From the NCBI GenBank assembly GCA_028753945.1, contig JAPNXP010000002.1, forward strand, positions 1,488,001-1,552,000: 64,000 nt of DNA, in the 5' to 3' direction. The notes below the pieces were generated by a model, which was not told the origin of the DNA, ran no database searches, and saw only the letters and a program-made list of their open reading frames with translations. The position numbers were made by a program, and so were the translations under genes. The stretch comes from Hexactinellida sp. DTS-2022 (lineage: Eukaryota; Porifera; Hexactinellida). This document shows, one piece after another, positions 1 to 64,000 of this stretch (positions are counted from its first letter, which is position 1; each line of letters starts with the position of its first letter).

Positions 1-2
1 TA

Positions 3-725
3 CCCAGTCTTGCCTTTATTCCTGAAATCGACGTAATAGATTGTTTCAAGAGAATCCTTATATAGAGCTGAGCTTTGTAGAGTTCAGATTTTTTCCCATA
101 CTAAAAGCCCAGGCTTACTTTCTAAAGGTCAATTTCAAACTCTGGAAAAAAACTGACCTTTCTCAGTGCATGAATACACATAGTGAAAAACTGAACTCTA
201 CAAAGCTCAGCTCTATATAAGTAATTTCTTGTTTCAATATATTGATGCCATATTTTCCTGAAAATGCAATATCCGTGGCCAACTATTTCGAAAACAATTA
301 CATAGGTAGAAAGCTACCAAATGGAAGTAGAAGAGCACTCTATCCTATCAGATTATGGAACATGTTTACCAGAGTTGGGAATAATCAAGCACGTACCAAC
401 AACTATGACGAAGGTTGGCATAATGCCTTTCAAACCACTGTATCAATTTCTCATCCAACACTAAGCAATCTATTAATTGTGTTACAAAGAGAACAGTCAC
501 TGCATGAAGCTACACTAGCTAAATGGGAGGTAGGAGTGGTAAAATAGCATCCAGAACTTTGCAAGAGCGAAACGAAAGGTTACAGACGTTAGTTTCCAGT
601 TATGAAGAACGTGAAACTCTGTCATATCTAAGAGGTATCGCGTATAATTTCGATTTTAGAATTTTATTGTTCTTTCTTTTCTTTCAGTATAGCCCTCAGT
701 ACAAGTCTGTGTCTATGTATCTCTT
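3..725 (+). pseudogene. MULE transposase 3' remnant, interrupted by a MITE
   Basis: Reading from base 3 gives a PSLAFIPEIDVIDCF segment. It is cut at base 50 by a 179-bp MITE and resumes in the same frame at about base 238. The downstream part (IRLWNMFTRV, then EGWHNAFQTTVSISHPT) aligns with the C-terminal third of the MULE transposase at 53.2-53.8 kb (IEMWNNF, then EAWHRAFSTTVASHHPT). It therefore holds the region of the third catalytic acidic residue, although the residue before the conserved W is E here too. A +1 frameshift near 535 moves the reading into the last part, which ends SYLRGIAYNF, typical of MULE C-termini. The 5' part lies outside the window. The copy is dead, with an insertion and a frameshift. 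MULE assignment rests on similarity to the fuller copy. Confidence 0.75.
50..228. mobile_element. 179-bp MULE-type MITE with 9-bp TSD
   Basis: Imperfect terminal inverted repeats (CTTATATAGAGCTGAGC at left, its inverse at right) are flanked by identical 9-bp direct repeats TTGTTTCAA at 41-49 and 229-237. Nine-bp duplications are typical of Mutator-like elements. Removing the element plus one repeat restores the frame of the host transposase fragment. A second copy lies at 26391-26568. Confidence 0.85.
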
Positions 726-766
726 TTAATTAAAAGTATTTAATTGTAGTCACCATATTTATTGAT

Positions 767-885
767 ATTGCCAATAATCTGTTCGACCAATAATCCGTTC
801 GACCAATTTTCCTTCGACGAATATTCCGGTCGACTAATCATCCTTTCGACCAAAAATCTTTCGACGAATATTCTATTACCCATAT
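767..885. repeat. Degenerate 15-bp tandem repeat
   Basis: About seven diverged units of the type TTCGACCAATAATCC follow each other. A relic of a TACAGTC-ended MITE (AATAAGCAGACCTGACTGTA, near 910-935) follows directly; its family is seen full length at 18291-18896. Confidence 0.7.
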
Positions 886-935
886 TAAGCAGACGAAATA
901 TGCTTCATAATAAGCAGACCTGACTGTAATAAGCA

Positions 936-1690
936 TCAGATATACGCCATAATTGTAAATAATACGAATACAGTATACCTAGCACAAAAGAATCCAATTG
1001 AAATACGTACTGCATATACGTAGAAATTAAGGCATTTGGATCTTTCGACCCGGATTGAGATCAATTTTTTAGGATCTGGATCGAATCGTGATCGGGAACT
1101 GAACCGAAGATTTTATAGTACAAGACAAGATCCCAATCCTTTTTCAGATTAATACAGGCAATTTAAAAATAACTACCGTACTTAAGTTCTTTTAAATCTG
1201 TAGAAGAGGCCTTTTGCCTCAAATATTGAAACAAACTTACTATATATTGTCAATATCTGCCTGATTTAATTATCAAAGGTTCGTAAAGGATCCTGATCGG
1301 ATCATAGATCCTTTCAGAAACTAGGATCGTTACAGGGATTTAGATCATAATTCCATCCAGGATAAGGAAAAAGCCCTGTAAATGACGACTCGCTACCCGT
1401 GACTCGAGTCACCTGACTCGGGACAAAATTTAATGACTCGAGTCGTGTTCTGTTGTAAATTTATGGGAACTCTGTAGGCTCCCAACAATTGCCCCCTACC
1501 CCTAGCGGCTCAACTTGTCCACAGCTTATATAAATTGTTGATAAATTACCAGACTCTAGAACAGTTAGCAATTCTTACACACTAAATCAACATGACGAAA
1601 ATCGAATAAACAACAAATAAAGATCTCTCCTACATATAACTAAATGATTTAGGAAATGGATAGGCAGTTAGAGTGCATATAGTACAACGT
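936..1690. other. Gene-free stretch
   Basis: AT-rich sequence downstream of the minus-strand Caprin gene. It holds scattered GGATC-rich diverged repeats at 1040-1380 and a short ACTCGAGTC-rich block at 1385-1450. I see no coding potential, RNA gene or clean repeat end. Confidence 0.5.
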
Positions 1691-1699
1691 TAGTTCGAT

Positions 1700-3238
1700 T
1701 TATTTGCTGCTCCAGGGCTCTCCCCTGCCTCCGCTGGCTGAGTTCTCCACCACCATCCCTCTGAACGGTAGCGAGGGGTCAGGTTGGTCAGAACGCATGT
1801 ACAGCTGGGACTCCTTCTGTCCGTACTGGACAATGTCCGGCCCCAGACTATAGTTGCCGGAGTGTCTGGCGGGGAACATGGCAGGGGTGTGCGGTTGGTG
1901 AGAGCGGGATTTGTAGCTGGGCTCCTGCAGATGAGGCCCGGCCTGGGAGCTGCAGTCGCTAGGCTCAGGTGCGCCGAATATAGAGGACTGGGTTGGAGGC
2001 TGCGCAGACATTGGGAATGGCCTGGCATGGGGCTGCTTAGCGGGAGCAGCAGGCAGCTCTGAATCGTGTAAGAAGTCGAAATCCTCATCAGGGAGCAACG
2101 GAATGTTGGGAAGGTTCATAGCGGGGAATGCCACGATGCTGGACTGGGCGGGTTCGGGCTCGGGCTCGGGCTCAGGCTCAGGCTGCTCTTCTGGCTTGTA
2201 GGGCGTGGGAGGGGGGTCAGTGGGCACGATCTCCACAGGGGGCACGGCTGCTGGTTTCGAGATGCACTCTGGCTCATTTTCAATCTCGCTGGGGACAAAC
2301 ACTGTGGTTTGTATGAGAATGGGTTCTGAGGGAGAAGCATCAGTGAGTCTGCTGGCAGAACTAATGAACATGCCGTCCGTTAAGAGCGGGTCAGCTGTTC
2401 TATTGAGAATAGTCTGGGAGAGAATCGGTTCTTCAAAAGGCGGCTCCGCGTCTGAGGCGGCAGAAGACTTGTGTTGCAGAGGAGGGGAGAGGTCTTCCCG
2501 AGTCCCCTCCGAGTGCTCCTCAGCAGCAGCCAGCGACTGGGCCATCAGATCCTCCAGAATACTTATGCTCTGGAGGGTAGAGAGGTGCAGGAGGGTCCTG
2601 TTCAGTTTCCTGTAAGAGAATCTATCTTGAAAACAATCCTTTGAAGAGTCCAATAGCAGACTGAAGTGTTTAGAAATTGCGGGTAATTCTGAGTGCAGCG
2701 ATGTGAGAGTCGGAAATTCAGACAAGTGTGTCAGATCTATGAAAGATCTCAGGTGGGATAGCTCGTTGTCAGATAGCTCCAGTTTCATGTAATCGTTAGC
2801 CGTCTTTTCTTGAGTGTCAATTTTCGCGAATGAAGCCAGTACGGTATGGAACTGTAGTAGTTGGGAGAATGTCTCAGTAATAGGAACATTGGGTACTTTT
2901 TTCGGTTCCTCCTTCTTGGGGTGTGGTTTCTTTGTGACAAACTTGGCTCTGTTGCTGGAGTACTCGCTAGAGGTATCTTTCATAATTCCTACCATCTCTT
3001 TAGCCATCTCGATATTGCCTTCGATTATTGGGAGTTTCGCGAGAGAAGATTGTTGGTCCTCATTGAGTGGTCTGCCCTGCTTGAACTCGTCATCTAAGAG
3101 GAGCAGCTTCGTGCGGCGTTTGTCGAGATTGCGAATACGTTTGTCTAGAGTGGATGCTATCTTGGAGAGCAGCTGTTCTCCTATCTCGAAGCATTGATTC
3201 ACTTCTGTCGGGATGTTATCCGGTTCTGAATTACACAT
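1700..3238 (-). CDS. CAPRIN: Caprin family RNA-granule protein
   Basis: 512 residues, intronless. Residues about 20-85 form a charged helical block (LDKRIRNLDKRRTKL, GRPLNEDQ, NIEMAKEM) that lines up with the start of the Caprin homology region 1 of Caprin-1 (DKKLRNLEKKKGKL, GERLNQDQ, NLEFAKEL). Residues about 125-235 continue the all-helical HR1 (QLLQFHTVL, LSDNELSHLRSF, KLNRTLLHL). The C-terminal half is disordered and Pro/Glu/Ser-rich with an EP dipeptide run. The many RGG motifs of vertebrate Caprin-1 are missing; only one RG remains near the end. Known family role: mRNA binding, translational control and stress-granule assembly with G3BP. A short acidic-aromatic stretch DEDFDFLHDSEL may be the G3BP-binding motif (inference). 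Start is the first ATG, at 3238. GC content is higher than the flanks. It could be a Caprin paralogue rather than an orthologue. Confidence 0.82.
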   Translation of the reverse strand: MCNSEPDNIPTEVNQCFEIGEQLLSKIASTLDKRIRNLDKRRTKLLLLDDEFKQGRPLNEDQQSSLAKLPIIEGNIEMAKEMVGIMKDTSSEYSSNRAKFVTKKPHPKKEEPKKVPNVPITETFSQLLQFHTVLASFAKIDTQEKTANDYMKLELSDNELSHLRSFIDLTHLSEFPTLTSLHSELPAISKHFSLLLDSSKDCFQDRFSYRKLNRTLLHLSTLQSISILEDLMAQSLAAAEEHSEGTREDLSPPLQHKSSAASDAEPPFEEPILSQTILNRTADPLLTDGMFISSASRLTDASPSEPILIQTTVFVPSEIENEPECISKPAAVPPVEIVPTDPPPTPYKPEEQPEPEPEPEPEPAQSSIVAFPAMNLPNIPLLPDEDFDFLHDSELPAAPAKQPHARPFPMSAQPPTQSSIFGAPEPSDCSSQAGPHLQEPSYKSRSHQPHTPAMFPARHSGNYSLGPDIVQYGQKESQLYMRSDQPDPSLPFRGMVVENSASGGRGEPWSSK

Positions 3239-3432
3239 ACTAATTACATTACCTAGAGCACGTTATTTTGCTAATACTTTATTGGACATACCTAATTTCC
3301 GGAACGGGACGGTATGGAAGGGTACTGTAACGGAAATTTTGGTCCCCTTGGAAAATTGGTCCGGGGGGACCAAAATTTTCATGGAAATTTGGTCCTTCTG
3401 TGGAAAATTGGTCCCTCTGAGGTTTGTGTTTA

Positions 3433-3619
3433 CAGTGGAGCCTCCCATAACGGACACTCCAAATAGCGGACAACCTCTAAATAACGGACAACCCTCGTGG
3501 CACGGGTTTATTTATTTAGCATATGTCTAATAGAAAATCAACCTCTAAATAGCGGACAACCTCTAAATAACGGACAACGGTTCCGGTCCCAAGGTGTCCG
3601 TTGTTCAGAGGCTCTACTG
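3433..3619. mobile_element. Tc1/mariner-type MITE (CAGTGGAGCCTC ends)
   Basis: Inverted ends CAGTGGAGCCTC and GAGGCTCTACTG flanked by TA on each side. The interior repeats short AATAGCGGACAACC units. It splits a Ginger-type left end. Confidence 0.75.
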
Positions 3620-3715
3620 TATTTAGTTACCGAATTCACTTTAATTTTAGCCTAGGCAATTTTTCGCCATATTGGGACCAATAAATTTAGGAATAAGCTG
3701 TCACTGGAAAATTGG

Positions 3716-4175
3716 CAGGGTTGCCAACCTCTGAAAACAAAAAAGCGGGAGATTTTGCCAATTTTGGCGGGAGTTTTACCAAAAAGCGGGAGGTCGAAGA
3801 TGAAAAAGCGGGAGAAAAGCGGAGACTCAATATATATGCTATTTTTAAAAATCTATCATGAATAGAACGATATAATATGATTATTTAGTATGTTTTGATA
3901 TCTACAATTAGGAAAAAAACTTGGTACTCGAAAAAAAACTGAAAATTAAAAACTACAACTAAAAAAACTTGAAAAAAAACTAAAAAGAAAAAACTTGTTG
4001 CTCGTAGGTTGACTAATTTACTTGAATAATTTAAACAAATCCCGTTATTTTACTTAATAATCATAAAATCTAAATATATAAACAATTTCCAAAAAGCGGG
4101 AGTTTTAAAAGTTTGGCGGGAGGTCGGGAGGATGAGAGAAAAAAAGGCAAAAAAGCGGGAGGGTTGGCAACCCTG
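3716..4175. mobile_element. hAT-type MITE with AAAGCGGGAG motifs
   Basis: 460 bp with inverted ends CAGGGTTGCCAACC and GGTTGGCAACCCTG, flanked by direct AAATTGG repeats (3709-3715 and 4176-4182). The 7-8 bp duplication suits hAT. Repeated AAAGCGGGAG motifs sit near both ends and the middle is very AT-rich. A related element lies at 26189-26930. Confidence 0.85.
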
Positions 4176-4498
4176 AAATTGGTCCCCGAAAAAATTGATC
4201 CGAGACCAAAATTCCATGGAATGTTGGTCCACCGGACCAATTTTACCCGAAAAAATTGGTCCGGGGGACCAATTTTCAATGGAAATATGGTCCTAGGACC
4301 AGTTTTCCATGGAATATTGGTCCCCCGGACCAATTTTTTCGGGTAAAATTGGTCCGGTGTGTAGGGGTTCATTTGGGGGGGCCCCCCTAAATATGCAAAT
4401 TCTTGAGATTAATTTTGGGGGGCTCCCCTATATTTGGGGGGGTACCCCCCAAATATCCAATTCCATATGTTGAATTTGGGGGGGGGGATATCGAATTA
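4176..4498 (+). repeat. Left inverted terminal region of the Ginger-like element
   Basis: A string of short internal palindromes built on TTGGTCC/GGACCAA, followed by mirror-image G and C runs around AAATATG. The inverse copy is at 14905-15140. The left side has an extra palindromic unit relative to the right. The end CGAATTA is the KDZ target site. Confidence 0.8.
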
Positions 4499-4507
4499 CC
4501 ATATATT

Positions 4508-4573
4508 TAAAAGTACCTGGCGCATGCGCTAAAAGTACCTGGCGCATGCGCTAAAAGTACCTGGCGCATGCGC
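4508..4573. repeat. Left subterminal repeats of KDZ copy 1
   Basis: Three 22-bp direct repeats AAAAGTACCTGGCGCATGCGCT, likely transposase-binding sites. The inner GCGCATGCGC is self-complementary. Confidence 0.85.
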
Positions 4574-4685
4574 TACTCGTGTGACGCAACATCCGTATAT
4601 GAGGTGTGTTTAATTAAATAGGCTTTCGTTTTAAATAATAAATATTGAGTACTGGGCACTATCTGAATAATTAACTAAACAGTTA

Positions 4686-4763
4686 CAGTGAACTCCCTTT
4701 GTAACGAAGTCGGCTATAACGAAATGGATATCTGAAGCACTTCGTTATAACGAGAGTTTACTG
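4686..4763. mobile_element. 78-bp TA-flanked MITE
   Basis: Inverted ends CAGTGAACTC and GAGAGTTTACTG between TA dinucleotides; almost the whole length is a hairpin (CGTTATAACGA). It sits 24 bp upstream of the Ulp1 gene start. Confidence 0.75.
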
Positions 4764-4786
4764 TATATAATTTACAAGTAGCTAAA

Positions 4787-6582
4787 ATGCCTCGAATGAC
4801 AAAATCGAACGCTCGTGAGATGTTGTCCTCTACTCTCAAGCAATTCCGGTCCATAACAGGAGAAAGTATAGGAGTGGTACATACATGGAGAGGAAAACTA
4901 GCTACCATAGGGCCAGAGAAATTTCAACAGCTCGTACATTCTCTGAAAGATGACGTTTCGAAGTCCATAGTTGGTAAACACATCGAACCGTGCCATGACA
5001 AGCTATCTGATGACCAACGAATAATCGATCTTATCTGGGGAGATCTGGACATAGTCAATGTACCAACCCTTCGAAAGCTTGTCTCGTGGATTACGAAAGA
5101 TTCGATTGGTGAGTTGTCATTTATTTATTAAATAACGGAACTAAAACGAATATTATCCCCGAATGTATGCTTAGTGTGACTCGACATCCTATAATTAGGG
5201 AAAAACAGTGCTTTTTGGAAGGACGATTCCCTAAAACCATCATTTTGGCCAAACGACGTGGAATATAAGAATATCAAGCTCTGCAATAGAGAGTCTCTAT
5301 GTAAAATTATCAAGTGTTACAAAGATAGTAGAAACCGCGATAACGTTCGAGAGCAATCTCATAGTAGTCCAAAGACGATTCCTCACGCAACTAAAAGGCG
5401 TAGAACATCTTCAGAAGCGTTCTCTAGTAAAAATCCCAGGATATCTCCAGAAACCAGATTTGAGGATCAACAAACACACTCAGCAGAGACTACTCATCCT
5501 CAGTGTTCATCTGCCAAAGCGATCCCGGTATCCGATATCGATACTAGTAGTAACGGATCTTTCTTTCCAGAATTAAAACAGATCGAAATCTCTTCTTACA
5601 CAGACCCTACTTTCCCTGTACCTACACCCAGCTTAGCCACGCTTTTGGGTACGATACCGTTGAGCCCCATTTTTGAATTTACACCGATAGTCACCCGAAA
5701 AGACAAATCACAATCCCTACATGAGCTGTCAACTGGAAATACATTCCTAACTGATACGTGTATTAATGCATTTTGTGTAAGTTGATTAGCAACAGATATA
5801 GTTATGATATTTACGATGTAAATTATATAGGATCTCTTGAAGAATACTTATCCCCATGTACAGGGCCTTCAGGATACAATTCTTTCCAAAGTAAGTAATT
5901 AAGATAAAGTTTACTACTTAATTAGGCCAACACTCGTCTCATAGCAGCCTAATTTATTTTAAGATTTCTATTTTAGAACCGGCAATTCGTCAGAGCTCCC
6001 CGTCCAAGCATGCAAATACACCATGACGGGGCACTTCATTGGGTGTGCTCCAGTGTTGATATTGAAGGGAATGTCAGTCTTTATGACTCAATGATGACAA
6101 GCAGAACAAGTGAAGAGTTGGATGTACAGTTATCTCTCCTCTATGGGAGCAGTTCTGGAGAACTAAAAGTTACTTTTGTATCTATTCAACAACAAAGAGG
6201 AGGTGCAGACTGCGGATTGTTTGCAGCTGCAGTCTGTCTGGCAATTGCAAACGGAGATGATCCAGCCCTTGTTCGCTGGAAACAAAATAGAATGAGGTCG
6301 CACCTAAGTGATTGCTTCAATAACGAAGTATTAACACCCTTCCCGACCACAGAAAGCAAGATACTTCGATCTAAAATGTGCACCCTTTTAAGATCAGAAT
6401 TTAAGATTAAGTTATGGTGTCTCTGTAACCTACCATCTTATGCATTTGCTAACATGGTAGAGTGCCCTAAATGCCTTAATTGGTATCATAAACCATGTGT
6501 AGGATTCGTAGACGTAAGCGAGGATGTAGAGTTTTTTCTTGCCCCCCCTGTAGCCCTCGAAATGTAACTTCATTGACTGAAT
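4787..6582 (+). CDS. KDZ-encoded Ulp1-like protease with PHD finger (frameshifted)
   Basis: Four exons by eye: 4787-5108, 5199-5776, 5831-5890, 5977 to the end. Phases agree, and the second KDZ copy has the same boundaries. Exon 1 encodes a small conserved domain (KSNAREML, THTWRGKL-type core). Exon 2 is a variable Ser/Pro-rich linker. Exon 4 holds a C48/Ulp1-type cysteine protease: His in ALHWVC, Asp in LYDSM, Gln in SIQQQ and Cys in GADCGLF. A PHD finger follows (CLCNLP, VECPKCLNWYHKPC). The final Cys pair (CPPC) is read only after a one-base shift in the T/C run near 6530, so the present frame stops at 6567 without it. Known family role: removal of SUMO-like modifiers; several transposon groups carry such proteases. 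The role in transposition is unknown. Start is the ATG conserved with copy 2. Confidence 0.78.
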
Positions 6583-6650
6583 AACTGTTACCACATTACA
6601 TTTTTACACACTATTAATATTTATTGTATTCAAATATAAATTTATATTTA

Positions 6651-9600
6651 TTAAACTTTTGGTTTACTAGAATTAAAACAAGCCAGGAAATATCTTGTCG
6701 TGAAAAAGACGTTTTCGACACGCATATATGCAATCTGAGTTGAAATCCTTCTAAGTGAAGAGAATAATTGTTCACAAACTTGTGAGTTAATTTTCTTCAT
6801 CTCTTCTGTGTGAATATTTCTCATTGAGTAGGACGGACAACACTTGTGATTTGTTGAGTGAAAACGATCGATGAGAAAGGTAGTCTTCATAAATAACTTT
6901 GGATCTCTATAAAGAAGAGAGAAAGGTAATTCCTACAATTTTGAAATAGACTGCAAATAATTTCAGTCAGTGAGCTAAACACTGAGGTAATACAAATTAC
7001 CTTTTCATACATGTATTATGTAAGTTGCAAGCGTTATCATATATTATCACTTTCGGCTGCACTTTGAATATTCTGAGTAGTAGGTTATAAACTAATACAG
7101 TAGATTCATGTTTTCTAAGAATCTGAAATCCGTAGCAAACTATGTTGGCAGGTGATAGCCATCAGTCCTGGAGAAAACTTGTGATGCTTTGGAAATCTTT
7201 TTGAACAGTTATCCACCGACTCGACGGTTGCATTCTCGTACACTGGTATCCTGTGGAAAACATATAAAATATTACAGTATATACTATGTAGTCACATTTT
7301 AACAAGAGGATTACTAGTAGACTTACTTGTAGTTTTTATCAAAAGCCGGGAAGTAATTGTAGTACTCATTACTATCGGGACAGAATTCAACTAGCTTTCG
7401 GGTTGGTTTTCTGGATAGGGAATCGATTTGAGTCATTATTTTCTTCAATAATGAGGCAACAACTGGGTCTAACGTGACATATCCGGTTATGTCTATGGAT
7501 GGTTGTATTGACTTGATCAAACACTCAAGCGTATACATTTTTTGATAGATCAGGTTTAAGGATTCTTCCTTGGCCGATCCCCCATCAGACAGGTGAACTA
7601 TAGTTTCTCTCTCGCTTGCATCCAAAATAGAGAATTGAAACAATCCTGTTATCGGCTCGTTACGACACAGAAGTTGTATCACTTTCCTAACCTTCTCATG
7701 ATTTTCACTTATTGTCACCCAGTTATCCAACTTTGAAGAAGTGGAAGTTATGTAGTCACAAAACGTATCATGAATGTTTACCAGTTCATTGAAATTATCT
7801 TCTGCTAGGCCTTGCAGGCTGTAGTTTAAGAAATTTTTTCGAAGGGTTGAATCATGAATAAATACTCTGTCAGAGATTGCAATCATAGAATATTTTTGTT
7901 CGTAGTCTTCTGTTTCAATAACTTCTGGTAGTGATCTCATGGTTCCCATAGCTATTCCATCTAGAATTACTATTTTTGGCTGCAGCTTACATTGGGGGCA
8001 GGTGTAAAGTGAGGGGTAATCAAGGTCAACCAATCTTAAATATGCGTTCCAGGCATGATAAACTATGTGATACTTGAAGGTACTCTTTCTTCCCATTCGT
8101 TGAAGCTTCCGATTTTTAGCACTAATTAAACATACGTATAATATAGGATAAATTTAGATAATATTGGCATTACAGTAGTTCTCGCTAGGTACGTAATTGA
8201 TCTAATTAGTACTTACAATCTGATAAAATATGTTATTTTATATTCTCGAAGGGGTACATCTTAAGTTCAGTTAATAGAGATGTACTGTATACTCAAACAC
8301 AGGCTATTTTTTAAGGTTGAGACCTTGATGTAACTCAGCGCGGCCTTGGTATAACTCAACACTGCACAGGCCCAGGACGACCCAAATCGTGGTGTAACTC
8401 CAAAAAATACTGGTGCAAAATTTACAGCAAGATCGGCCTTAAAAAAAACCCTGCTCAAACATATACATTATCTGGAATAGATACGATGGATACGTACACT
8501 AACCTCAAGTATCCGTACAGAGTATTCCTTGACATCGTCATGAGCTCACTATAATCGTATAATAAGCTATAATGAATGAAGTACTTGTTGTTGATATTTA
8601 AGAGTAAATAATTATTTCCTTCGTAGACTGCTAGGCACTTACAAGGACCTTCACATATCGAGCTGTACACTAAATGATAAATTATATGTAATATGAAATA
8701 ACGAGAATTTTCTTATTCAAAAATTAAATAGAGATAGCTATTAAAGTAGCATCCTACCTTTGTGTTCCTTGAGTTCAATTACATCATTCTCTGTATATAT
8801 AACTATTCCAGTGTTTTCCAATTTAAGTTGGTCCTCTCCGTTGAAAATATAACCGTGCTTGCAGTAGTTTTTTTCAGGCATTAGATGAGTTGGTAGATGG
8901 ATACCTTCGGAAAGCTGTTTGTCATAATTGGAGCAAAGAGTTTCATCAAGATTCATTGGTATTTGATTAGACGTTACCACAGTGTATTCAATCCGTCGTT
9001 GATTTTTCATCGATAGGTCATGTCCAGTCATAGCTAGGATATTTGATAGCTTAGGTTGTTGTTTACATTTACCAATACAAGAATTGCAGAACCAATTACC
9101 ACTTCTTGAAGTATAGTTATGAAGAGTATCAAGTGCTGAGATAAATATATTCGTAGGATTGACTAGAAAATAGACTATTTCATCAAGTTTGTTGGCCTCA
9201 CACACTTTCAAGCACTTCATCTGTGAACATTGGACAAAAGCTTGATAGTGAAGACAATCATTTTTGTCACAGCAAGAGCAAAATTGAAGTTCTGTATCAA
9301 TAACAAGGCTTTTTCTTTTGAATACCAGTTTTCCTATAAGTTATTGCATTACCCATAGATACAAATAACTTTTGTATTTATGGGTAATGCAGACTAACTA
9401 GACCAATAGTATAATAGTTTTAAGGAGCAATATATTTACTGATCAATATTTTTCACATGTGATTAGTTTGTAACTTTGTATGCAGTAAATAATATTAGTT
9501 TTCATGTAACTGGTCGTCCTTACATTGTATATTTAACTTGGATACAGCGATTAAATATAAACAAAGTAATATAAAGGCATACCTTGTGAATGTTCGAAAT

Positions 9601-9946
9601 CCGTTATTATAACATATTTACTGTCCTCTAATTGACACAGTTGAGACTCCTCAATTAAGATTCTTACATACTGTTCAATAGTAGAAAGTTCTATTTCTTT
9701 AATAAGTTCTGAGTAATCCTCATTTTCATCGCACGCTATAAAAAATAGTATTTCACAACAAATATAATTTATATAAATAGAACACTTACTTTGTGATACG
9801 TTGAATTCTGAAATAATTAAGGGTTCCTCTGCAAATTGCACTCTCCTTACATCCTCTGTCAGAAAAGTGATGTCTTCTTCCTCTGCTTTTCTTTTTTTGT
9901 TTTTCGAATTCAGAGACATCATTGAGGAAGTGAAGTATTCTGCCAT
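6651..9946 (-). CDS. KDZ transposase (7 exons, decayed)
   Basis: Exons on minus by eye: 9946-9790, 9735-9583, 9333-8758, 8669-8504, 8121-7327, 7250-7001, 6906-6651. Exon 3 starts with a SWIM-like Cys/His cluster (CSCCDKNDCLHY) and contains CNSCIGKC. Exon 4 has CKCLAVYEGNN and NKYFIHYSLLYDY. Exon 5 has the hallmark block HAWNAYLRLVDLDYP, CPQCKLQPKIVILDGIAMG. Exon 6 carries the likely catalytic VIIYDNACNLHNTC motif. Exon 7 has FLIDRFHSTNHKCCPSYS and NSQVCEQLFSSLRRISTQ. This order fits KDZ (Kyakuja-Dileera-Zisupton) transposases. Exon 6 has a one-base loss near 7135 that breaks the frame, so this copy is probably inactive. It is antiparallel and convergent with the Ulp1/PHD gene; the two stops are about 70 bp apart. 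Confidence 0.78.
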
Positions 9947-10200
9947 TATAATATAAGTGTTTGAGAACTTGATTTGGAAAACAAATTAAGGAACGACAAA
10001 AACTTTTTATAGTTTTAAATTCGAAACCAAATTATGCATACATTCCAATTAGTAATATTGGTAAATAACGGGTAACCAGACAAACAATTAATATGATTTG
10101 TAGTTAAAATATTTGAACATTCCATTTAAACATACTATTCACATTGGAAACGGTCACATTTCATAGGAATGTTGCCTATACGTATTAAATGTAATAGTAG

Positions 10201-10380
10201 TAGTAGCGCATGCGCCAGGTACTTTTAGCGCATGCGCCAGGTACTAGTAGCGCATGCGCCAGGTACTAGTAGCGCATGCGCCAGGTACTAGTAGCGCATG
10301 CGCCAGGTACTAGTAGCGCATGCGCCAGGTACTAGTAGCGCATGCGCCAGGTACTTTTAGCGCATGCGCAGGTACTTTTA
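10201..10380. repeat. Right subterminal repeats of KDZ copy 1
   Basis: About eight 22-bp units TAGCGCATGCGCCAGGTACT in inverse orientation to the three at the left end. The array has expanded asymmetrically (three against eight). Confidence 0.88.
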
Positions 10381-10395
10381 AATAGCTCCGAATTA

Positions 10396-10918
10396 TATGT
10401 CTATACAATTTTGGGCCACCATTCTTTATTATTCTATCTCGATCTGTATCCGTATATAAATGATGACATATTATGTATAATAGTCACATTAAATTCAACA
10501 AAACGGAAAACCATTTTCGAGAATATTTCGGAGTGTCAATGAACGTTGACCTGGTATAATTGAATCATCATTAACTAGTAAATATACAAAATTTTATTAG
10601 GTACCAAATCAATGACATCAATATATGTAGATATGCTGCCTAACTTGTATTAATCATTACTATTTGAGTAACCAACTTTTATTTTCCAGTCAATTTTTAA
10701 TTGCACATGAAGGGTAATATTTTCCCAGCACCTGAAGGTTACTTTGATTGTTAGTGTATGATACCACACCCATGACTATTAATTGATAGACATCTGTACA
10801 TTTATATATAAGCATGTATACTAAACGTGTAATTCTGATCATTCAATTGTTTTCTTGATTTACTTGCACTGTATTAACTATAGAAATAACACAATCACGT
10901 AATATTTATTTGTTCTCA
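10396..10918. other. Ginger interior, gene-free
   Basis: AT-rich leader between the KDZ insertion and the first Ginger coding exon. I see nothing further in it. Confidence 0.5.
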
Positions 10919-11280
10919 ATGGGCGAAGTGGATTCCGGTGATGATTCCGAACCTTCTAGTATTATTTATTCAGAAGAAATTCCTGCTGATGGACTCCTTT
11001 CAAAATTCGCTCCTCTTTTCCCACCTCTTTCTGAAATCCCCAATGAAGAGTTCTCACCTTCCGATTTGCGAAGTGGATCAAATCAAGGAAATAAACTCAT
11101 TAATAACCGTATGTATGTACTACACACTGCGTACTTAACTTGGAGAAAACTCGCAAACTTAATGATGCTATACCGCTAAATATTCAAAAATCAATTGAAA
11201 GACTAAAACCGAGAATTCAACAAAATCACAAGCTCTTGCGATCTTTTGTTCAAAAGAGGCTTACAGAATTCTCACTCAAG
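10919..11280 (+). CDS. Probable 5' coding part of the Ginger transposase
   Basis: Two short open segments. The first runs from ATG 10919 (MGEVDSGDDSEPSS, acidic) to about 11108. The second (about 11146-11280) ends RLTEFSLK directly before a GTAAGT donor at 11281. That donor is in phase with an acceptor at 11964, which leads into the integrase reading (ETSVGCFLMKGNKL). The junction between the first two segments is not resolved: a GTATGT at 11109 would give an implausibly short intron, so a frameshift is possible. The segment has no recognisable domain. Confidence 0.45.
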
Positions 11281-11964
11281 GTAAGTTTATCCGAGACCGC
11301 TTTCCTCACACCAATTTTTTGACTCATCGTTTTTCTGCACATCAACTTTGGTTCTATGTAAGTTGATTAATTCATTTAGCCTGATATGAATTATTCTAAT
11401 CCTAATTTTTCCAAAACAATCTTGAATTATAAAAATGAATTTTTCGTTAGTGAATCATAAATATTATTCGGATATTGGTACCTTGCGTTTTGTTACAATT
11501 GGAACCAGACTTGTTCGTGATCAATAAATTTCGTGTTTGAATAAATCATATTTATTTGGCATTTTTTTATGAATTAGTCAACTTAGGTGCCTGTACTAAT
11601 TAAATATAATCTGGTGAATCACAAAAGTCCGTAATTTTTTACCAAAATATGATAAATAGTCTAGCATTAATTATTTTCGCAGAATAAATAGAAATACTCA
11701 CACAATTTTTTTGCAAATATATTGAAGCTTTGAATTTAATACATTTAGATATAAAATTATTAAACAACTTAGATATAAATGAAATTTTTGGAAAAACACT
11801 CTGAGTAGTATATCTGTAATTATTTTAAAAATGCGTTCTGACTTCATCGTTTTATTCGTACTATTTTCCGTGCAAAGAAATGCAAAGAAAAAACGGTTTA
11901 ATTGTATTAACTGTAAGCCAACTTGTATAATTTTATTGAATTTTAAATGCACCTATTTTAATAG

Positions 11965-14211
11965 GAAACGAGTGTTGGATGCTTTCTCATGAAAGGGAAC
12001 AAGTTGGTTTTATCTGAAGGAATGCTACGAATTGTCGTGGAGTATTTTCATGAACAATTGAACCATCCAAAATTGACTACTCTTACTAAGGCATTGCGAT
12101 CTCAATTCTTTATATGGGGTTTGGATCAAACAAATCTAAAAGACCTCTACTCTGAATTTAAATGTGATATTTGTGCATCAAATATATTTCTCCCAAAAAG
12201 AACACATTCAAACCACATCAAATCATTGGAGCTCTTTGAGAGGATTCAAATTGATCTTACGCAAGTAGCATACGGTGATCATGAGGAAATTCTTCCCAGA
12301 AGAGGGTATATATTTGTTCTAACTGTTATTGATTGCTTCAGCAAATATGTTTGGGCCTATCCACTAAAATCCAAGAAAAATGATCGAATTTGTCAATTGC
12401 TTTTTGAATTATTTTCTGATGAAGGCATTCCAAAGATATTACAGAGTGACAATGGTGGGGAATTTGTTTCTCAGCTAATTCGAAACCTCATGCCTAAACT
12501 TGGTATCAAACTTATCAATGGCTCACCTTACACTCCTACAACACAAGGTCAAATCGAACGATTTAACAGGACACTTAAGCAGCAATTACGAAAAGAAATT
12601 CAAATTGAAATTTCAAAAAGTAATTTCCTAGTCGTCGAAAATTGGGCAAACGAATTAATTCCTCGGGTTGTAGATTCCTACATTCACAACAAACACAGAT
12701 CCATTTCTCGTACTCCATGGGAGTTATATAGAAATAGAACTTCTCCACACCCTCTCAAAACAAATCAACATATAGAATCTATCACCTCTGAAGAGATAAA
12801 TCTTTGCTGCATGTACCCCAATCCTGAGTTAGGTACTTTGGATTATTTTTCTACGCATTTTGATATAAAAGAATCAATTAAACACCATGATGATATTAGA
12901 GAACGAATTAATATAACAACCCTAACTCAGACAAGAAAGGTACAAGTAGAGAACTACAGAAAATTCTAGAAGAAAAACCTCAATCAAGATTTTGAAGTCG
13001 GATCAGTTGCATTTATGAGAAACCCATTAGTTTCAAAATCGAGGAAAAAGAAGAATTTTTTGGAAACTATGAATGTCAAGGTTAGAATTTTGAGCAAACA
13101 TCATACGTCCTGTCAATATCAAGTTGAATACACGGATTCTGGAGGAAAACTAAAACATAGTTGGGTCAACAACAACGAACTCTTCAATATGACGAATATT
13201 TCCTATGAAAAAGGTGGATCACATTTTGAAAAGATGGAAGAAGTCGTTAATTACAAGTTAACTCTTGCTGAATACAAAAAAATGGTGGTAAATTTCGAGC
13301 AACATATAGCTGAGATTTGGTCTAATAGCAGAAAAATGAGACAGAAACTCTTAAAGGAGGTAAACGGAGATGATAAAGATCAGTTCATAAATCTAGATTG
13401 TAGATATGAAGAGAATATTTCGCGTTCTAGTGGTAGTAAAGCGACCTATTTTGGCGAATTGCTCTGGGAAATATTTGACATTCTTTTTATCAAGTTTCGC
13501 GCAGAATTCTTTTCAATTCAATACGATCAAGATACAAGAGATGTTAATTGCACCCTGAAATATTTGGCACACCAAAATTTCAATGAACATTTGGGAATTC
13601 TGCAACATTGGTACAGAAGTCGATTAAATGATCAAAGGGGGGAACATTTTTCAAAAAATTTGGAATTGAGATCTCCTTCTTCAAAGCATAGTTGTAAAGA
13701 GTGTATTTTTTCTGATGAATGCACTCATGAATGCTGTCTAAAATTGCTATCTTATACGTTTCATCGTAGGTGTTCTACCAGATTCATAGGTGACAGCAAT
13801 ACATCAAAACCATCCTGCTCAATCAAACGGACGTTTGAAGAAGGTGACAGTGATGGGGATGAATATATCTCACTTGTTAAAAGGACAATGTTTAGAATAA
13901 AGAATGAGTTAGAAACTGATACTATGAGGTCAGAAATTTTGAATGAAGACCCAATAAGTGCTAATAGCTATCATAGACAAGCAGATTACAAGCACATAAA
14001 CATCGAAGAAGAAATTCCGAACTTTGATACGCCTATAGATGAAGTATTTGCGGTGCAATGCATGAAAAGACCGAACCAAATAGAACATATTGGAAATAAT
14101 GAATACTCGGTAGAGGATTTTTTTAAACCCCTAAAGAGAGATTTGAAACAAAAGCTTAGTCGAGAAAAATTTAAATCTGATATTGAAATTCGAGCATTTG
14201 ATATGTGTTGA
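11965..14211 (+). pseudogene. Ginger integrase-type transposase with in-frame TAG
   Basis: The N-terminal zinc-binding motif is visible (HEQLNHP, then CDIC). The rve/DDE core follows: Asp in FERIQIDLTQ, Asp in LQSDNGGEF and Glu in GQIERFNRTL, with the usual spacing for Gypsy-class integrases. The reading stops at TAG 12967-12969 but continues in the same frame (QDFEVGSVAFMRNP, then the YQVEYTDSGGKLK region) to 14211. This has the shape of an integrase C-terminal beta domain with a long tail of unknown function containing a Cys/His cluster (HSCKECIFSDECTHECC). So a single stop separates an otherwise intact protein of about 750 residues. Known family role: cut-and-paste transposition. Start is given at the splice acceptor; the first ATG is 11989. 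Confidence 0.8.
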
Positions 14212-14224
14212 GAGTTATACATAT

Positions 14225-14674
14225 ATGAAATTCAAAAAGTGTGTTGCCAAAAATACAGTCCAAATAGCTCCAGATGGAAATTGTCTTTTTAGATCACTGA
14301 GTTGGTGGTTAACAGAAAGAGAAGATTCTCACGCTTTAATCAGGATCAAGTTAATTGAATTTATGAAAAAATCCCCCCTTTGTGAGCAGTATGTGAGAAA
14401 CAAATCTGATCAAAAAATGGAAGAATATATATCTAAGAAAGATATGAAAGCTTCTACAGTATGGGGAAGCGACGTTGAACTTTTTAGCGCCGAAATCTGG
14501 CTAGAAACTGACATATATGTACTAATGGAGAATAAGTGGAATAAGTTCTCGTATCATAGTTTTAATCCCAAAAGGGGACGTAACATTTCAAGCCATCAGG
14601 GGATATTTCTTGAAAATAGGCATTTCCACTATCAACCAATCATATCTGTAATCAGAAGTTCACATCCTCTCTGA
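14225..14674 (+). CDS. OTU-family cysteine protease domain of the Ginger element
   Basis: About 150 residues. The catalytic Cys lies in APDGNCLFRSLS and the catalytic His in NRHFHYQP, with the central WGSDVELFSAEIW helix between them, the standard OTU layout. The family cleaves ubiquitin or related modifiers. It lies 13 bp after the end of the transposase frame, in the +1 frame. Ginger1 transposases are known to carry OTU or Ulp1 domains at their C-terminus, so it was probably fused to the integrase protein before a frameshift, or is joined by splicing I cannot place. ATG 14225 would allow separate translation. Confidence 0.82.
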   Translation: MKFKKCVAKNTVQIAPDGNCLFRSLSWWLTEREDSHALIRIKLIEFMKKSPLCEQYVRNKSDQKMEEYISKKDMKASTVWGSDVELFSAEIWLETDIYVLMENKWNKFSYHSFNPKRGRNISSHQGIFLENRHFHYQPIISVIRSSHPL

Positions 14675-14904
14675 TGTTAGGCAACTAGTTTAGGTAAACA
14701 AGATTTAGATTAGATATAGCACGTACGCTATATAGCATAGGCAGAGGAGTCTAGAAATTCAACATTATATTTCTTTCAAATGTAGTAAACGTATTTGATA
14801 AACGTGTCTCTATTCTATCTGTTACTATCAATATATTTCTATTATGGAAATTTGGGAATAAAGTAGGGGATTTCTTTAAAAGGGAAGCAGTGTAAGAGTG
14901 GTGG

Positions 14905-15155
14905 CCCAAAATTGTATAGACATATAATTCGATATCCCCTCCCCCCAAATTCAACATATGGAATTGGATATTTGGGGGGTACCCCCCCAAATATAGGGGA
15001 GCCCCCCCAAATCAATCTCAAGAATTTGCATATTTAGGGGGGTACCCCCTAAATATAGGGGGGCCCCCCCCAAATGAACCCCTACACGGTGGACCAACAT
15101 TCCATGGAATTTTGGTCTCGGATCAATTTTTTCGGGGACCAATTTTCCAGTGACA
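14905..15155 (-). repeat. Right inverted terminal region of the Ginger-like element
   Basis: Inverse of 4176-4498 and of the element end: AATTTTCCAGTGACA at the tip, the GGACCAA palindromes, the G/C-run block and GTGGCCCAAAATTG on the inside. It preserves the uninterrupted version of the site where the KDZ element inserted on the left. Confidence 0.82.
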
Positions 15156-15499
15156 GTACCATTCCGGAAAATATGAATACCTAATTTCCGGAAACTTAAA
15201 TGCCTATTTCTCGGAATTTTCGATTCCGTTAATTTTGATCCCTAATTAGTAATTTCCAGAACAAAGATACCTCCTTAGTAATTTCCAGAACAAAGATACC
15301 TCCTTCCTCCTTTCTCGATCGAAAGAAATGTACAATCCCGTGGATAACCTACCGAGACCCCGAGTAAACCAAAATAGTGATTCCAATTTCTAATCTTCCT
15401 TTCCCGTCTAAAATTCCTATTTTATTTCTTTACCCCCGGCCCTAAATTACTAGCGTTTCCGAAATCGCTAAATGTAGGGATCAATCCTGTGATAGGGAC
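15156..15499. other. Gene-free flank of the Ginger-like element
   Basis: Contains short repeats of TAATTTCCGGAA and a direct duplication of a 30-bp AGTAATTTCCAGAACAAAGA-type unit near 15245-15305. No gene seen. Confidence 0.5.
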
Positions 15500-15630
15500 T
15501 AGACCTCTGCACGGGGCAGGATAATATATGCGGGTCATGGGACACCGCAACCAGCGGGTTTTTGCGGGTCAAAGGATCTGAATATTTTGCGGGGCGGGGG
15601 CGGCACCCGCATACGACCCGCGCAGGTCTA
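15500..15630. mobile_element. 131-bp hAT-type MITE
   Basis: GC-rich element with imperfect inverted ends TAGACCTCTGCACGGG and CCCGCGCAGGTCTA between perfect 8-bp repeats ATAGGGAC (15492-15499, 15631-15638). Confidence 0.88.
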
Positions 15631-16335
15631 ATAGGGACCCCTTAAAAATATTATAATATTATTGGAGCAAGTCATACTAACTAGTGTCGCACTCAGGAAG
15701 GAGGGCTGTGATACAATGTGCATTTTACAACGAGAGTAATCATTTAAAAACGAATGTAAGTCCCTAAGCACTAAGTATGTATAAGTGACAAGTGTCGGAC
15801 GTGTAGACTGTAGACAAGCTGGTGTAGAGCACCCCATCGCCAAATGTTCTCACGCACGTACGCATTACATACTGATGAAATCTGAGTTCACTACCAAATT
15901 GAAAGTCCAACTAATACCACTCCTGTAATTTTATGTATATAGTTAGCGATCCGTTATTTGTTAATTTAGGTACTTGATGGGATAGTTCAATTTTGATAAA
16001 ACCTAGAGTTGGTTAGCGACCTATTCATTTTAATTGATATATAGAAAGAACATCCTTAGGAGAATACAACCTCTATAATTTCAATTGATAATTCGAATTA
16101 TTAAAGAGTCAATGGTCAGAACACAAATTTCGATTTAACTGACGAACGAAAACTAAATTAAGTAATCGTATATAGAGGTGCACATCTCCAGGAAATTCTC
16201 TATCTTCTATCAAAATTTGAAATCTCCATTCCCAATGGTCTAGTCAGGCCATCGCGTACGGCCGGCCTGCCGGCCGGAAGTCCGACAGAGGTAAATTCAA
16301 TAGTGTGCACTTATAGTATAAAACTATAGTAGGAC

Positions 16336-17109
16336 AGTCACGCCAAAATTGGTCCGGGTCAAAAGTGGTCCGGCCGGACCACTTTTGACTGCCAAAACTG
16401 GTCCGGGACCAATTTTGGCAGGCCATAAATGGTCCGGTCGGGCTAGCTTTGGTCGCCAAAAATGGTCCCCATTGGCCAAAGGTGGTCCCCGCCGGACCAG
16501 TTTTGGCAGCCATTCCAAGACAATAATCATAGAGCTTTTTATCATTCATCACACAAGAATACATAGAGATGCAAATGTTTTCACAATACAGTTGAAACCG
16601 GATATTTTTAGCACCGGATATTTTTAACAATCGGACATTTTTAACACATTTTCTTGTAATAATTAATTATTGTTGTTGTTATAAAATCGGGTATTTTTAA
16701 CAATCGGATATTTTTAACAAATTTTCGTGTAAAGAATGTGTTAAAAATATCCGGTTTCAACTGTAGTCAATAATACACAATTACAAAGTTGATTCTTTAC
16801 ACCGTAACTCCATATATCACAATTACAAAACCAATTCTTTTCACTATTATTCATGCCTTCATACTTATAAGGGACTCCTTTTTCCCCTGAACCATAGTAG
16901 ACAATTAGAAAAAGATACATTTTCAATTTAATAATTGATTGTCCTATACAATTTCGCACTAGTGGGAGGTTTGTTATAGCAACTTTAGTGCTATCTAGCA
17001 AAAATTTTAGGCCGGACCTATTTTAGCAAGCTAGGACCATTTATGGCAGGCCAAAATTGGTCCGACCAGACCAGTTTTGGCCCGAACCAATTTTTTCGTG
17101 ACAGGTCAC
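16336..17109. mobile_element. 774-bp GTCACG-ended element inside family A
   Basis: Begins AGTCACGCCAAAATTGG, ends AATTTTTTCGTGAC plus a few bases, and is flanked by AGGAC at 16331-16335 and 17110-17114. The uninterrupted site is in family A copy 2 (about 63740). Interior palindromes of GGTCC/GGACC resemble the Ginger terminal regions, so it may be a non-autonomous relative with a 4-5 bp duplication. Confidence 0.75.
16589..16763. mobile_element. Pogo/Tc1-like MITE
   Basis: Inverted ends CAGTTGAAACCGGATATTTT and the inverse, between TA dinucleotides. Interior repeats of CGGATATTTTTAACA. Confidence 0.85.
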
Positions 17110-17165
17110 AGGACCCTACTATAACGTTTTTTTTACTAGAAGAAGCACACTAAAAACTCATTATG

Positions 17166-17740
17166 GAAGTATAATTTTTCTATGGGTTTATGCTCTATAC
17201 GTGTAACATAAAAAAATGTCTAGTAAGTTTGGTTTAGCTAGACTTCTTGCTATATAAAAGCTACCCTCCCCGACTAGGAGGGGAATACCCTCCCTGACTG
17301 TTTCCTCATCCAGGGGGGGGGGCCTGGCCCCCCAAAATTATACCTGGGCCCCCCCAAATTTTCTACAATAACTTTGAATAAGGATAGATTTAGCTTTCGC
17401 TCACCAAAATTTTTTGGTTGGGCTACGCCCATGGGGGGGGGGAGGGGGGGGGGGTGAAACCCTCCCTGACCTCCCCTCTTTCGGCGCCTATGGTGACAAC
17501 GTTAGTCAATGTTCTTTCGAAAGATTTCTAAATTAATTACAATTTACTAAAGGGCACGAATATACATAAAGTCGGTTGATCTGGAGCTCTTAATAAATTT
17601 TTATTGAGTGTAATATGGCACCTTTGCCTCAGCAAAGCAGCTGGCTTTCATTAAGACACTTCTTGTCGAATAGGGATATATATTTTGACGGATTGCTCCC
17701 TAAAAGCGTCTTATTGTTAAGGTTCTAGTATACTGTGTCA
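17166..17740. other. Low-complexity gene-free stretch
   Basis: Two G/C homopolymer-rich blocks (17310-17360, 17425-17465) of the CCCCCCAAAATT type, probably decayed MITE ends. No gene. Confidence 0.5.
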
Positions 17741-18060
17741 GAGTGATGGCGCCCACGAAGAGAGGTGGATGGTTCCACGTGGCCACTCACTCCCAGCAGG
17801 TCTGGCGCTGCTGGAGCTGTGTAGACAGCGAGAAGAGAGCAGGCCTAGGTGTGCGCCGACTGATGGAGGCAGTTTCCATCTGTACGTTGGTCGGGGACAA
17901 CGGTCGCAGCGAGTTCCGCAGTGACGCGAGGGTAGAGGACTAGCCCGTCCTCCTGATGAGGCCTATGGAGGGCCGAAACCCTTGAGTGGTGGCGACACCA
18001 CTTGGACCGCCATAGTCAAGAACTATGGCAACTTGATGAGGTCCCAAAGCTTCCCAACAA
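17741..18060 (+). mobile_element. GC-rich segment carrying a hammerhead; probable small retroelement
   Basis: About 320 bp of much higher GC than either side, with the hammerhead at 17926-17984 and two strong hairpins right after it (AGTGGTG/CACCACT loop GCGA at 17985-18003, and CCATAGT/ACTATGG at 18012-18027). A 60-codon open frame across the 5' half has no recognisable domain and I treat it as chance. Metazoan hammerheads are known from Penelope-like retroelements, SINE-like repeats and satellites; which of these this is cannot be decided from one copy. Confidence 0.5.
17926..17984 (+). ncRNA. Hammerhead ribozyme, type III topology
   Basis: All conserved core elements are in order. Stem III 5' strand and the cleavage triplet GUA end at 17934. 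Stem I is GAGGAC/GTCCTC (17935-17940 with 17947-17952, loop TAGCCC). The core CUGAUGA is at 17953-17959. Stem II is GGCC/GGCC (17960-17963 with 17971-17974, loop TATGGAG). Core GAAA is at 17975-17978. The stem III 3' strand CCCTTG pairs back to 17927-17932 with one G-U. The predicted cut is after A17934. Self-cleavage is inferred from the fold. Confidence 0.82.
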
Positions 18061-18290
18061 TACTACTGGGATACCCAAAATCACTAAACATCCCACAATT
18101 TCTGAGCTATTAAATTCGTCAATTCGCATGCGAAAGTTCGTTCATTCGCATGCGAGATTACGTCATTCGAATGCGAGAATACGTCATCTGCCTGCGAGAA
18201 TAATCGAATGTGGGAATGACTTTATTGCCAAGCAAGAATGAGATTATTCGAATGTGAAAATCATCCTATGCGATAACAAGTTAATAAATA

Positions 18291-18896
18291 CAGTCAGGTC
18301 TGCTTATTATGGACAAGATTTCGTCTGCTTAATGTGAAGATCTTTTATTATGAACAAGCCCTATGGTCCCAATTTAACAACTGACATAGGGTTTGTATTA
18401 AACCACTCATAGCTATACTTTGACATGCTATCTATCCAAATCCAAAAGGAAAATTTGATTCGGACATTTTTTCTACCTTTTTGACGTCACTAAAGGTCAA
18501 AGTCACCGCCATTTTGTACAAATACATTCCGTAAGAATTTCCGGGGAGTGACCTTGATTATGTAGGTGATATCTCAAAAAGTATAAGTCGGAGAGGAAAA
18601 AACTATCCCTCAAAAATGATCCTTATTAGTAGAGCTACCAGATCCGCCGTGTCGATTTTCAACTGTAATACAAGGTTATAGAGTTAATAATTAATCAGAG
18701 CCTAATATTGGTAAAAATTGAGCAATTATTTGAAAATCTTTAGAAAAAAATAATTAAATTGATTCTGACAAATGTACGTGGCGGATCTGATGTAACTAAT
18801 AGTAAATAGTTAAGTTGAGTTCGCTTATTATGAAGTCTCTCTATTATGAACACAATTTTTGGTCCATTGAATGTTCATAATAAAAGAACTTGACTG
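18291..18896. mobile_element. 606-bp TA-flanked MITE
   Basis: Inverted ends CAGTCAGGTCTGCTTATTATG and the inverse CATAATAAAAGAACTTGACTG between TA dinucleotides, just upstream of the copy-2 Ulp1 gene. Copy 1 has a different MITE at the matching place. Confidence 0.75.
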
Positions 18897-18976
18897 TATA
18901 TAAATAACCAGTTTTATAAAATATGTATTCTCGATTTTTCAACAATAATCTGAACATATTTCTTTTTCCGAAAACG

Positions 18977-20709
18977 ATGCGGCGCATTTGCAAGTCAAAT
19001 TCGCGCGAAACTTTGATAAAGACTTGTGACAGTTTTCATAAACCTACTGGTGAAGTGGTTGGGATTGTGATGACATGGAAGGGATCGCTAACTGTTTTAG
19101 GCCAAGAAAACTTCAGTTATTTGATTTCTACTCAGAAAGATGCTATGTGGAATAGTTTGTCTAAACATTCCTCAAGACATAAACAAACTACCGCGCCATA
19201 TAGTGAAGAATATATGCAAGATTTATTGATGAGAAATTGTGCAGATTATACCATGCAAACACTGAGAAGGATTGTATCTTGGTTGACTCATCAATCAGTT
19301 GGTATGTATTTGTGATTACTACTTCCTATTTTTTGTTTTCAATTTCTATATCTTATGAGACTAAATTTTTTAAACTAGGGCGCTTCAAGAACCTTTGGGG
19401 ACATGATAATTTAAAGCCAATTTGGTGACCGAGAGATATACCATTTGTTTGTATATCAAATTCAGAACAGTTTCGAATAACCAAGGAGAAACTGATTAAT
19501 ATCGTCCTTTCTTATCAACGATACTATGATGTTAAGCCACTTTGAAAGGACAAAGCTAAATTAGATATAACTACTAGCACACCCAAGAAGCGACTCCCCA
19601 TTTCTTCTACTGCATCAGATATTTCTCCCCTTTGTAAAAGAGTTAAAGTATTAGAAAGTAGCTTTTCACAATTGAGCAATACATCTTATTTTGGTGGTCT
19701 TTTGGATACTCCATCTACAAATCACTTTAATTTACTTTCAAGCATACCAGCATGTAACAAAAAGATTTCACCTGCAACTAAGAAGACCTGCCTAAAAGAA
19801 CTCTCTAATAATGAGGAGTTAACTGATGTTACCATCAACGCATTTTGTGTAAGTTCAAGAATATTGTATGCAATAATATTCATTAAATGACCCACCTCTT
19901 CGTTCCTTTACTTTTATGCTATTGTAGGTTATTTTGAAAAAATGCTTTCCATCGCTTACTGGGCTACAAGATCCGATATTTTCTCAGGTTGTTATTATGT
20001 ATATATTTATTTAAATAATTAATTTCTCATTATCTTTCTTTTTTGATTGGACATTTCTTATCATGGTACAAGGTGTTTTTGTAATAATGTATGTATTTCT
20101 TTATTTTAGAATCTCAGTTTCAAGAAAGTAGCACGTGAGATACCGAGCGTTCAAATACACCATAATTGAAACAATCACTGGGTATGTTCTTCTTATGATG
20201 GTAGAGAAGTATATTTATACGATTCTATGTATAACGGAAATACTACAATGAATCTGGATACCCAATTGGCATTATTATACGGCGACCAAACTATGCAACT
20301 AGAGATCATCATTCCAAAGATTCAGAGACAGACGGGTGCAAAGGACTGTGGAATGTTTGCTATCGCCGCTGCTACAGCAATAGCTACAGGGCATGATCCA
20401 GTGTACCTTACTTGGAACCAAAATGAAATGAGGAAACATTTCATCAAGTGTATCGAAACTGAGAAAGTTACCCGTTTCCGTTCAAAGCTCGTGGCAAGAG
20501 GACAAGAAAAGTCCCCAAACCGCATAAATATACAATTGACTGTATCTGTGATTGCAACCTCCCAGAATTTGCATACGTAAATTATGATGGAAACGGAGGA
20601 ACATATAATTCAATGTGATAAATGTGGTTTTTGGTTCCACAATCAGTGTTACAATTTACCCAACAACTCTATCAATGGAAGTTTCTATTGCACAAATTGC
20701 AATATTTAG
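18977..20709 (+). pseudogene. Ulp1-like protease/PHD gene of KDZ copy 2
   Basis: Exons by homology with copy 1: 18977-19301, 19379-19848, 19928-19987, 20110-20709, with the same phases. Exon 1 has KSNSRETL and TWKGSLTVLGQENF. Exon 4 retains HWVCSS, LYDSM, KIQRQ and KDCGMF (Ulp1 His, Asp, Gln, Cys) and a PHD end (IQCDKCGFWFHNQC, CTNCNI). In-frame stops occur in exon 2 (after LKPIW and after DVKPL) and early in exon 4 (IHHN, stop, NNHW), and there is a frameshift before the PHD finger. It is therefore dead, but its comparison with copy 1 establishes the gene model of both. Confidence 0.78.
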
Positions 20710-22605
20710 ACAGTATATATTAGGCAGCTAGAGACCTTTACAATATAATTTATAAAATATATATTTATTTTATTTATTAGAATTTTTCTATAGTTTTATT
20801 ATAACACGCTAAGAAATATCGTGTACTATAAAACACGTTCTCGATCCTCATGTAGGCGACTTGCGTTGCGATACGTCTCAGCATTGAGAACATCTGCTCA
20901 CAAATCTGTGAATTGATTACTCTCATTTCTTCCGTCTCCCATGTTCTCATTGAAAAGATAGGATTACATTGGTGGTTCGTGCAATGAAACCTGTCAATAA
21001 AAAATGTTGTGTTGCGGAACAGGAATTGGTCTCTATAAAGAAATTTAGATTATTAAATATTGCGACTCAAAATGGCATACAACTATAGGGCTCATGCATT
21101 ACCAGAACACCCTCGCTAACCCAAACATTCGATAATGCGTACCCTAGCTAATCCGAACAACGGGTCGGCCAGATATCAAGTTTTAAAATTTGTCATTGTA
21201 TGTATTCAAATTGGATTTCTTATCACCCAGTGGAAAGATGGGTCATAAGAAAGCCAATATGAATGCAGGGTCGGATTAGCGAGATATTATAGATTATTAT
21301 AGCCACTGTCCTACCTGTAAATGTTCTTAGGCTCATATAGGATATTCCCCATCCGCCCAAAGGTATGTTAGTGGTACAAGAGGGTCTACTAATTCATTTT
21401 CGATCTTATGTTTAATGATGAATTACCTCATAATACAGGTGGTGTGCAAATTGCAGGCATTGTCGTAGATAATGACTTCAGGTTCATCTTATGGAATTTT
21501 CTAAGTAACATATTGAAGACTAATACAGTTGACTCTCTTGAAGACATTATTTCAAAGCCATAACATTTCTTGTGTTGACATACCATAGCTAAAAGCCCAG
21601 GAGAGAACCTTTGATGCTTGGGATATAACTTTGCACATTTTTCTTGTTTCTCGTTCTGCTCATTTACATATCGAGGGATCCTAAAATCGATTAATAATAT
21701 TTTTTTATAAGAATAACTTAATTTACAGTCCAAGTATAAACTATTTCAATATAAGTACCTTGAGTTCGTATGTAAGGCTGGAAAACAATTGAAATGATCT
21801 TCTCTCCCCAAAGGGATGTCCTCCTTTAAAACACGGGTTGGTTTTCTAATAAGCAATTGGATTGTTTAAGGATTGTAAATAACACTTCCGCAACATTTTC
21901 TTGTAAGGTGATTTTGTCATTTTGAACATCCAGTTGAGGTGGCAGTGAATTTGCAAGAAGCTTAGTAAAATGTAATCTTGGATATAATGCTTTAATAGTG
22001 GAGAAAGTTACAGTTTGCTGTAATGCTAAATCAGCGATTAACTTACGTTCATCAGGAGAAAGTGTTGTCATACGAACTATAGCACAAATCGATTCGCATT
22101 TTGACAATGTTTGAATTACTTCTTGAACTAATGGATAGTTCTGATCAATGACTCTCAGAGCATTGGTTAATGTAGAACAGTAGATAAGGTACCTAGCAAA
22201 TTCAGGTTGAACAAAGCTCAAGATGTTAGTGAATTCCAAATTACTAATCCCTGATTCAGTAAAATTTCGTAATGTATGGCGAACATGTGAGTCTGCTATG
22301 TAGATTCGTTCTTCCAAGGATATGAGAGGATAACTTTGAGTGAAATCTCTGTTATCTGGTTGAATTGGTAATCTTTTGGTAGTACCCATTGCTATTCCAT
22401 CTAAAATAATTATTGAAGGAGTTTCTTTACAGGTCAGACAACAAAAAAATTTTTTGATAATTAATATCTACTAATCTGAGATAGACATTCCAAGCGTGTT
22501 GGAAGATGTGATACTTGTACTGTTCTTGTCTGCCCATTCTCGTCAGTTTGCTGTTTTTGGCCCTACATGAAACAATAAGTTACATTGACTTATCTAGAGA
22601 TTCTG

Positions 22606-22844
22606 TTATGAGATGAGGCCACGCCATAGTATGACGACTTAGAAACTCTATACGACCTCACCTCATAGGGATGTTATGTGTGTGGTTTCGTCCCATTCCA
22701 GAGACTCATCAGGAGAGCAACCCTCGACCACCATGCGTACTGCCCTACAGCCCTACTGTTATCTGTAGCGTACTGCCCATGCGTCCTTCCGCATGGGCAG
22801 TACGCATGGTGGTCGAGGGCGTATGGCGTGGCCTCATCTCATAA
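22606..22844. mobile_element. 239-bp palindromic MITE
   Basis: Inverted ends TTATGAGATGAGGCCACGCC and the inverse, plus an inner hairpin CTCGACCACCATGCGTACTG at 22722-22745 and its inverse at 22798-22818. Lies in a transposase intron; GC-rich against an AT-rich background. Confidence 0.8.
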
Positions 22845-23950
22845 CAATTGGAGAAGAAGATATTGAATAAAACTGACTTTAGATAACTGAACAACGGATT
22901 CTTTGAATGAGTCATCAATTCTCTGTACTCGTATAACAATCCATAGTGAATAAAGTGCCTGTTATTCAAATTAAGTAAAAGAAAAGATTGTCCATCAAAT
23001 CCAGTTTTACATTGGCAAGGACCGTTGCAATGTAATCTATATACTAAAATGAGCAAGAACTAATTAATAATTGTGAATCGCATTTATAAGAAAGTGTTTC
23101 AATTTAATGAAATACCTTTGTGATCTGGTAGCTCCTGCACTTTATTCTCTAGATACAAAATAATTCCTGTGTTTTCCAAAGAAAAGTTGGATGATAGATA
23201 GTCATAACCATTCGGGCATTTAGATTCTTCAGGGAATAGTTCATAGGGTAGGTTTAGTCCATCAGATATTTGTTTTTCATAAATTTGAGATTGCTTAATA
23301 TTGAAAGAAAATGGTACAGAAGCAGATGAAACTGTCTCAAATTTGATTTTTGGCTGTGATTTGTTAACTATATTGGGTTCACCTCCAACAAATATCTTTT
23401 CAATATGCTTGTTAAGCTTACAAAGCTTGCTACATGAGTCACAAAACCATTTATCCTCCATGAGCCTGAATATATGAATATCGTCCAGATCGTGCAATAC
23501 AATGGTACTCTCATTGATGATAAAATATTTAAATTCATTGAGTGTTTTTGCTTTTACTGTGCAAAAAGAATCGTAGTAATTGTAGTAACACATTTCATAG
23601 GCTTGGTAGTGAACACAATTTGTTGAAGAACAAGATTGACATAAACGCTTTGCAGTGTCGATATAAATAAAATAATTTTGAGTGAAGTTCGACCTAAAGT
23701 TCGATTTTAATAAGATACTTGTATTTACATAGAGTGTAAGATCGATTTAGTAATGGCGACGGATAGCCAATGTCATCCATTAGTAATTACTCAATCGAAA
23801 GTTACTTCAGTAAACCTCACCCAAACAGGTTAAAGGTACGCAGGCAAAAATGAATTAAATCAAAGGACAAAATCAATTAGGAAAAATCAAAGCAATTAAA
23901 ATCAAATTAAAATCAAATTAAAATCAAATTAAAGAATCGATTCAAATATT

Positions 23951-24790
23951 CTGCGCACCATTAACCTGTTTGGCGTACCATTAACCTGTTTGGCGTACCA
24001 TTAACCTGTTTGGCGTACCATTAACCTCTTCGGCGTACCATTAACCGCTTTGGCGTACCATTAACCTCTTTGGCGTACCATTAACCTGTTCGGCGTACCA
24101 TTAACCTCTTTGGTGTACCATTAACCTCTTTGGCGTACAATTAACCTGTTTGGCGTACCATTAACCTCTTTGGCGTTCCATTAACCTCTTTGGTGTACCA
24201 TTAACCAGTTTGGTGTACCATTAACCTCTTTGGCGTACCATTAATCTTTTCGGTGCACCATTAACCTCTTTGGCGTACCATTAACCTGTTCGGCGTACCA
24301 TTAACCTCTTTGGTGTACCATTAACCTCTTTGGTGTACCATTAACCTGTTTGGCTTACCATTAACCTGTTTGGCTTACCATTAACCTCTTTGGTGTACCA
24401 TTAACCTCTTTGGCGTACCATTAACCTGTTTGGTGTACCATTAACCTCTTTGGTGTACCATTAACCTCTTTGGTGTACCATTAACCTCTTTGGTGTACCA
24501 TTAACCTGTTTGGCGTACCATTAACCTCTTTGGCGTACCATTAACCTGTTCGGCGTACCATTAACCTCTTTGGTGTACCATTAACCTCTTTGGCGTACCA
24601 TTAACCTCTTTGGTGTACCATTAACCTGTTTGGAGTACCATTAACCTCTTTGGCGTACCATTAACCTCTTTGGTGTACCATTAACCTCTTCGGCGTACCA
24701 TTAACCTGTTCGGTGTACCATTAACCAGTTTGGTTCGGTGTACGATTAACCTGTTTGGTGTGCCATTAACCTGTTTGGTGTACCATTAAC
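23951..24790. repeat. 20-bp minisatellite, about 41 units
   Basis: Unit TTAACCTSTTYGGYGTACCA, almost perfectly phased at 20 bp; variation is concentrated at a few positions (CTCTT/CTGTT, GGCG/GGTG). A shorter continuation of three units is at 25208-25266. Confidence 0.95.
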
Positions 24791-24794
24791 CTCA

Positions 24795-25205
24795 CCACAC
24801 ACCATGCAAATTTGTTGCATGCAACAAGGTGACATCACGGTACAACAATGTGCATGCAACACAATTTCGTGCAACATTTACTTTAGAGCGACAATGTTGC
24901 ATGGAAATTACTCAAATACAAATGGAATAAATATTATTTTAAATCATTCTAGGTGGCTTGATTAATGGTACTGAGAAAGTGAGCAGTAAATTAAATAGGT
25001 ACACTAGAAAGTCATGAACTTGTGAATTCTTCAATTGTTTTGAGAAGGTGAAAAATTAGAACGAAAATAATCTGAAAAGCATGACTGAATTTCCATATTT
25101 GCGTGCAACAAAGTTACACGAAAATTGAACATTTTGCATGCAAAACAACATTCACGGTGCAACATTTCAACATCCACGATGCAACTTTGTTGCATCGTAT
25201 TTGGT
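24795..25205. repeat. TTGCATGCAA-rich insertion within the minisatellite
   Basis: Many copies of GCAACATTGTTGCATG-like words at both sides of a 170-bp AT-rich middle, inverted overall. The same words form 39985-40130. Probably a MITE inserted into the array. Confidence 0.6.
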
Positions 25206-26188
25206 AGGCTTTAACCTCTTCGGCGTACCATTAACCTATTTGGCGTACCATTAACCTTTTCGGCATACCCTTAACTCAGCATTCAGTGTAGCATTAACAT
25301 CCTTGAGTTTTAATATTTAAGACTACTTATTCTTGTATAATTCCTAATTTAACTAGTCCATTCAAATTCTTATGCGTACCTTTAACCTGTTTGGGTGAGG
25401 TTTACTGTAGTTATATTCCAATGTACTTAATTTATAAACTGATTTCACTCACCGCTAATAATTTTATATTGTGAAAGAAGTGTTATAGGAGTATCTTCTA
25501 GAAACCATAAGTTGGATTCTTTAAGAAGCTGGTGAGAGTATTGATAAACTACCGGGACTTCATATTGCCTTAATGCTCCATCATTGTAATCAACTACAGT
25601 TTTCGTATCCAGGATTGATTCATCTGTATCTGAGACCACCAAGGTCTCCATTGATATACGTGTAGTTGTGGCATCATCATACAGAATCTTTCTCCTCTTT
25701 TGTGACGGAATTAATATTTTTGTTGTGGTGTTAAATTCTGCCATTCAAATAAAACTTCTAGCTATGAATATACCAGCATTTCGGAAAAGATTATAATGTC
25801 GAATCAAAATCGATCCAAGATAATAGGTGGCATATTAATGAACTCATTCTCGCATGCGAATGAACGCATTCTTGCATGCGAATTGACGAATTTAATATAT
25901 GCAATTTCTTTTTTATGCATTTTGAATAGTATTATAAATTATAATTGTGATTTCCACATAAAATTTTAATTTTGATGACATCATTGTCAAAACGATGACT
26001 TTTTTCTAGGGCTGAAACGAATATACCGAATATTCGTTCGAAATAATTGAACGAATTTCGTTCGTTTTGAAATGAATATTCTTTTGGACGAATATTAGAT
26101 TGAAACTGATATTCGTTGACTACTTTTGGACAACAACATGACTTTTGTTTAGCTTGGAGAGATCGTAAATACAAATTCCTACCTAAAC

Positions 26189-26930
26189 CAGTGCTGCCAA
26201 CCTAAAATATCCCAAAAGTGGGACCTGTGGCGGGAGTTTAATCTAAAAGCGGGAGGTTGATACTCTAAAAGCGGGAGAAAAAGCGGGAGGTCAGTATTTA
26301 AGTTAAATTAGCAAGAATACCTGAATAAAAGGCATTATAAAAACATTTATCTACCTATCAATTAGTTTCTACCCTCTCATATTGAAATACGAGAATGCTT
26401 ATATAGAGCTGAGCTTTGTAGAGTTCAGATTTTTACCCATACTAAAAGCCCAGGCTTACTTTCTAAAGGTCAATTTCAAAGCTTGGGAAAATTGACCTTT
26501 CTCAGTGTCTGAATACACATACTGAAAAACTGAACTCTACTAGAGCTGAGCTCTATATAAGTAATTTCTTGAAATATAAGGTAGCAGTGAGCATTTTATT
26601 ATTATTATAAAATATATAAATAAATAAAAATTTCCTAAATGGGTGTTATAAAAATTTCCTAAATGATGTGTCAGAATGGAAAATTGGAAATACAAGATAA
26701 TATACAGAATTATGGTATTTTAAAAGAGACAAATTTGTTTCTGGGGTTAGAGTAAATTAGTTAAGTGAAGACTTCTAAAATATATTGCTTGTAATTATAA
26801 AATTAAGATCCTAATATTTACATATACAATCATCCAAAAAGCGGGAGGTTTGAGAGGGGAGGCGGGAGAGCGGGAGGAAACATCAAAAAGCGGGACCCTC
26901 CCGCCGAAAGCGGGAGGGTTGGCAGCACTG
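26189..26930. mobile_element. hAT-type MITE, nested
   Basis: Ends CAGTGCTGCCAACC and GGTTGGCAGCACTG, flanked by CCTAAAC (26182-26188, 26931-26937). Same family as 3716-4175 (AAAGCGGGAG motifs). Confidence 0.88.
26391..26568. mobile_element. MULE-type MITE, doubly nested
   Basis: Second copy of the 50-228 element, close to identical, between TTGAAATAC and TTGAAATAT (8 of 9 bases). Confidence 0.87.
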
Positions 26931-27299
26931 CCTAAACTAGCTGATTATTAGTTAACTTGTGTATAATACACTTTGTAACTATTATTTAACCATTGTAAGT
27001 TGTAACATTATTTAACAAGCATACTGTCCCTTGATATTACGTGAACCATACTGTATATTTAGTGATCTTCGCCTTATTAGCAATTGCTTTTTATACGTAA
27101 TTACATATTTATATATATTGTTCCATTACCAAGCTATTTTCAGCCCCCAAGCGAGCATTTAATGTTAACACCTATTTTCCAGTGTATTTTGTGTCTTGAA
27201 ATTGATATAATGCTTAGTCATCCAAACGAACGAATATTCGTTCGTTTAGAAAAAGGTTCGTCGTTACATTTTGAATATTCGCTCAGCCCTACTTTTTTC

Positions 27300-29040
27300 T
27301 ATCTCAAAAAAAACTAGACCAGCTAGAACTTAGCTCTAGACGGCTAAATGGTAGCCCCCCCCCAACTTCCCATACCCAAATAATACATTTCACATCTCTA
27401 TCTCTTCAAATCACATGAATGGATTTTGATGAAATCATTGTCAAAATGATTACTTAAGCTATTTATCGGTGTGAAATAAAATGTCTCTTATAGAAAATGC
27501 CGAAGTAGAGGCGGCGCGAGGATGGGGCCAGGTGGGGCCTGTGCCCACCTCATTAATGTAAGTGTGCCACAGTTTAATAGCCTCTGCCCCACCTGTGACG
27601 CATTAGTGCCCCACCAGTGGCGGCTGGCTAGGCCGCAACTGCGCCGAAGATATGATAGTCCAACACAATTTATAAAAAAAATACCCTAAAAGATGTGATT
27701 TTGAACCTTCGGCTTCGCAGCCTAGATTTAAAATCTGCAAAGTTCCTTATTGCTTCGAATAAGCGCCCAGGCGGCTATTGTTTTTGTGGGCCAAATTTAT
27801 CCTGATTTTTATTTTTAAAATCAAGAAAGTAATTTTATTTTCGAATAGTTCTCAACGACAGTAGAAATACCATAGTTGCCAAAATCAATGTAAATACACT
27901 CCAGTTATCAACTAATGTGTTTTTCCTTTATACCAATGCCATTATGAATGACCCGGCGCTTATTCGAAGCAATACGGTCTACGACCAAATTTTTGACCTT
28001 TTAACACCTCCATATATGGTTAAGAAATTAGTGGAAATTTAACCAAACGTTAGAAGTTGTTGTGAATATATTCTACACCTGAATAACGGTATATTTTGGA
28101 AACTACTATGTATTTGATACGTTTTCTTATCGTAATTGCATTTTGCAATGCAGAACAGTTTCTAATTTTCAAAATGGAGAATTGATCTTTATTCGAATAA
28201 TTAGCAATGATAGAGCTGAAAAGTGTATTATAACTATATAGGAATATGGTATCCAGGTATACATAGCACCCTCCAGAATTGTGATATGTCATCATCTGAT
28301 GACGTTATGGTTATTTTGGTTGCGAATTATCTTGTTTTTCTAGCATACTTTTAACATAGTTAAACGCGTTATAAATGTTCAAAATTGGAACATGGTTATT
28401 CCCAAAAGTAGTAGAATAAAATATATCGAAATTATAAATGGAATGTTGACACATTCCTCGGTTGCCATGGAAAATGTATATTTCCTAAAATGTGCCATAA
28501 CTCAAAAACTATGAATGTTATCTAAACTAGACTGGTACTGATCTGTCCAAAATAGATAACTTCCTATTCATCGATAATACATTTTATATGCCTAACTTCA
28601 ATAATTTTTGAGATAATGAGATAATTAACACTTAATTCATTATTATGTAATGACTCACTATCTCAAAAAAAATTGGACAATGGTCACCCTAAAGATATGC
28701 CAAAATCTAACATTTCTCATAATTCGTATCAAATTTTAACTATAACAAAGCGATTACCTGGTGTTTTCTCGTATCCACTACCCACCGCCATCCTCCACGT
28801 GACTCTGATAATTCGAATCAGCAATTGAAAATATAGGGGTTGTATTCTCCTAAGGATGTTCTTTCTATATATCAATTGAAATGAATTGATTGCTAACCAA
28901 TTATACGTTTTATTAACGGTTTTTCCATCTCCATATTGTAATTACTCTTTAGTTCATATTAATAAGTACCTTGCGCATGCCTCGGTACTTTTTAATATGT
29001 TTTTCATACATAGTTAGTTAGATCTGAAAATAATAATCAA
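27300..29040. other. Gene-free stretch of decayed repeats
   Basis: Holds a decayed MITE at about 27750-27990 (TTCGAATAAGCGCC / GGCGCTTATTCGAA ends, relative of 49674-49933), a relic at 28320-28690 matching the interior of the 55.3-56.7 kb foldback in inverse (GAATGTTGACACATTCCTC, ATTGGACAATGGTCACCC), and an inverse family A fragment at 28800-28930. Confidence 0.6.
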
Positions 29041-29047
29041 GTGTAGA

Positions 29048-30263
29048 ATGGCAACTGAGTTTGTAGAGGACATACGAGCAGCGACAGCCTGAGAGCTCGA
29101 ACGAATTCGAGGGGAAGTGAGGATAGCAAAAAATGAGTTACGTGTTCGATTCGACTATTATTTTGAATTGTTACGTGGGAAACACCTCGAACTGGTGGCA
29201 CAACTTGATGAAGTAGTCCATATTGCAGAGACGCAAGTGGAGGGTAGACATGTGATGCTAAATCGGTTGAATTTGGCGAAAGCTGATGTACGCCATGAAC
29301 TCAACGAGACTCTTATGATTGTGTCCCGAGAGTTGGACGAGAAGATACGGGGACTAGAGGCGACTGGATCGGATTCCATCTGTGTGGCTCGAGTGGCGTG
29401 ACGGGTGGTTGGAACGTGGCATGGCTGAATTGTGTCACTTATGTGAGGGCGTATCCTACGTGAACAGACACAACCCAGTGTGGTCTGGTGTCAATAGAGG
29501 AGAGGGACAAATGGAAATATATGATCCTCATGGCCTGTCAATAGACAGAGACAATGGGGATATATTTGTGTGTTATTATGGTGCTGATAGGATTCAAGTG
29601 TTCAGTAAAGAATCCACTTATTCGAGAACAATTGAATAGCAAGGAATGATTGGTCCTAATTTCCTAACTGTCTCACTCCATCACCTGCTTGTCAGCTGTG
29701 ATATTCCCCCTTATATCTACAAGCTAGATAAACTGTCTGGGACATTCTGTGTTGTGTTGAAACAGATCATGACCTGTGGCTGTGTGGTCTGTCAGTTGAC
29801 ACAGACACTATATGTAGGAATATATGGACTTAATAGCATATCTCATTTGAGTGTTGAGGATTTGAGGTCTGTCGATTTGACTCCACTCAACTCTCCACAT
29901 ATTACAGAAGACACTAGGTTATGGGACCTAAAATTAGCTCCCTCTCTATTTATAGTCCTGTTTGTTGAGTCTCCCTATTCTGTCCAATAATTCTCCAGAG
30001 ATGGGAACTTGATGCATTCGATTGTATTACGGGAACAGCTGATTGGATCGGACTATTTCTGTCTGGACAGACATCTGAATATTATAATTGGTGACAGGAG
30101 AGCTCATAATGTTAAGGTGTTCGATGGATAGGGACAGCTTGTCGCTACCTTTGGACACGAAGGGAAAGGACCTGGAGAGTTCAAATCTCCTCGAGGGATA
30201 GATGTTAACAAGGAGGGACTTGTTGTTGTTGATAATAAGCAGCCTATGCTACAATTCTTTTGA
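29048..30263 (+). pseudogene. NHL-repeat (TRIM/NHL-like) pseudogene
   Basis: ATG 29048 opens a coiled-coil region (ELLRGKHLELVAQLDEV, RELDEKIRGLEATG) followed, after a +1 frameshift near 29395, by beta-propeller NHL-type repeats: YDPHGLSIDRDNGDIFVCYY, then GPGEFKSPRGIDVNKEG and VVVDNK. Stops interrupt the frame at 29090, 29637, near 29990 and near 30130. No introns. The layout resembles the coiled-coil plus NHL half of TRIM/NHL E3 ligases; the RING and B-box part is missing. Intronless and decayed, it may be a retrocopy or a dead family member. Confidence 0.72.
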
Positions 30264-31225
30264 TTGTTATTTGTTTGTGCTAATTCTACTTAGTCAACTA
30301 ACTTATTGGATATTATCTAATCCTGATTCCTCATTAATACATAATTAGTTTAGTTCCATTTAACTTTTTTAAATTTAAGAATACTATCATATTTCAGCTG
30401 GGATAAAATGATATTACTTAAGTAATCATTTTACGAGTAGCTACAGGAACAGAGATCTCAGGATGCCACACCAGATGTCGCAGAGGTGTGGAGCAGTTGT
30501 AGATCTCTATTCACACAAGCTGTGGCACCAGCTAGCTGTACTGCAGGAGTTAATTCCAAACATGGCTTCTGGTCGCGTAGAGCTTAATTAAAGTTCCATT
30601 CTAAATCTCCTAAAATCACTAATTTTTTATTGGATTCATGGATACTATACCGACTCATGAGTGTTCCCTGTAAATTTCTAATCGAAATATGAATTTTCAA
30701 AAAAAATTACCAAACAAGTTTGCAGTATCCCTAAAATATCTAAAATCAGCAACCATCCTCATATTCGATTTTATTTCATTTATGGATAGTATACCTTTAT
30801 TCAACGGGGCAGTTCAAATTTCACGGCAAAATATTCTCTCCTTTTCAAATGAGCCACATTTTTATGCCACTTGCCTATGCCACGTTGCAATGAGGAGATA
30901 TTTTGAAAATCCAGCTATTTTAAGGTTTCAAGCGATATTTTTGGTACGTAGACTCAAAACTCAACGGTTTTCGACAACTCTCACAAAGTTCATCAAGATG
31001 AATAGAAGAACTAATTCCCATTCGTATAATAAAGTAGATACCGGATATAATCAGTGGCGGATTAACCACGGGGCACCTGGGGCACTTTCCCCAGTGCCCC
31101 AAGCTCTTGACCGGCCCCACTAAAGTCCTCAAAACGCAAATTTATATGTAAATACAGCTAATTTAATAAGTTTGAGAGATATGTATTTTACTAATATAAA
31201 TGAAATTAATGTGATACCACTATCG
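30264..31225. other. Gene-free stretch
   Basis: No supported gene. The distal 170 bases contain a hAT-like end with an inverted GGGGCACCTGGGGCACTTTCC-type block near 31070-31110. Confidence 0.5.
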
Positions 31226-32545
31226 TTATAACATCACCTTTCGGGATTTTCTTAGTGCAAAATCTTGGACGATTGATCGCATGCATGATGTGAAATCAAT
31301 TTTCCGAACAACCTCACACTTGATTGACATGAGTGAAAGGCAATTCAATCGATTCTGCCCCACGGTCGAACGTAGTTCATTCTTAATTCTTTTTAGTTGT
31401 GAGAATGTACGCTCTCCACTACAATTACTGACCATTAAGCATAGATAGAGACGAAGGGCGACTTCAATATTTGGAAATGTGGAAACAAAATCTTGTTCAA
31501 TAAGTAAATTATACATGTTGACTTCTTTGCTAGCATTTTTATAACCCTAATTTGCTTTGCCAGTGGCGTACGCATTAGAAAAGCGAAATGCACTACTTCA
31601 TCGGTCAGTTAAATTTCTAAATCAAATTGGTAGGTGCATACTAAAGTTTCGGCTGCTCTTCTAAGATCTTGTTCATCATTGAATCATCAATATGCTCCAA
31701 TTTCGAGAGGAATCCAAATAAACCGGAAACTTTACTGTAGGCTTTGATTCGGAATGTTATCGCACAAGTCAATTTGTTGATGATGACATCAAAGTTTTGA
31801 ACTTTGAAATTCTCCCGAGCGCTTAATTCTGTATAGTCTACAATTTCGTCCTGGAAAGATTTCGTTTTCTAACCCACTGGAAAGAGGAAATAGTTATTAA
31901 TTCTATTCCAAGACTTACAAAGAGGTCGAATTGCAGGTGAAGGGATGAAATGAACTCGCGTAAAGAAGAAAGCATGGAAACTGCACTATTAATGTCTAGT
32001 GTTTCTTTCTGGAGCAATTTACTTGTATTATTCATGACGGTCAATATCTATTACCACAGATTTGCCATCACACCAGTTTCAAGCTTCTTCATTTTTTACA
32101 GAGTCCTTCTGCTTCTAATCGTGTTTTAATAGTTTCATATTTGTCGCAACTGATACTATCAAGTAGACTAAAGATGGTAGAGTATCCTTTTACTATAGCT
32201 GATACTGCATCTGAATGTCCAGACCACCTCGTAGCTCGTGTCACTTAGTCTCTTCACGACAAACAATTTTTCCGGTTTCTATTTACTTTCGAGAAGAGAC
32301 CACCGATGTGTAGAAGATGAGAAAAATACCTACACATATTGAACAAAGTCAAAGAATGCAACTGCTGTTTGGCAACAGTCAACAACACATTGACCAATTA
32401 AGTTAAGAGAGTGCGCGCAGCAAGGGATGTATATAGCCAGTGGATTGACTTCTAATATATTTGCTTGCATTCCGTTATATTTTCCGCTCATGTTGCTAGC
32501 ATTGTCATATGATTGACCTCTACAATTTGCGATATCAATTCCTTT
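31226..32545 (-). pseudogene. hAT-derived ZMYM1-like transposase relic
   Basis: Reading on minus from about 32545 gives CRGQSYDNASNMSGKYNGMQ and AIYIPCCAHSLNL, characteristic of ZMYM1/hAT transposases, and then decayed sequence. The 3' part (31516-31226) holds the hAT dimerisation segment NCSGERTFSQLKRIKNELRS. Several stops and frame changes lie between. A CAGTGGCGGATTAACC-type end at 31052 on the 3' side looks like a hAT terminus. Confidence 0.75.
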
Positions 32546-32676
32546 ATCCTTAATTAATTACTATACAAGTTCATATATTTACTACTATACTAATAGAGGT
32601 TCCTATTTAGTGTCCTTCAGCTATTTGATATACTTATTTAGGTGTAACTTTAGATTAGAGATTGAAAGCGCTCCTG

Positions 32677-34338
32677 ATGTTAATCCAGATATTCTTCATT
32701 CTGTCTACTCTAATATTTCTGTTGCTTCTATCAGAATTCTCAAAGCTAAACATTGACAAATCAACTATTCCTTCCATAGCTCCTGTGGCTAACATCTCCT
32801 CCTACCTCTGGCCGTATCCCACGGAGGTGCAATGCAGCGATAGTGCATACTTAGTTCTTAACAATAAGGTTACTTTCATACTTAAGGACTCGGATCAATT
32901 CCCCAATGCATTCCCTATTCTAACTGATGCATTCAATGAGTACTATTCTATTATTTCCAATCTAACTAAGAGAATACCAGACAGCTCCAAGGAGACATCA
33001 AAATATTTCGTAGGCGTAAGCATTACTCAACTTAACATCACTCTGGCATCTGATGACGTCAGCTTGACATTTGACACTGTTGAGAATTATCATCTGAAAA
33101 TAGACTACCCGTTCTCCATTCTGACAGCAGGCTCTGTGTACGGAGCGTTGAGAGGAATTGAGACATTCAGTCAGCTGATCCTGGAGTATGAGAACAGTCA
33201 GCTGTTCCTGCATCAGTGCAACATAACTGATGCTCCCTTCTTCAGACACCGAGGCATTCTATACGACACTTCTCGACACTACCTGCCTGTTAGTGTACTC
33301 AAGCAGCACCTGGACATTATGGCCTGGAACAAATTCAACGTGTTCCACTGGCACATTGTGGACATACAGGCGTTCCCATACGTGAGCGAGGAGTTCCCTG
33401 AATTGAGCGCCAAAGGAGCCTACTCCCCCAGACACACCTACAACAAGTCGCAGGTCCAGGAGGTCATCAGCCACGCGAACAGGCGCGGGATTAGAGTGAT
33501 GGCGGAGTTCGACACTCCGGGGCACTCCATCTCCTGGGGGAAAGGCCAGCCGGGGCTTCTGACTGCCTGTTACAATAAAGAACAGCCAGACGGGAGCTAC
33601 GGACCTATCAATGCTATCTCGAATGTGACCTGGCCGTTCTTAAAGACTCTGTTCACGGAGATAGTCGGGGACTTTAAGGATCAGTACATACACCTGGGAG
33701 GAGATGAGGTGGACTTCTCGTGCTGGAAGTCTAACCCAGATATCCAGCAGTGGATGCAGGAGAATAGCTACACAGACTACGCTCGGTTCGAGGAGTTCTA
33801 TATCGGCAAGCTCCTCGACCTAGTGCAGCAGCTGGGCAAGAGCTATGTTGTGTGGCAGGAGGTGTTCGATAACGGAAATAAGATTAAGGAGGACACTATA
33901 ATTCACGTGTGGAAGGGGGGTAACAACTGGAAGAAGGAGATGGAGACTGTGACTAAGGCGGGGTTCCACACCCTCCTGTCTTCTTGTTGGTACCTGGACC
34001 ACATATCTTCCTCCGCAGACTACATCGGGTATTTCAGGTGCGACCCCGTAGACTTCTCTGGGACCAGTGACCAGCGGAGCCTGGTGCTGGGCGGAGAGGC
34101 GGCTATATGGGGCGAGTGGGTGGACGCGACTAACTCGCTGTCTCGCACCTGGCCTCGAGCCAGCCCCGCCGCGGAGAGACTGTGGACTGGCCCTAGCACT
34201 GTGGGTATATCCAACAGCGAGTTGTACGACAGATTGCATAAACACAGATGCAGACTGCTCAATAGAAACGTACCTGCACAGCCGCTAGGCCCTGGATTCT
34301 GTACCTATCCGTGGGTTCCTCCACAGCCTAAGTTGTGA
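32677..34338 (+). CDS. HEX: Beta-hexosaminidase (GH20)
   Basis: 553 residues from ATG 32677, intronless, close to human HEXA/HEXB length. Residues 1-20 (LIQIFFILSTLIFLLLL) form a signal peptide or anchor. A GH20 N-terminal (GH20b) region follows with YGALRGIETFSQL, then the catalytic barrel: RGILYDTSRHYLPV, NKFNVFHWHIVD, MAEFDTPGHS, the acid/base pair D343-E344 in LGGDEVDFSCW, VVWQEVFDNG and WGEWVD. It ends with the RTWPRASPAAERLW block. The family removes terminal GlcNAc/GalNAc from glycolipids and glycans in lysosomes. Potential N-glycosylation sites (NIS, NLT, NIT, NVT) are present. All catalytic residues are seen; the gene looks active. It cannot be assigned as alpha or beta subunit. Confidence 0.95.
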   Translation: MLIQIFFILSTLIFLLLLSEFSKLNIDKSTIPSIAPVANISSYLWPYPTEVQCSDSAYLVLNNKVTFILKDSDQFPNAFPILTDAFNEYYSIISNLTKRIPDSSKETSKYFVGVSITQLNITLASDDVSLTFDTVENYHLKIDYPFSILTAGSVYGALRGIETFSQLILEYENSQLFLHQCNITDAPFFRHRGILYDTSRHYLPVSVLKQHLDIMAWNKFNVFHWHIVDIQAFPYVSEEFPELSAKGAYSPRHTYNKSQVQEVISHANRRGIRVMAEFDTPGHSISWGKGQPGLLTACYNKEQPDGSYGPINAISNVTWPFLKTLFTEIVGDFKDQYIHLGGDEVDFSCWKSNPDIQQWMQENSYTDYARFEEFYIGKLLDLVQQLGKSYVVWQEVFDNGNKIKEDTIIHVWKGGNNWKKEMETVTKAGFHTLLSSCWYLDHISSSADYIGYFRCDPVDFSGTSDQRSLVLGGEAAIWGEWVDATNSLSRTWPRASPAAERLWTGPSTVGISNSELYDRLHKHRCRLLNRNVPAQPLGPGFCTYPWVPPQPKL

Positions 34339-36426
34339 CGCATTTTAATCCCCGCGATGTATATATGTACATTTATTCAAGTTATGTGTAATGCAAATTT
34401 ACTTGTTCGCCATTGCAGGATTGGAACTGAGGGGAGCTTGACCCACCTTTAGATTAATATATTTTACTCTTAAACTTATGTAAGATGTATATACGTTCCT
34501 AGTCATTAGTGATAATTATTATTTACTATTATCGTATTATGCAATGTTTCAGATGAATAGTTAAAATAGGACAATAATTATTTGATGGTTTAGTAACTAT
34601 CGCGCAAATGTTAATATATTAATCCGAACAGTCCGTTAACTAGGTTATAGGAGTTTAATCCAGGAATCCGGGATTGGAAAACCTAGCCCTACACTACTGA
34701 TAATTTGTTCGGACTAATGAATACAATTTTATATTTAGTATACAGTAGACTCTCGCTAATCCGAACAGCAGTCGATTAGTGAATTCTATAGACATCTATA
34801 CATTGAGAACCTCAAAATCCGTACAAAACTAATACAAACCTTCCTTATTAATCAGAACAAAACAATACAGTCAACTCTCGTTATATCGAAGTGCTCGGGA
34901 CCGTAGTTTCATTTCTTTATAAGCGGAGTTCGATCTTAAAAGAGTTCATTACAAGCTGAATACGTTGTAACCGGAGTTCGTTATACACGGAGTAAAATCA
35001 ATAGCTTAGAGGCTATACCTATATGGGAATAATAATTGACTCCGTTATAAGCGGAGTTTCGTTATATCCATTTCGTTGTAACCGAAGTTTTAATAATGTA
35101 ATAAGATAGAAGGATTTCCGGACCATTGAAGACTTAGTTATAACCAGGTACTTCGTTATATCCGACTTGGTTATAACGGGAGTGGACTGTAGTGTACTCT
35201 TAATTAAGATACTTGTCGATACTTAATTAAGATACTGTTTAATACTTCCATAGTAATATAAGAATACAGGGAACTCGCTCCCGTTATAAAGAAGTCGAAT
35301 ATAACGAATACCCGCTTATAATGTATTGGAGATTTCTCCCAGGGCACTAAATGCATTAATTATTATCCGCTTATAAGGCCGTATAAAATAAATACTTGTT
35401 TATCATCCCCGCCCGCCCCAATTTTTACTATCCGTCCGGATCTATTTTATTATTATCTTATGAACATAATCGTACAAAATATAAGCAATAAACTTGTGTA
35501 AAGTACCTACTATGCATAAATTTTGAATAAGTCCTTGTCCTATATTTTAGAGCATTACTTTAATTATTTGGGCATTGTCATGTTATTTTCTAATTAAATT
35601 AAATATTTATTTTTATTTTTGGCATAGGATGATGTTAGTATTTGCATATCAATGGGAATAAAAAATAAAAATAAAATCCCGTCCGCCGTCCCAATTTTCT
35701 CGAAAAATTTGGATGATAAACAAGTAATTTATTTTATGTGGCCTAACGAATATCCGGATATAATGAAGGAATTTCCAGGTCCCAAGGACTTCGTTATAAC
35801 GAGAGTTGACTGTATTTAAGATTTTTTCCACTTTTATTATAAATATATTTGTGTATTTCCCGTTCGGAACTTCGGAATGTGACATCTGCTTTTCCCTCCT
35901 GTTCGGATTAGCAAGGGTGTACTGACCAGCAGCCAGATAAAATTATTGCTCTTATCACAGGGTTCCACTCATTAACACAATGCTACACACTCCGAGGTTA
36001 TGGTTAAATATGTTTAGTGCAACTATTTCAGAAATGCTGTGAGCTTAGGTCGTTAGGGTAAGATAAACACAGTGACCATAGGTATTCATATGTTAGATAT
36101 TTGTTGTTTTGAAAAGTGCTCTAGTTATGGTGAAATGGCATTCAATTCAGTGAAGTAATTATAGAGAGAGTATTGGTAGGTATTATCTCGGCTTCGATGA
36201 ACTCTACAATAGTCAAGAATAATTGTAGGTAGTCTATTGTACGAAACAATGTGTAATATATATTTGAAATGAACTGATCTGTAATAATAATGTCATCTAA
36301 TGGTTAATGAGGGTTTTAAATAGGTTTCTAGAAGTTCTTATGGTTATTCAAGTGCAACACTGCTACGCATACCTTGATTCCACTCTTGTTATAAATACAC
36401 TTGCATAAGCTCTCGCTTAAAACGAA
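34339..36426. other. Gene-free stretch with TA-flanked MITEs
   Basis: Two CAGT-ended MITEs with CGTTATAACG-type stems, at 34868-35189 and 35267-35812, each between TA dinucleotides, plus an unpaired left end at 34740 (TACAGTAGACTCTCGCTAAT). About 600 bp directly upstream of the SAAL1-like gene look unique; no promoter element recognised. Confidence 0.65.
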
Positions 36427-37827
36427 ATGGCAGAGATATTCCGGAACCCTTCTCCTCCTGGCCAGGCTGATGCTGAGAGTGCCGAGTTGAAGCACCTGCT
36501 TGAAACGCAGGCTGATGACGTCATCACTGATACTATGTTCAGTAAATCATGGCTGATAACTACAATGAATAGAGTAGTACAGTATGTACAGAAGAGTTTA
36601 ATTCCAATTCCAATTCCTAGAATTAAATCTGTTGTTCAGAACGAACAAATAATCGTAGATCTAACTGACTCGAGTCCAGAGACAGATAGAGTTTCCTCTC
36701 CTAAGCGAGCTAAGCTTAACACTGATAGTATTCATAAGCCAACAGAAGTTATAGAACGCAGAGATAAAGAAGCTTCAAATGATGACAAAACTCGAGCCGT
36801 TAACAGCGAAGCAGAGTGCTCAAATGTCCCGGTGCCGAAAGAGAGTGCTGTCTCTCTAAGGCCCTCTGTCCTCGAGCTAGACGGGGACATAGAGAGCGAG
36901 TTTAGTACCTTGTGGGATGCCACTGTTAATCATAGAGTAGCTGCTTTCTTCAGTGAGAACAATCTGATTCCGATTATTATCCACATTGTGTGCAACTCGA
37001 GATATCCTCGTCTCAGTGAGATGTGTATGGGAGTGCTAGCAAACCTCGCGTGTACCTCTCAAGTAGCAGAGAAGGAATATTGCTCTCCACACATAGCTTG
37101 GTTTACTTGTAACATGTTAGTGTGTGACGATCCCCAGACACTAATGGAGACTCTCCGTCTCATAGAGACCTGTGTCTCCAATGAGAGTATACAGGAAGTG
37201 TGGTGTAGTGTGTTTGAGGATCAAAAAGTGGTTGATACTGTTCAGTTCATATTCGAAAGTTCTACTAATATTGAGTTGTTGTTTTCTCTGTCAAGGCTTG
37301 TTGATCTTCTCATAGATCTTTGGTCTCCACTACTGCAGAAGTTCAGCACAGTAGAAATGACTTACGCGCTCTCTGAAGCTCACAATCAAATAATGCATCT
37401 CAGCCTAGAGACAGCTGTCAACATAGTAATGATACTGCACCAGCTGTCGACAGCTGATGAAGGAGTGCAGGTGTTGCTTAAGCTTCACACTACTATTGTA
37501 GACAACTGCAGCAACCACATACTGATACTGCACGAAGAACTGGGGCCTCAGCTAGCGTTTAGCGATGCCAGCTACAAAGCTGCAGTGTCGATTCTTCTAT
37601 TTACAGTGGAAAGTTTAAAGATTAAGCTGGGTACTGTTCTAATAGAAGGGGGAAAAGATCTACGGGCAGTCTTGGTAGATATATCTCAGAAAAATGGGAA
37701 AGTTAGCAACAAAGAGAAACTCCATAGTGAGACCAAATGCAAACTAAATTCACCAGCTGTCCAGACAGAGAATCCTGAACAATTGGATCTTTTGGAGAAA
37801 ACTCACTTACTAGAACATAATATTTGA
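36427..37827 (+). CDS. SAAL1: SAAL1-like armadillo-type protein
   Basis: 466 residues, intronless. It opens with MAEIFRNPSPPG and MFSKSWLITTMNRVVQ, matching the NPSPP and YSKHWL region of vertebrate SAAL1. An acidic, low-complexity insert follows (residues about 65-155). Then DIESEFSTLWDATVNHRVAAF aligns with the SAAL1 block MENEICRVWDMSMDEDVALF, and CPRL-type SRYPRLSEMCMGVLANLAC, DPQTLMETLRLIETC and FIFESSTNIELLFSL follow in order. The fold is predicted to be helical repeats. The role of SAAL1 is poorly defined (linked to cell proliferation in mammals). The protein ends earlier than vertebrate SAAL1. Start is the first ATG. Confidence 0.82.
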   Translation: MAEIFRNPSPPGQADAESAELKHLLETQADDVITDTMFSKSWLITTMNRVVQYVQKSLIPIPIPRIKSVVQNEQIIVDLTDSSPETDRVSSPKRAKLNTDSIHKPTEVIERRDKEASNDDKTRAVNSEAECSNVPVPKESAVSLRPSVLELDGDIESEFSTLWDATVNHRVAAFFSENNLIPIIIHIVCNSRYPRLSEMCMGVLANLACTSQVAEKEYCSPHIAWFTCNMLVCDDPQTLMETLRLIETCVSNESIQEVWCSVFEDQKVVDTVQFIFESSTNIELLFSLSRLVDLLIDLWSPLLQKFSTVEMTYALSEAHNQIMHLSLETAVNIVMILHQLSTADEGVQVLLKLHTTIVDNCSNHILILHEELGPQLAFSDASYKAAVSILLFTVESLKIKLGTVLIEGGKDLRAVLVDISQKNGKVSNKEKLHSETKCKLNSPAVQTENPEQLDLLEKTHLLEHNI

Positions 37828-37870
37828 TCAATGGATATGTATATATTATTGTTTGCCTATATTATAATGC

Positions 37871-37877
37871 ATTATTA

Positions 37878-37918
<41 letters not shown>
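37871..37918. repeat. (ATT)n microsatellite
   Basis: About 15 ATT units 45 bases after the SAAL1-like stop. Confidence 0.95.
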
Positions 37919-37922
<4 letters not shown>

Positions 37923-40638
37923 ACTATTATTATTAACATAATTACATTACTATTCTTCTCATTGTTTCTGAATTCGTAAAATGAATTGGTTGATCTTTGG
38001 CTATAACTTATTAGTAACTATATTATTATTACAAGCTGCTCGTCCGCGCTACGTGCGTTCTTACAACTTGCACTCGGGCCTGCGGCCCTCGCTTGTATTT
38101 ACAACACATGCCTTTTCAAATATAATCCCGGTTGTATTTAATGACATACTCCAATAGACGTAATGCAAATTGAGTAATTTATATGCAGGGCAGCCAAGAG
38201 GGGGGGGGGGGGGGGCAGGGGGGACAGTTGCCCCGGGGCCCGTGGGTCTAGGAGGGCAGTAAAAATTCCTAAACAAAGTTATTAGTTTAAGAATGTAAGC
38301 ATAATGTTACCGCCAAATGCTGCCTTCAGATAATAAAATTGAATGATATATAGTTAACTTAAACTTTAATTATAAAGAGATAAGGAAATCGTGTAAAATG
38401 AACATTTGGGTTTGGGAAAGGTTCCAGAGGGGCTTGTCAATGGAAATTGATCTCCGAAAAAACTGGTCCTAAGACCATTTTTCCTGGAATTTTGTTCCAG
38501 GATCAATTTTTTGGGCCCAATTTTCCAGTGACAGGCTTATTCATAAAAATTTTTGGGTCTGGCGAAAAATCGCCTAGCCTACTATTCTAGTAAATACGGT
38601 AACTAAATAAACACAAACCTCAGAAGGACCAATTTTCCACAGAAGGACCAGATTTCCATGAAAATTTTGGTCCCCCCGGACCAATTTCCCAAGGGGACCA
38701 AATTTTCCGTGACAGGCCCATCATTATTGTTTGCCCTGGGGCACGAAAAACCTCTCGGCGGTCCTGTTTATATGCATGATTGAGCTCAAACTGAATCTAG
38801 GTGCCTATTAAAAAAAACTGTCGGTTATGTAACGAAAAATTAACAAAAATTATATACTCCCTCCCTACATCACTCTTTTGCCATTTTGTAATAAAAAGGA
38901 CGGGCTGTAACACTTAGCCCTTGAGCATTACTTAATATTCTAAGGCCCTATACACAGGTTGATTATATACGGGGAAACATTTGGGTAATATTTAGGTGAC
39001 CGCTAGTGACCGACAAAACAGTAATGCTATTGTTTCAGAGCTGTATATTTATATCCGTGGGCCCTAGCCATAGGTATATACGTATAAGGACAGAGCAAAT
39101 ATATGGGCAAATACTAATCAGAGTATTAATATTTATGCTAATTAGAACTGATAATTTTCTAGATATCAAAGCTTGTCTGTGTATAATAATATACCAACTC
39201 CAAATAGAAAATTAAATATCACTAAGGAACTGTACAACTCTGTGGACCCCTGACTTTGGGCTATTATTGATTTAAATAGTTGGATCAAATAGACACAATG
39301 GAATATTAGAAATGTATGGTTAGACGACGGAACACATTAACTGATTGGATGAATGAACTTCCTCTCGACCAATTAAATTACAGTCTCAGCTGCTAATCCA
39401 TACTGGAAACTCTCGAATTTAATTGGCTAAAGTTTTGGCACCTTTTGAGAGGGAAGATGTAAGTATTTTTCCTAGATATTAGAACTTGTTCCTAGATACA
39501 CTTACCAGTTCCTCAATCAATTCCGAAAAAAACAAATCATTGTGAATTAATATTTAAGATTATATACTTCAAGTTAGGACTTCTGAAATTCTGTATTTGC
39601 TAATAGCAATAGTTCAACACGTACTTTAATGTGGTTTAATATGGTTTGCAATCTTAATTAAGTTACGAATATATCAGTTATACAGTAGTTATAATAATTA
39701 TACAAATAAGGACCTTACCATTTGGCAATGCTGGATTCGGTTAACGTTACTTCAAGATTTTATAAATCAGTTAACCGTTTTGAAATATGCTGTGATATTA
39801 TTAATGTTTGCGTTATGAGAAAAATTATCTGGTGTCTCTTGTTATAATCCAATGATTATTCCCATCGTCGCGTCACATGGTAGATTTCAGTGATACATTG
39901 TTTTAAGTTATCTGGAAATAAGAAATTAATTGACTGATTTAAAAAGATGGCCTTGATTAGAGAAGAATCTCTAAAGCCCACCATACATGATGCTACAAAG
40001 TTGCATCGTGTACACATATTGGAATGTTACATGCAATTTTGTTGCATAAAACAATGTTGCATCATGTATTATGATCGTTCCATGCAACATTGTTACACCT
40101 TGTATGTTACCTGCAACAGTTGCATAAGAACGGTCAAGAATACATACTTATCATGTTAGATACGAAAAGTCGTAATAGAAATTCATAAAACGAGGATTTT
40201 ATTTTATTTAAAGCATCCAAAATTCCTTGCACTCTTTATGTTGCAACAATACAGCACATCAACTAAGTTTACTATATTAATGCAATTATATATTAATTAA
40301 TGTAATGGACACAAAATCACACAAATATGTAAATGTAGTATGTATTACGTAGAATCCAAATGTATTAGATACGCTATAAAAATGCAAATTTACAATATTT
40401 AATGCGATTATTAATAAATTAATGCAATAGACACACAATCACACAAATGTATTAGATAGTACTATAAAATGCAAATTTGCAATATATAATACAATTAAAG
40501 CAATAAACACATGCATACACAAAATGGTTTACAGTCAACATATAGATACCTATAAAATACAAACTATTTTAATTGAGTTTATATTTCACAAGCACATAGA
40601 AATTCATTGGTTATAAAATCATTTTCTCCTTTTAAGCT
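37919..40638. other. Gene-free stretch upstream of the RdRP fusion gene
   Basis: Contains a repeat at 38034-38965 sharing its two ends (CTGCTCGTCCGCG... GGCCTGCGGCCCTCGCTTGTA and ATACACAGGTTGATTATA) with 58768-59045. A Ginger-like short element is inserted near 38436-38535 (TGTCACTGG / CCATTGACA ends, AGCC flanks), followed by a second GGACC-rich unit to 38715. 39985-40130 is a cluster of GTTGCATG/CATGCAAC words. The last 450 bases are AT-rich. No promoter motif is recognised. Confidence 0.6.
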
Positions 40639-43600
40639 ATGAACTGTAGAAAGTGTGGGACTGAATTGCTACCTCTTGAGGATATCTGCTTCTATGCCAA
40701 AAGCATTAAGTCCGTAGACCTCATGATTCGACACGAGAAAGCTGCGCTGTTGGAAGACAAATTCAAATTAACTCCCGACAAACCCAAATATTTCAATATA
40801 ATTTGTACAAACTGTGACTCCCCTGTCGGTAAGAAGCACCCACACGGTCCCAGCTCGTCGAGCATACTAGCTTTTGGGAACGACAAGATAGTCCTGCTCG
40901 GCCGGAGCTTAACTGGTTCCAAGAAAGACGCCTGGTACAACGTGTACTTGGAGCCCCCATTCGATGGCCTGCTGGTCCGAGACTCCGCCTCATTCTTCGG
41001 AATTTCACAGGCTAAGAATCCGGACGCACCAGCGCCACAGTTTGAGATGTGTCCCATCGTCTGGCCCGACCCCCAAGACCTGTCTCACTTTAAGCACGAT
41101 GACATCATTATGTCTGACGTCATCCCCAGGGACTACCAGATAGCAGCCTACATCGAGGCGCTGCAGAGAGACCTCATCCTGGTGCTGCCCACCGGATGCG
41201 GCAAGACGCTGGTGGCTAGCATCGCCGCCGCCCGCATGAAGATCCTGAACCCCGGACACATGGTGCTGTTCCTGGTGGACAGGATTCCCCTGGTGTTCCA
41301 GCAGGGAGAATCTATCAGCATCGAGACACACCTCAATGTCTGTTCTCTCACGAGCGAGTTCAACACTAATCTCAAGCGCCGGAAGCTGACACAGGGGGTG
41401 TACGACTTGTTGGTGTCCACTGCTGGCTCTTTCGTATCTCTCAAAGGTTACTTGTCCATTGACAGATTCTGTTACGTCATATTTGACGAGTGCCACCACG
41501 CTACGAAGCAACACGATTACAAGGTTATACTGGAGCAGATCAAAGAGTGTCCTCCTCCCAACCGCCCGCGGGTCCTGGGTCTCACGGCGTCCCCTCCCTG
41601 CTCCCAGGATCTCTTGGAAAAGTTCCGACACTCTTTCTTCGACGCCCCCATCTGCCACGACCTGTCTCTCTCGGACTACGAGTACGCCTCGGCTTCTGTC
41701 GACACGGAGCTGGTGCTGGAGCCTGTCTGGGAGCTGAGGGAGTACAAAATGTGTATGGAAGCAGAGCTGTACAAACTGGCTGACGAGATTAATGCGATAC
41801 TTGGTAGCAAAGAACTCTCGAAGGGTGAGTGGGGGAAGAACAGAGACCAGCTGATGACCGCCTTGTTTGAACTGGACAGCAGGAAGGAAGAGGGAGTGCA
41901 AACGCGTGTTGAAGCTATTAAGAAGATATGCGAGGTGCTGGCTAATACAGAAGTACTAGGGATAACGTATGACAACGATAAGTTGGAGGATCTTGCCGTG
42001 TACCGGGATCTAGAGCACAGAGACACGTTCTCTCCCGAGCTAAATGCTCTGTTTAAGATTCTGAAAGATTTGCCAGATGACTCAAAGATAATAATATTCG
42101 TCCGCACACGGGTTATAGCTCACATCCTGAATGACATCCTGAAGAGAGACGCGGCCATCAGCAGGAGGTTCTCTCCGCAGAAGATAGTTGGGCAGTACGG
42201 CCTGTTCGGGATGAGCTGGATAAACGAGCAGGAGGAGGTGCTTGAGAAGTTCCGAAACGGTCCCTGCAGCCTCCTGGTGAGCACCTCAGTGCTGGAGGAG
42301 GGCCTAGACATTCCAACTTGTGACGTAGTCATCCGACTCGGCCGCATCAACTCTTTTATTTCTTACAAGCAGAGCAAGGGCAGGGCAAGGAAGAAGGACA
42401 AGTGTAAGTTCATTCTGATTATGTCGAAGGAGGACGAGGAAGGTTTCGCGGATATTCTCGCGCAAGAGGCCGAGGTTAAGAAGCTGCTGAGAGACCACTT
42501 CTCAGCTGACCCGGTCCCCTCTGCCACCACCCTGCAGCTGCAGGAGCAGGTGAAGGCAGACATGGTCATTTCCCCGCGAAACACGGAGCCTCTGCTGAAC
42601 AGTGCGGAATGCGCAGTGGAATTCTATTTCTCCACCTACCTGGAACTATTTAACGTCCGAGACGCTATAGCCGAGTTCCTCAGAGATGACTTCTATCTAA
42701 AAGTAAACCTTATAGACCAAGCTAGAGACAGCTCTGTGTGGAATCGCAAGGGAATATTCCCGCCTGAGGACTCCCTCCTCATCCTGGGCCTAGGGACGCA
42801 GCACAGGAACATATACCAGAGATACAAACAGCTGACTGTGGAGTGGTCCTTCTCCTTCCTCAAGGACACCACCAGTGTATGGACCCGAGTGCAGTTGCCC
42901 ACCGGCCAGTCTGCCACTATAGTGACAACCTGGGAAGTCACCAAACTTTCCCTGGGCAGCTTCATAGACAGACGGAGGTTCCAGTTCTGTAAAGAGCTCG
43001 AAGCAGCAGCGGAAGATACTGAGGATGACACAATAGGAAGGTTGGAGTTAATATCGAAGAAGAGCATCGAGATAACCGTATTCAATAGTGTTCTCCTTAT
43101 AGAGATTCCTTTGACCTCTATCCGTCGGTTCGCATTATGCCATTGGAAGGATAGCGAAGTGACGCTGTACCTGCCCCTTAGCTACAGTCCCACTATACGT
43201 GCCAATCACGAAGGCCCTCGTCTCTCCTGCAATGAGTGCGAGCTCTTAACCCACTTCGGGAAACATCCTGTGCTTTCTGTCACACTAAAGTATGATAAAG
43301 CCGATTGGAGTGAGCTCTGGATATTCCTGCATTCGTCCTATTTCCCTGTCCCAGTGTTCGACTCGCACGTCACCATATGCTCCCCTCCGGACCCTGCAGT
43401 GTCCTTGGAACATCCTGACTATTGGGCGAAACCCGTCCAGGACTGTTTGTGGTTATTCTATGTGCTCAAGGCCAACAGAGATATATGCATACCCGACTCA
43501 ACTATTCGCTACCTTTCCCATGAAATATCCCAAACACCAGTAGAGCACATGCACAGGCTACAGAAGACGTTCGGAGACTTGCTATCAGAGCTGCCCAAGG

Positions 43601-46600
43601 GCAAGACCGTATACTTCTGCGACTTACTAACTTCGTTCAGAGACAGACAGGAGAGGAATTCTAAGAGCACCAGAGAGCCTATAGGGCCCCCGAGCAACTT
43701 CTGTCACGTGGAGTGTGCCATGCTAACTCCCTCCCGCATAATCCCCCTACACCCAATCTTGACTCAGTGCAACAGACTGTACAGGAAGTACCCGCAGGAG
43801 CGGTTCCTTAACCTGGCCTTCCGAGAGGAGCACGCGGAGGCGCTGAACTGCAGCGAGGTCCTCGAGCGAGTTAGGACCCCCCTCCAGACAGGCATCGACA
43901 TAGAAGGAATCAAGTTCTACTTCCTGGTGTGTAGCGGCAGTCAGATGAGAAGCAAGCGGGCTATTTTCTTGCATATACCGGACTCGGACTCTCCATCTCC
44001 GGCCGATAGGATCAGGTGTATGAGAGCAGAGCTAATCGGGGACTCTGTTATTACTAACGTCACCAAGTACATCTCCAGACTGGGTCTGTTCTGCACCTCC
44101 GACTACCCCATCTGCGAGATAGACGAGGCTAGCACTCTACAGCTGGAGGACATCAAGGCTGGCAACGATGTTATGCTTACTGACGGCAATGGCAAGATTG
44201 ACAGGAATGTCGCCGAAACCGTCTTCGAGAAGTATAATCTGAAACAGACTTCTTCCAACACTTCTGCTCTTCAGATCCGCCTGGCTGGACTGAAGGGCGT
44301 TTTCACCATAGTGGACCCCAGGACAGACCCCGACTTCTCCGCCGCCGCCGCTGCGGGACAGCACTGCTCCATCATATACCGGGAGTCCATGAAGAAGATA
44401 CAGTGGACGCACTCCATGCTGTGTCTCGTTAAAGTAGGCAAATACAACAAACTGTTCTTCAACACGCAGATGCTGACTCTCCTCTCGAGTCTGGAGGACA
44501 GAGCTCAGCAGTGGGACCCGAAGCCGAGACTGAGAGAACTCTACAAAAACACTCTTGAAGACTTTGCCCAGTTATTCAAGGATGAACATAAAGCTAATTC
44601 CAAGCTCATGTCTCACCTTCCTAACTATTCCAACCGCACACCATCGCACTTCGATATTCTCTCAGAGCCGTTCCTGTTGTCTCTTCTCCGGTGCGTCTAC
44701 ACACACGACATCAAGATGCTAATCAACAGGTTCCATTTCCAGGTGGGAGAAGGGTGTATTCTGATGGGAATCCCGGACCCTATAGGCGTGCTGAAGGATG
44801 GAGAGGTGTTTATTCGGTATGAAGACGCTAAGGGTGTTATTGTAGTAAGGACAGGACGCATACTGGTGTACAAAAACCCCTGTCTGCATCCCGGAGACCT
44901 GCTGGTGCCACTTGCCGTGGACAAACCGGAGCTGAGCCATCTGCACAACGTTATCGTGTTCCCCATTACTGGCGAAAAGTCCATCCCGGCCTGCTCCGGG
45001 GGCGGGGATCTGGACGGAGATGAGTTCGGGATTATTTGGGACGAGGCGCTAATCCCCCCTGAGGGCGCCGTGTTCGAATCTCTAAACTACGACAAGGTGC
45101 TGGAGAATTACAAAGCCGGACTTCAGGAAGATGAGACTGAGGAACAGCCTGCAGTTACTATCGACAGGCCAATACATAATGTTGAGAATGTGCAGATACT
45201 ACTAGCTGAAGCCTACTGCAAGATAGTATCCAATGACTTGCTTGGTATCATATCGCATTACCACGTGGCTGTTAGCGATATGAAGCCAGACGGAGCCAGG
45301 GACGATCTGGCTATCCAGCTGGCCAAACTAGCTTCCATCGCTGTGGACTCTCCTAAGACAGGAGTAACCCCAGTAATACCACACGACATAAAGACTTTAA
45401 TCAAGGATAAGGGATACCCGGACTTTATGGAGAAGTTCCTATCTACTTCTTATCCGTCTACCAAACTGCTAGGGGAGCTGTACCAAATGGCTAAGTCCGT
45501 CTGCTTCGAGTCCAGCGAGTGGGAGAATGTACTTAATTATTATGAAAAGCACGAGTTTCTCCACAGAATACCACCTAACATACCGCCAACGGTATTTGAA
45601 ATTCAAGGCTACGAGGAGTACATGGACAGCGCAAGAGATGTATATTTTGAATACGGTAGTGCGCTCCAGAGGATAATGCTGGCGTTCGGGATCGAGACAG
45701 AGGCGGAGGTTGTCCTGAGTCTTATAATCAGGTGTCACCCTCTCCTGTCGGCCGACAAGGGCAAGACCACGAGTGCACTGAGGGCCGCAGCGCAGCATCT
45801 CTCGCAAGAGTTCAGGCACACATTCCACAGAGACACTGCTAGCAGCCAATACCTCAAGAAAGCAGCCGCCTGGTATCTCACTGTCTACCAACAACAGCAA
45901 AGCCAAAATGGGATATTTCTCTCATTCCCATGGTTAGTAGGAGAATACCTATGCGACATTATGGCCTCGCAGAAATTTCATACGAAAATTGACATGTACA
46001 CAACAGTAGGAAGGTCAGCGAGGGAATACTTGAAGTGCAAGTACGATTCAATTCGTAATGTAGTGGAATCAAAGATCGGACTTTTGCCCTTGATTGAGGC
46101 GACCATCAATTCAACAGCTAAGCTGATGCTCCCATCTACTTCTCCTACACAGCTTATTACATCCACTGATCCTCCACAAATCCTCCCATCTACTGATGCT
46201 ACACAACTAATCACATCTACTGATGCTACACAACTTATTACATCTACTGCTGCTACACAACTTATTACATCTACTGATGCTACACAACTTATCACATCTA
46301 CTGATGCTACACAACTTATTACATCTACTGCTGCTACACAACTAATCACATCTACTGATGCTACACAACTTATCACATCTACTGATGCTACACAACTTAT
46401 TACATCTACTGATGCTACACAACTTATTACATCTACTGATGCTACACAACTTATCACATCTACTGATGCTACACAACTAATCACATCTACTGATGCTACA
46501 CAACTTATCACATCTACTGATGCTACACAACTTATTACATCTACTGATGCTACACAACTTATCACATCTACTGATGCTACACAACTTATTACATCTACTG

Positions 46601-48993
46601 ATGCTACACAACTTATCACATCTACTGATGCTATACATATTCCTGTATATACTGACGCTATTGGAGACGTTGGTAATACAGAACATGCACAAATTACTGT
46701 ATCCACCGGTGCTAACGGGAATGTTAGTGGTACAGAGATTCAGCGGATATTCAATGTAGAAGCATTCGGCTCTGTAGCGAAGTATCACTGTGAGCTGCAG
46801 TCGGATTTGGACATTTCTGTTTCGCTGACAGACTATGGATATAGTTTGCATAATCGTCCAACAGATATCAGGGAACTGCTCCTAATAAGGAGACGGATCT
46901 ACATCCTGAAAACTTTCATCTCCCCTTCCCTCGGAGACATAGTAAACGATAAGAACGATAAATACAACTTGGAGGTGCCCATGGTGTCGTGTCACATGGA
47001 CTCAAAAAACGAGTGCTCTTCTAATATCAGTGTTGATGTTACGGTGGAGAGTGATGGTGTTCTCAAGTGCAACCACATTCTACAACTCTACAGCCGTACC
47101 AAAGGAATGTTCTTTGCGTTGCTATGGATATTGATTCACTGGGCTAGACATGTGGGAATACTGAAGAGCTACACCTCCCCTGACAGCTCAGGCTTAATAC
47201 TAACCGCGGAGTTCGAAGCTTTAGTACTGCATATCTATGAAAACATGAAGAATGTGCCTAAAACAGCTCCAGGCGATGAGATAGACAGCTCATTCGCTTC
47301 CATGTTCAATTCTCTGTCGTGTGCAGACATGGAGAGGTCCCTGGGATTGGTGTTGGAGGAATTCTTTTCCTTGGGTTACAAAATAACATCAGAAGATGTT
47401 ACTCAAATTGAGTACACCTGGCCGATAGAAGGAAAGCCGACTCATACCATTGACCGCGTGGCCCTGAGTAAGATATCCGGCCTCTTATTCCAAGGCTGGC
47501 ATTGCCTTGTGTTCACCAGGGACATTTCTAAGCTGCTAGAACGCGTAGATATACAGTTGAAGTTTGCCAAGAGATTCTCAACGTACTTGAGTGACAGACT
47601 TAGGTCTTCCACTCAGTACTACGAGAAGGATTTGACTAATAAGACTGGCTGTATCGTAAGGCTGGAGGAGATGGGTAGAAACATCTTGCTGACTGCCCAG
47701 GGATCTGCGAGTGGTATCCATAAACTGTCAGCTGAGGTCTCCCTCATAGAGTCTAGCTCCGCTCTAACCAAGAGATACAGGTCGAATGCTAGTCGCTACA
47801 TGATAGACGGTAACCTAGCGCTGGTGCTATCGAATAATCTGACAGACTCTAAGGTTAAGCTTAAGCCATTCAGACACGGCTGTTGCAAACACTTCCACAG
47901 CGTTAACAACAAATGCGTGTTGGTATCTGCCATCACCAAGCCGAATCCACATTGGATTAAAGAAGGAACACTCAAGCTAGAGAATCTGCTCTGGACACAA
48001 CTCAAGAGCTTCCCTGTCAAGAACAACCATTTTCTAGCAAATTTAAAATTCAAGACAAGATTCGGCTTCTTCTACGTCCTCGAAGGAGTAGACGCTCTCA
48101 AGAGTATTGGGAATTCTGTTAATGTGGAGGAGTTTGAATCCTGCTTAGTGAAGGGAAAGACAAATCGCAGGAGTGAGACAATTCCGGAGAAGATTGAACT
48201 CCGGTCTATAGACTCAGATAAAACCGAAAAAAAGCCACCCTCAAAGATGACCAAAGATGCTCAATATCTCTCAGCTAAGAAGCACCGAGATAAGATAGAG
48301 TCTCTGAGCAGTGGGTTCTGTCCTGGCATATACGACATACGCAACATGGAGGATCTGGAGACATCAAAAGATGTGTTCATACGGTCTCTGGAGCAGTGTA
48401 ACTTCAAGCCCATAGACAAAAAGATACCCTACACATGGAGAGTAGAGATAGAGGTAAGCTTCACTGTTGACGTCAGACTCAACCTGGATTCCAGCTTCCA
48501 TGTGGTGGACATATCCAGCCGGCCTTATATTTGGGTGTTGGCTACAATTCTAGCCGACAGAAATAAAGTTGACGAACGGAAAGCTCACGATCTGAGGCTC
48601 CGGGCAGAGACCTCCGAGCCAGTGGAAGAGGAGTCTGAGTTGTACAGTAATATTCTGCCAGATGGACTTGTATCTACCGTTATTGAGTTTAACGATAAAG
48701 GAAAGCCAGTCCCCTGTGAGCGGCTGAAGGATAGGATGAAGATTATTAAGCACAACCATGAGGTTGTCTACTACCAGCTTGACAGTGTCGTGGCTAAGAT
48801 GTGCTCTGGCACGGAGTACTGTAGGGAGAACTACGACTTTGGAAGACAGTTCTGTGAGTTGACTCTATTTCACTGTGAATCTGAGCTTATTGAAAGCGTA
48901 GCTTCAGGAAGCAGCTCTGAGATTCGAGCTATTGCAGTTACTGCAGTAGAGACTTCCATCAAGCTTTCAGAAGCTATTTCCAGGAATATGTAA
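40639..48993 (+). CDS. Helicase-RdRP-nucleotidyltransferase fusion protein
   Basis: 2784 residues in one exon. Residues 1-130: Zn-binding RIG-I C-terminal-domain-like region (CRKC at 3-6, CTNC near 55, LEPPFDGL). About 165-600: DExH/D helicase of the Dicer/RIG-I class with Walker A PTGCGKT (184-190), DECH (283-286), GLTASPP and QSKGRAR (579-585). About 1020-1640: eukaryotic RdRP with VECAMLTPSRIIPLH, LTDGNGKID, QIRLAGLKGVF and the catalytic DLDGD (1457-1461, three Asp) in CSGGGDLDGDEFG. About 1830-2000: 9-residue Thr/Ser repeats. About 2035-2230: Cid1/TUTase-type nucleotidyltransferase with FGS (2043-2045), Asp 2056 and 2058 in SDLDIS, and third Asp 2133 in VDVTVE. Residues 2300-2784: no recognised domain. 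Known roles: such enzymes make and tail secondary siRNAs; in S. pombe they are separate RDRC subunits. Combined role is inferred. GC is well above the flanks. An AATAAA lies at 49247. Confidence 0.93.
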   Translation: MNCRKCGTELLPLEDICFYAKSIKSVDLMIRHEKAALLEDKFKLTPDKPKYFNIICTNCDSPVGKKHPHGPSSSSILAFGNDKIVLLGRSLTGSKKDAWYNVYLEPPFDGLLVRDSASFFGISQAKNPDAPAPQFEMCPIVWPDPQDLSHFKHDDIIMSDVIPRDYQIAAYIEALQRDLILVLPTGCGKTLVASIAAARMKILNPGHMVLFLVDRIPLVFQQGESISIETHLNVCSLTSEFNTNLKRRKLTQGVYDLLVSTAGSFVSLKGYLSIDRFCYVIFDECHHATKQHDYKVILEQIKECPPPNRPRVLGLTASPPCSQDLLEKFRHSFFDAPICHDLSLSDYEYASASVDTELVLEPVWELREYKMCMEAELYKLADEINAILGSKELSKGEWGKNRDQLMTALFELDSRKEEGVQTRVEAIKKICEVLANTEVLGITYDNDKLEDLAVYRDLEHRDTFSPELNALFKILKDLPDDSKIIIFVRTRVIAHILNDILKRDAAISRRFSPQKIVGQYGLFGMSWINEQEEVLEKFRNGPCSLLVSTSVLEEGLDIPTCDVVIRLGRINSFISYKQSKGRARKKDKCKFILIMSKEDEEGFADILAQEAEVKKLLRDHFSADPVPSATTLQLQEQVKADMVISPRNTEPLLNSAECAVEFYFSTYLELFNVRDAIAEFLRDDFYLKVNLIDQARDSSVWNRKGIFPPEDSLLILGLGTQHRNIYQRYKQLTVEWSFSFLKDTTSVWTRVQLPTGQSATIVTTWEVTKLSLGSFIDRRRFQFCKELEAAAEDTEDDTIGRLELISKKSIEITVFNSVLLIEIPLTSIRRFALCHWKDSEVTLYLPLSYSPTIRANHEGPRLSCNECELLTHFGKHPVLSVTLKYDKADWSELWIFLHSSYFPVPVFDSHVTICSPPDPAVSLEHPDYWAKPVQDCLWLFYVLKANRDICIPDSTIRYLSHEISQTPVEHMHRLQKTFGDLLSELPKGKTVYFCDLLTSFRDRQERNSKSTREPIGPPSNFCHVECAMLTPSRIIPLHPILTQCNRLYRKYPQERFLNLAFREEHAEALNCSEVLERVRTPLQTGIDIEGIKFYFLVCSGSQMRSKRAIFLHIPDSDSPSPADRIRCMRAELIGDSVITNVTKYISRLGLFCTSDYPICEIDEASTLQLEDIKAGNDVMLTDGNGKIDRNVAETVFEKYNLKQTSSNTSALQIRLAGLKGVFTIVDPRTDPDFSAAAAAGQHCSIIYRESMKKIQWTHSMLCLVKVGKYNKLFFNTQMLTLLSSLEDRAQQWDPKPRLRELYKNTLEDFAQLFKDEHKANSKLMSHLPNYSNRTPSHFDILSEPFLLSLLRCVYTHDIKMLINRFHFQVGEGCILMGIPDPIGVLKDGEVFIRYEDAKGVIVVRTGRILVYKNPCLHPGDLLVPLAVDKPELSHLHNVIVFPITGEKSIPACSGGGDLDGDEFGIIWDEALIPPEGAVFESLNYDKVLENYKAGLQEDETEEQPAVTIDRPIHNVENVQILLAEAYCKIVSNDLLGIISHYHVAVSDMKPDGARDDLAIQLAKLASIAVDSPKTGVTPVIPHDIKTLIKDKGYPDFMEKFLSTSYPSTKLLGELYQMAKSVCFESSEWENVLNYYEKHEFLHRIPPNIPPTVFEIQGYEEYMDSARDVYFEYGSALQRIMLAFGIETEAEVVLSLIIRCHPLLSADKGKTTSALRAAAQHLSQEFRHTFHRDTASSQYLKKAAAWYLTVYQQQQSQNGIFLSFPWLVGEYLCDIMASQKFHTKIDMYTTVGRSAREYLKCKYDSIRNVVESKIGLLPLIEATINSTAKLMLPSTSPTQLITSTDPPQILPSTDATQLITSTDATQLITSTAATQLITSTDATQLITSTDATQLITSTAATQLITSTDATQLITSTDATQLITSTDATQLITSTDATQLITSTDATQLITSTDATQLITSTDATQLITSTDATQLITSTDATQLITSTDATQLITSTDAIHIPVYTDAIGDVGNTEHAQITVSTGANGNVSGTEIQRIFNVEAFGSVAKYHCELQSDLDISVSLTDYGYSLHNRPTDIRELLLIRRRIYILKTFISPSLGDIVNDKNDKYNLEVPMVSCHMDSKNECSSNISVDVTVESDGVLKCNHILQLYSRTKGMFFALLWILIHWARHVGILKSYTSPDSSGLILTAEFEALVLHIYENMKNVPKTAPGDEIDSSFASMFNSLSCADMERSLGLVLEEFFSLGYKITSEDVTQIEYTWPIEGKPTHTIDRVALSKISGLLFQGWHCLVFTRDISKLLERVDIQLKFAKRFSTYLSDRLRSSTQYYEKDLTNKTGCIVRLEEMGRNILLTAQGSASGIHKLSAEVSLIESSSALTKRYRSNASRYMIDGNLALVLSNNLTDSKVKLKPFRHGCCKHFHSVNNKCVLVSAITKPNPHWIKEGTLKLENLLWTQLKSFPVKNNHFLANLKFKTRFGFFYVLEGVDALKSIGNSVNVEEFESCLVKGKTNRRSETIPEKIELRSIDSDKTEKKPPSKMTKDAQYLSAKKHRDKIESLSSGFCPGIYDIRNMEDLETSKDVFIRSLEQCNFKPIDKKIPYTWRVEIEVSFTVDVRLNLDSSFHVVDISSRPYIWVLATILADRNKVDERKAHDLRLRAETSEPVEEESELYSNILPDGLVSTVIEFNDKGKPVPCERLKDRMKIIKHNHEVVYYQLDSVVAKMCSGTEYCRENYDFGRQFCELTLFHCESELIESVASGSSSEIRAIAVTAVETSIKLSEAISRNM
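46135..46635 (+). repeat. 27-bp coding tandem repeat in the fusion gene
   Basis: About 16 units of 27 bp encoding TQLITSTDA, with occasional AA for DA and synonymous ATT/ATC changes. In frame throughout; a likely flexible linker between the RdRP and the nucleotidyltransferase and a candidate site of length polymorphism. Confidence 0.97.
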
Positions 48994-49345
48994 TATATTC
49001 TATTTCACAAATAGTTATACTTACTCAGTAGGCATCTTATGGGATATCACATCTATCATTTTGCATCTATTGTTATTTGTAAATACGTAGGTTTCTAGTT
49101 TGTGAATTTATTTATTAGCATTTTCTATTATATTATGTTCATTGGCTAAATGAAAACTCTGTTGCTTTGAATTTCTACTTTAGATAAGGACACTGGACAC
49201 ATACTCCATGCCAAAATGAACTCTTGACGAGCTCTCCATAATTCGCAATAAAGGATATTATATGTACGTACTTTTAGATAATATGACAATACATGGCATT
49301 GCATATGCATAATTCATTTATTATACAATTAATGCAAGCGAACCT
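48994..49345. other. 3' flank of the fusion gene
   Basis: AATAAA at 49247-49252 is the best candidate polyadenylation signal, about 255 bases after the stop. No other feature. Confidence 0.45.
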
Positions 49346-49673
49346 TAATAAGGGTCGCCGGAATATGTCTGAATTTTAAGTATGAAGATGTTCGAAAACT
49401 TATGAAGTAGGAATAAGTCCGAATATATTTCTGATGTAGGAATAAGATCGAAAGGCCTGTAAGTAGGAATAAGTTCGAATATATTTTTGAAGTAGGAATA
49501 AGTTCGAAAACTTATGAAGTAGGAATAAGTCCGAATATATTTCTGATGTATAAGTTCGAAAGACCTCCAAGTAGGAATAAGTTCGAAAGACCTCCAAGTA
49601 GGAATAAGTTCGAATCCCTATTAATTTAGATTAACCCAGAAAACCCATGCATGAATTATCAGATTTAGAAGTA

Positions 49674-49933
49674 CCGTATTTCCCCGAATAAGCGCCCCGG
49701 CGCTTATTGTTTTCGTGGGCCCAAATTATCCTGAAATTTTTGTGAAAAATCCAGAATATCATTTTTAGATGTGTTCTAATAGTTTCCACCAACAGTATAC
49801 CTCCTGAAGTTGCCAAAATCAATGAAATTAGATTACAGTGATCTACTAATGTGTATAAATTTTATCATACCAATGTAATCTTTATTGCCCCGGCGCTTAT
49901 TCAAGCCCCCGGCGCTTATTCGGGGAAATACGG
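49674..49933. mobile_element. 260-bp TA-flanked MITE
   Basis: Inverted ends CCGTATTTCCCCGAATAAGCG and the inverse between TA dinucleotides; GGCGCTTATT repeated inside. Confidence 0.9.
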
Positions 49934-50059
49934 TATTTAATAAATATGATGTATGACTGGACGAAAAGATATGGAGTGAATATAGACTAACAAGATTTTA
50001 TATTTATAAATAGATTAAGTTATTAATAGTATAGATAATTTTCATTATATATACGGAAA

Positions 50060-51430
50060 TGTACAGGGTTGTTTGATTTAAATCATTGATTTAAATACAA
50101 AATCTGATAAAAAAGTCGGACTTTTTTTATTTAAATCAGACTTTTTTGATTTAAATCAGATTTTTTATCTCTATTGTGTTTTGCGAAAATAAAATAAATA
50201 CATTGATAATGAGTCAAATTACATTGATAATGAGTCATTATCAATGTAATTAATCTATTAGCCAAATAATATTCGCCAGTGTGATATATGTAGATTGCAA
50301 AAAAACTATTAAAATCAAAATTCTGATTTAAATAAAAAAAATCAGACTTTTTTGATTTTTTCAAAAAATAATGATTTTTATTAACGCTGGAAATGTATAC
50401 TAAGCATATTAGCAAAATATCTTCATCTTTTCGTAGTTCTTTTAGACTCGAATTGTATATTTTGTTTATTTGTGGTGTCATCATTAAATGGCGCCTAAAC
50501 AGCTTAACCACAAATATGAGATTCTCAAAAGTGGTTCCTTCGGACTCGCAATGGTTGATTAACCATATACAACCCAAATAATAACAATAGGAGGCATAGT
50601 TTATCCTAGAATGAAATTTATAAACTGGCCTTCCATTTTTTGGGCTTCTCGGTGACATACACGGCCGTATATTAAGTACATAGACGCAAAGTTTTTAAAA
50701 ATTTGATTGCAACAAATGACATTTTTAATGATTTTTTGAATTAATTATACGTCTATTTTACTATCCTAAAATATATTCAACATTTTATTTTTTATCCAGA
50801 GGGCACGGTAACACCCGCACCATTAATGTTTCCCCCCTTCAACTTTTTACGGGGGTCGCATGCCCCCCCGCGCCCCCCCCCCCCCCCCCCCCTGTTTGCA
50901 CCACTGATTAAGTATGCCATGCCCTCCTCTTATAAACAGCGCGCCTTATTTCTTGGGCATCCCCTTTTGACATTTCTGGAACCGCTAGTGACTCTTATAT
51001 GTATAGAAAGGCTATAAGCCAATTAGTTTAATACGAAAAAGCATTTGTTTATAGATGCGGCCGGTAATGAAATGTCCTTACCTGAATGTGGCCGGTATGC
51101 TGCAAAAGTTTGCGAATCCCTGATCTTAAGGCTCATACCATGGGTGTGAATAGCCTCAAGGGTCCGCAGGCTTGGAGGAATTGTTATAACAGGTTTAAAA
51201 CTGAAATTGTTGTAAATCGCTAATGATCCCTACTTTACATAATTTTTTCGGGTAATTGGGACAAGAGGCTGGGAACAAACGTGTCCCAATTAAGCGGAGT
51301 AGACTGTATATAATATGGTATATATGATTGCAAAAGTGTTACACAAAAATAGACCTTTAATGATAACTTATTAATGAATACAAATGCAAGTGTTATGATA
51401 AAACACCAATAAACAGCCCCATTTATTGGT
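50060..51430. other. Gene-free stretch
   Basis: Contains a TTGATTTAAATCA-rich AT block (50073-50390) that folds on itself, a poly-C run at 50868-50892 and a ...GGGACACGTTTGTTCCC-type region near 51250-51300 that looks like a CAGT MITE right end. A possible minus-strand coding remnant at 50400-50658 has no recognisable motif. Confidence 0.45.
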
Positions 51431-51890
51431 TTTCGAACATATTCCTACTTGCATCGAACTTATTCCTACTTCATAAGTTTTCGAACTTATTCTTACTTAC
51501 AGGCCTTTCGAACTTACTTAGGGTGACCAGAGGATTTTGGGGCAAAACCTGGACATTTCTCAAAATTTCGACAAAATCCGGGACAATCCTGGACACAGGT
51601 TATAAAAAACTGGACACTATTAGTTTAATGCGAACGAATTGGAGACAATTGGATGATAATAAAAAATAACTGCAAAAAAGACCTGGACAATTTAGAAAAT
51701 TACAGGACATCGCACGATAATTATAAAAAAACTGTATACTGCCCAGGCTAAAAATTGGGGAGTATGACATTTGTGTACATAGCTAGTGCGACGTTTGTGT
51801 ACAAATAATATTCATAAATTAGCTTTAATTAAGAATAGTACATAAATAATCTGTCATAAGTAAATTCTTTCGCATCGTTTGTTGTCAATA

Positions 51891-53800
51891 ATGGACTATT
51901 TGTCTATATCATGGAACTTATTTTTGGAGAACAAATGGATTCCTCTTCATGGAATTGCACTCGCGAAATCTCTTAATAACAGTTTTAACGTGGTATCAGA
52001 GCTCATAGATATACCAATAGAAGTGTTGATAGCCATTGTTTTTCCATTTCGAAATCCCGAGGATACTTTCAGACAAATGTCACTAGGACTAGATGATACG
52101 TTTGTTACTCTGGGAAAACCTAATTTGAAAGTTGCATACAAAGTAAAACTGATTACTCAAAGTTTAAAGGTGGCAGTGATGAATTGGGGAGATACTCAAG
52201 AATTTAGCGGACTCTTAACTTGGACAGGTACAAATGAAGATGACATCACTTTCATCAATAGTTCCGAAGTATTTGAGAAGCTTTCAGATTTCCACAATTA
52301 TTGCCATGGTAGACAGCAACAGATGGAATCGCTAAACAGAGAGGCTACAGAGAACGCAATACAATTGCAAAGTGCATTAGCTGATATGGATGATGTACTC
52401 ACGGCGCCCACGGATAGTTCTATCTTTTTATCTGAGGTTGACCCACTACAAGAAGATACCAACTCAACATTAGACCATTCTAGCGAAGCAATTGGAGATC
52501 TATCTGCACATGCACAAGATCTAGATTTTAAATTGATAAAGTCATCCAGATCGCGGGATAAATTATCATATTGTGGCTATATCTACAATTTTCAGCGTGC
52601 AACAAAGGCTAAACAACAATGGCGCTGTCAGGTGAAGAATTGCTAAGGCCGTATTCACACAACTGCGACAACTGTCATAAAACTAATAGGCCAACATTGC
52701 CATGGCGAAGAGATTGGTAAAGAAGAAGTTTTGGAATTTCGTGCAAGAGTAAAGAGACGTGCCCTAGAATCGCATGATAACCCTCATCGCATTATTGCAG
52801 AAGCGTCAGGACAACTTTCTAACATTGCTAAAACACTTCTACCACGTGAAAAAAGTTTAAAAAAGATTTGTCAAAGAATTAGACCTGCGCCAACAAATCC
52901 TACCACTCTTTTTGATCTCCACTTTGATGAAAATATCCAAACTTTAGGTGGAAATAACTTTTTAGCCTATGATTCTGGACCAGGATTAGACAGAATTATC
53001 ATGTTTTCCACTGAAGAAAACAAGAAAATTCTATCCTATTCTACAATATGGATGGCAGACGGAACATTTAAAGTTGTCCCTAGCCTATTCGTACAACTTT
53101 ACACGGTCCATGCGCTAGTTGGAGGAACTTACCCTTTCAGAGATGGACATTTGCTTCCTTCTATTTACATATTAATGCCAGGAAAGAGCTCTTCCTATTT
53201 ATATATCGCAAAATGTGGCACATTATTCAACAGTTGTGTCCAGGTTCTAATCCACAATTTCTTTTAGTTGATTTCGAAAAAGCCGCAATCAGCACATTTG
53301 CAGAAGTTTGGCCAAGGGCAAACATTAAAGGTTGCTTCTTCCATCTATCACAATCCGTTTATCGAAAGGTCCAGGATCTAGGATTGAAAACAATCTATTC
53401 TAATAATACAGAATTCTCAATCAATGTTAGAATGTTACCAGCTTTGGCTTATCTACCTTCCCAATTTGTTTTAACAGCTTTTGAAACCCTAAAAAGTCAA
53501 CTTCCGCCTGAAGCACTAGGTGTATATAATTACTTTCGAGATATTTATGTTGGAGAAATTGATGAATTTGGGGTTTACCATCCACCTTTATTTCCAATTG
53601 AAATGTGGAACAATTTTGATTTAGTGGCTTACGGAATACCTACCACTACGAATTCAGTAGAAGCCTGGCACCGCGCCTTTTCGACAACCGTCGCATCACA
53701 TCACCCTACCTTTTGGAAATTTTGTGATGCACTTAAGATTGAGCAATCTAGTGTAGAACTTAGGCAAGCTCAATATTATTCTGGAATAGTCCCCGACTAA
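51891..53800 (+). pseudogene. MULE transposase with FLYWCH finger (one stop, one frameshift)
   Basis: ATG 51891 opens about 215 residues of unrecognised sequence (SISWNLFLENKWIPLHG, RNPEDTFRQMSLGLDD), then a FLYWCH/WRKY-like zinc finger (DKLSYCGYIYNFQRA, WRCQVKNC, then a TAA at 52644, then GRIHTT, HCHG). The MULE DDE domain follows: first Asp in MADGTFKVVP, second Asp in FLLVDFEKAAI, CFFHLSQ helix, and Glu in NSVEAWHRAF. The second Asp is reached only after a one-base frameshift near 53210. With these two lesions the copy is probably inactive, but all three catalytic residues survive. It ends GIVPD, stop 53800. The copy at 3-725 is a relative. Function if active: cut-and-paste transposition. 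Confidence 0.82.
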
Positions 53801-55150
53801 ATCCAGAACATCATTGGAAAAGGAATTCACGATGGTTAGTTTGGTAATGAATCACTACACTAGATCTATTCTCACCTACCTTAAAAGCATTGCTTTTAAG
53901 GTGTCTCTTTAGTAGCACTAGCAAATCTCGCAACTTTATCCGTAAATTTAGTAATTTTATGCGTAATTATATGCTTATAGTGTATTAATTATATTATAGA
54001 ACAAGCAAATCATAATTATATCTACCACCTTTATACACAGAGATAAATTGTACACAGATCTCGTATGTTTCCAATACATTCGTAATTGGAGAATTTGATC
54101 TAATTTGGTGTTTGAATATTATTATAACAAGCACGCTTTGATTGCTTGGGCTGCGCGGCTGTGGACACCTTGCTTCCGCAAAAGACGCCCTTTGTGCGCC
54201 ACATCTATTCAAATCATCTTAATCACACTAATTTACTCTATAAATCCGTTTAAACCAAACCGCAACATAATGTTGGATTTTGTTTATCTTTTTCTATACG
54301 TACATTAAAGTCATAATATTAACCATGCTTGTTAATAATATTCGCTTAATAGTCGTTGTAAGTCATTTAGAATCTCCTATTTTTTTACCCTAATCTGACT
54401 CGGAATGTGAAAATTGAAACTGAAAGTTAATACAATTTCAATTGAAACTGAAACTGAAACTGGGGTTTTTTCTATTTATACTAAAAACCCCAAGCCATCT
54501 TCGGGTTTTAATATGCAATATAGTTCCATGTCTCTCTACTACAATCCTATAGAAAAAAAAAATGTTGATATTTTCCTTATACATTTGAACTTGTTTCTAT
54601 ATAGGCTATTCCCCCAGTTCAAAATTCCATTCCGGACCAAATTTCATTGAGTTTTAATGTGTATGATAAAATTCTAGTACTTAATATTTTGAAACTTTTC
54701 GTAGTAATTACTACATGATAGGCTAAGGACATATCTAAACAACTTAAATATCTGAACTTTTTACCTGTGCATTCAATAAATCTTCTCGTAAACGTTAAGC
54801 AATTATTATATTTACCAATAAATACCCCGGGATGATTTTGTAGTTGATTGTTTTGTTGTTTACCTATTTGGTGTAAATCACCCACTCTCTGCTTGTTACA
54901 CAACTGATATCTCTTTATTGTAGTTGTGACTCATATATTAAAATTAAACTAGTCAACTTCCGTTATATCGAAGTCGAAGGGACCCAGTTAATTACTCCAT
55001 ATAACCGGACTTCGATATAAGGGAATTCGATATAACCGAGTTCGTTATAAACGGGAGTTTACTATAACTTGCTCCCTAGACTATGACTATATAGTAAGCC
55101 GGACAATAGAATAGCCCAAATAATGCACAAAACTAACGAGGTTTAAGGAC
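53801..55150. other. Gene-free stretch at the 3' side of the MULE
   Basis: AT-rich. A CAGT-type MITE with CGTTATATCGAAGT stems lies at about 54951-55067. 53875-53905 is a small hairpin (CCTTAAAAGCA/TGCTTTTAAGG). No other gene. Confidence 0.55.
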
Positions 55151-55300
55151 TTCAAGAGGTACACAAACGTCGCATTAGTTGTACACAAACGTCGCATTAG
55201 TTGTACACAAACGTCGCACTAGTTGTACACAAACGTCGCACTAGCTATGTACACAAATGTCTCTGTACACAAATGTCTCCCTCCGAAAAATTGGACAATG

Positions 55301-56755
55301 GTCACCCATAGCATTCTATACATAAGGCAATGATACGCACTCAAAATTCTGGACCATGGATGAACTAGTATAGTCAACTAAATAGATGCAATTCAATTAA
55401 TCTTCGAAATAAGTAACCCAGGGTGCTTCTACTTATGTAATTGAATTTTATAAAGGTAGTCATGTACAAGACGCATATTTTTGAGGTGCCACTTGGTCGA
55501 AATGACATCACTGTATTGTCTAATAGTCCAAATATGCGAAAGCTTTGAACGCATGTATAATGTTCAATTTCGATTGAACATTATACATATCTCAAACCAA
55601 TTTTGCGCCGCAAAATGTGTATAACCATTTGAATGTATATTACAATAATCACAATTCTCAGAAAATTGGTTTGAGATAGAGCATCGAAATGTATTATCAT
55701 TGAATAGGAAGTTGAGGACGGGCTATCAATTGGATCCACTGACTAAGCTGTAACTATATTTCTTCTCGAGATATGACCTCAAGCATTGAAATCACGTTTC
55801 CATAGCAACAGAGGAATGTGTCAACATTCTATAATTGATTCTGAGATATTTTATGCAAAATGACTCCTAGATGGGTTAATCACAGCAATTTGTTTTAAAA
55901 ATCGAAATTGGACATTATACATGCGTTCAAAGCTTTCGCATATTCAGACTATTAGACAATACAGTGACGTCATTTTGACCAAGTGGCACCTCAAAAATAT
56001 GCGTCTTGTACATGATCACCTTTATAAAATTCAATTACATAAGTAGAAGCACCCTGAATTACTTATTTCGAAGAATAATTGAATGATTGCCAGTCAACTT
56101 GTACCTATTACAACTTGTACTAAATACTAACTTGTCCCAAATACCAACTCGTCCTAAGTCAACTCGTCCCAAATACCAACTCGTCCTAAGTCAACTCGTC
56201 CCAAATACTAACTCGTCCTAAGTCAACTCGTCCAAAATACCAAATAGTTTCTAATTTACAGGGTAATCTTTTGAAAGTGTAACTATGTTCAATAGAACAT
56301 GAAGTTTGGATGGACATAACACCTTCAAAATCAACAAATTTGTGTCATTTATTAATTCCATTCATAGCTCAAAAACCATTGACAAGTTGGTATTTGGTAC
56401 AATTTGCCGTACAAGATAAAATAGTACGAGCCGACTAAAAAAAATAGGTACGAGTCGACCAAAAAAATTGGTACAAATTGGTTTTTGGGACGAGTTGACT
56501 GGTCCCTGACGTAAAAAAAGGACAAGTTGGTATTTAGTACGAGATAAAATAGGTACGAGTTGACCAAAAAAATAGGTACGAGTCGACCAAAAAAATAGGT
56601 ACGAGTCGACCAAAAAACTTGGTACAAGTTGGTTTTGGGACGAGTTGACTGGCCCCCAATTGAATTGCATCTATTTAGTTGACTATACTAGTTCATCCAT
56701 GGTCCAGAATTTTGAGTGCGTATCATTGCCTTATGTATAGAATGCTATGGGTCAC
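55301..56755. repeat. 1.45-kb palindromic element with about 100-bp arms
   Basis: Arms 55303-55402 and 56655-56753 are practically perfect inverse copies (AGCATTCTATACATAAGGC, TGGACCATGGATGAACTAG). The interior holds a second palindrome at 55402-56083 and inverse arrays of CAACTCGTCC/GGACGAGTTG units at 56085-56245 and 56385-56655. Confidence 0.9.
55402..56083. mobile_element. 680-bp nested foldback element
   Basis: Arms of about 175 bp (CTTCGAAATAAGTAA, CAGGGTGCTTCTACTTATG, CATATTTTTGAGGTGCCAC) mirror each other with few mismatches around an AT-rich centre. A decayed relative is at 28320-28690. Confidence 0.88.
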
Positions 56756-56905
56756 CCTAAACTTATTCCTCGGACTTATTCCTAATTCATAAGTTTTCGA
56801 ACTTATTCCTACTCGCAGGGGTTTCGATCTTATTCCTACTTTATTTTCGGATTAATTCCTACTTAAATTTTCGAACTTATTCCGCATCCCCCTTAATAAC
56901 TATTT

Positions 56906-57442
56906 TAATATTTAACTTAACTTAATATATTGATTAATTAAGGATGAATCCCTAGTAAATATTAGACTCAAATTGATATTGCTTCTTATTCCTCTTATTT
57001 GTACCCATAAAAAAAGTCATAATATTGTCGAGTTACATTCTGACACGCCTGAATTTTGTACTAAAACCCTAATTTATACCATACTAAGCGTATGGCATGC
57101 CTTATACTTCCTGATGCCAAGTCTGTTCTTATTGAAAACACTTGTTCTAATTACAGTAGTAGCATATATTATCATTTTCGTGTCATTGAATTTGCCTTAG
57201 AAGACATTAATTATTTTGATGAAAAGACAGTTGCAGAATTATTTTCGAATTGAATTGAGATACACCCACCATTTGCTCCCACGTACACACTTGTGCTAGG
57301 TATAAAGCATCACCTGACAGTAGGTATATGCAATATAACATTACTCCATAGAAAGATTGTAATGACCACAATAGTTATCTCTAATCAACAGACTATATTA
57401 TCTGATTAGAATAGTAACTATATTCACCACAGTTAGTATAGT
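56906..57442. other. 5' region of YAP
   Basis: AT-rich, no repeat end and no recognisable promoter element. Upstream non-coding exons of YAP cannot be excluded. Confidence 0.45.
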
Positions 57443-60400
57443 ATGAGTCAAGCATCTTCTCCTAACTCTGTCGATGGTCAGCAGCAGGAGATGGACACGA
57501 GTGCTGCCGGGGCAAAGAGTGTTCTCAAGGTGGAAGATAACAATCAGAAGATGCTGGACGAGCTGTTCAACTTGAATTCTGATTCGCATCTCAACTGCAA
57601 GCCCCTCAAGGGAAGGGACTTGCCCTCTTCCTTTTGGAAGACGGACTCCAGCAGCACCAGACAGCTGTACAGACAGCTGCTCTCCTCCAACCAGAACTCA
57701 TTTTCCTTCGACAAGCCCTCTCCTAGCATAACTCCGTTTCCGCAGAGCAGCGGCACCACGCCGTTCCCGGGGGCCAACCCCTCCCAAAATAATTCACACT
57801 TCAAGTGAGTTCAAATTAACCTAACTCTGTTTTGTGTAAAATATACCGGTATATCCATCAAATTTAAAAAAGGAATTATTTAAACACTAATCGATTGATA
57901 AATTGAATATTTTTGCTTGATCTTGAGCATACTTTAGCTATAACGTAAACAAATAAAATCTATATATTCAATCTGGGAAAGGTTCACGAACGAACTTATT
58001 TGAAACTTGAACTGAACGAACTGAACGCTGGTTTTTAAGGGATTAAACGCTGAACGAACTGAACAATAAATTATACATACTGAATCATTAATCCATACGT
58101 TGATATAAATAAATCACTATTAACCACCACCCACTCATCTGAACTGACTGAACGAACGCTGATGGTTTTGAAGTTAGGAGGTTAACGTCAACGAAATCAA
58201 CTTGCGTCAATTTGAGATTTATTCAGTTCGCGTTCGTTCGCGAACTTTCATTACCTTGATTCAATCTAGTTCTAAGTTGTATAGTACGCATATTACCAAG
58301 GGCGTCGATCCTGGGGGGGCAAGGGGGGCGAATGCCCCCCCAATGTTAATACAGGGGGGGCGAGAGTATCATTTCGCCCCCCCCCCCCCCATTATTTGGC
58401 GCACCTTTCATTTTTATTTCATTAAAATTAGTAATTTATTGGTGTCGTGAAATTATTTATTAATATTGCGTGATATGTTAAAATACGACTTATTATCTCG
58501 CGAAAGATAATCGTGCCCGAAAAATTTAGGCTTGCCCCACAGTTTCAGAGGGATACGCCACTTTTTAGTTAAAGTAACTTGAATATTTTGTAAAGTCTAA
58601 ATTTTGTCCTGGTTCGGGAATTTGGTAATCTGCCAACCCTAACGTAATGACCGATTCCAGCTCAGGGAGAAACTACGCTTCTCAACCTAATATGAGACAA
58701 CATGATGTTCGCCCCCCCAATCTTCTTTTCAAATCGACGCCCCTGCTGATATTACGTATTATATACACAAGCTGCTCGTCCGCGATACGCGAGTTCTTAC
58801 CTCTTACACTCGGCCTGCGGCCCTCGCTTGTATTTCAAACGTATACAATTCAAATTATATGCCTCTTTTTGCATTTAAAAAAGTGCAACAGTAACGTTCA
58901 CCAAAAGGACTGGCCGAAACCGGTGAACGCTATACGAGCCGCTAGAACGTTATTAGCGAAAATTATCACCCCTTTGCCTACTTCACGCCTTTTGCCATTT
59001 TGTATAAAAAATGATAGTTTGAAGGCCCCATACAGAGGTTGATTATAAATTCATCCGACTTGGTTATAACAGGAGTTGCTAGTTGACTGTACATTTATTC
59101 TGAAAAAATTAATTGTTTTCTCCTTCGCGAGGCACGAAGTGTCAAGTGCAACACACAACAACCGCAAAGCGATTATTGTGTGGGGTGCCGAACTTCGCGA
59201 AGCCACCGAGCAAGCGTAGCACGCTAGTCTATATTACCTAATTGAGACTGGCTTTCAACTCGAAAAAATATGTATCAACAGCAATAGTATGCACATGTAC
59301 ATACTATATTGTTTGGAAATTCAATATAAAGATTATTTTGTTGTCACATATGCATTATTATAATAATAATTGAGAATATACCAAATTATTCTGTTAACGG
59401 CTTGGGTTTCCATTCAATTTATACTCTGTAACAGCTGAGACCCCTAGTGAATGAATAGATTTGTGGTAGCTGCACTAATTTCGAGCAGACAATATTTTTA
59501 TAGACTAACAAACAAGCGAACAATATTAAAGTTATATCAATATATACTATTGTATATCCAGGTCTCGTGGCTTTCCCACTGTGAGTCACACGAGGTCCCG
59601 CTCCAGTCCTGCCACCTGCTACAGCCACACCAGTCTCCGGCAGCACCCGCTCTCCGACCTGGGAGTCCCAGACTTCCTACAGCAGCCGCAGCCGCAGCAG
59701 CAGGCGGGGAACTGGAACTCGGATCAGCAGCCGGGACTGGCAGAGCACATGGCAGCCAAGAGACAGCACCAGGTGTCTATGTTTGTTAACAACTTTAGTT
59801 TCAGCTACGTTACCAAACAGCTTTGGAGAGACAGATAAGCTTACTAGCTCTCAACTCTTATAGTTGGTAGATTAGTTTCCTGTCTCGCCCTAGCTGAGGT
59901 CCGGATAAATTAAGGATTTACAAAACCAATAAAATCTGAATACAGTACAACTTCGATTATTCGAACTCGTTGGGACCAGTCAAACATGTTCTGATATTCT
60001 ACAATTCAAATAGAGCTGAACATATTTATGGATTAACATTGGGACCAGCCAGGTGTGTTCGGATAATCGAAGAGTTCAGTTAATCTAGGTATCACTGTAT
60101 TATGGGTTGGATTTGGATTATTCTGTAATTCCTAAATAACATGTTACCTTACCTAACAGATGCCTTTTTCAGTAATTCGCTTAAAATTAAACAAATGTGA
60201 ATTTACTGAAATAAATTTCCTCAATTATTTTATATACAGTATGTTTCCTAGGCTGTTTTCCCTTTTAACATAACTGAATTTCCAACAAACACTTCAAATC
60301 AAGGAGAAATGGATTTTCGTGGATTTTCCCATCCTCACTCTCTCCAGCAACCGATGAGCTCTGGGTTCCCCACAAGACACACGCGAGCACATTCCAACGT

Positions 60401-61907
60401 TGACCAGCTGACTCTACCGCTCCCCAAGGGCTGGGAGAAAGGGATTACTCGGGAGGGAGAGGCGTTCTACATCGACCACAACACCCGCACCACCTCCTGG
60501 ACACACCCCGGTCTCCAGCAGACCGCAGCCTTCATCCCTCAACAAGGTACCTACACCCATTCACACTGTCGTACTATCCTCTCACCAATGGTTAATACAG
60601 TAGATGTCGGATATAAGCACACCGGTTATAAGAACATATCGGATATAAGCACACTATGTTGGAAAAAGTTTGCCATCTACCCTGTATAATTTATGTCGGT
60701 TATAAGCACATGACAGTTATAAGCACCATAAGTGCAGTTCCCGACGATGTGCTTATAACCGGCATCCACTGTAGTAGTATCATTAGCATCTAATTTGTTA
60801 TGTATAATAATAGTTAAATATTTCCTTTGCCTGCGAGACATTAACATATGCGTGTTTTAATAGGAATTGGCTCTCCACAACATCGGCCCTCTTGCTTCCA
60901 GCCAGGAGAGCTGAGCACCATCAGAGAGATGCAGCAGCAGCAGCATCTCCTGTCGAGGATGAACCTCAGCGATGAGCCTTTCTACTCGCACTCCCATCAG
61001 GGCTCCCAGGACTCAGGTATACCGCTGCTCAGTCCACAGCCTTTATATCCGTAGCTATCGGTACAAATAATTAGTGCTGGAACGAATATAACGAATATTC
61101 GGTCGAAATGATTGGACGAATATTCGTTCGTTTCCAAACGAATATTCGGTTACTACTTTTGGAGCACAATAACATGATTTTAGTTTAGTTCGAGAGATCA
61201 TAAAATTTATATTCCTACCTTTTTTGCTTCTATTAGATGTCTAATACACTTTGCGACTACTGTATAATGACATTATCGTAACATCTAATGAGCTCAAGTG
61301 GATCAGACCTGTAGCCAGAAACTGATAGTGGGTGGGGCTATAATAATTGCAGGGGGGCTGAGCCTCGTGTATTATACAAACCTAGACATATTAAATGGAG
61401 TTAATCGGGCAGAGAGTATTCTCAGGGGGTCAGTATGGGCCTGCCATGGACGCTAATTATGTGTAAATTCAAAAACTATTAAAACTCCCTGTTCTATAAA
61501 TAACTGAAATGTTATAAACAATCCATGGTTTACTAGTAATAAGATGCATTAGTTCTCTACAGAGGGTACCTTTCTGATTCTTTGTAGGGATTGGCATAAT
61601 TGGAGCAGATCACACTGCTGAGAGCGTCCACACTGGAGAGGACTTCTTGTTAAATAAGCTCGACAGTTCGCACATCGTGCCACAGATCATGTCGCAGGAT
61701 CAGATCCCATTCCCGGGTACAAACAGCACTATCACTGACGACCACTATTTAGTTGACACCCCTGAAGTGTCCGAGTTCCAGCTCCACTTCCAGTCCACCT
61801 CCCCCACCCACTACGACGTGTCCAAGCTGCAAGCTTCCATCTCCACCGAAATGCTGCTCGACGCCGTGTCCGCAGTGGACCCGATAAATCCACAGAACCT
61901 GCCCTAG
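57443..61907 (+). CDS. YAP: YAP, Hippo-pathway co-activator
   Basis: Five exons with matching phases: 57443-57804, 59562-59772, 60348-60546, 60864-61016, 61588-61907; 414 residues. Exon 1 has the TEAD-binding segment (MLDELFNLN, GRDLPSSFWKTDSSS, cf. human LPDSFFKP). Exon 2 has the 14-3-3/LATS site SHTRSRSSPAT (cf. HVRAHSSPAS of human YAP S127). Exon 3 has a second HxRxxS, RHTRAHSN, and a single WW domain PLPKGWEKGITREGEAFY ... TTSWTHPG. Exon 4 has REMQ and the SQDSGI counterpart of STDSGL. Exon 5 has DFLLNKLD (cf. DDFLNSVDEM), ending NPQNLP with no PDZ-binding motif. Function: nuclear co-activator of TEAD, kept cytoplasmic when phosphorylated by Wts/LATS. An ATG at 60309 could start an alternative form. 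Confidence 0.92.
58299..58744. mobile_element. Element in YAP intron 1 with GGGCGTCGAT ends
   Basis: Inverted ends GGGCGTCGATCCTGGGGGGG and the inverse (CCCCCCAATCTTC ... ATCGACGCCCC). Homopolymer-G blocks sit at both sides. No clear target duplication. Confidence 0.7.
58768..59045. repeat. Repeat shared with 38034-38965
   Basis: GC-rich block (GCTGCTCGTCCGCG, CGGCCTGCGGCCCTCGCTTGTA), then TTGCCATTTTGTA and ATACAGAGGTTGATTATA. Same order and orientation as the copy upstream of the RdRP gene. Confidence 0.8.
59943..60097. mobile_element. TA-flanked MITE in YAP intron 2
   Basis: Ends CAGTACAACTTCGATTATTC and the inverse ATAATCGAAG ... CACTG between TA. Confidence 0.75.
60598..60771. mobile_element. 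TA-flanked MITE in YAP intron 3
   Basis: Ends CAGTAGATGTCGGATATAAG and GCTTATAACCGGCATCCACTG between TA; repeated ATAAGCAC. Confidence 0.8.
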
Positions 61908-62874
61908 CTCCCATCAACTCGCCAGAATATGACTGTAAGAGCCATTCGTGTAAGCAACAACTCTACTGAAAATCTATCACTTTGTCCAAACTACTTTGTC
62001 ATTTGCTTTTCTGCCCATTATATTGTGTATATTTTGAAGTCTGTTATCCCCCTGCTCTCGACTGACGAGTGCCCCTTTCTGTAAAACACTATTTTAGATT
62101 TGTCTTATGTTTGTACTTACAACTAGTTATACTTACCATATACTTAATTTGGTATTATCTATAGCAATCTATTCATGTTTGCAATTTTGCATTTCTGATG
62201 TTGCTATGACTTAATTTATATCTTTCTGGTAGAATTTCGAATTTATCCGGGATCATTGAGTTGGGATTAAGGTTATTCATGTAAGTTACGATATTGCAAG
62301 TCGATTTCTATTGACAAGACCGGTGGCCGTAGTAAGAATCAGATGCTACCTAAGATTTTGGATTTTGGGTTCATTCCGCGAAATATAGTAAGTGACAAAT
62401 TAGAATTTAGCAATTGCATTATTTTGCTAATCTATACTATTAACATAAAAAACCCCTCACAGACGGGATGGGAGTGTGCTCCTTCTGATTTGCACTTCCC
62501 CAATTTTATTTAAGTAGAATTTCTATATTAAAATTACATTTATCTTAGTGTAATATAATTTAATTATTGTTTGAATTGTGAAGACTTCAAATGTTTAAAT
62601 AATTAAAGATTAATTAAAATTATTACAAATAGAAATTAGGATACGTGTAGTATTTACGTTACTATTTTGAATACTATAATTGACATCATCATCAACTTGT
62701 AAAATGTTCCAACTTCCAAGTGTTTTCTTTGCACTTGTATGAAACACATATTCACTTACAAACCAATCAATAACAGTCAATATCTAGTAGGCTTATGTAA
62801 TATGTTCTATTGTATTCAGTATACTATAGAGTAATTACAATATGGAGAAGATGGCTGATTTATGTAAATAATCG
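61908..62874. other. YAP 3' region
   Basis: AT-rich. Nearest strong polyadenylation hexamer is AATAAA at 62877, at the border with repeat family A. No coding potential. Confidence 0.5.
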
Positions 62875-63780
62875 TTAATAAAACGTAGAATTGATTAGCG
62901 ACCTAATAATTTGAATTGATATATAGAAAGAACACCCTTAGGAGAATACAACCTCTATATTTTCAATAACTAATTCGAATTATTAAAGAGTCACTGGACC
63001 AGGACACAAATTTCGATATAATTGACAAACAAAAGCGAAATTGAGAAATCGGGCTTCGAGATGATCATCTCCAGGAAATTCTATATCTCCTGTCCAAATG
63101 TGAAATCTCTATCCCTAATTGTCTAGTCAGGCCATCGCGTACGGCCGGCCGGCCAGCCGGAAGTCCGACAGAGGTAAATTAAGGCCACGGATCCCCTGGA
63201 AACTGGCGGGGGCCATACACTTGTTATTTTGTTCTATTATACTCTTCCCAAATATCTATTATTCAAGACAAAGTTTGACTCTCTAGCTCATATACTTTCC
63301 GAGATAGAGTGAGTTATGTGAATATGGAACTAAATGACATATCAATTACCATAACATTAATTGAAATTTTCCTACCCACAGGAAAATATTAGAGAATTGG
63401 GCAGTTATCAATGCAGTAATAGATACTATAAAAGTTACTACTATATAGTAGGCTTTAGGCGATAGAGAGCTTTTAGCGATTCATTGTTTACTTTCAATAC
63501 TATTGGAGTGACTTCATAAAATTTTCTGTAATGTGTTACATTCCAGAATATGTCATTTAGTTCCATATTCACATAACTCACTCTATCTCGGAAAGTATAT
63601 GAGCTAGAGAGTCAAACTTTGTCTTGAATAATAGATATTTGGGAAGAGTATAATAGAACAAAATAACAAGTGTATGGCCCCCGCCAGTTTCCAGGGGATC
63701 CGAGGCCTAAATAGTGTACACTTATAAAACTATAGTAGGACCTACTATAACGTTTTTTACTAGAAGAAGCACACTAAAAA
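62875..63780. repeat. Repeat family A, copy 2
   Basis: Matches 15995-16335 and 17110-17165; interrupted by the 63183-63707 element. Confidence 0.8.
63183..63707. mobile_element. 525-bp Harbinger-like foldback MITE
   Basis: Arms of about 160 bp (GGCCACGGATCCCCTGGAAAC at left, inverse at right; perfect over long stretches) between TAA at 63180-63182 and 63708-63710. The TAA duplication suits PIF/Harbinger. The empty site is in family A copy 1 (about 16295). Confidence 0.88.
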
Positions 63781-64000
63781 TGAATTAAGTAGAAAATCAA
63801 AACACAAAGCCTGGGTGTGTGCTATATTTGTTTGTATGTTGCGAGTTGATTGAGAAAGTGGACGGTTTTCAAATGTGATTTTTGGCATATCGGGGTAACT
63901 TTTGGCACCCGACAACAAGTTGAGGTTTCCACTCATATTTATCACACCTCGACAAGTTATGACGTCATTGTCACATTTCGAGAACCCTGAAAATACACTT
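63781..64000. other. Right edge
   Basis: Nothing recognised in the last 220 bases. Confidence 0.4.

Follow-up and report, generated by a model that had tools for sequence, protein, structure and literature searches.

Can the helicase, the RNA-dependent RNA polymerase (RdRP) and the terminal nucleotidyltransferase that meet in RNA silencing be encoded by an animal as one protein, and if so, what would such a chain do? The window (the whole 64,000-nucleotide stretch of DNA that was analysed) raises this question through a single open reading frame at 40639-48993 on the forward strand. It begins with ATG and continues for 2784 codons with no internal stop. A sequence-only reading had described the frame as uninterrupted and had placed the three enzymes in it in that order, and Pfam, the motif positions and a profile built from five enzymes all agree with it. 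Each of the motifs that it named (PTGCGKT, DECH, QSKGRAR, DLDGD, FGS, DLD and a third Asp) was found where it had been claimed. The encoded protein of 2784 aa has the order helicase, RdRP, repeat, nucleotidyltransferase. Under a model of independent and identically distributed bases, the log10 chance of an open frame of 2784 codons is about -61, while a run of 784 codons with the composition found in the protein's last part comes to about -21. We rejected a chance ORF.

Helicase and polymerase domains

Residues 163-583 (41125-42387, forward strand) were identified as a Dicer-type SF2 helicase using Pfam, a phmmer search of the PDB and motif positions. The Pfam families ResIII (residues 163-319), DEAD (166-320) and Helicase_C (471-583) all match far above their cut-offs, and the motifs PTGCGKT, DECH and QSKGRAR lie at residues 184-190, 283-286 and 578-584. 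The best solved-structure match in phmmer is AncD1D2 (3.5e-44), which aligns in both halves of the helicase. Next come DHX58/LGP2 (1.3e-31) and Dicers, among them Dicer homolog 1 (1.3e-30), and RIG-I and MDA5 chains also match. Going by its name, we take AncD1D2 to be a reconstructed Dicer helicase. On these matches, the predicted helicase is a member of the Dicer/RIG-I class of SF2. Neither a PAZ nor an RNase III domain was among the six Pfam families matched at E up to 1 or among the matches to fragments, and we therefore rejected the identification of this protein as a Dicer, for which PAZ and paired RNase III domains were sought. NCBIfam returned 22 families for the whole protein, none of which reached its cut-off; all were helicase or nuclease/restriction types on the helicase part, save YdhT on the repeat. 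Ahead of the helicase, Pfam and a motif scan point to a possible zinc module of the form CxxC...CxxC (residues 3-6 and 56-59; 40645-40815, forward strand), which is weakly Yippee/Mis18-like (E=0.013, 16.1 bits versus a cut-off of 26.6). The N-terminus matched one unrelated protein only in a phmmer search of the PDB (0.096), and its structure prediction from the single sequence had a mean pLDDT of 32. We also considered whether this Cys module might be a C-terminal domain of the RIG-I type, an identity that had no Pfam support and that we rejected.

The cellular RdRP domain (PF05183) spans residues 1029-1617 (43723-45489, forward strand) and was recovered by both Pfam and PDB matches, with an E-value of 5e-113, far above the Pfam cut-off, and with profile positions 1-581 of 582 covered. 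Its catalytic DLDGD, located by a motif scan and by alignment to RDR2, is at residues 1457-1461 (45007-45021, forward strand) within GGDLDGDEF (1455-1463). By these matches the predicted domain is complete and cellular, of the RNAi type, with DxDGD intact. The closest solved chains are those of RNA-dependent RNA polymerase 2 (RDR2; 1.4e-53), which are presumably from plants, whereas QDE-1-type chains are far weaker matches (7.4e-11). If RDR2 and QDE-1 are taken, as we assume, as reference points for the RDR-alpha and RDR-gamma subclasses, this contrast in similarity scores points to a polymerase that is nearer RDR2 than QDE-1, and so away from the RDR-gamma of the known fusions. Past the domain, residues 1617-1830 have a weak Pfam match to SF3b10 (0.0028).

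The nucleotidyltransferase domain

The profile searches that had been proposed as a check on the sequence-only reading gave matches far above the cut-offs for ResIII, DEAD, Helicase_C and the RdRP, but just under the cut-off for the nucleotidyltransferase. This third part, Cid1/MTPAP-like by Pfam, by its motifs and by the five-enzyme profile, occupies residues ~2040-2300 (46756-47538, forward strand), with a Pfam match to the palm at residues 2038-2153 and a probable central helical part reaching to about residue 2300. FGS is at residues 2043-2045, SDLD at 2055-2058 (DLD at 2056-2058) and the third Asp at 2133 in SVDVTV. The Pfam family MTPAP-like_central matched the whole protein with E=1e-4 (22.8 bits versus a cut-off of 27) and fragments with 1.2e-5 and 6.8e-6 (25.9 and 26.7 bits versus the same cut-off), the best match lying 0.3 bits under the cut-off, while three decoys gave no families. 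Weak Pfam matches were also seen to Polbeta on FGS/DLD (0.05-0.15) and to DUF5601 (0.11-0.19), and on the nucleotidyltransferase fragment NCBIfam gave the MntA type alone (E=0.062). No PAP-associated domain (PAP_assoc) was matched in the Pfam searches of fragments, and plain phmmer of this part against the PDB returned an acylphosphatase only (E=1.2) and no nucleotidyltransferase. The structure prediction from the single sequence had a mean pLDDT of 34.

A profile that combined five enzymes of solved structure (Trf4, URT1, Cid1, an MTPAP chain and TUT1) gave a clearer result. HMMER scored the fragment at 18.4 against this profile, the best of 1000 shuffles reaching 8.2, and hhalign gave it 40.2 (E=4.4e-5, 69% probability), with none of 200 shuffles exceeding 23.8. 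The sequence-only reading had staked this part of its claim on profile searches, and here the fragment outscored every shuffle in both programs. An earlier three-sequence profile had been weak, with a score of 22.6 against a maximum of 20.9 among 100 shuffles and a probability of 4%, and the signal became clearer when two longer enzymes were added to it. The hhalign alignment extends from FGS across 189 columns at 11% identity, with FGS, DLD and the third Asp in register. When the whole protein was compared with the five-enzyme profile, the top-scoring windows were those overlapping the fragment, and the HMMER alignment covered residues 2112-2181 only, without FGS/DLD. We consider it likely from these comparisons that the GS...DxD...D palm of a Cid1/TENT-like terminal nucleotidyltransferase is present.

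The earlier claim that all catalytic residues survive stands for the GS and Asp motifs but not for a K/R in the helix of the (H/C)WA motif (KHWAK-type helix), which is found in five of five reference nucleotidyltransferases and is Ile in the fusion protein according to the profile alignment. This K/R presumably contacts the nucleotide, and its replacement by Ile makes tailing activity uncertain. Three of the solved chains read Ala at the third Asp position, which we take to be an engineered change. Compared with Cid1, MTPAP and TUT1, the fusion shares FGS, DxD, the third Asp and the order of palm elements in the profile alignment, but differs in its low identity, in its Ile and in the far larger chain to which the domain belongs. 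It could be, then, that this is one protein of the known two-part helicase-RdRP kind, to which a catalytically dead or feeble nucleotidyltransferase contributes a scaffold or a module for binding RNA 3' ends, as the Ile, the divergence over 189 columns and the Pfam match under its cut-off would suggest. We regard this as unlikely, as FGS, DxD and the third Asp are all rightly placed, which would be unexpected if the domain were long dead. For the C-terminal 454 residues that follow (47629-48990, forward strand), a Pfam search with residues 2330-2784 gave no family even with the E-value limit set at 10. The sequence-only reading had passed over these residues, as it had the N-terminal Cys module and the repeat between the RdRP and the nucleotidyltransferase.

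Known RdRP assemblies and a possible role in silencing

Fusions of a helicase to an RdRP have been reported in Dictyostelium, peronosporomycete oomycetes, Hydra and Nematostella and were placed in RDR-gamma (PMC4791657). Dictyostelium alone had been named as precedent by the sequence-only reading, which was correct but too narrow. As in those fusions, an N-terminal DEAD-type helicase with Helicase_C is followed by a cellular RdRP in one chain, and on this arrangement the predicted protein fits the family; the differences are that its RdRP is nearer RDR2 than QDE-1 and that a third enzyme has been added. Another animal RdRP that is fused to a further domain is amphioxus BL02069, whose AAA_12 is presumably of a helicase type, but not of the Dicer type. 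The word “nucleotidyltransferase” is absent from the main text of the paper reporting AAA_12 in BL02069 (PMC6396948), as it is from that of the paper describing the helicase-RdRP fusions (PMC4791657).

Closer functional parallels are found where the same activities are carried by separate proteins. In C. elegans, the Dicer-related helicase DRH-3, the RdRP EGO-1 and the terminal nucleotidyltransferases CDE-1 or MUT-2 (RDE-3) take part in linked steps (PMC6351104, PMC7988573); CDE-1 interacts with EGO-1 and uridylates EGO-1 siRNAs, and the UG tails made by MUT-2 recruit RdRP (PMC7988573). Unlike the fusion, these parts are separate proteins, and the complex of DRH-3 with EGO-1 also includes the Tudor protein EKL-1, to which we recognised nothing equivalent in the fusion. 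The S. pombe RDRC (Rdp1-Hrr1-Cid12) likewise brings together an RdRP, a helicase and a transferase of the Cid type. ZNFX-1, the protein to which Hrr1 is orthologous, is an SF1 helicase. RDRC differs from the fusion in having separate subunits and in that Hrr1, whose partners are the RdRP and Cid12, is a ZNFX-1 orthologue and not Dicer-class (PMC9276528), while Pfam matched the helicase of the fusion to ResIII/DEAD/Helicase_C and not to an Hrr1/ZNFX1 type. Because Hrr1 is of another helicase family, it is in role that the helicase subunit corresponds to RDRC, and DRH-3 is a better analogue than Hrr1, which the sequence-only reading had wrongly named as the S. pombe counterpart. One Tetrahymena RdRP reportedly also assembles with nucleotidyl transferase subunits.

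Drawing on these systems, we think it reasonably probable that the protein is a single-chain RdRP complex that would feed, copy and tail RNA for silencing. Its Dicer-type helicase would engage or translocate on template RNA, and its RDR-type polymerase, judging from the intact domain, would copy the template to yield antisense RNA or dsRNA. The Cid1/MTPAP-like domain would add untemplated 3' nucleotides, with the repeat linker allowing it to reach RNA ends handled by the polymerase. The tail might mark the template for polymerase start, as with the UG tails of nematode MUT-2/RDE-3, or it might go on the products and limit them, as with CDE-1 and EGO-1; by analogy with MUT-2 we slightly favour tailing of templates rather than products. 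A genuine three-part protein could also act outside RNAi, for example in innate sensing, where its RIG-I/Dicer-like helicase would capture viral RNA and the RNA would then be copied or tailed, either as a mark or to strengthen a signal. The matches of the helicase to DHX58/LGP2 (1.3e-31), RIG-I and MDA5 chains would be consistent with this, and a non-RNAi role has been speculated for amphioxus RdRPs (PMC6396948), so silencing does not automatically follow from the presence of an RdRP in an animal. Nevertheless, RNAi amplification is given in the same paper as the sole known function of eukaryotic RdRPs (PMC6396948), and no CARD or other signalling domain is among the Pfam matches, which leaves such a sensor a rather improbable explanation.

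No description of a helicase-RdRP-nucleotidyltransferase chain was among the matches listed in our full-text literature searches, in line with what the sequence-only reading had said of it; most subscription journals are outside these searches, so its absence from print is weakly supported. The whole protein retrieved one stretch from viral_contigs (viral DNA), and an alignment of the RdRP core retrieved 38 from the same collection and 200 from genome_contigs (prokaryotic DNA), with no relatives among any of them. As these collections are described as viral and prokaryotic, the missing relatives say little about animals. Helicase-RdRP fusions having already been reported, the nucleotidyltransferase alone appears to be new.

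Gene structure and biological meaning

The RdRP and the nucleotidyltransferase are joined by a 27-bp minisatellite of 18.7 copies (46133-46637, forward strand; residues ~1832-2000), found by a tandem-repeat scan, which is in frame and encodes Thr/Ser-rich TSTDATQLI repeats. Where units differ, the change is most often silent (CTT/CTA, ATT/ATC). GAT has become GCT in two of the 19 listed nine-codon units, and the edge units are more divergent. Such a tandem array is a likely site of collapse or mis-join, and the two enzymes could therefore belong to separate genes or transcripts that seem continuous because of the minisatellite, a start at Met1830 or mis-assembly at the repeat. Met1830 is at the start of the array, and a GC3 of 0.62 across the RdRP part gives way to 0.51-0.53 past the array. 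Against this, GC3 in 150-codon blocks before the array already spans 0.51 to 0.75, and the frame is intact on both sides and through the ~19 units, whose commonest variants are at silent third positions. Searched at up to 3 mismatches, the 27-bp unit had 16 matches in the window, all within the array and none elsewhere.

Neither a polyadenylation signal nor a strict-consensus splice site separates the two parts. A motif scan found no A[AT]TAAA between the start codon at 40639 and 47955, two farther along the ORF (47956 and 48562) and a candidate AATAAA signal at 49247-49252 (forward strand), ~250 bp past the stop; scans limited to the strict splice consensus gave no donor at 45901-46800 and no acceptor at 45901-47000. 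After Met1830 the next in-frame Met is only at residue 2115, past FGS/DLD, so FGS/DLD could not be made from a Met start within the nucleotidyltransferase, and translation of a nucleotidyltransferase that has them would have to begin no later than the first units of the array. Codon usage in the nucleotidyltransferase and C-terminus has a correlation of 0.83 with that of the helicase-to-RdRP part in frame; the two remaining forward frames, with 52 and 65 stops, reach 0.65 and 0.43. GC is 0.43-0.52 across 40001-48000, above most of the window. Two genes are, in our judgement, a decidedly unlikely explanation, and we infer expression as one protein. In the sequence-only reading, enzymatic activity, a 1:1:1 assembly of the parts, one transcript and an output of siRNAs are likewise inferences. 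A recently dead gene that is still open by chance is very improbable given 2784 codons without a stop and retention of the motifs searched for. At the other end of the gene, a pyrimidine-rich run ending in AG directly 5' of the ATG (40620-40636, forward strand), noted by eye, may be a 3' splice site, and an upstream exon, either 5' non-coding or adding coding sequence, is thus possible.

No second copy of the protein was found elsewhere in the 64-kb window at E up to 1. A GH20 hexosaminidase ORF at 32659-34335 is closest to beta-hexosaminidase alpha and beta chains (9.6e-151 for 2gjx), which we take to be human, and its codon usage has a correlation of 0.91 with that of the helicase-to-RdRP part, compared with a lower 0.56 for the ORF at 36427-37824. 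A WW-domain ORF matches NEDD4-like, ITCH, WWP1 and YAP1 entries. We recognised ORFs that are presumably SAAL1-like (36421-37827), caprin-like (1700-3262) and YAP-like (57437-61907), the first two having no Pfam family above its cut-off. On the whole, the neighbouring ORFs look animal-like in their sequences, and the host is probably an animal.

Several other elements were observed in the window. ORFs at 11965-14674, where Pfam matched an integrase core (rve, 1e-15) together with an OTU protease (1.8e-8), are mobile-element remains, and downstream of the gene, ORFs at 51864-53800 have a MULE transposase domain (1.1e-7) and a FLYWCH zinc finger whose match (7e-5) falls slightly short of the cut-off. 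The ORFs at 5977-6567 and 20170-20580 are alike by eye, Ulp1-protease-like and likely transposon-derived, the former having PHD and Peptidase_C48 Pfam matches below the cut-off. A Type III hammerhead ribozyme at 22680-22733 on the reverse strand (49.1 bits versus a gathering score of 48.5) is possibly that of a retroelement, and a 20-bp satellite array of ~42 copies lies at 23953-24793. Related tandem repeats with AGTAGGAATAAGTTCGA-like units are present on both strands at 49378-49614, 51454-51516 and 56770-56883, near or downstream of the gene.

The three-part order is known from one locus. Three demosponges have been reported to lack an RdRP (PMC6211395, PMC4752309), and one RdRp has been reported in Halichondria (PMC6085071). 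Our fullest interpretation, that a silencing complex has been welded into one animal protein with all three parts active and the nucleotidyltransferase on an expandable repeat tether, is one that we hold to be evenly balanced. Fission yeast and nematodes bring tailing enzymes together with RdRPs, but as long as the subunits are separate and exchangeable it is difficult to determine whether both enzymes act on one RNA end within a single reaction. A natural fusion, if true, would have its partners fixed, would argue for their direct association and would provide a single protein for biochemistry, and, as the known occurrence of RdRPs outside nematodes is patchy, it may contribute a further animal lineage.
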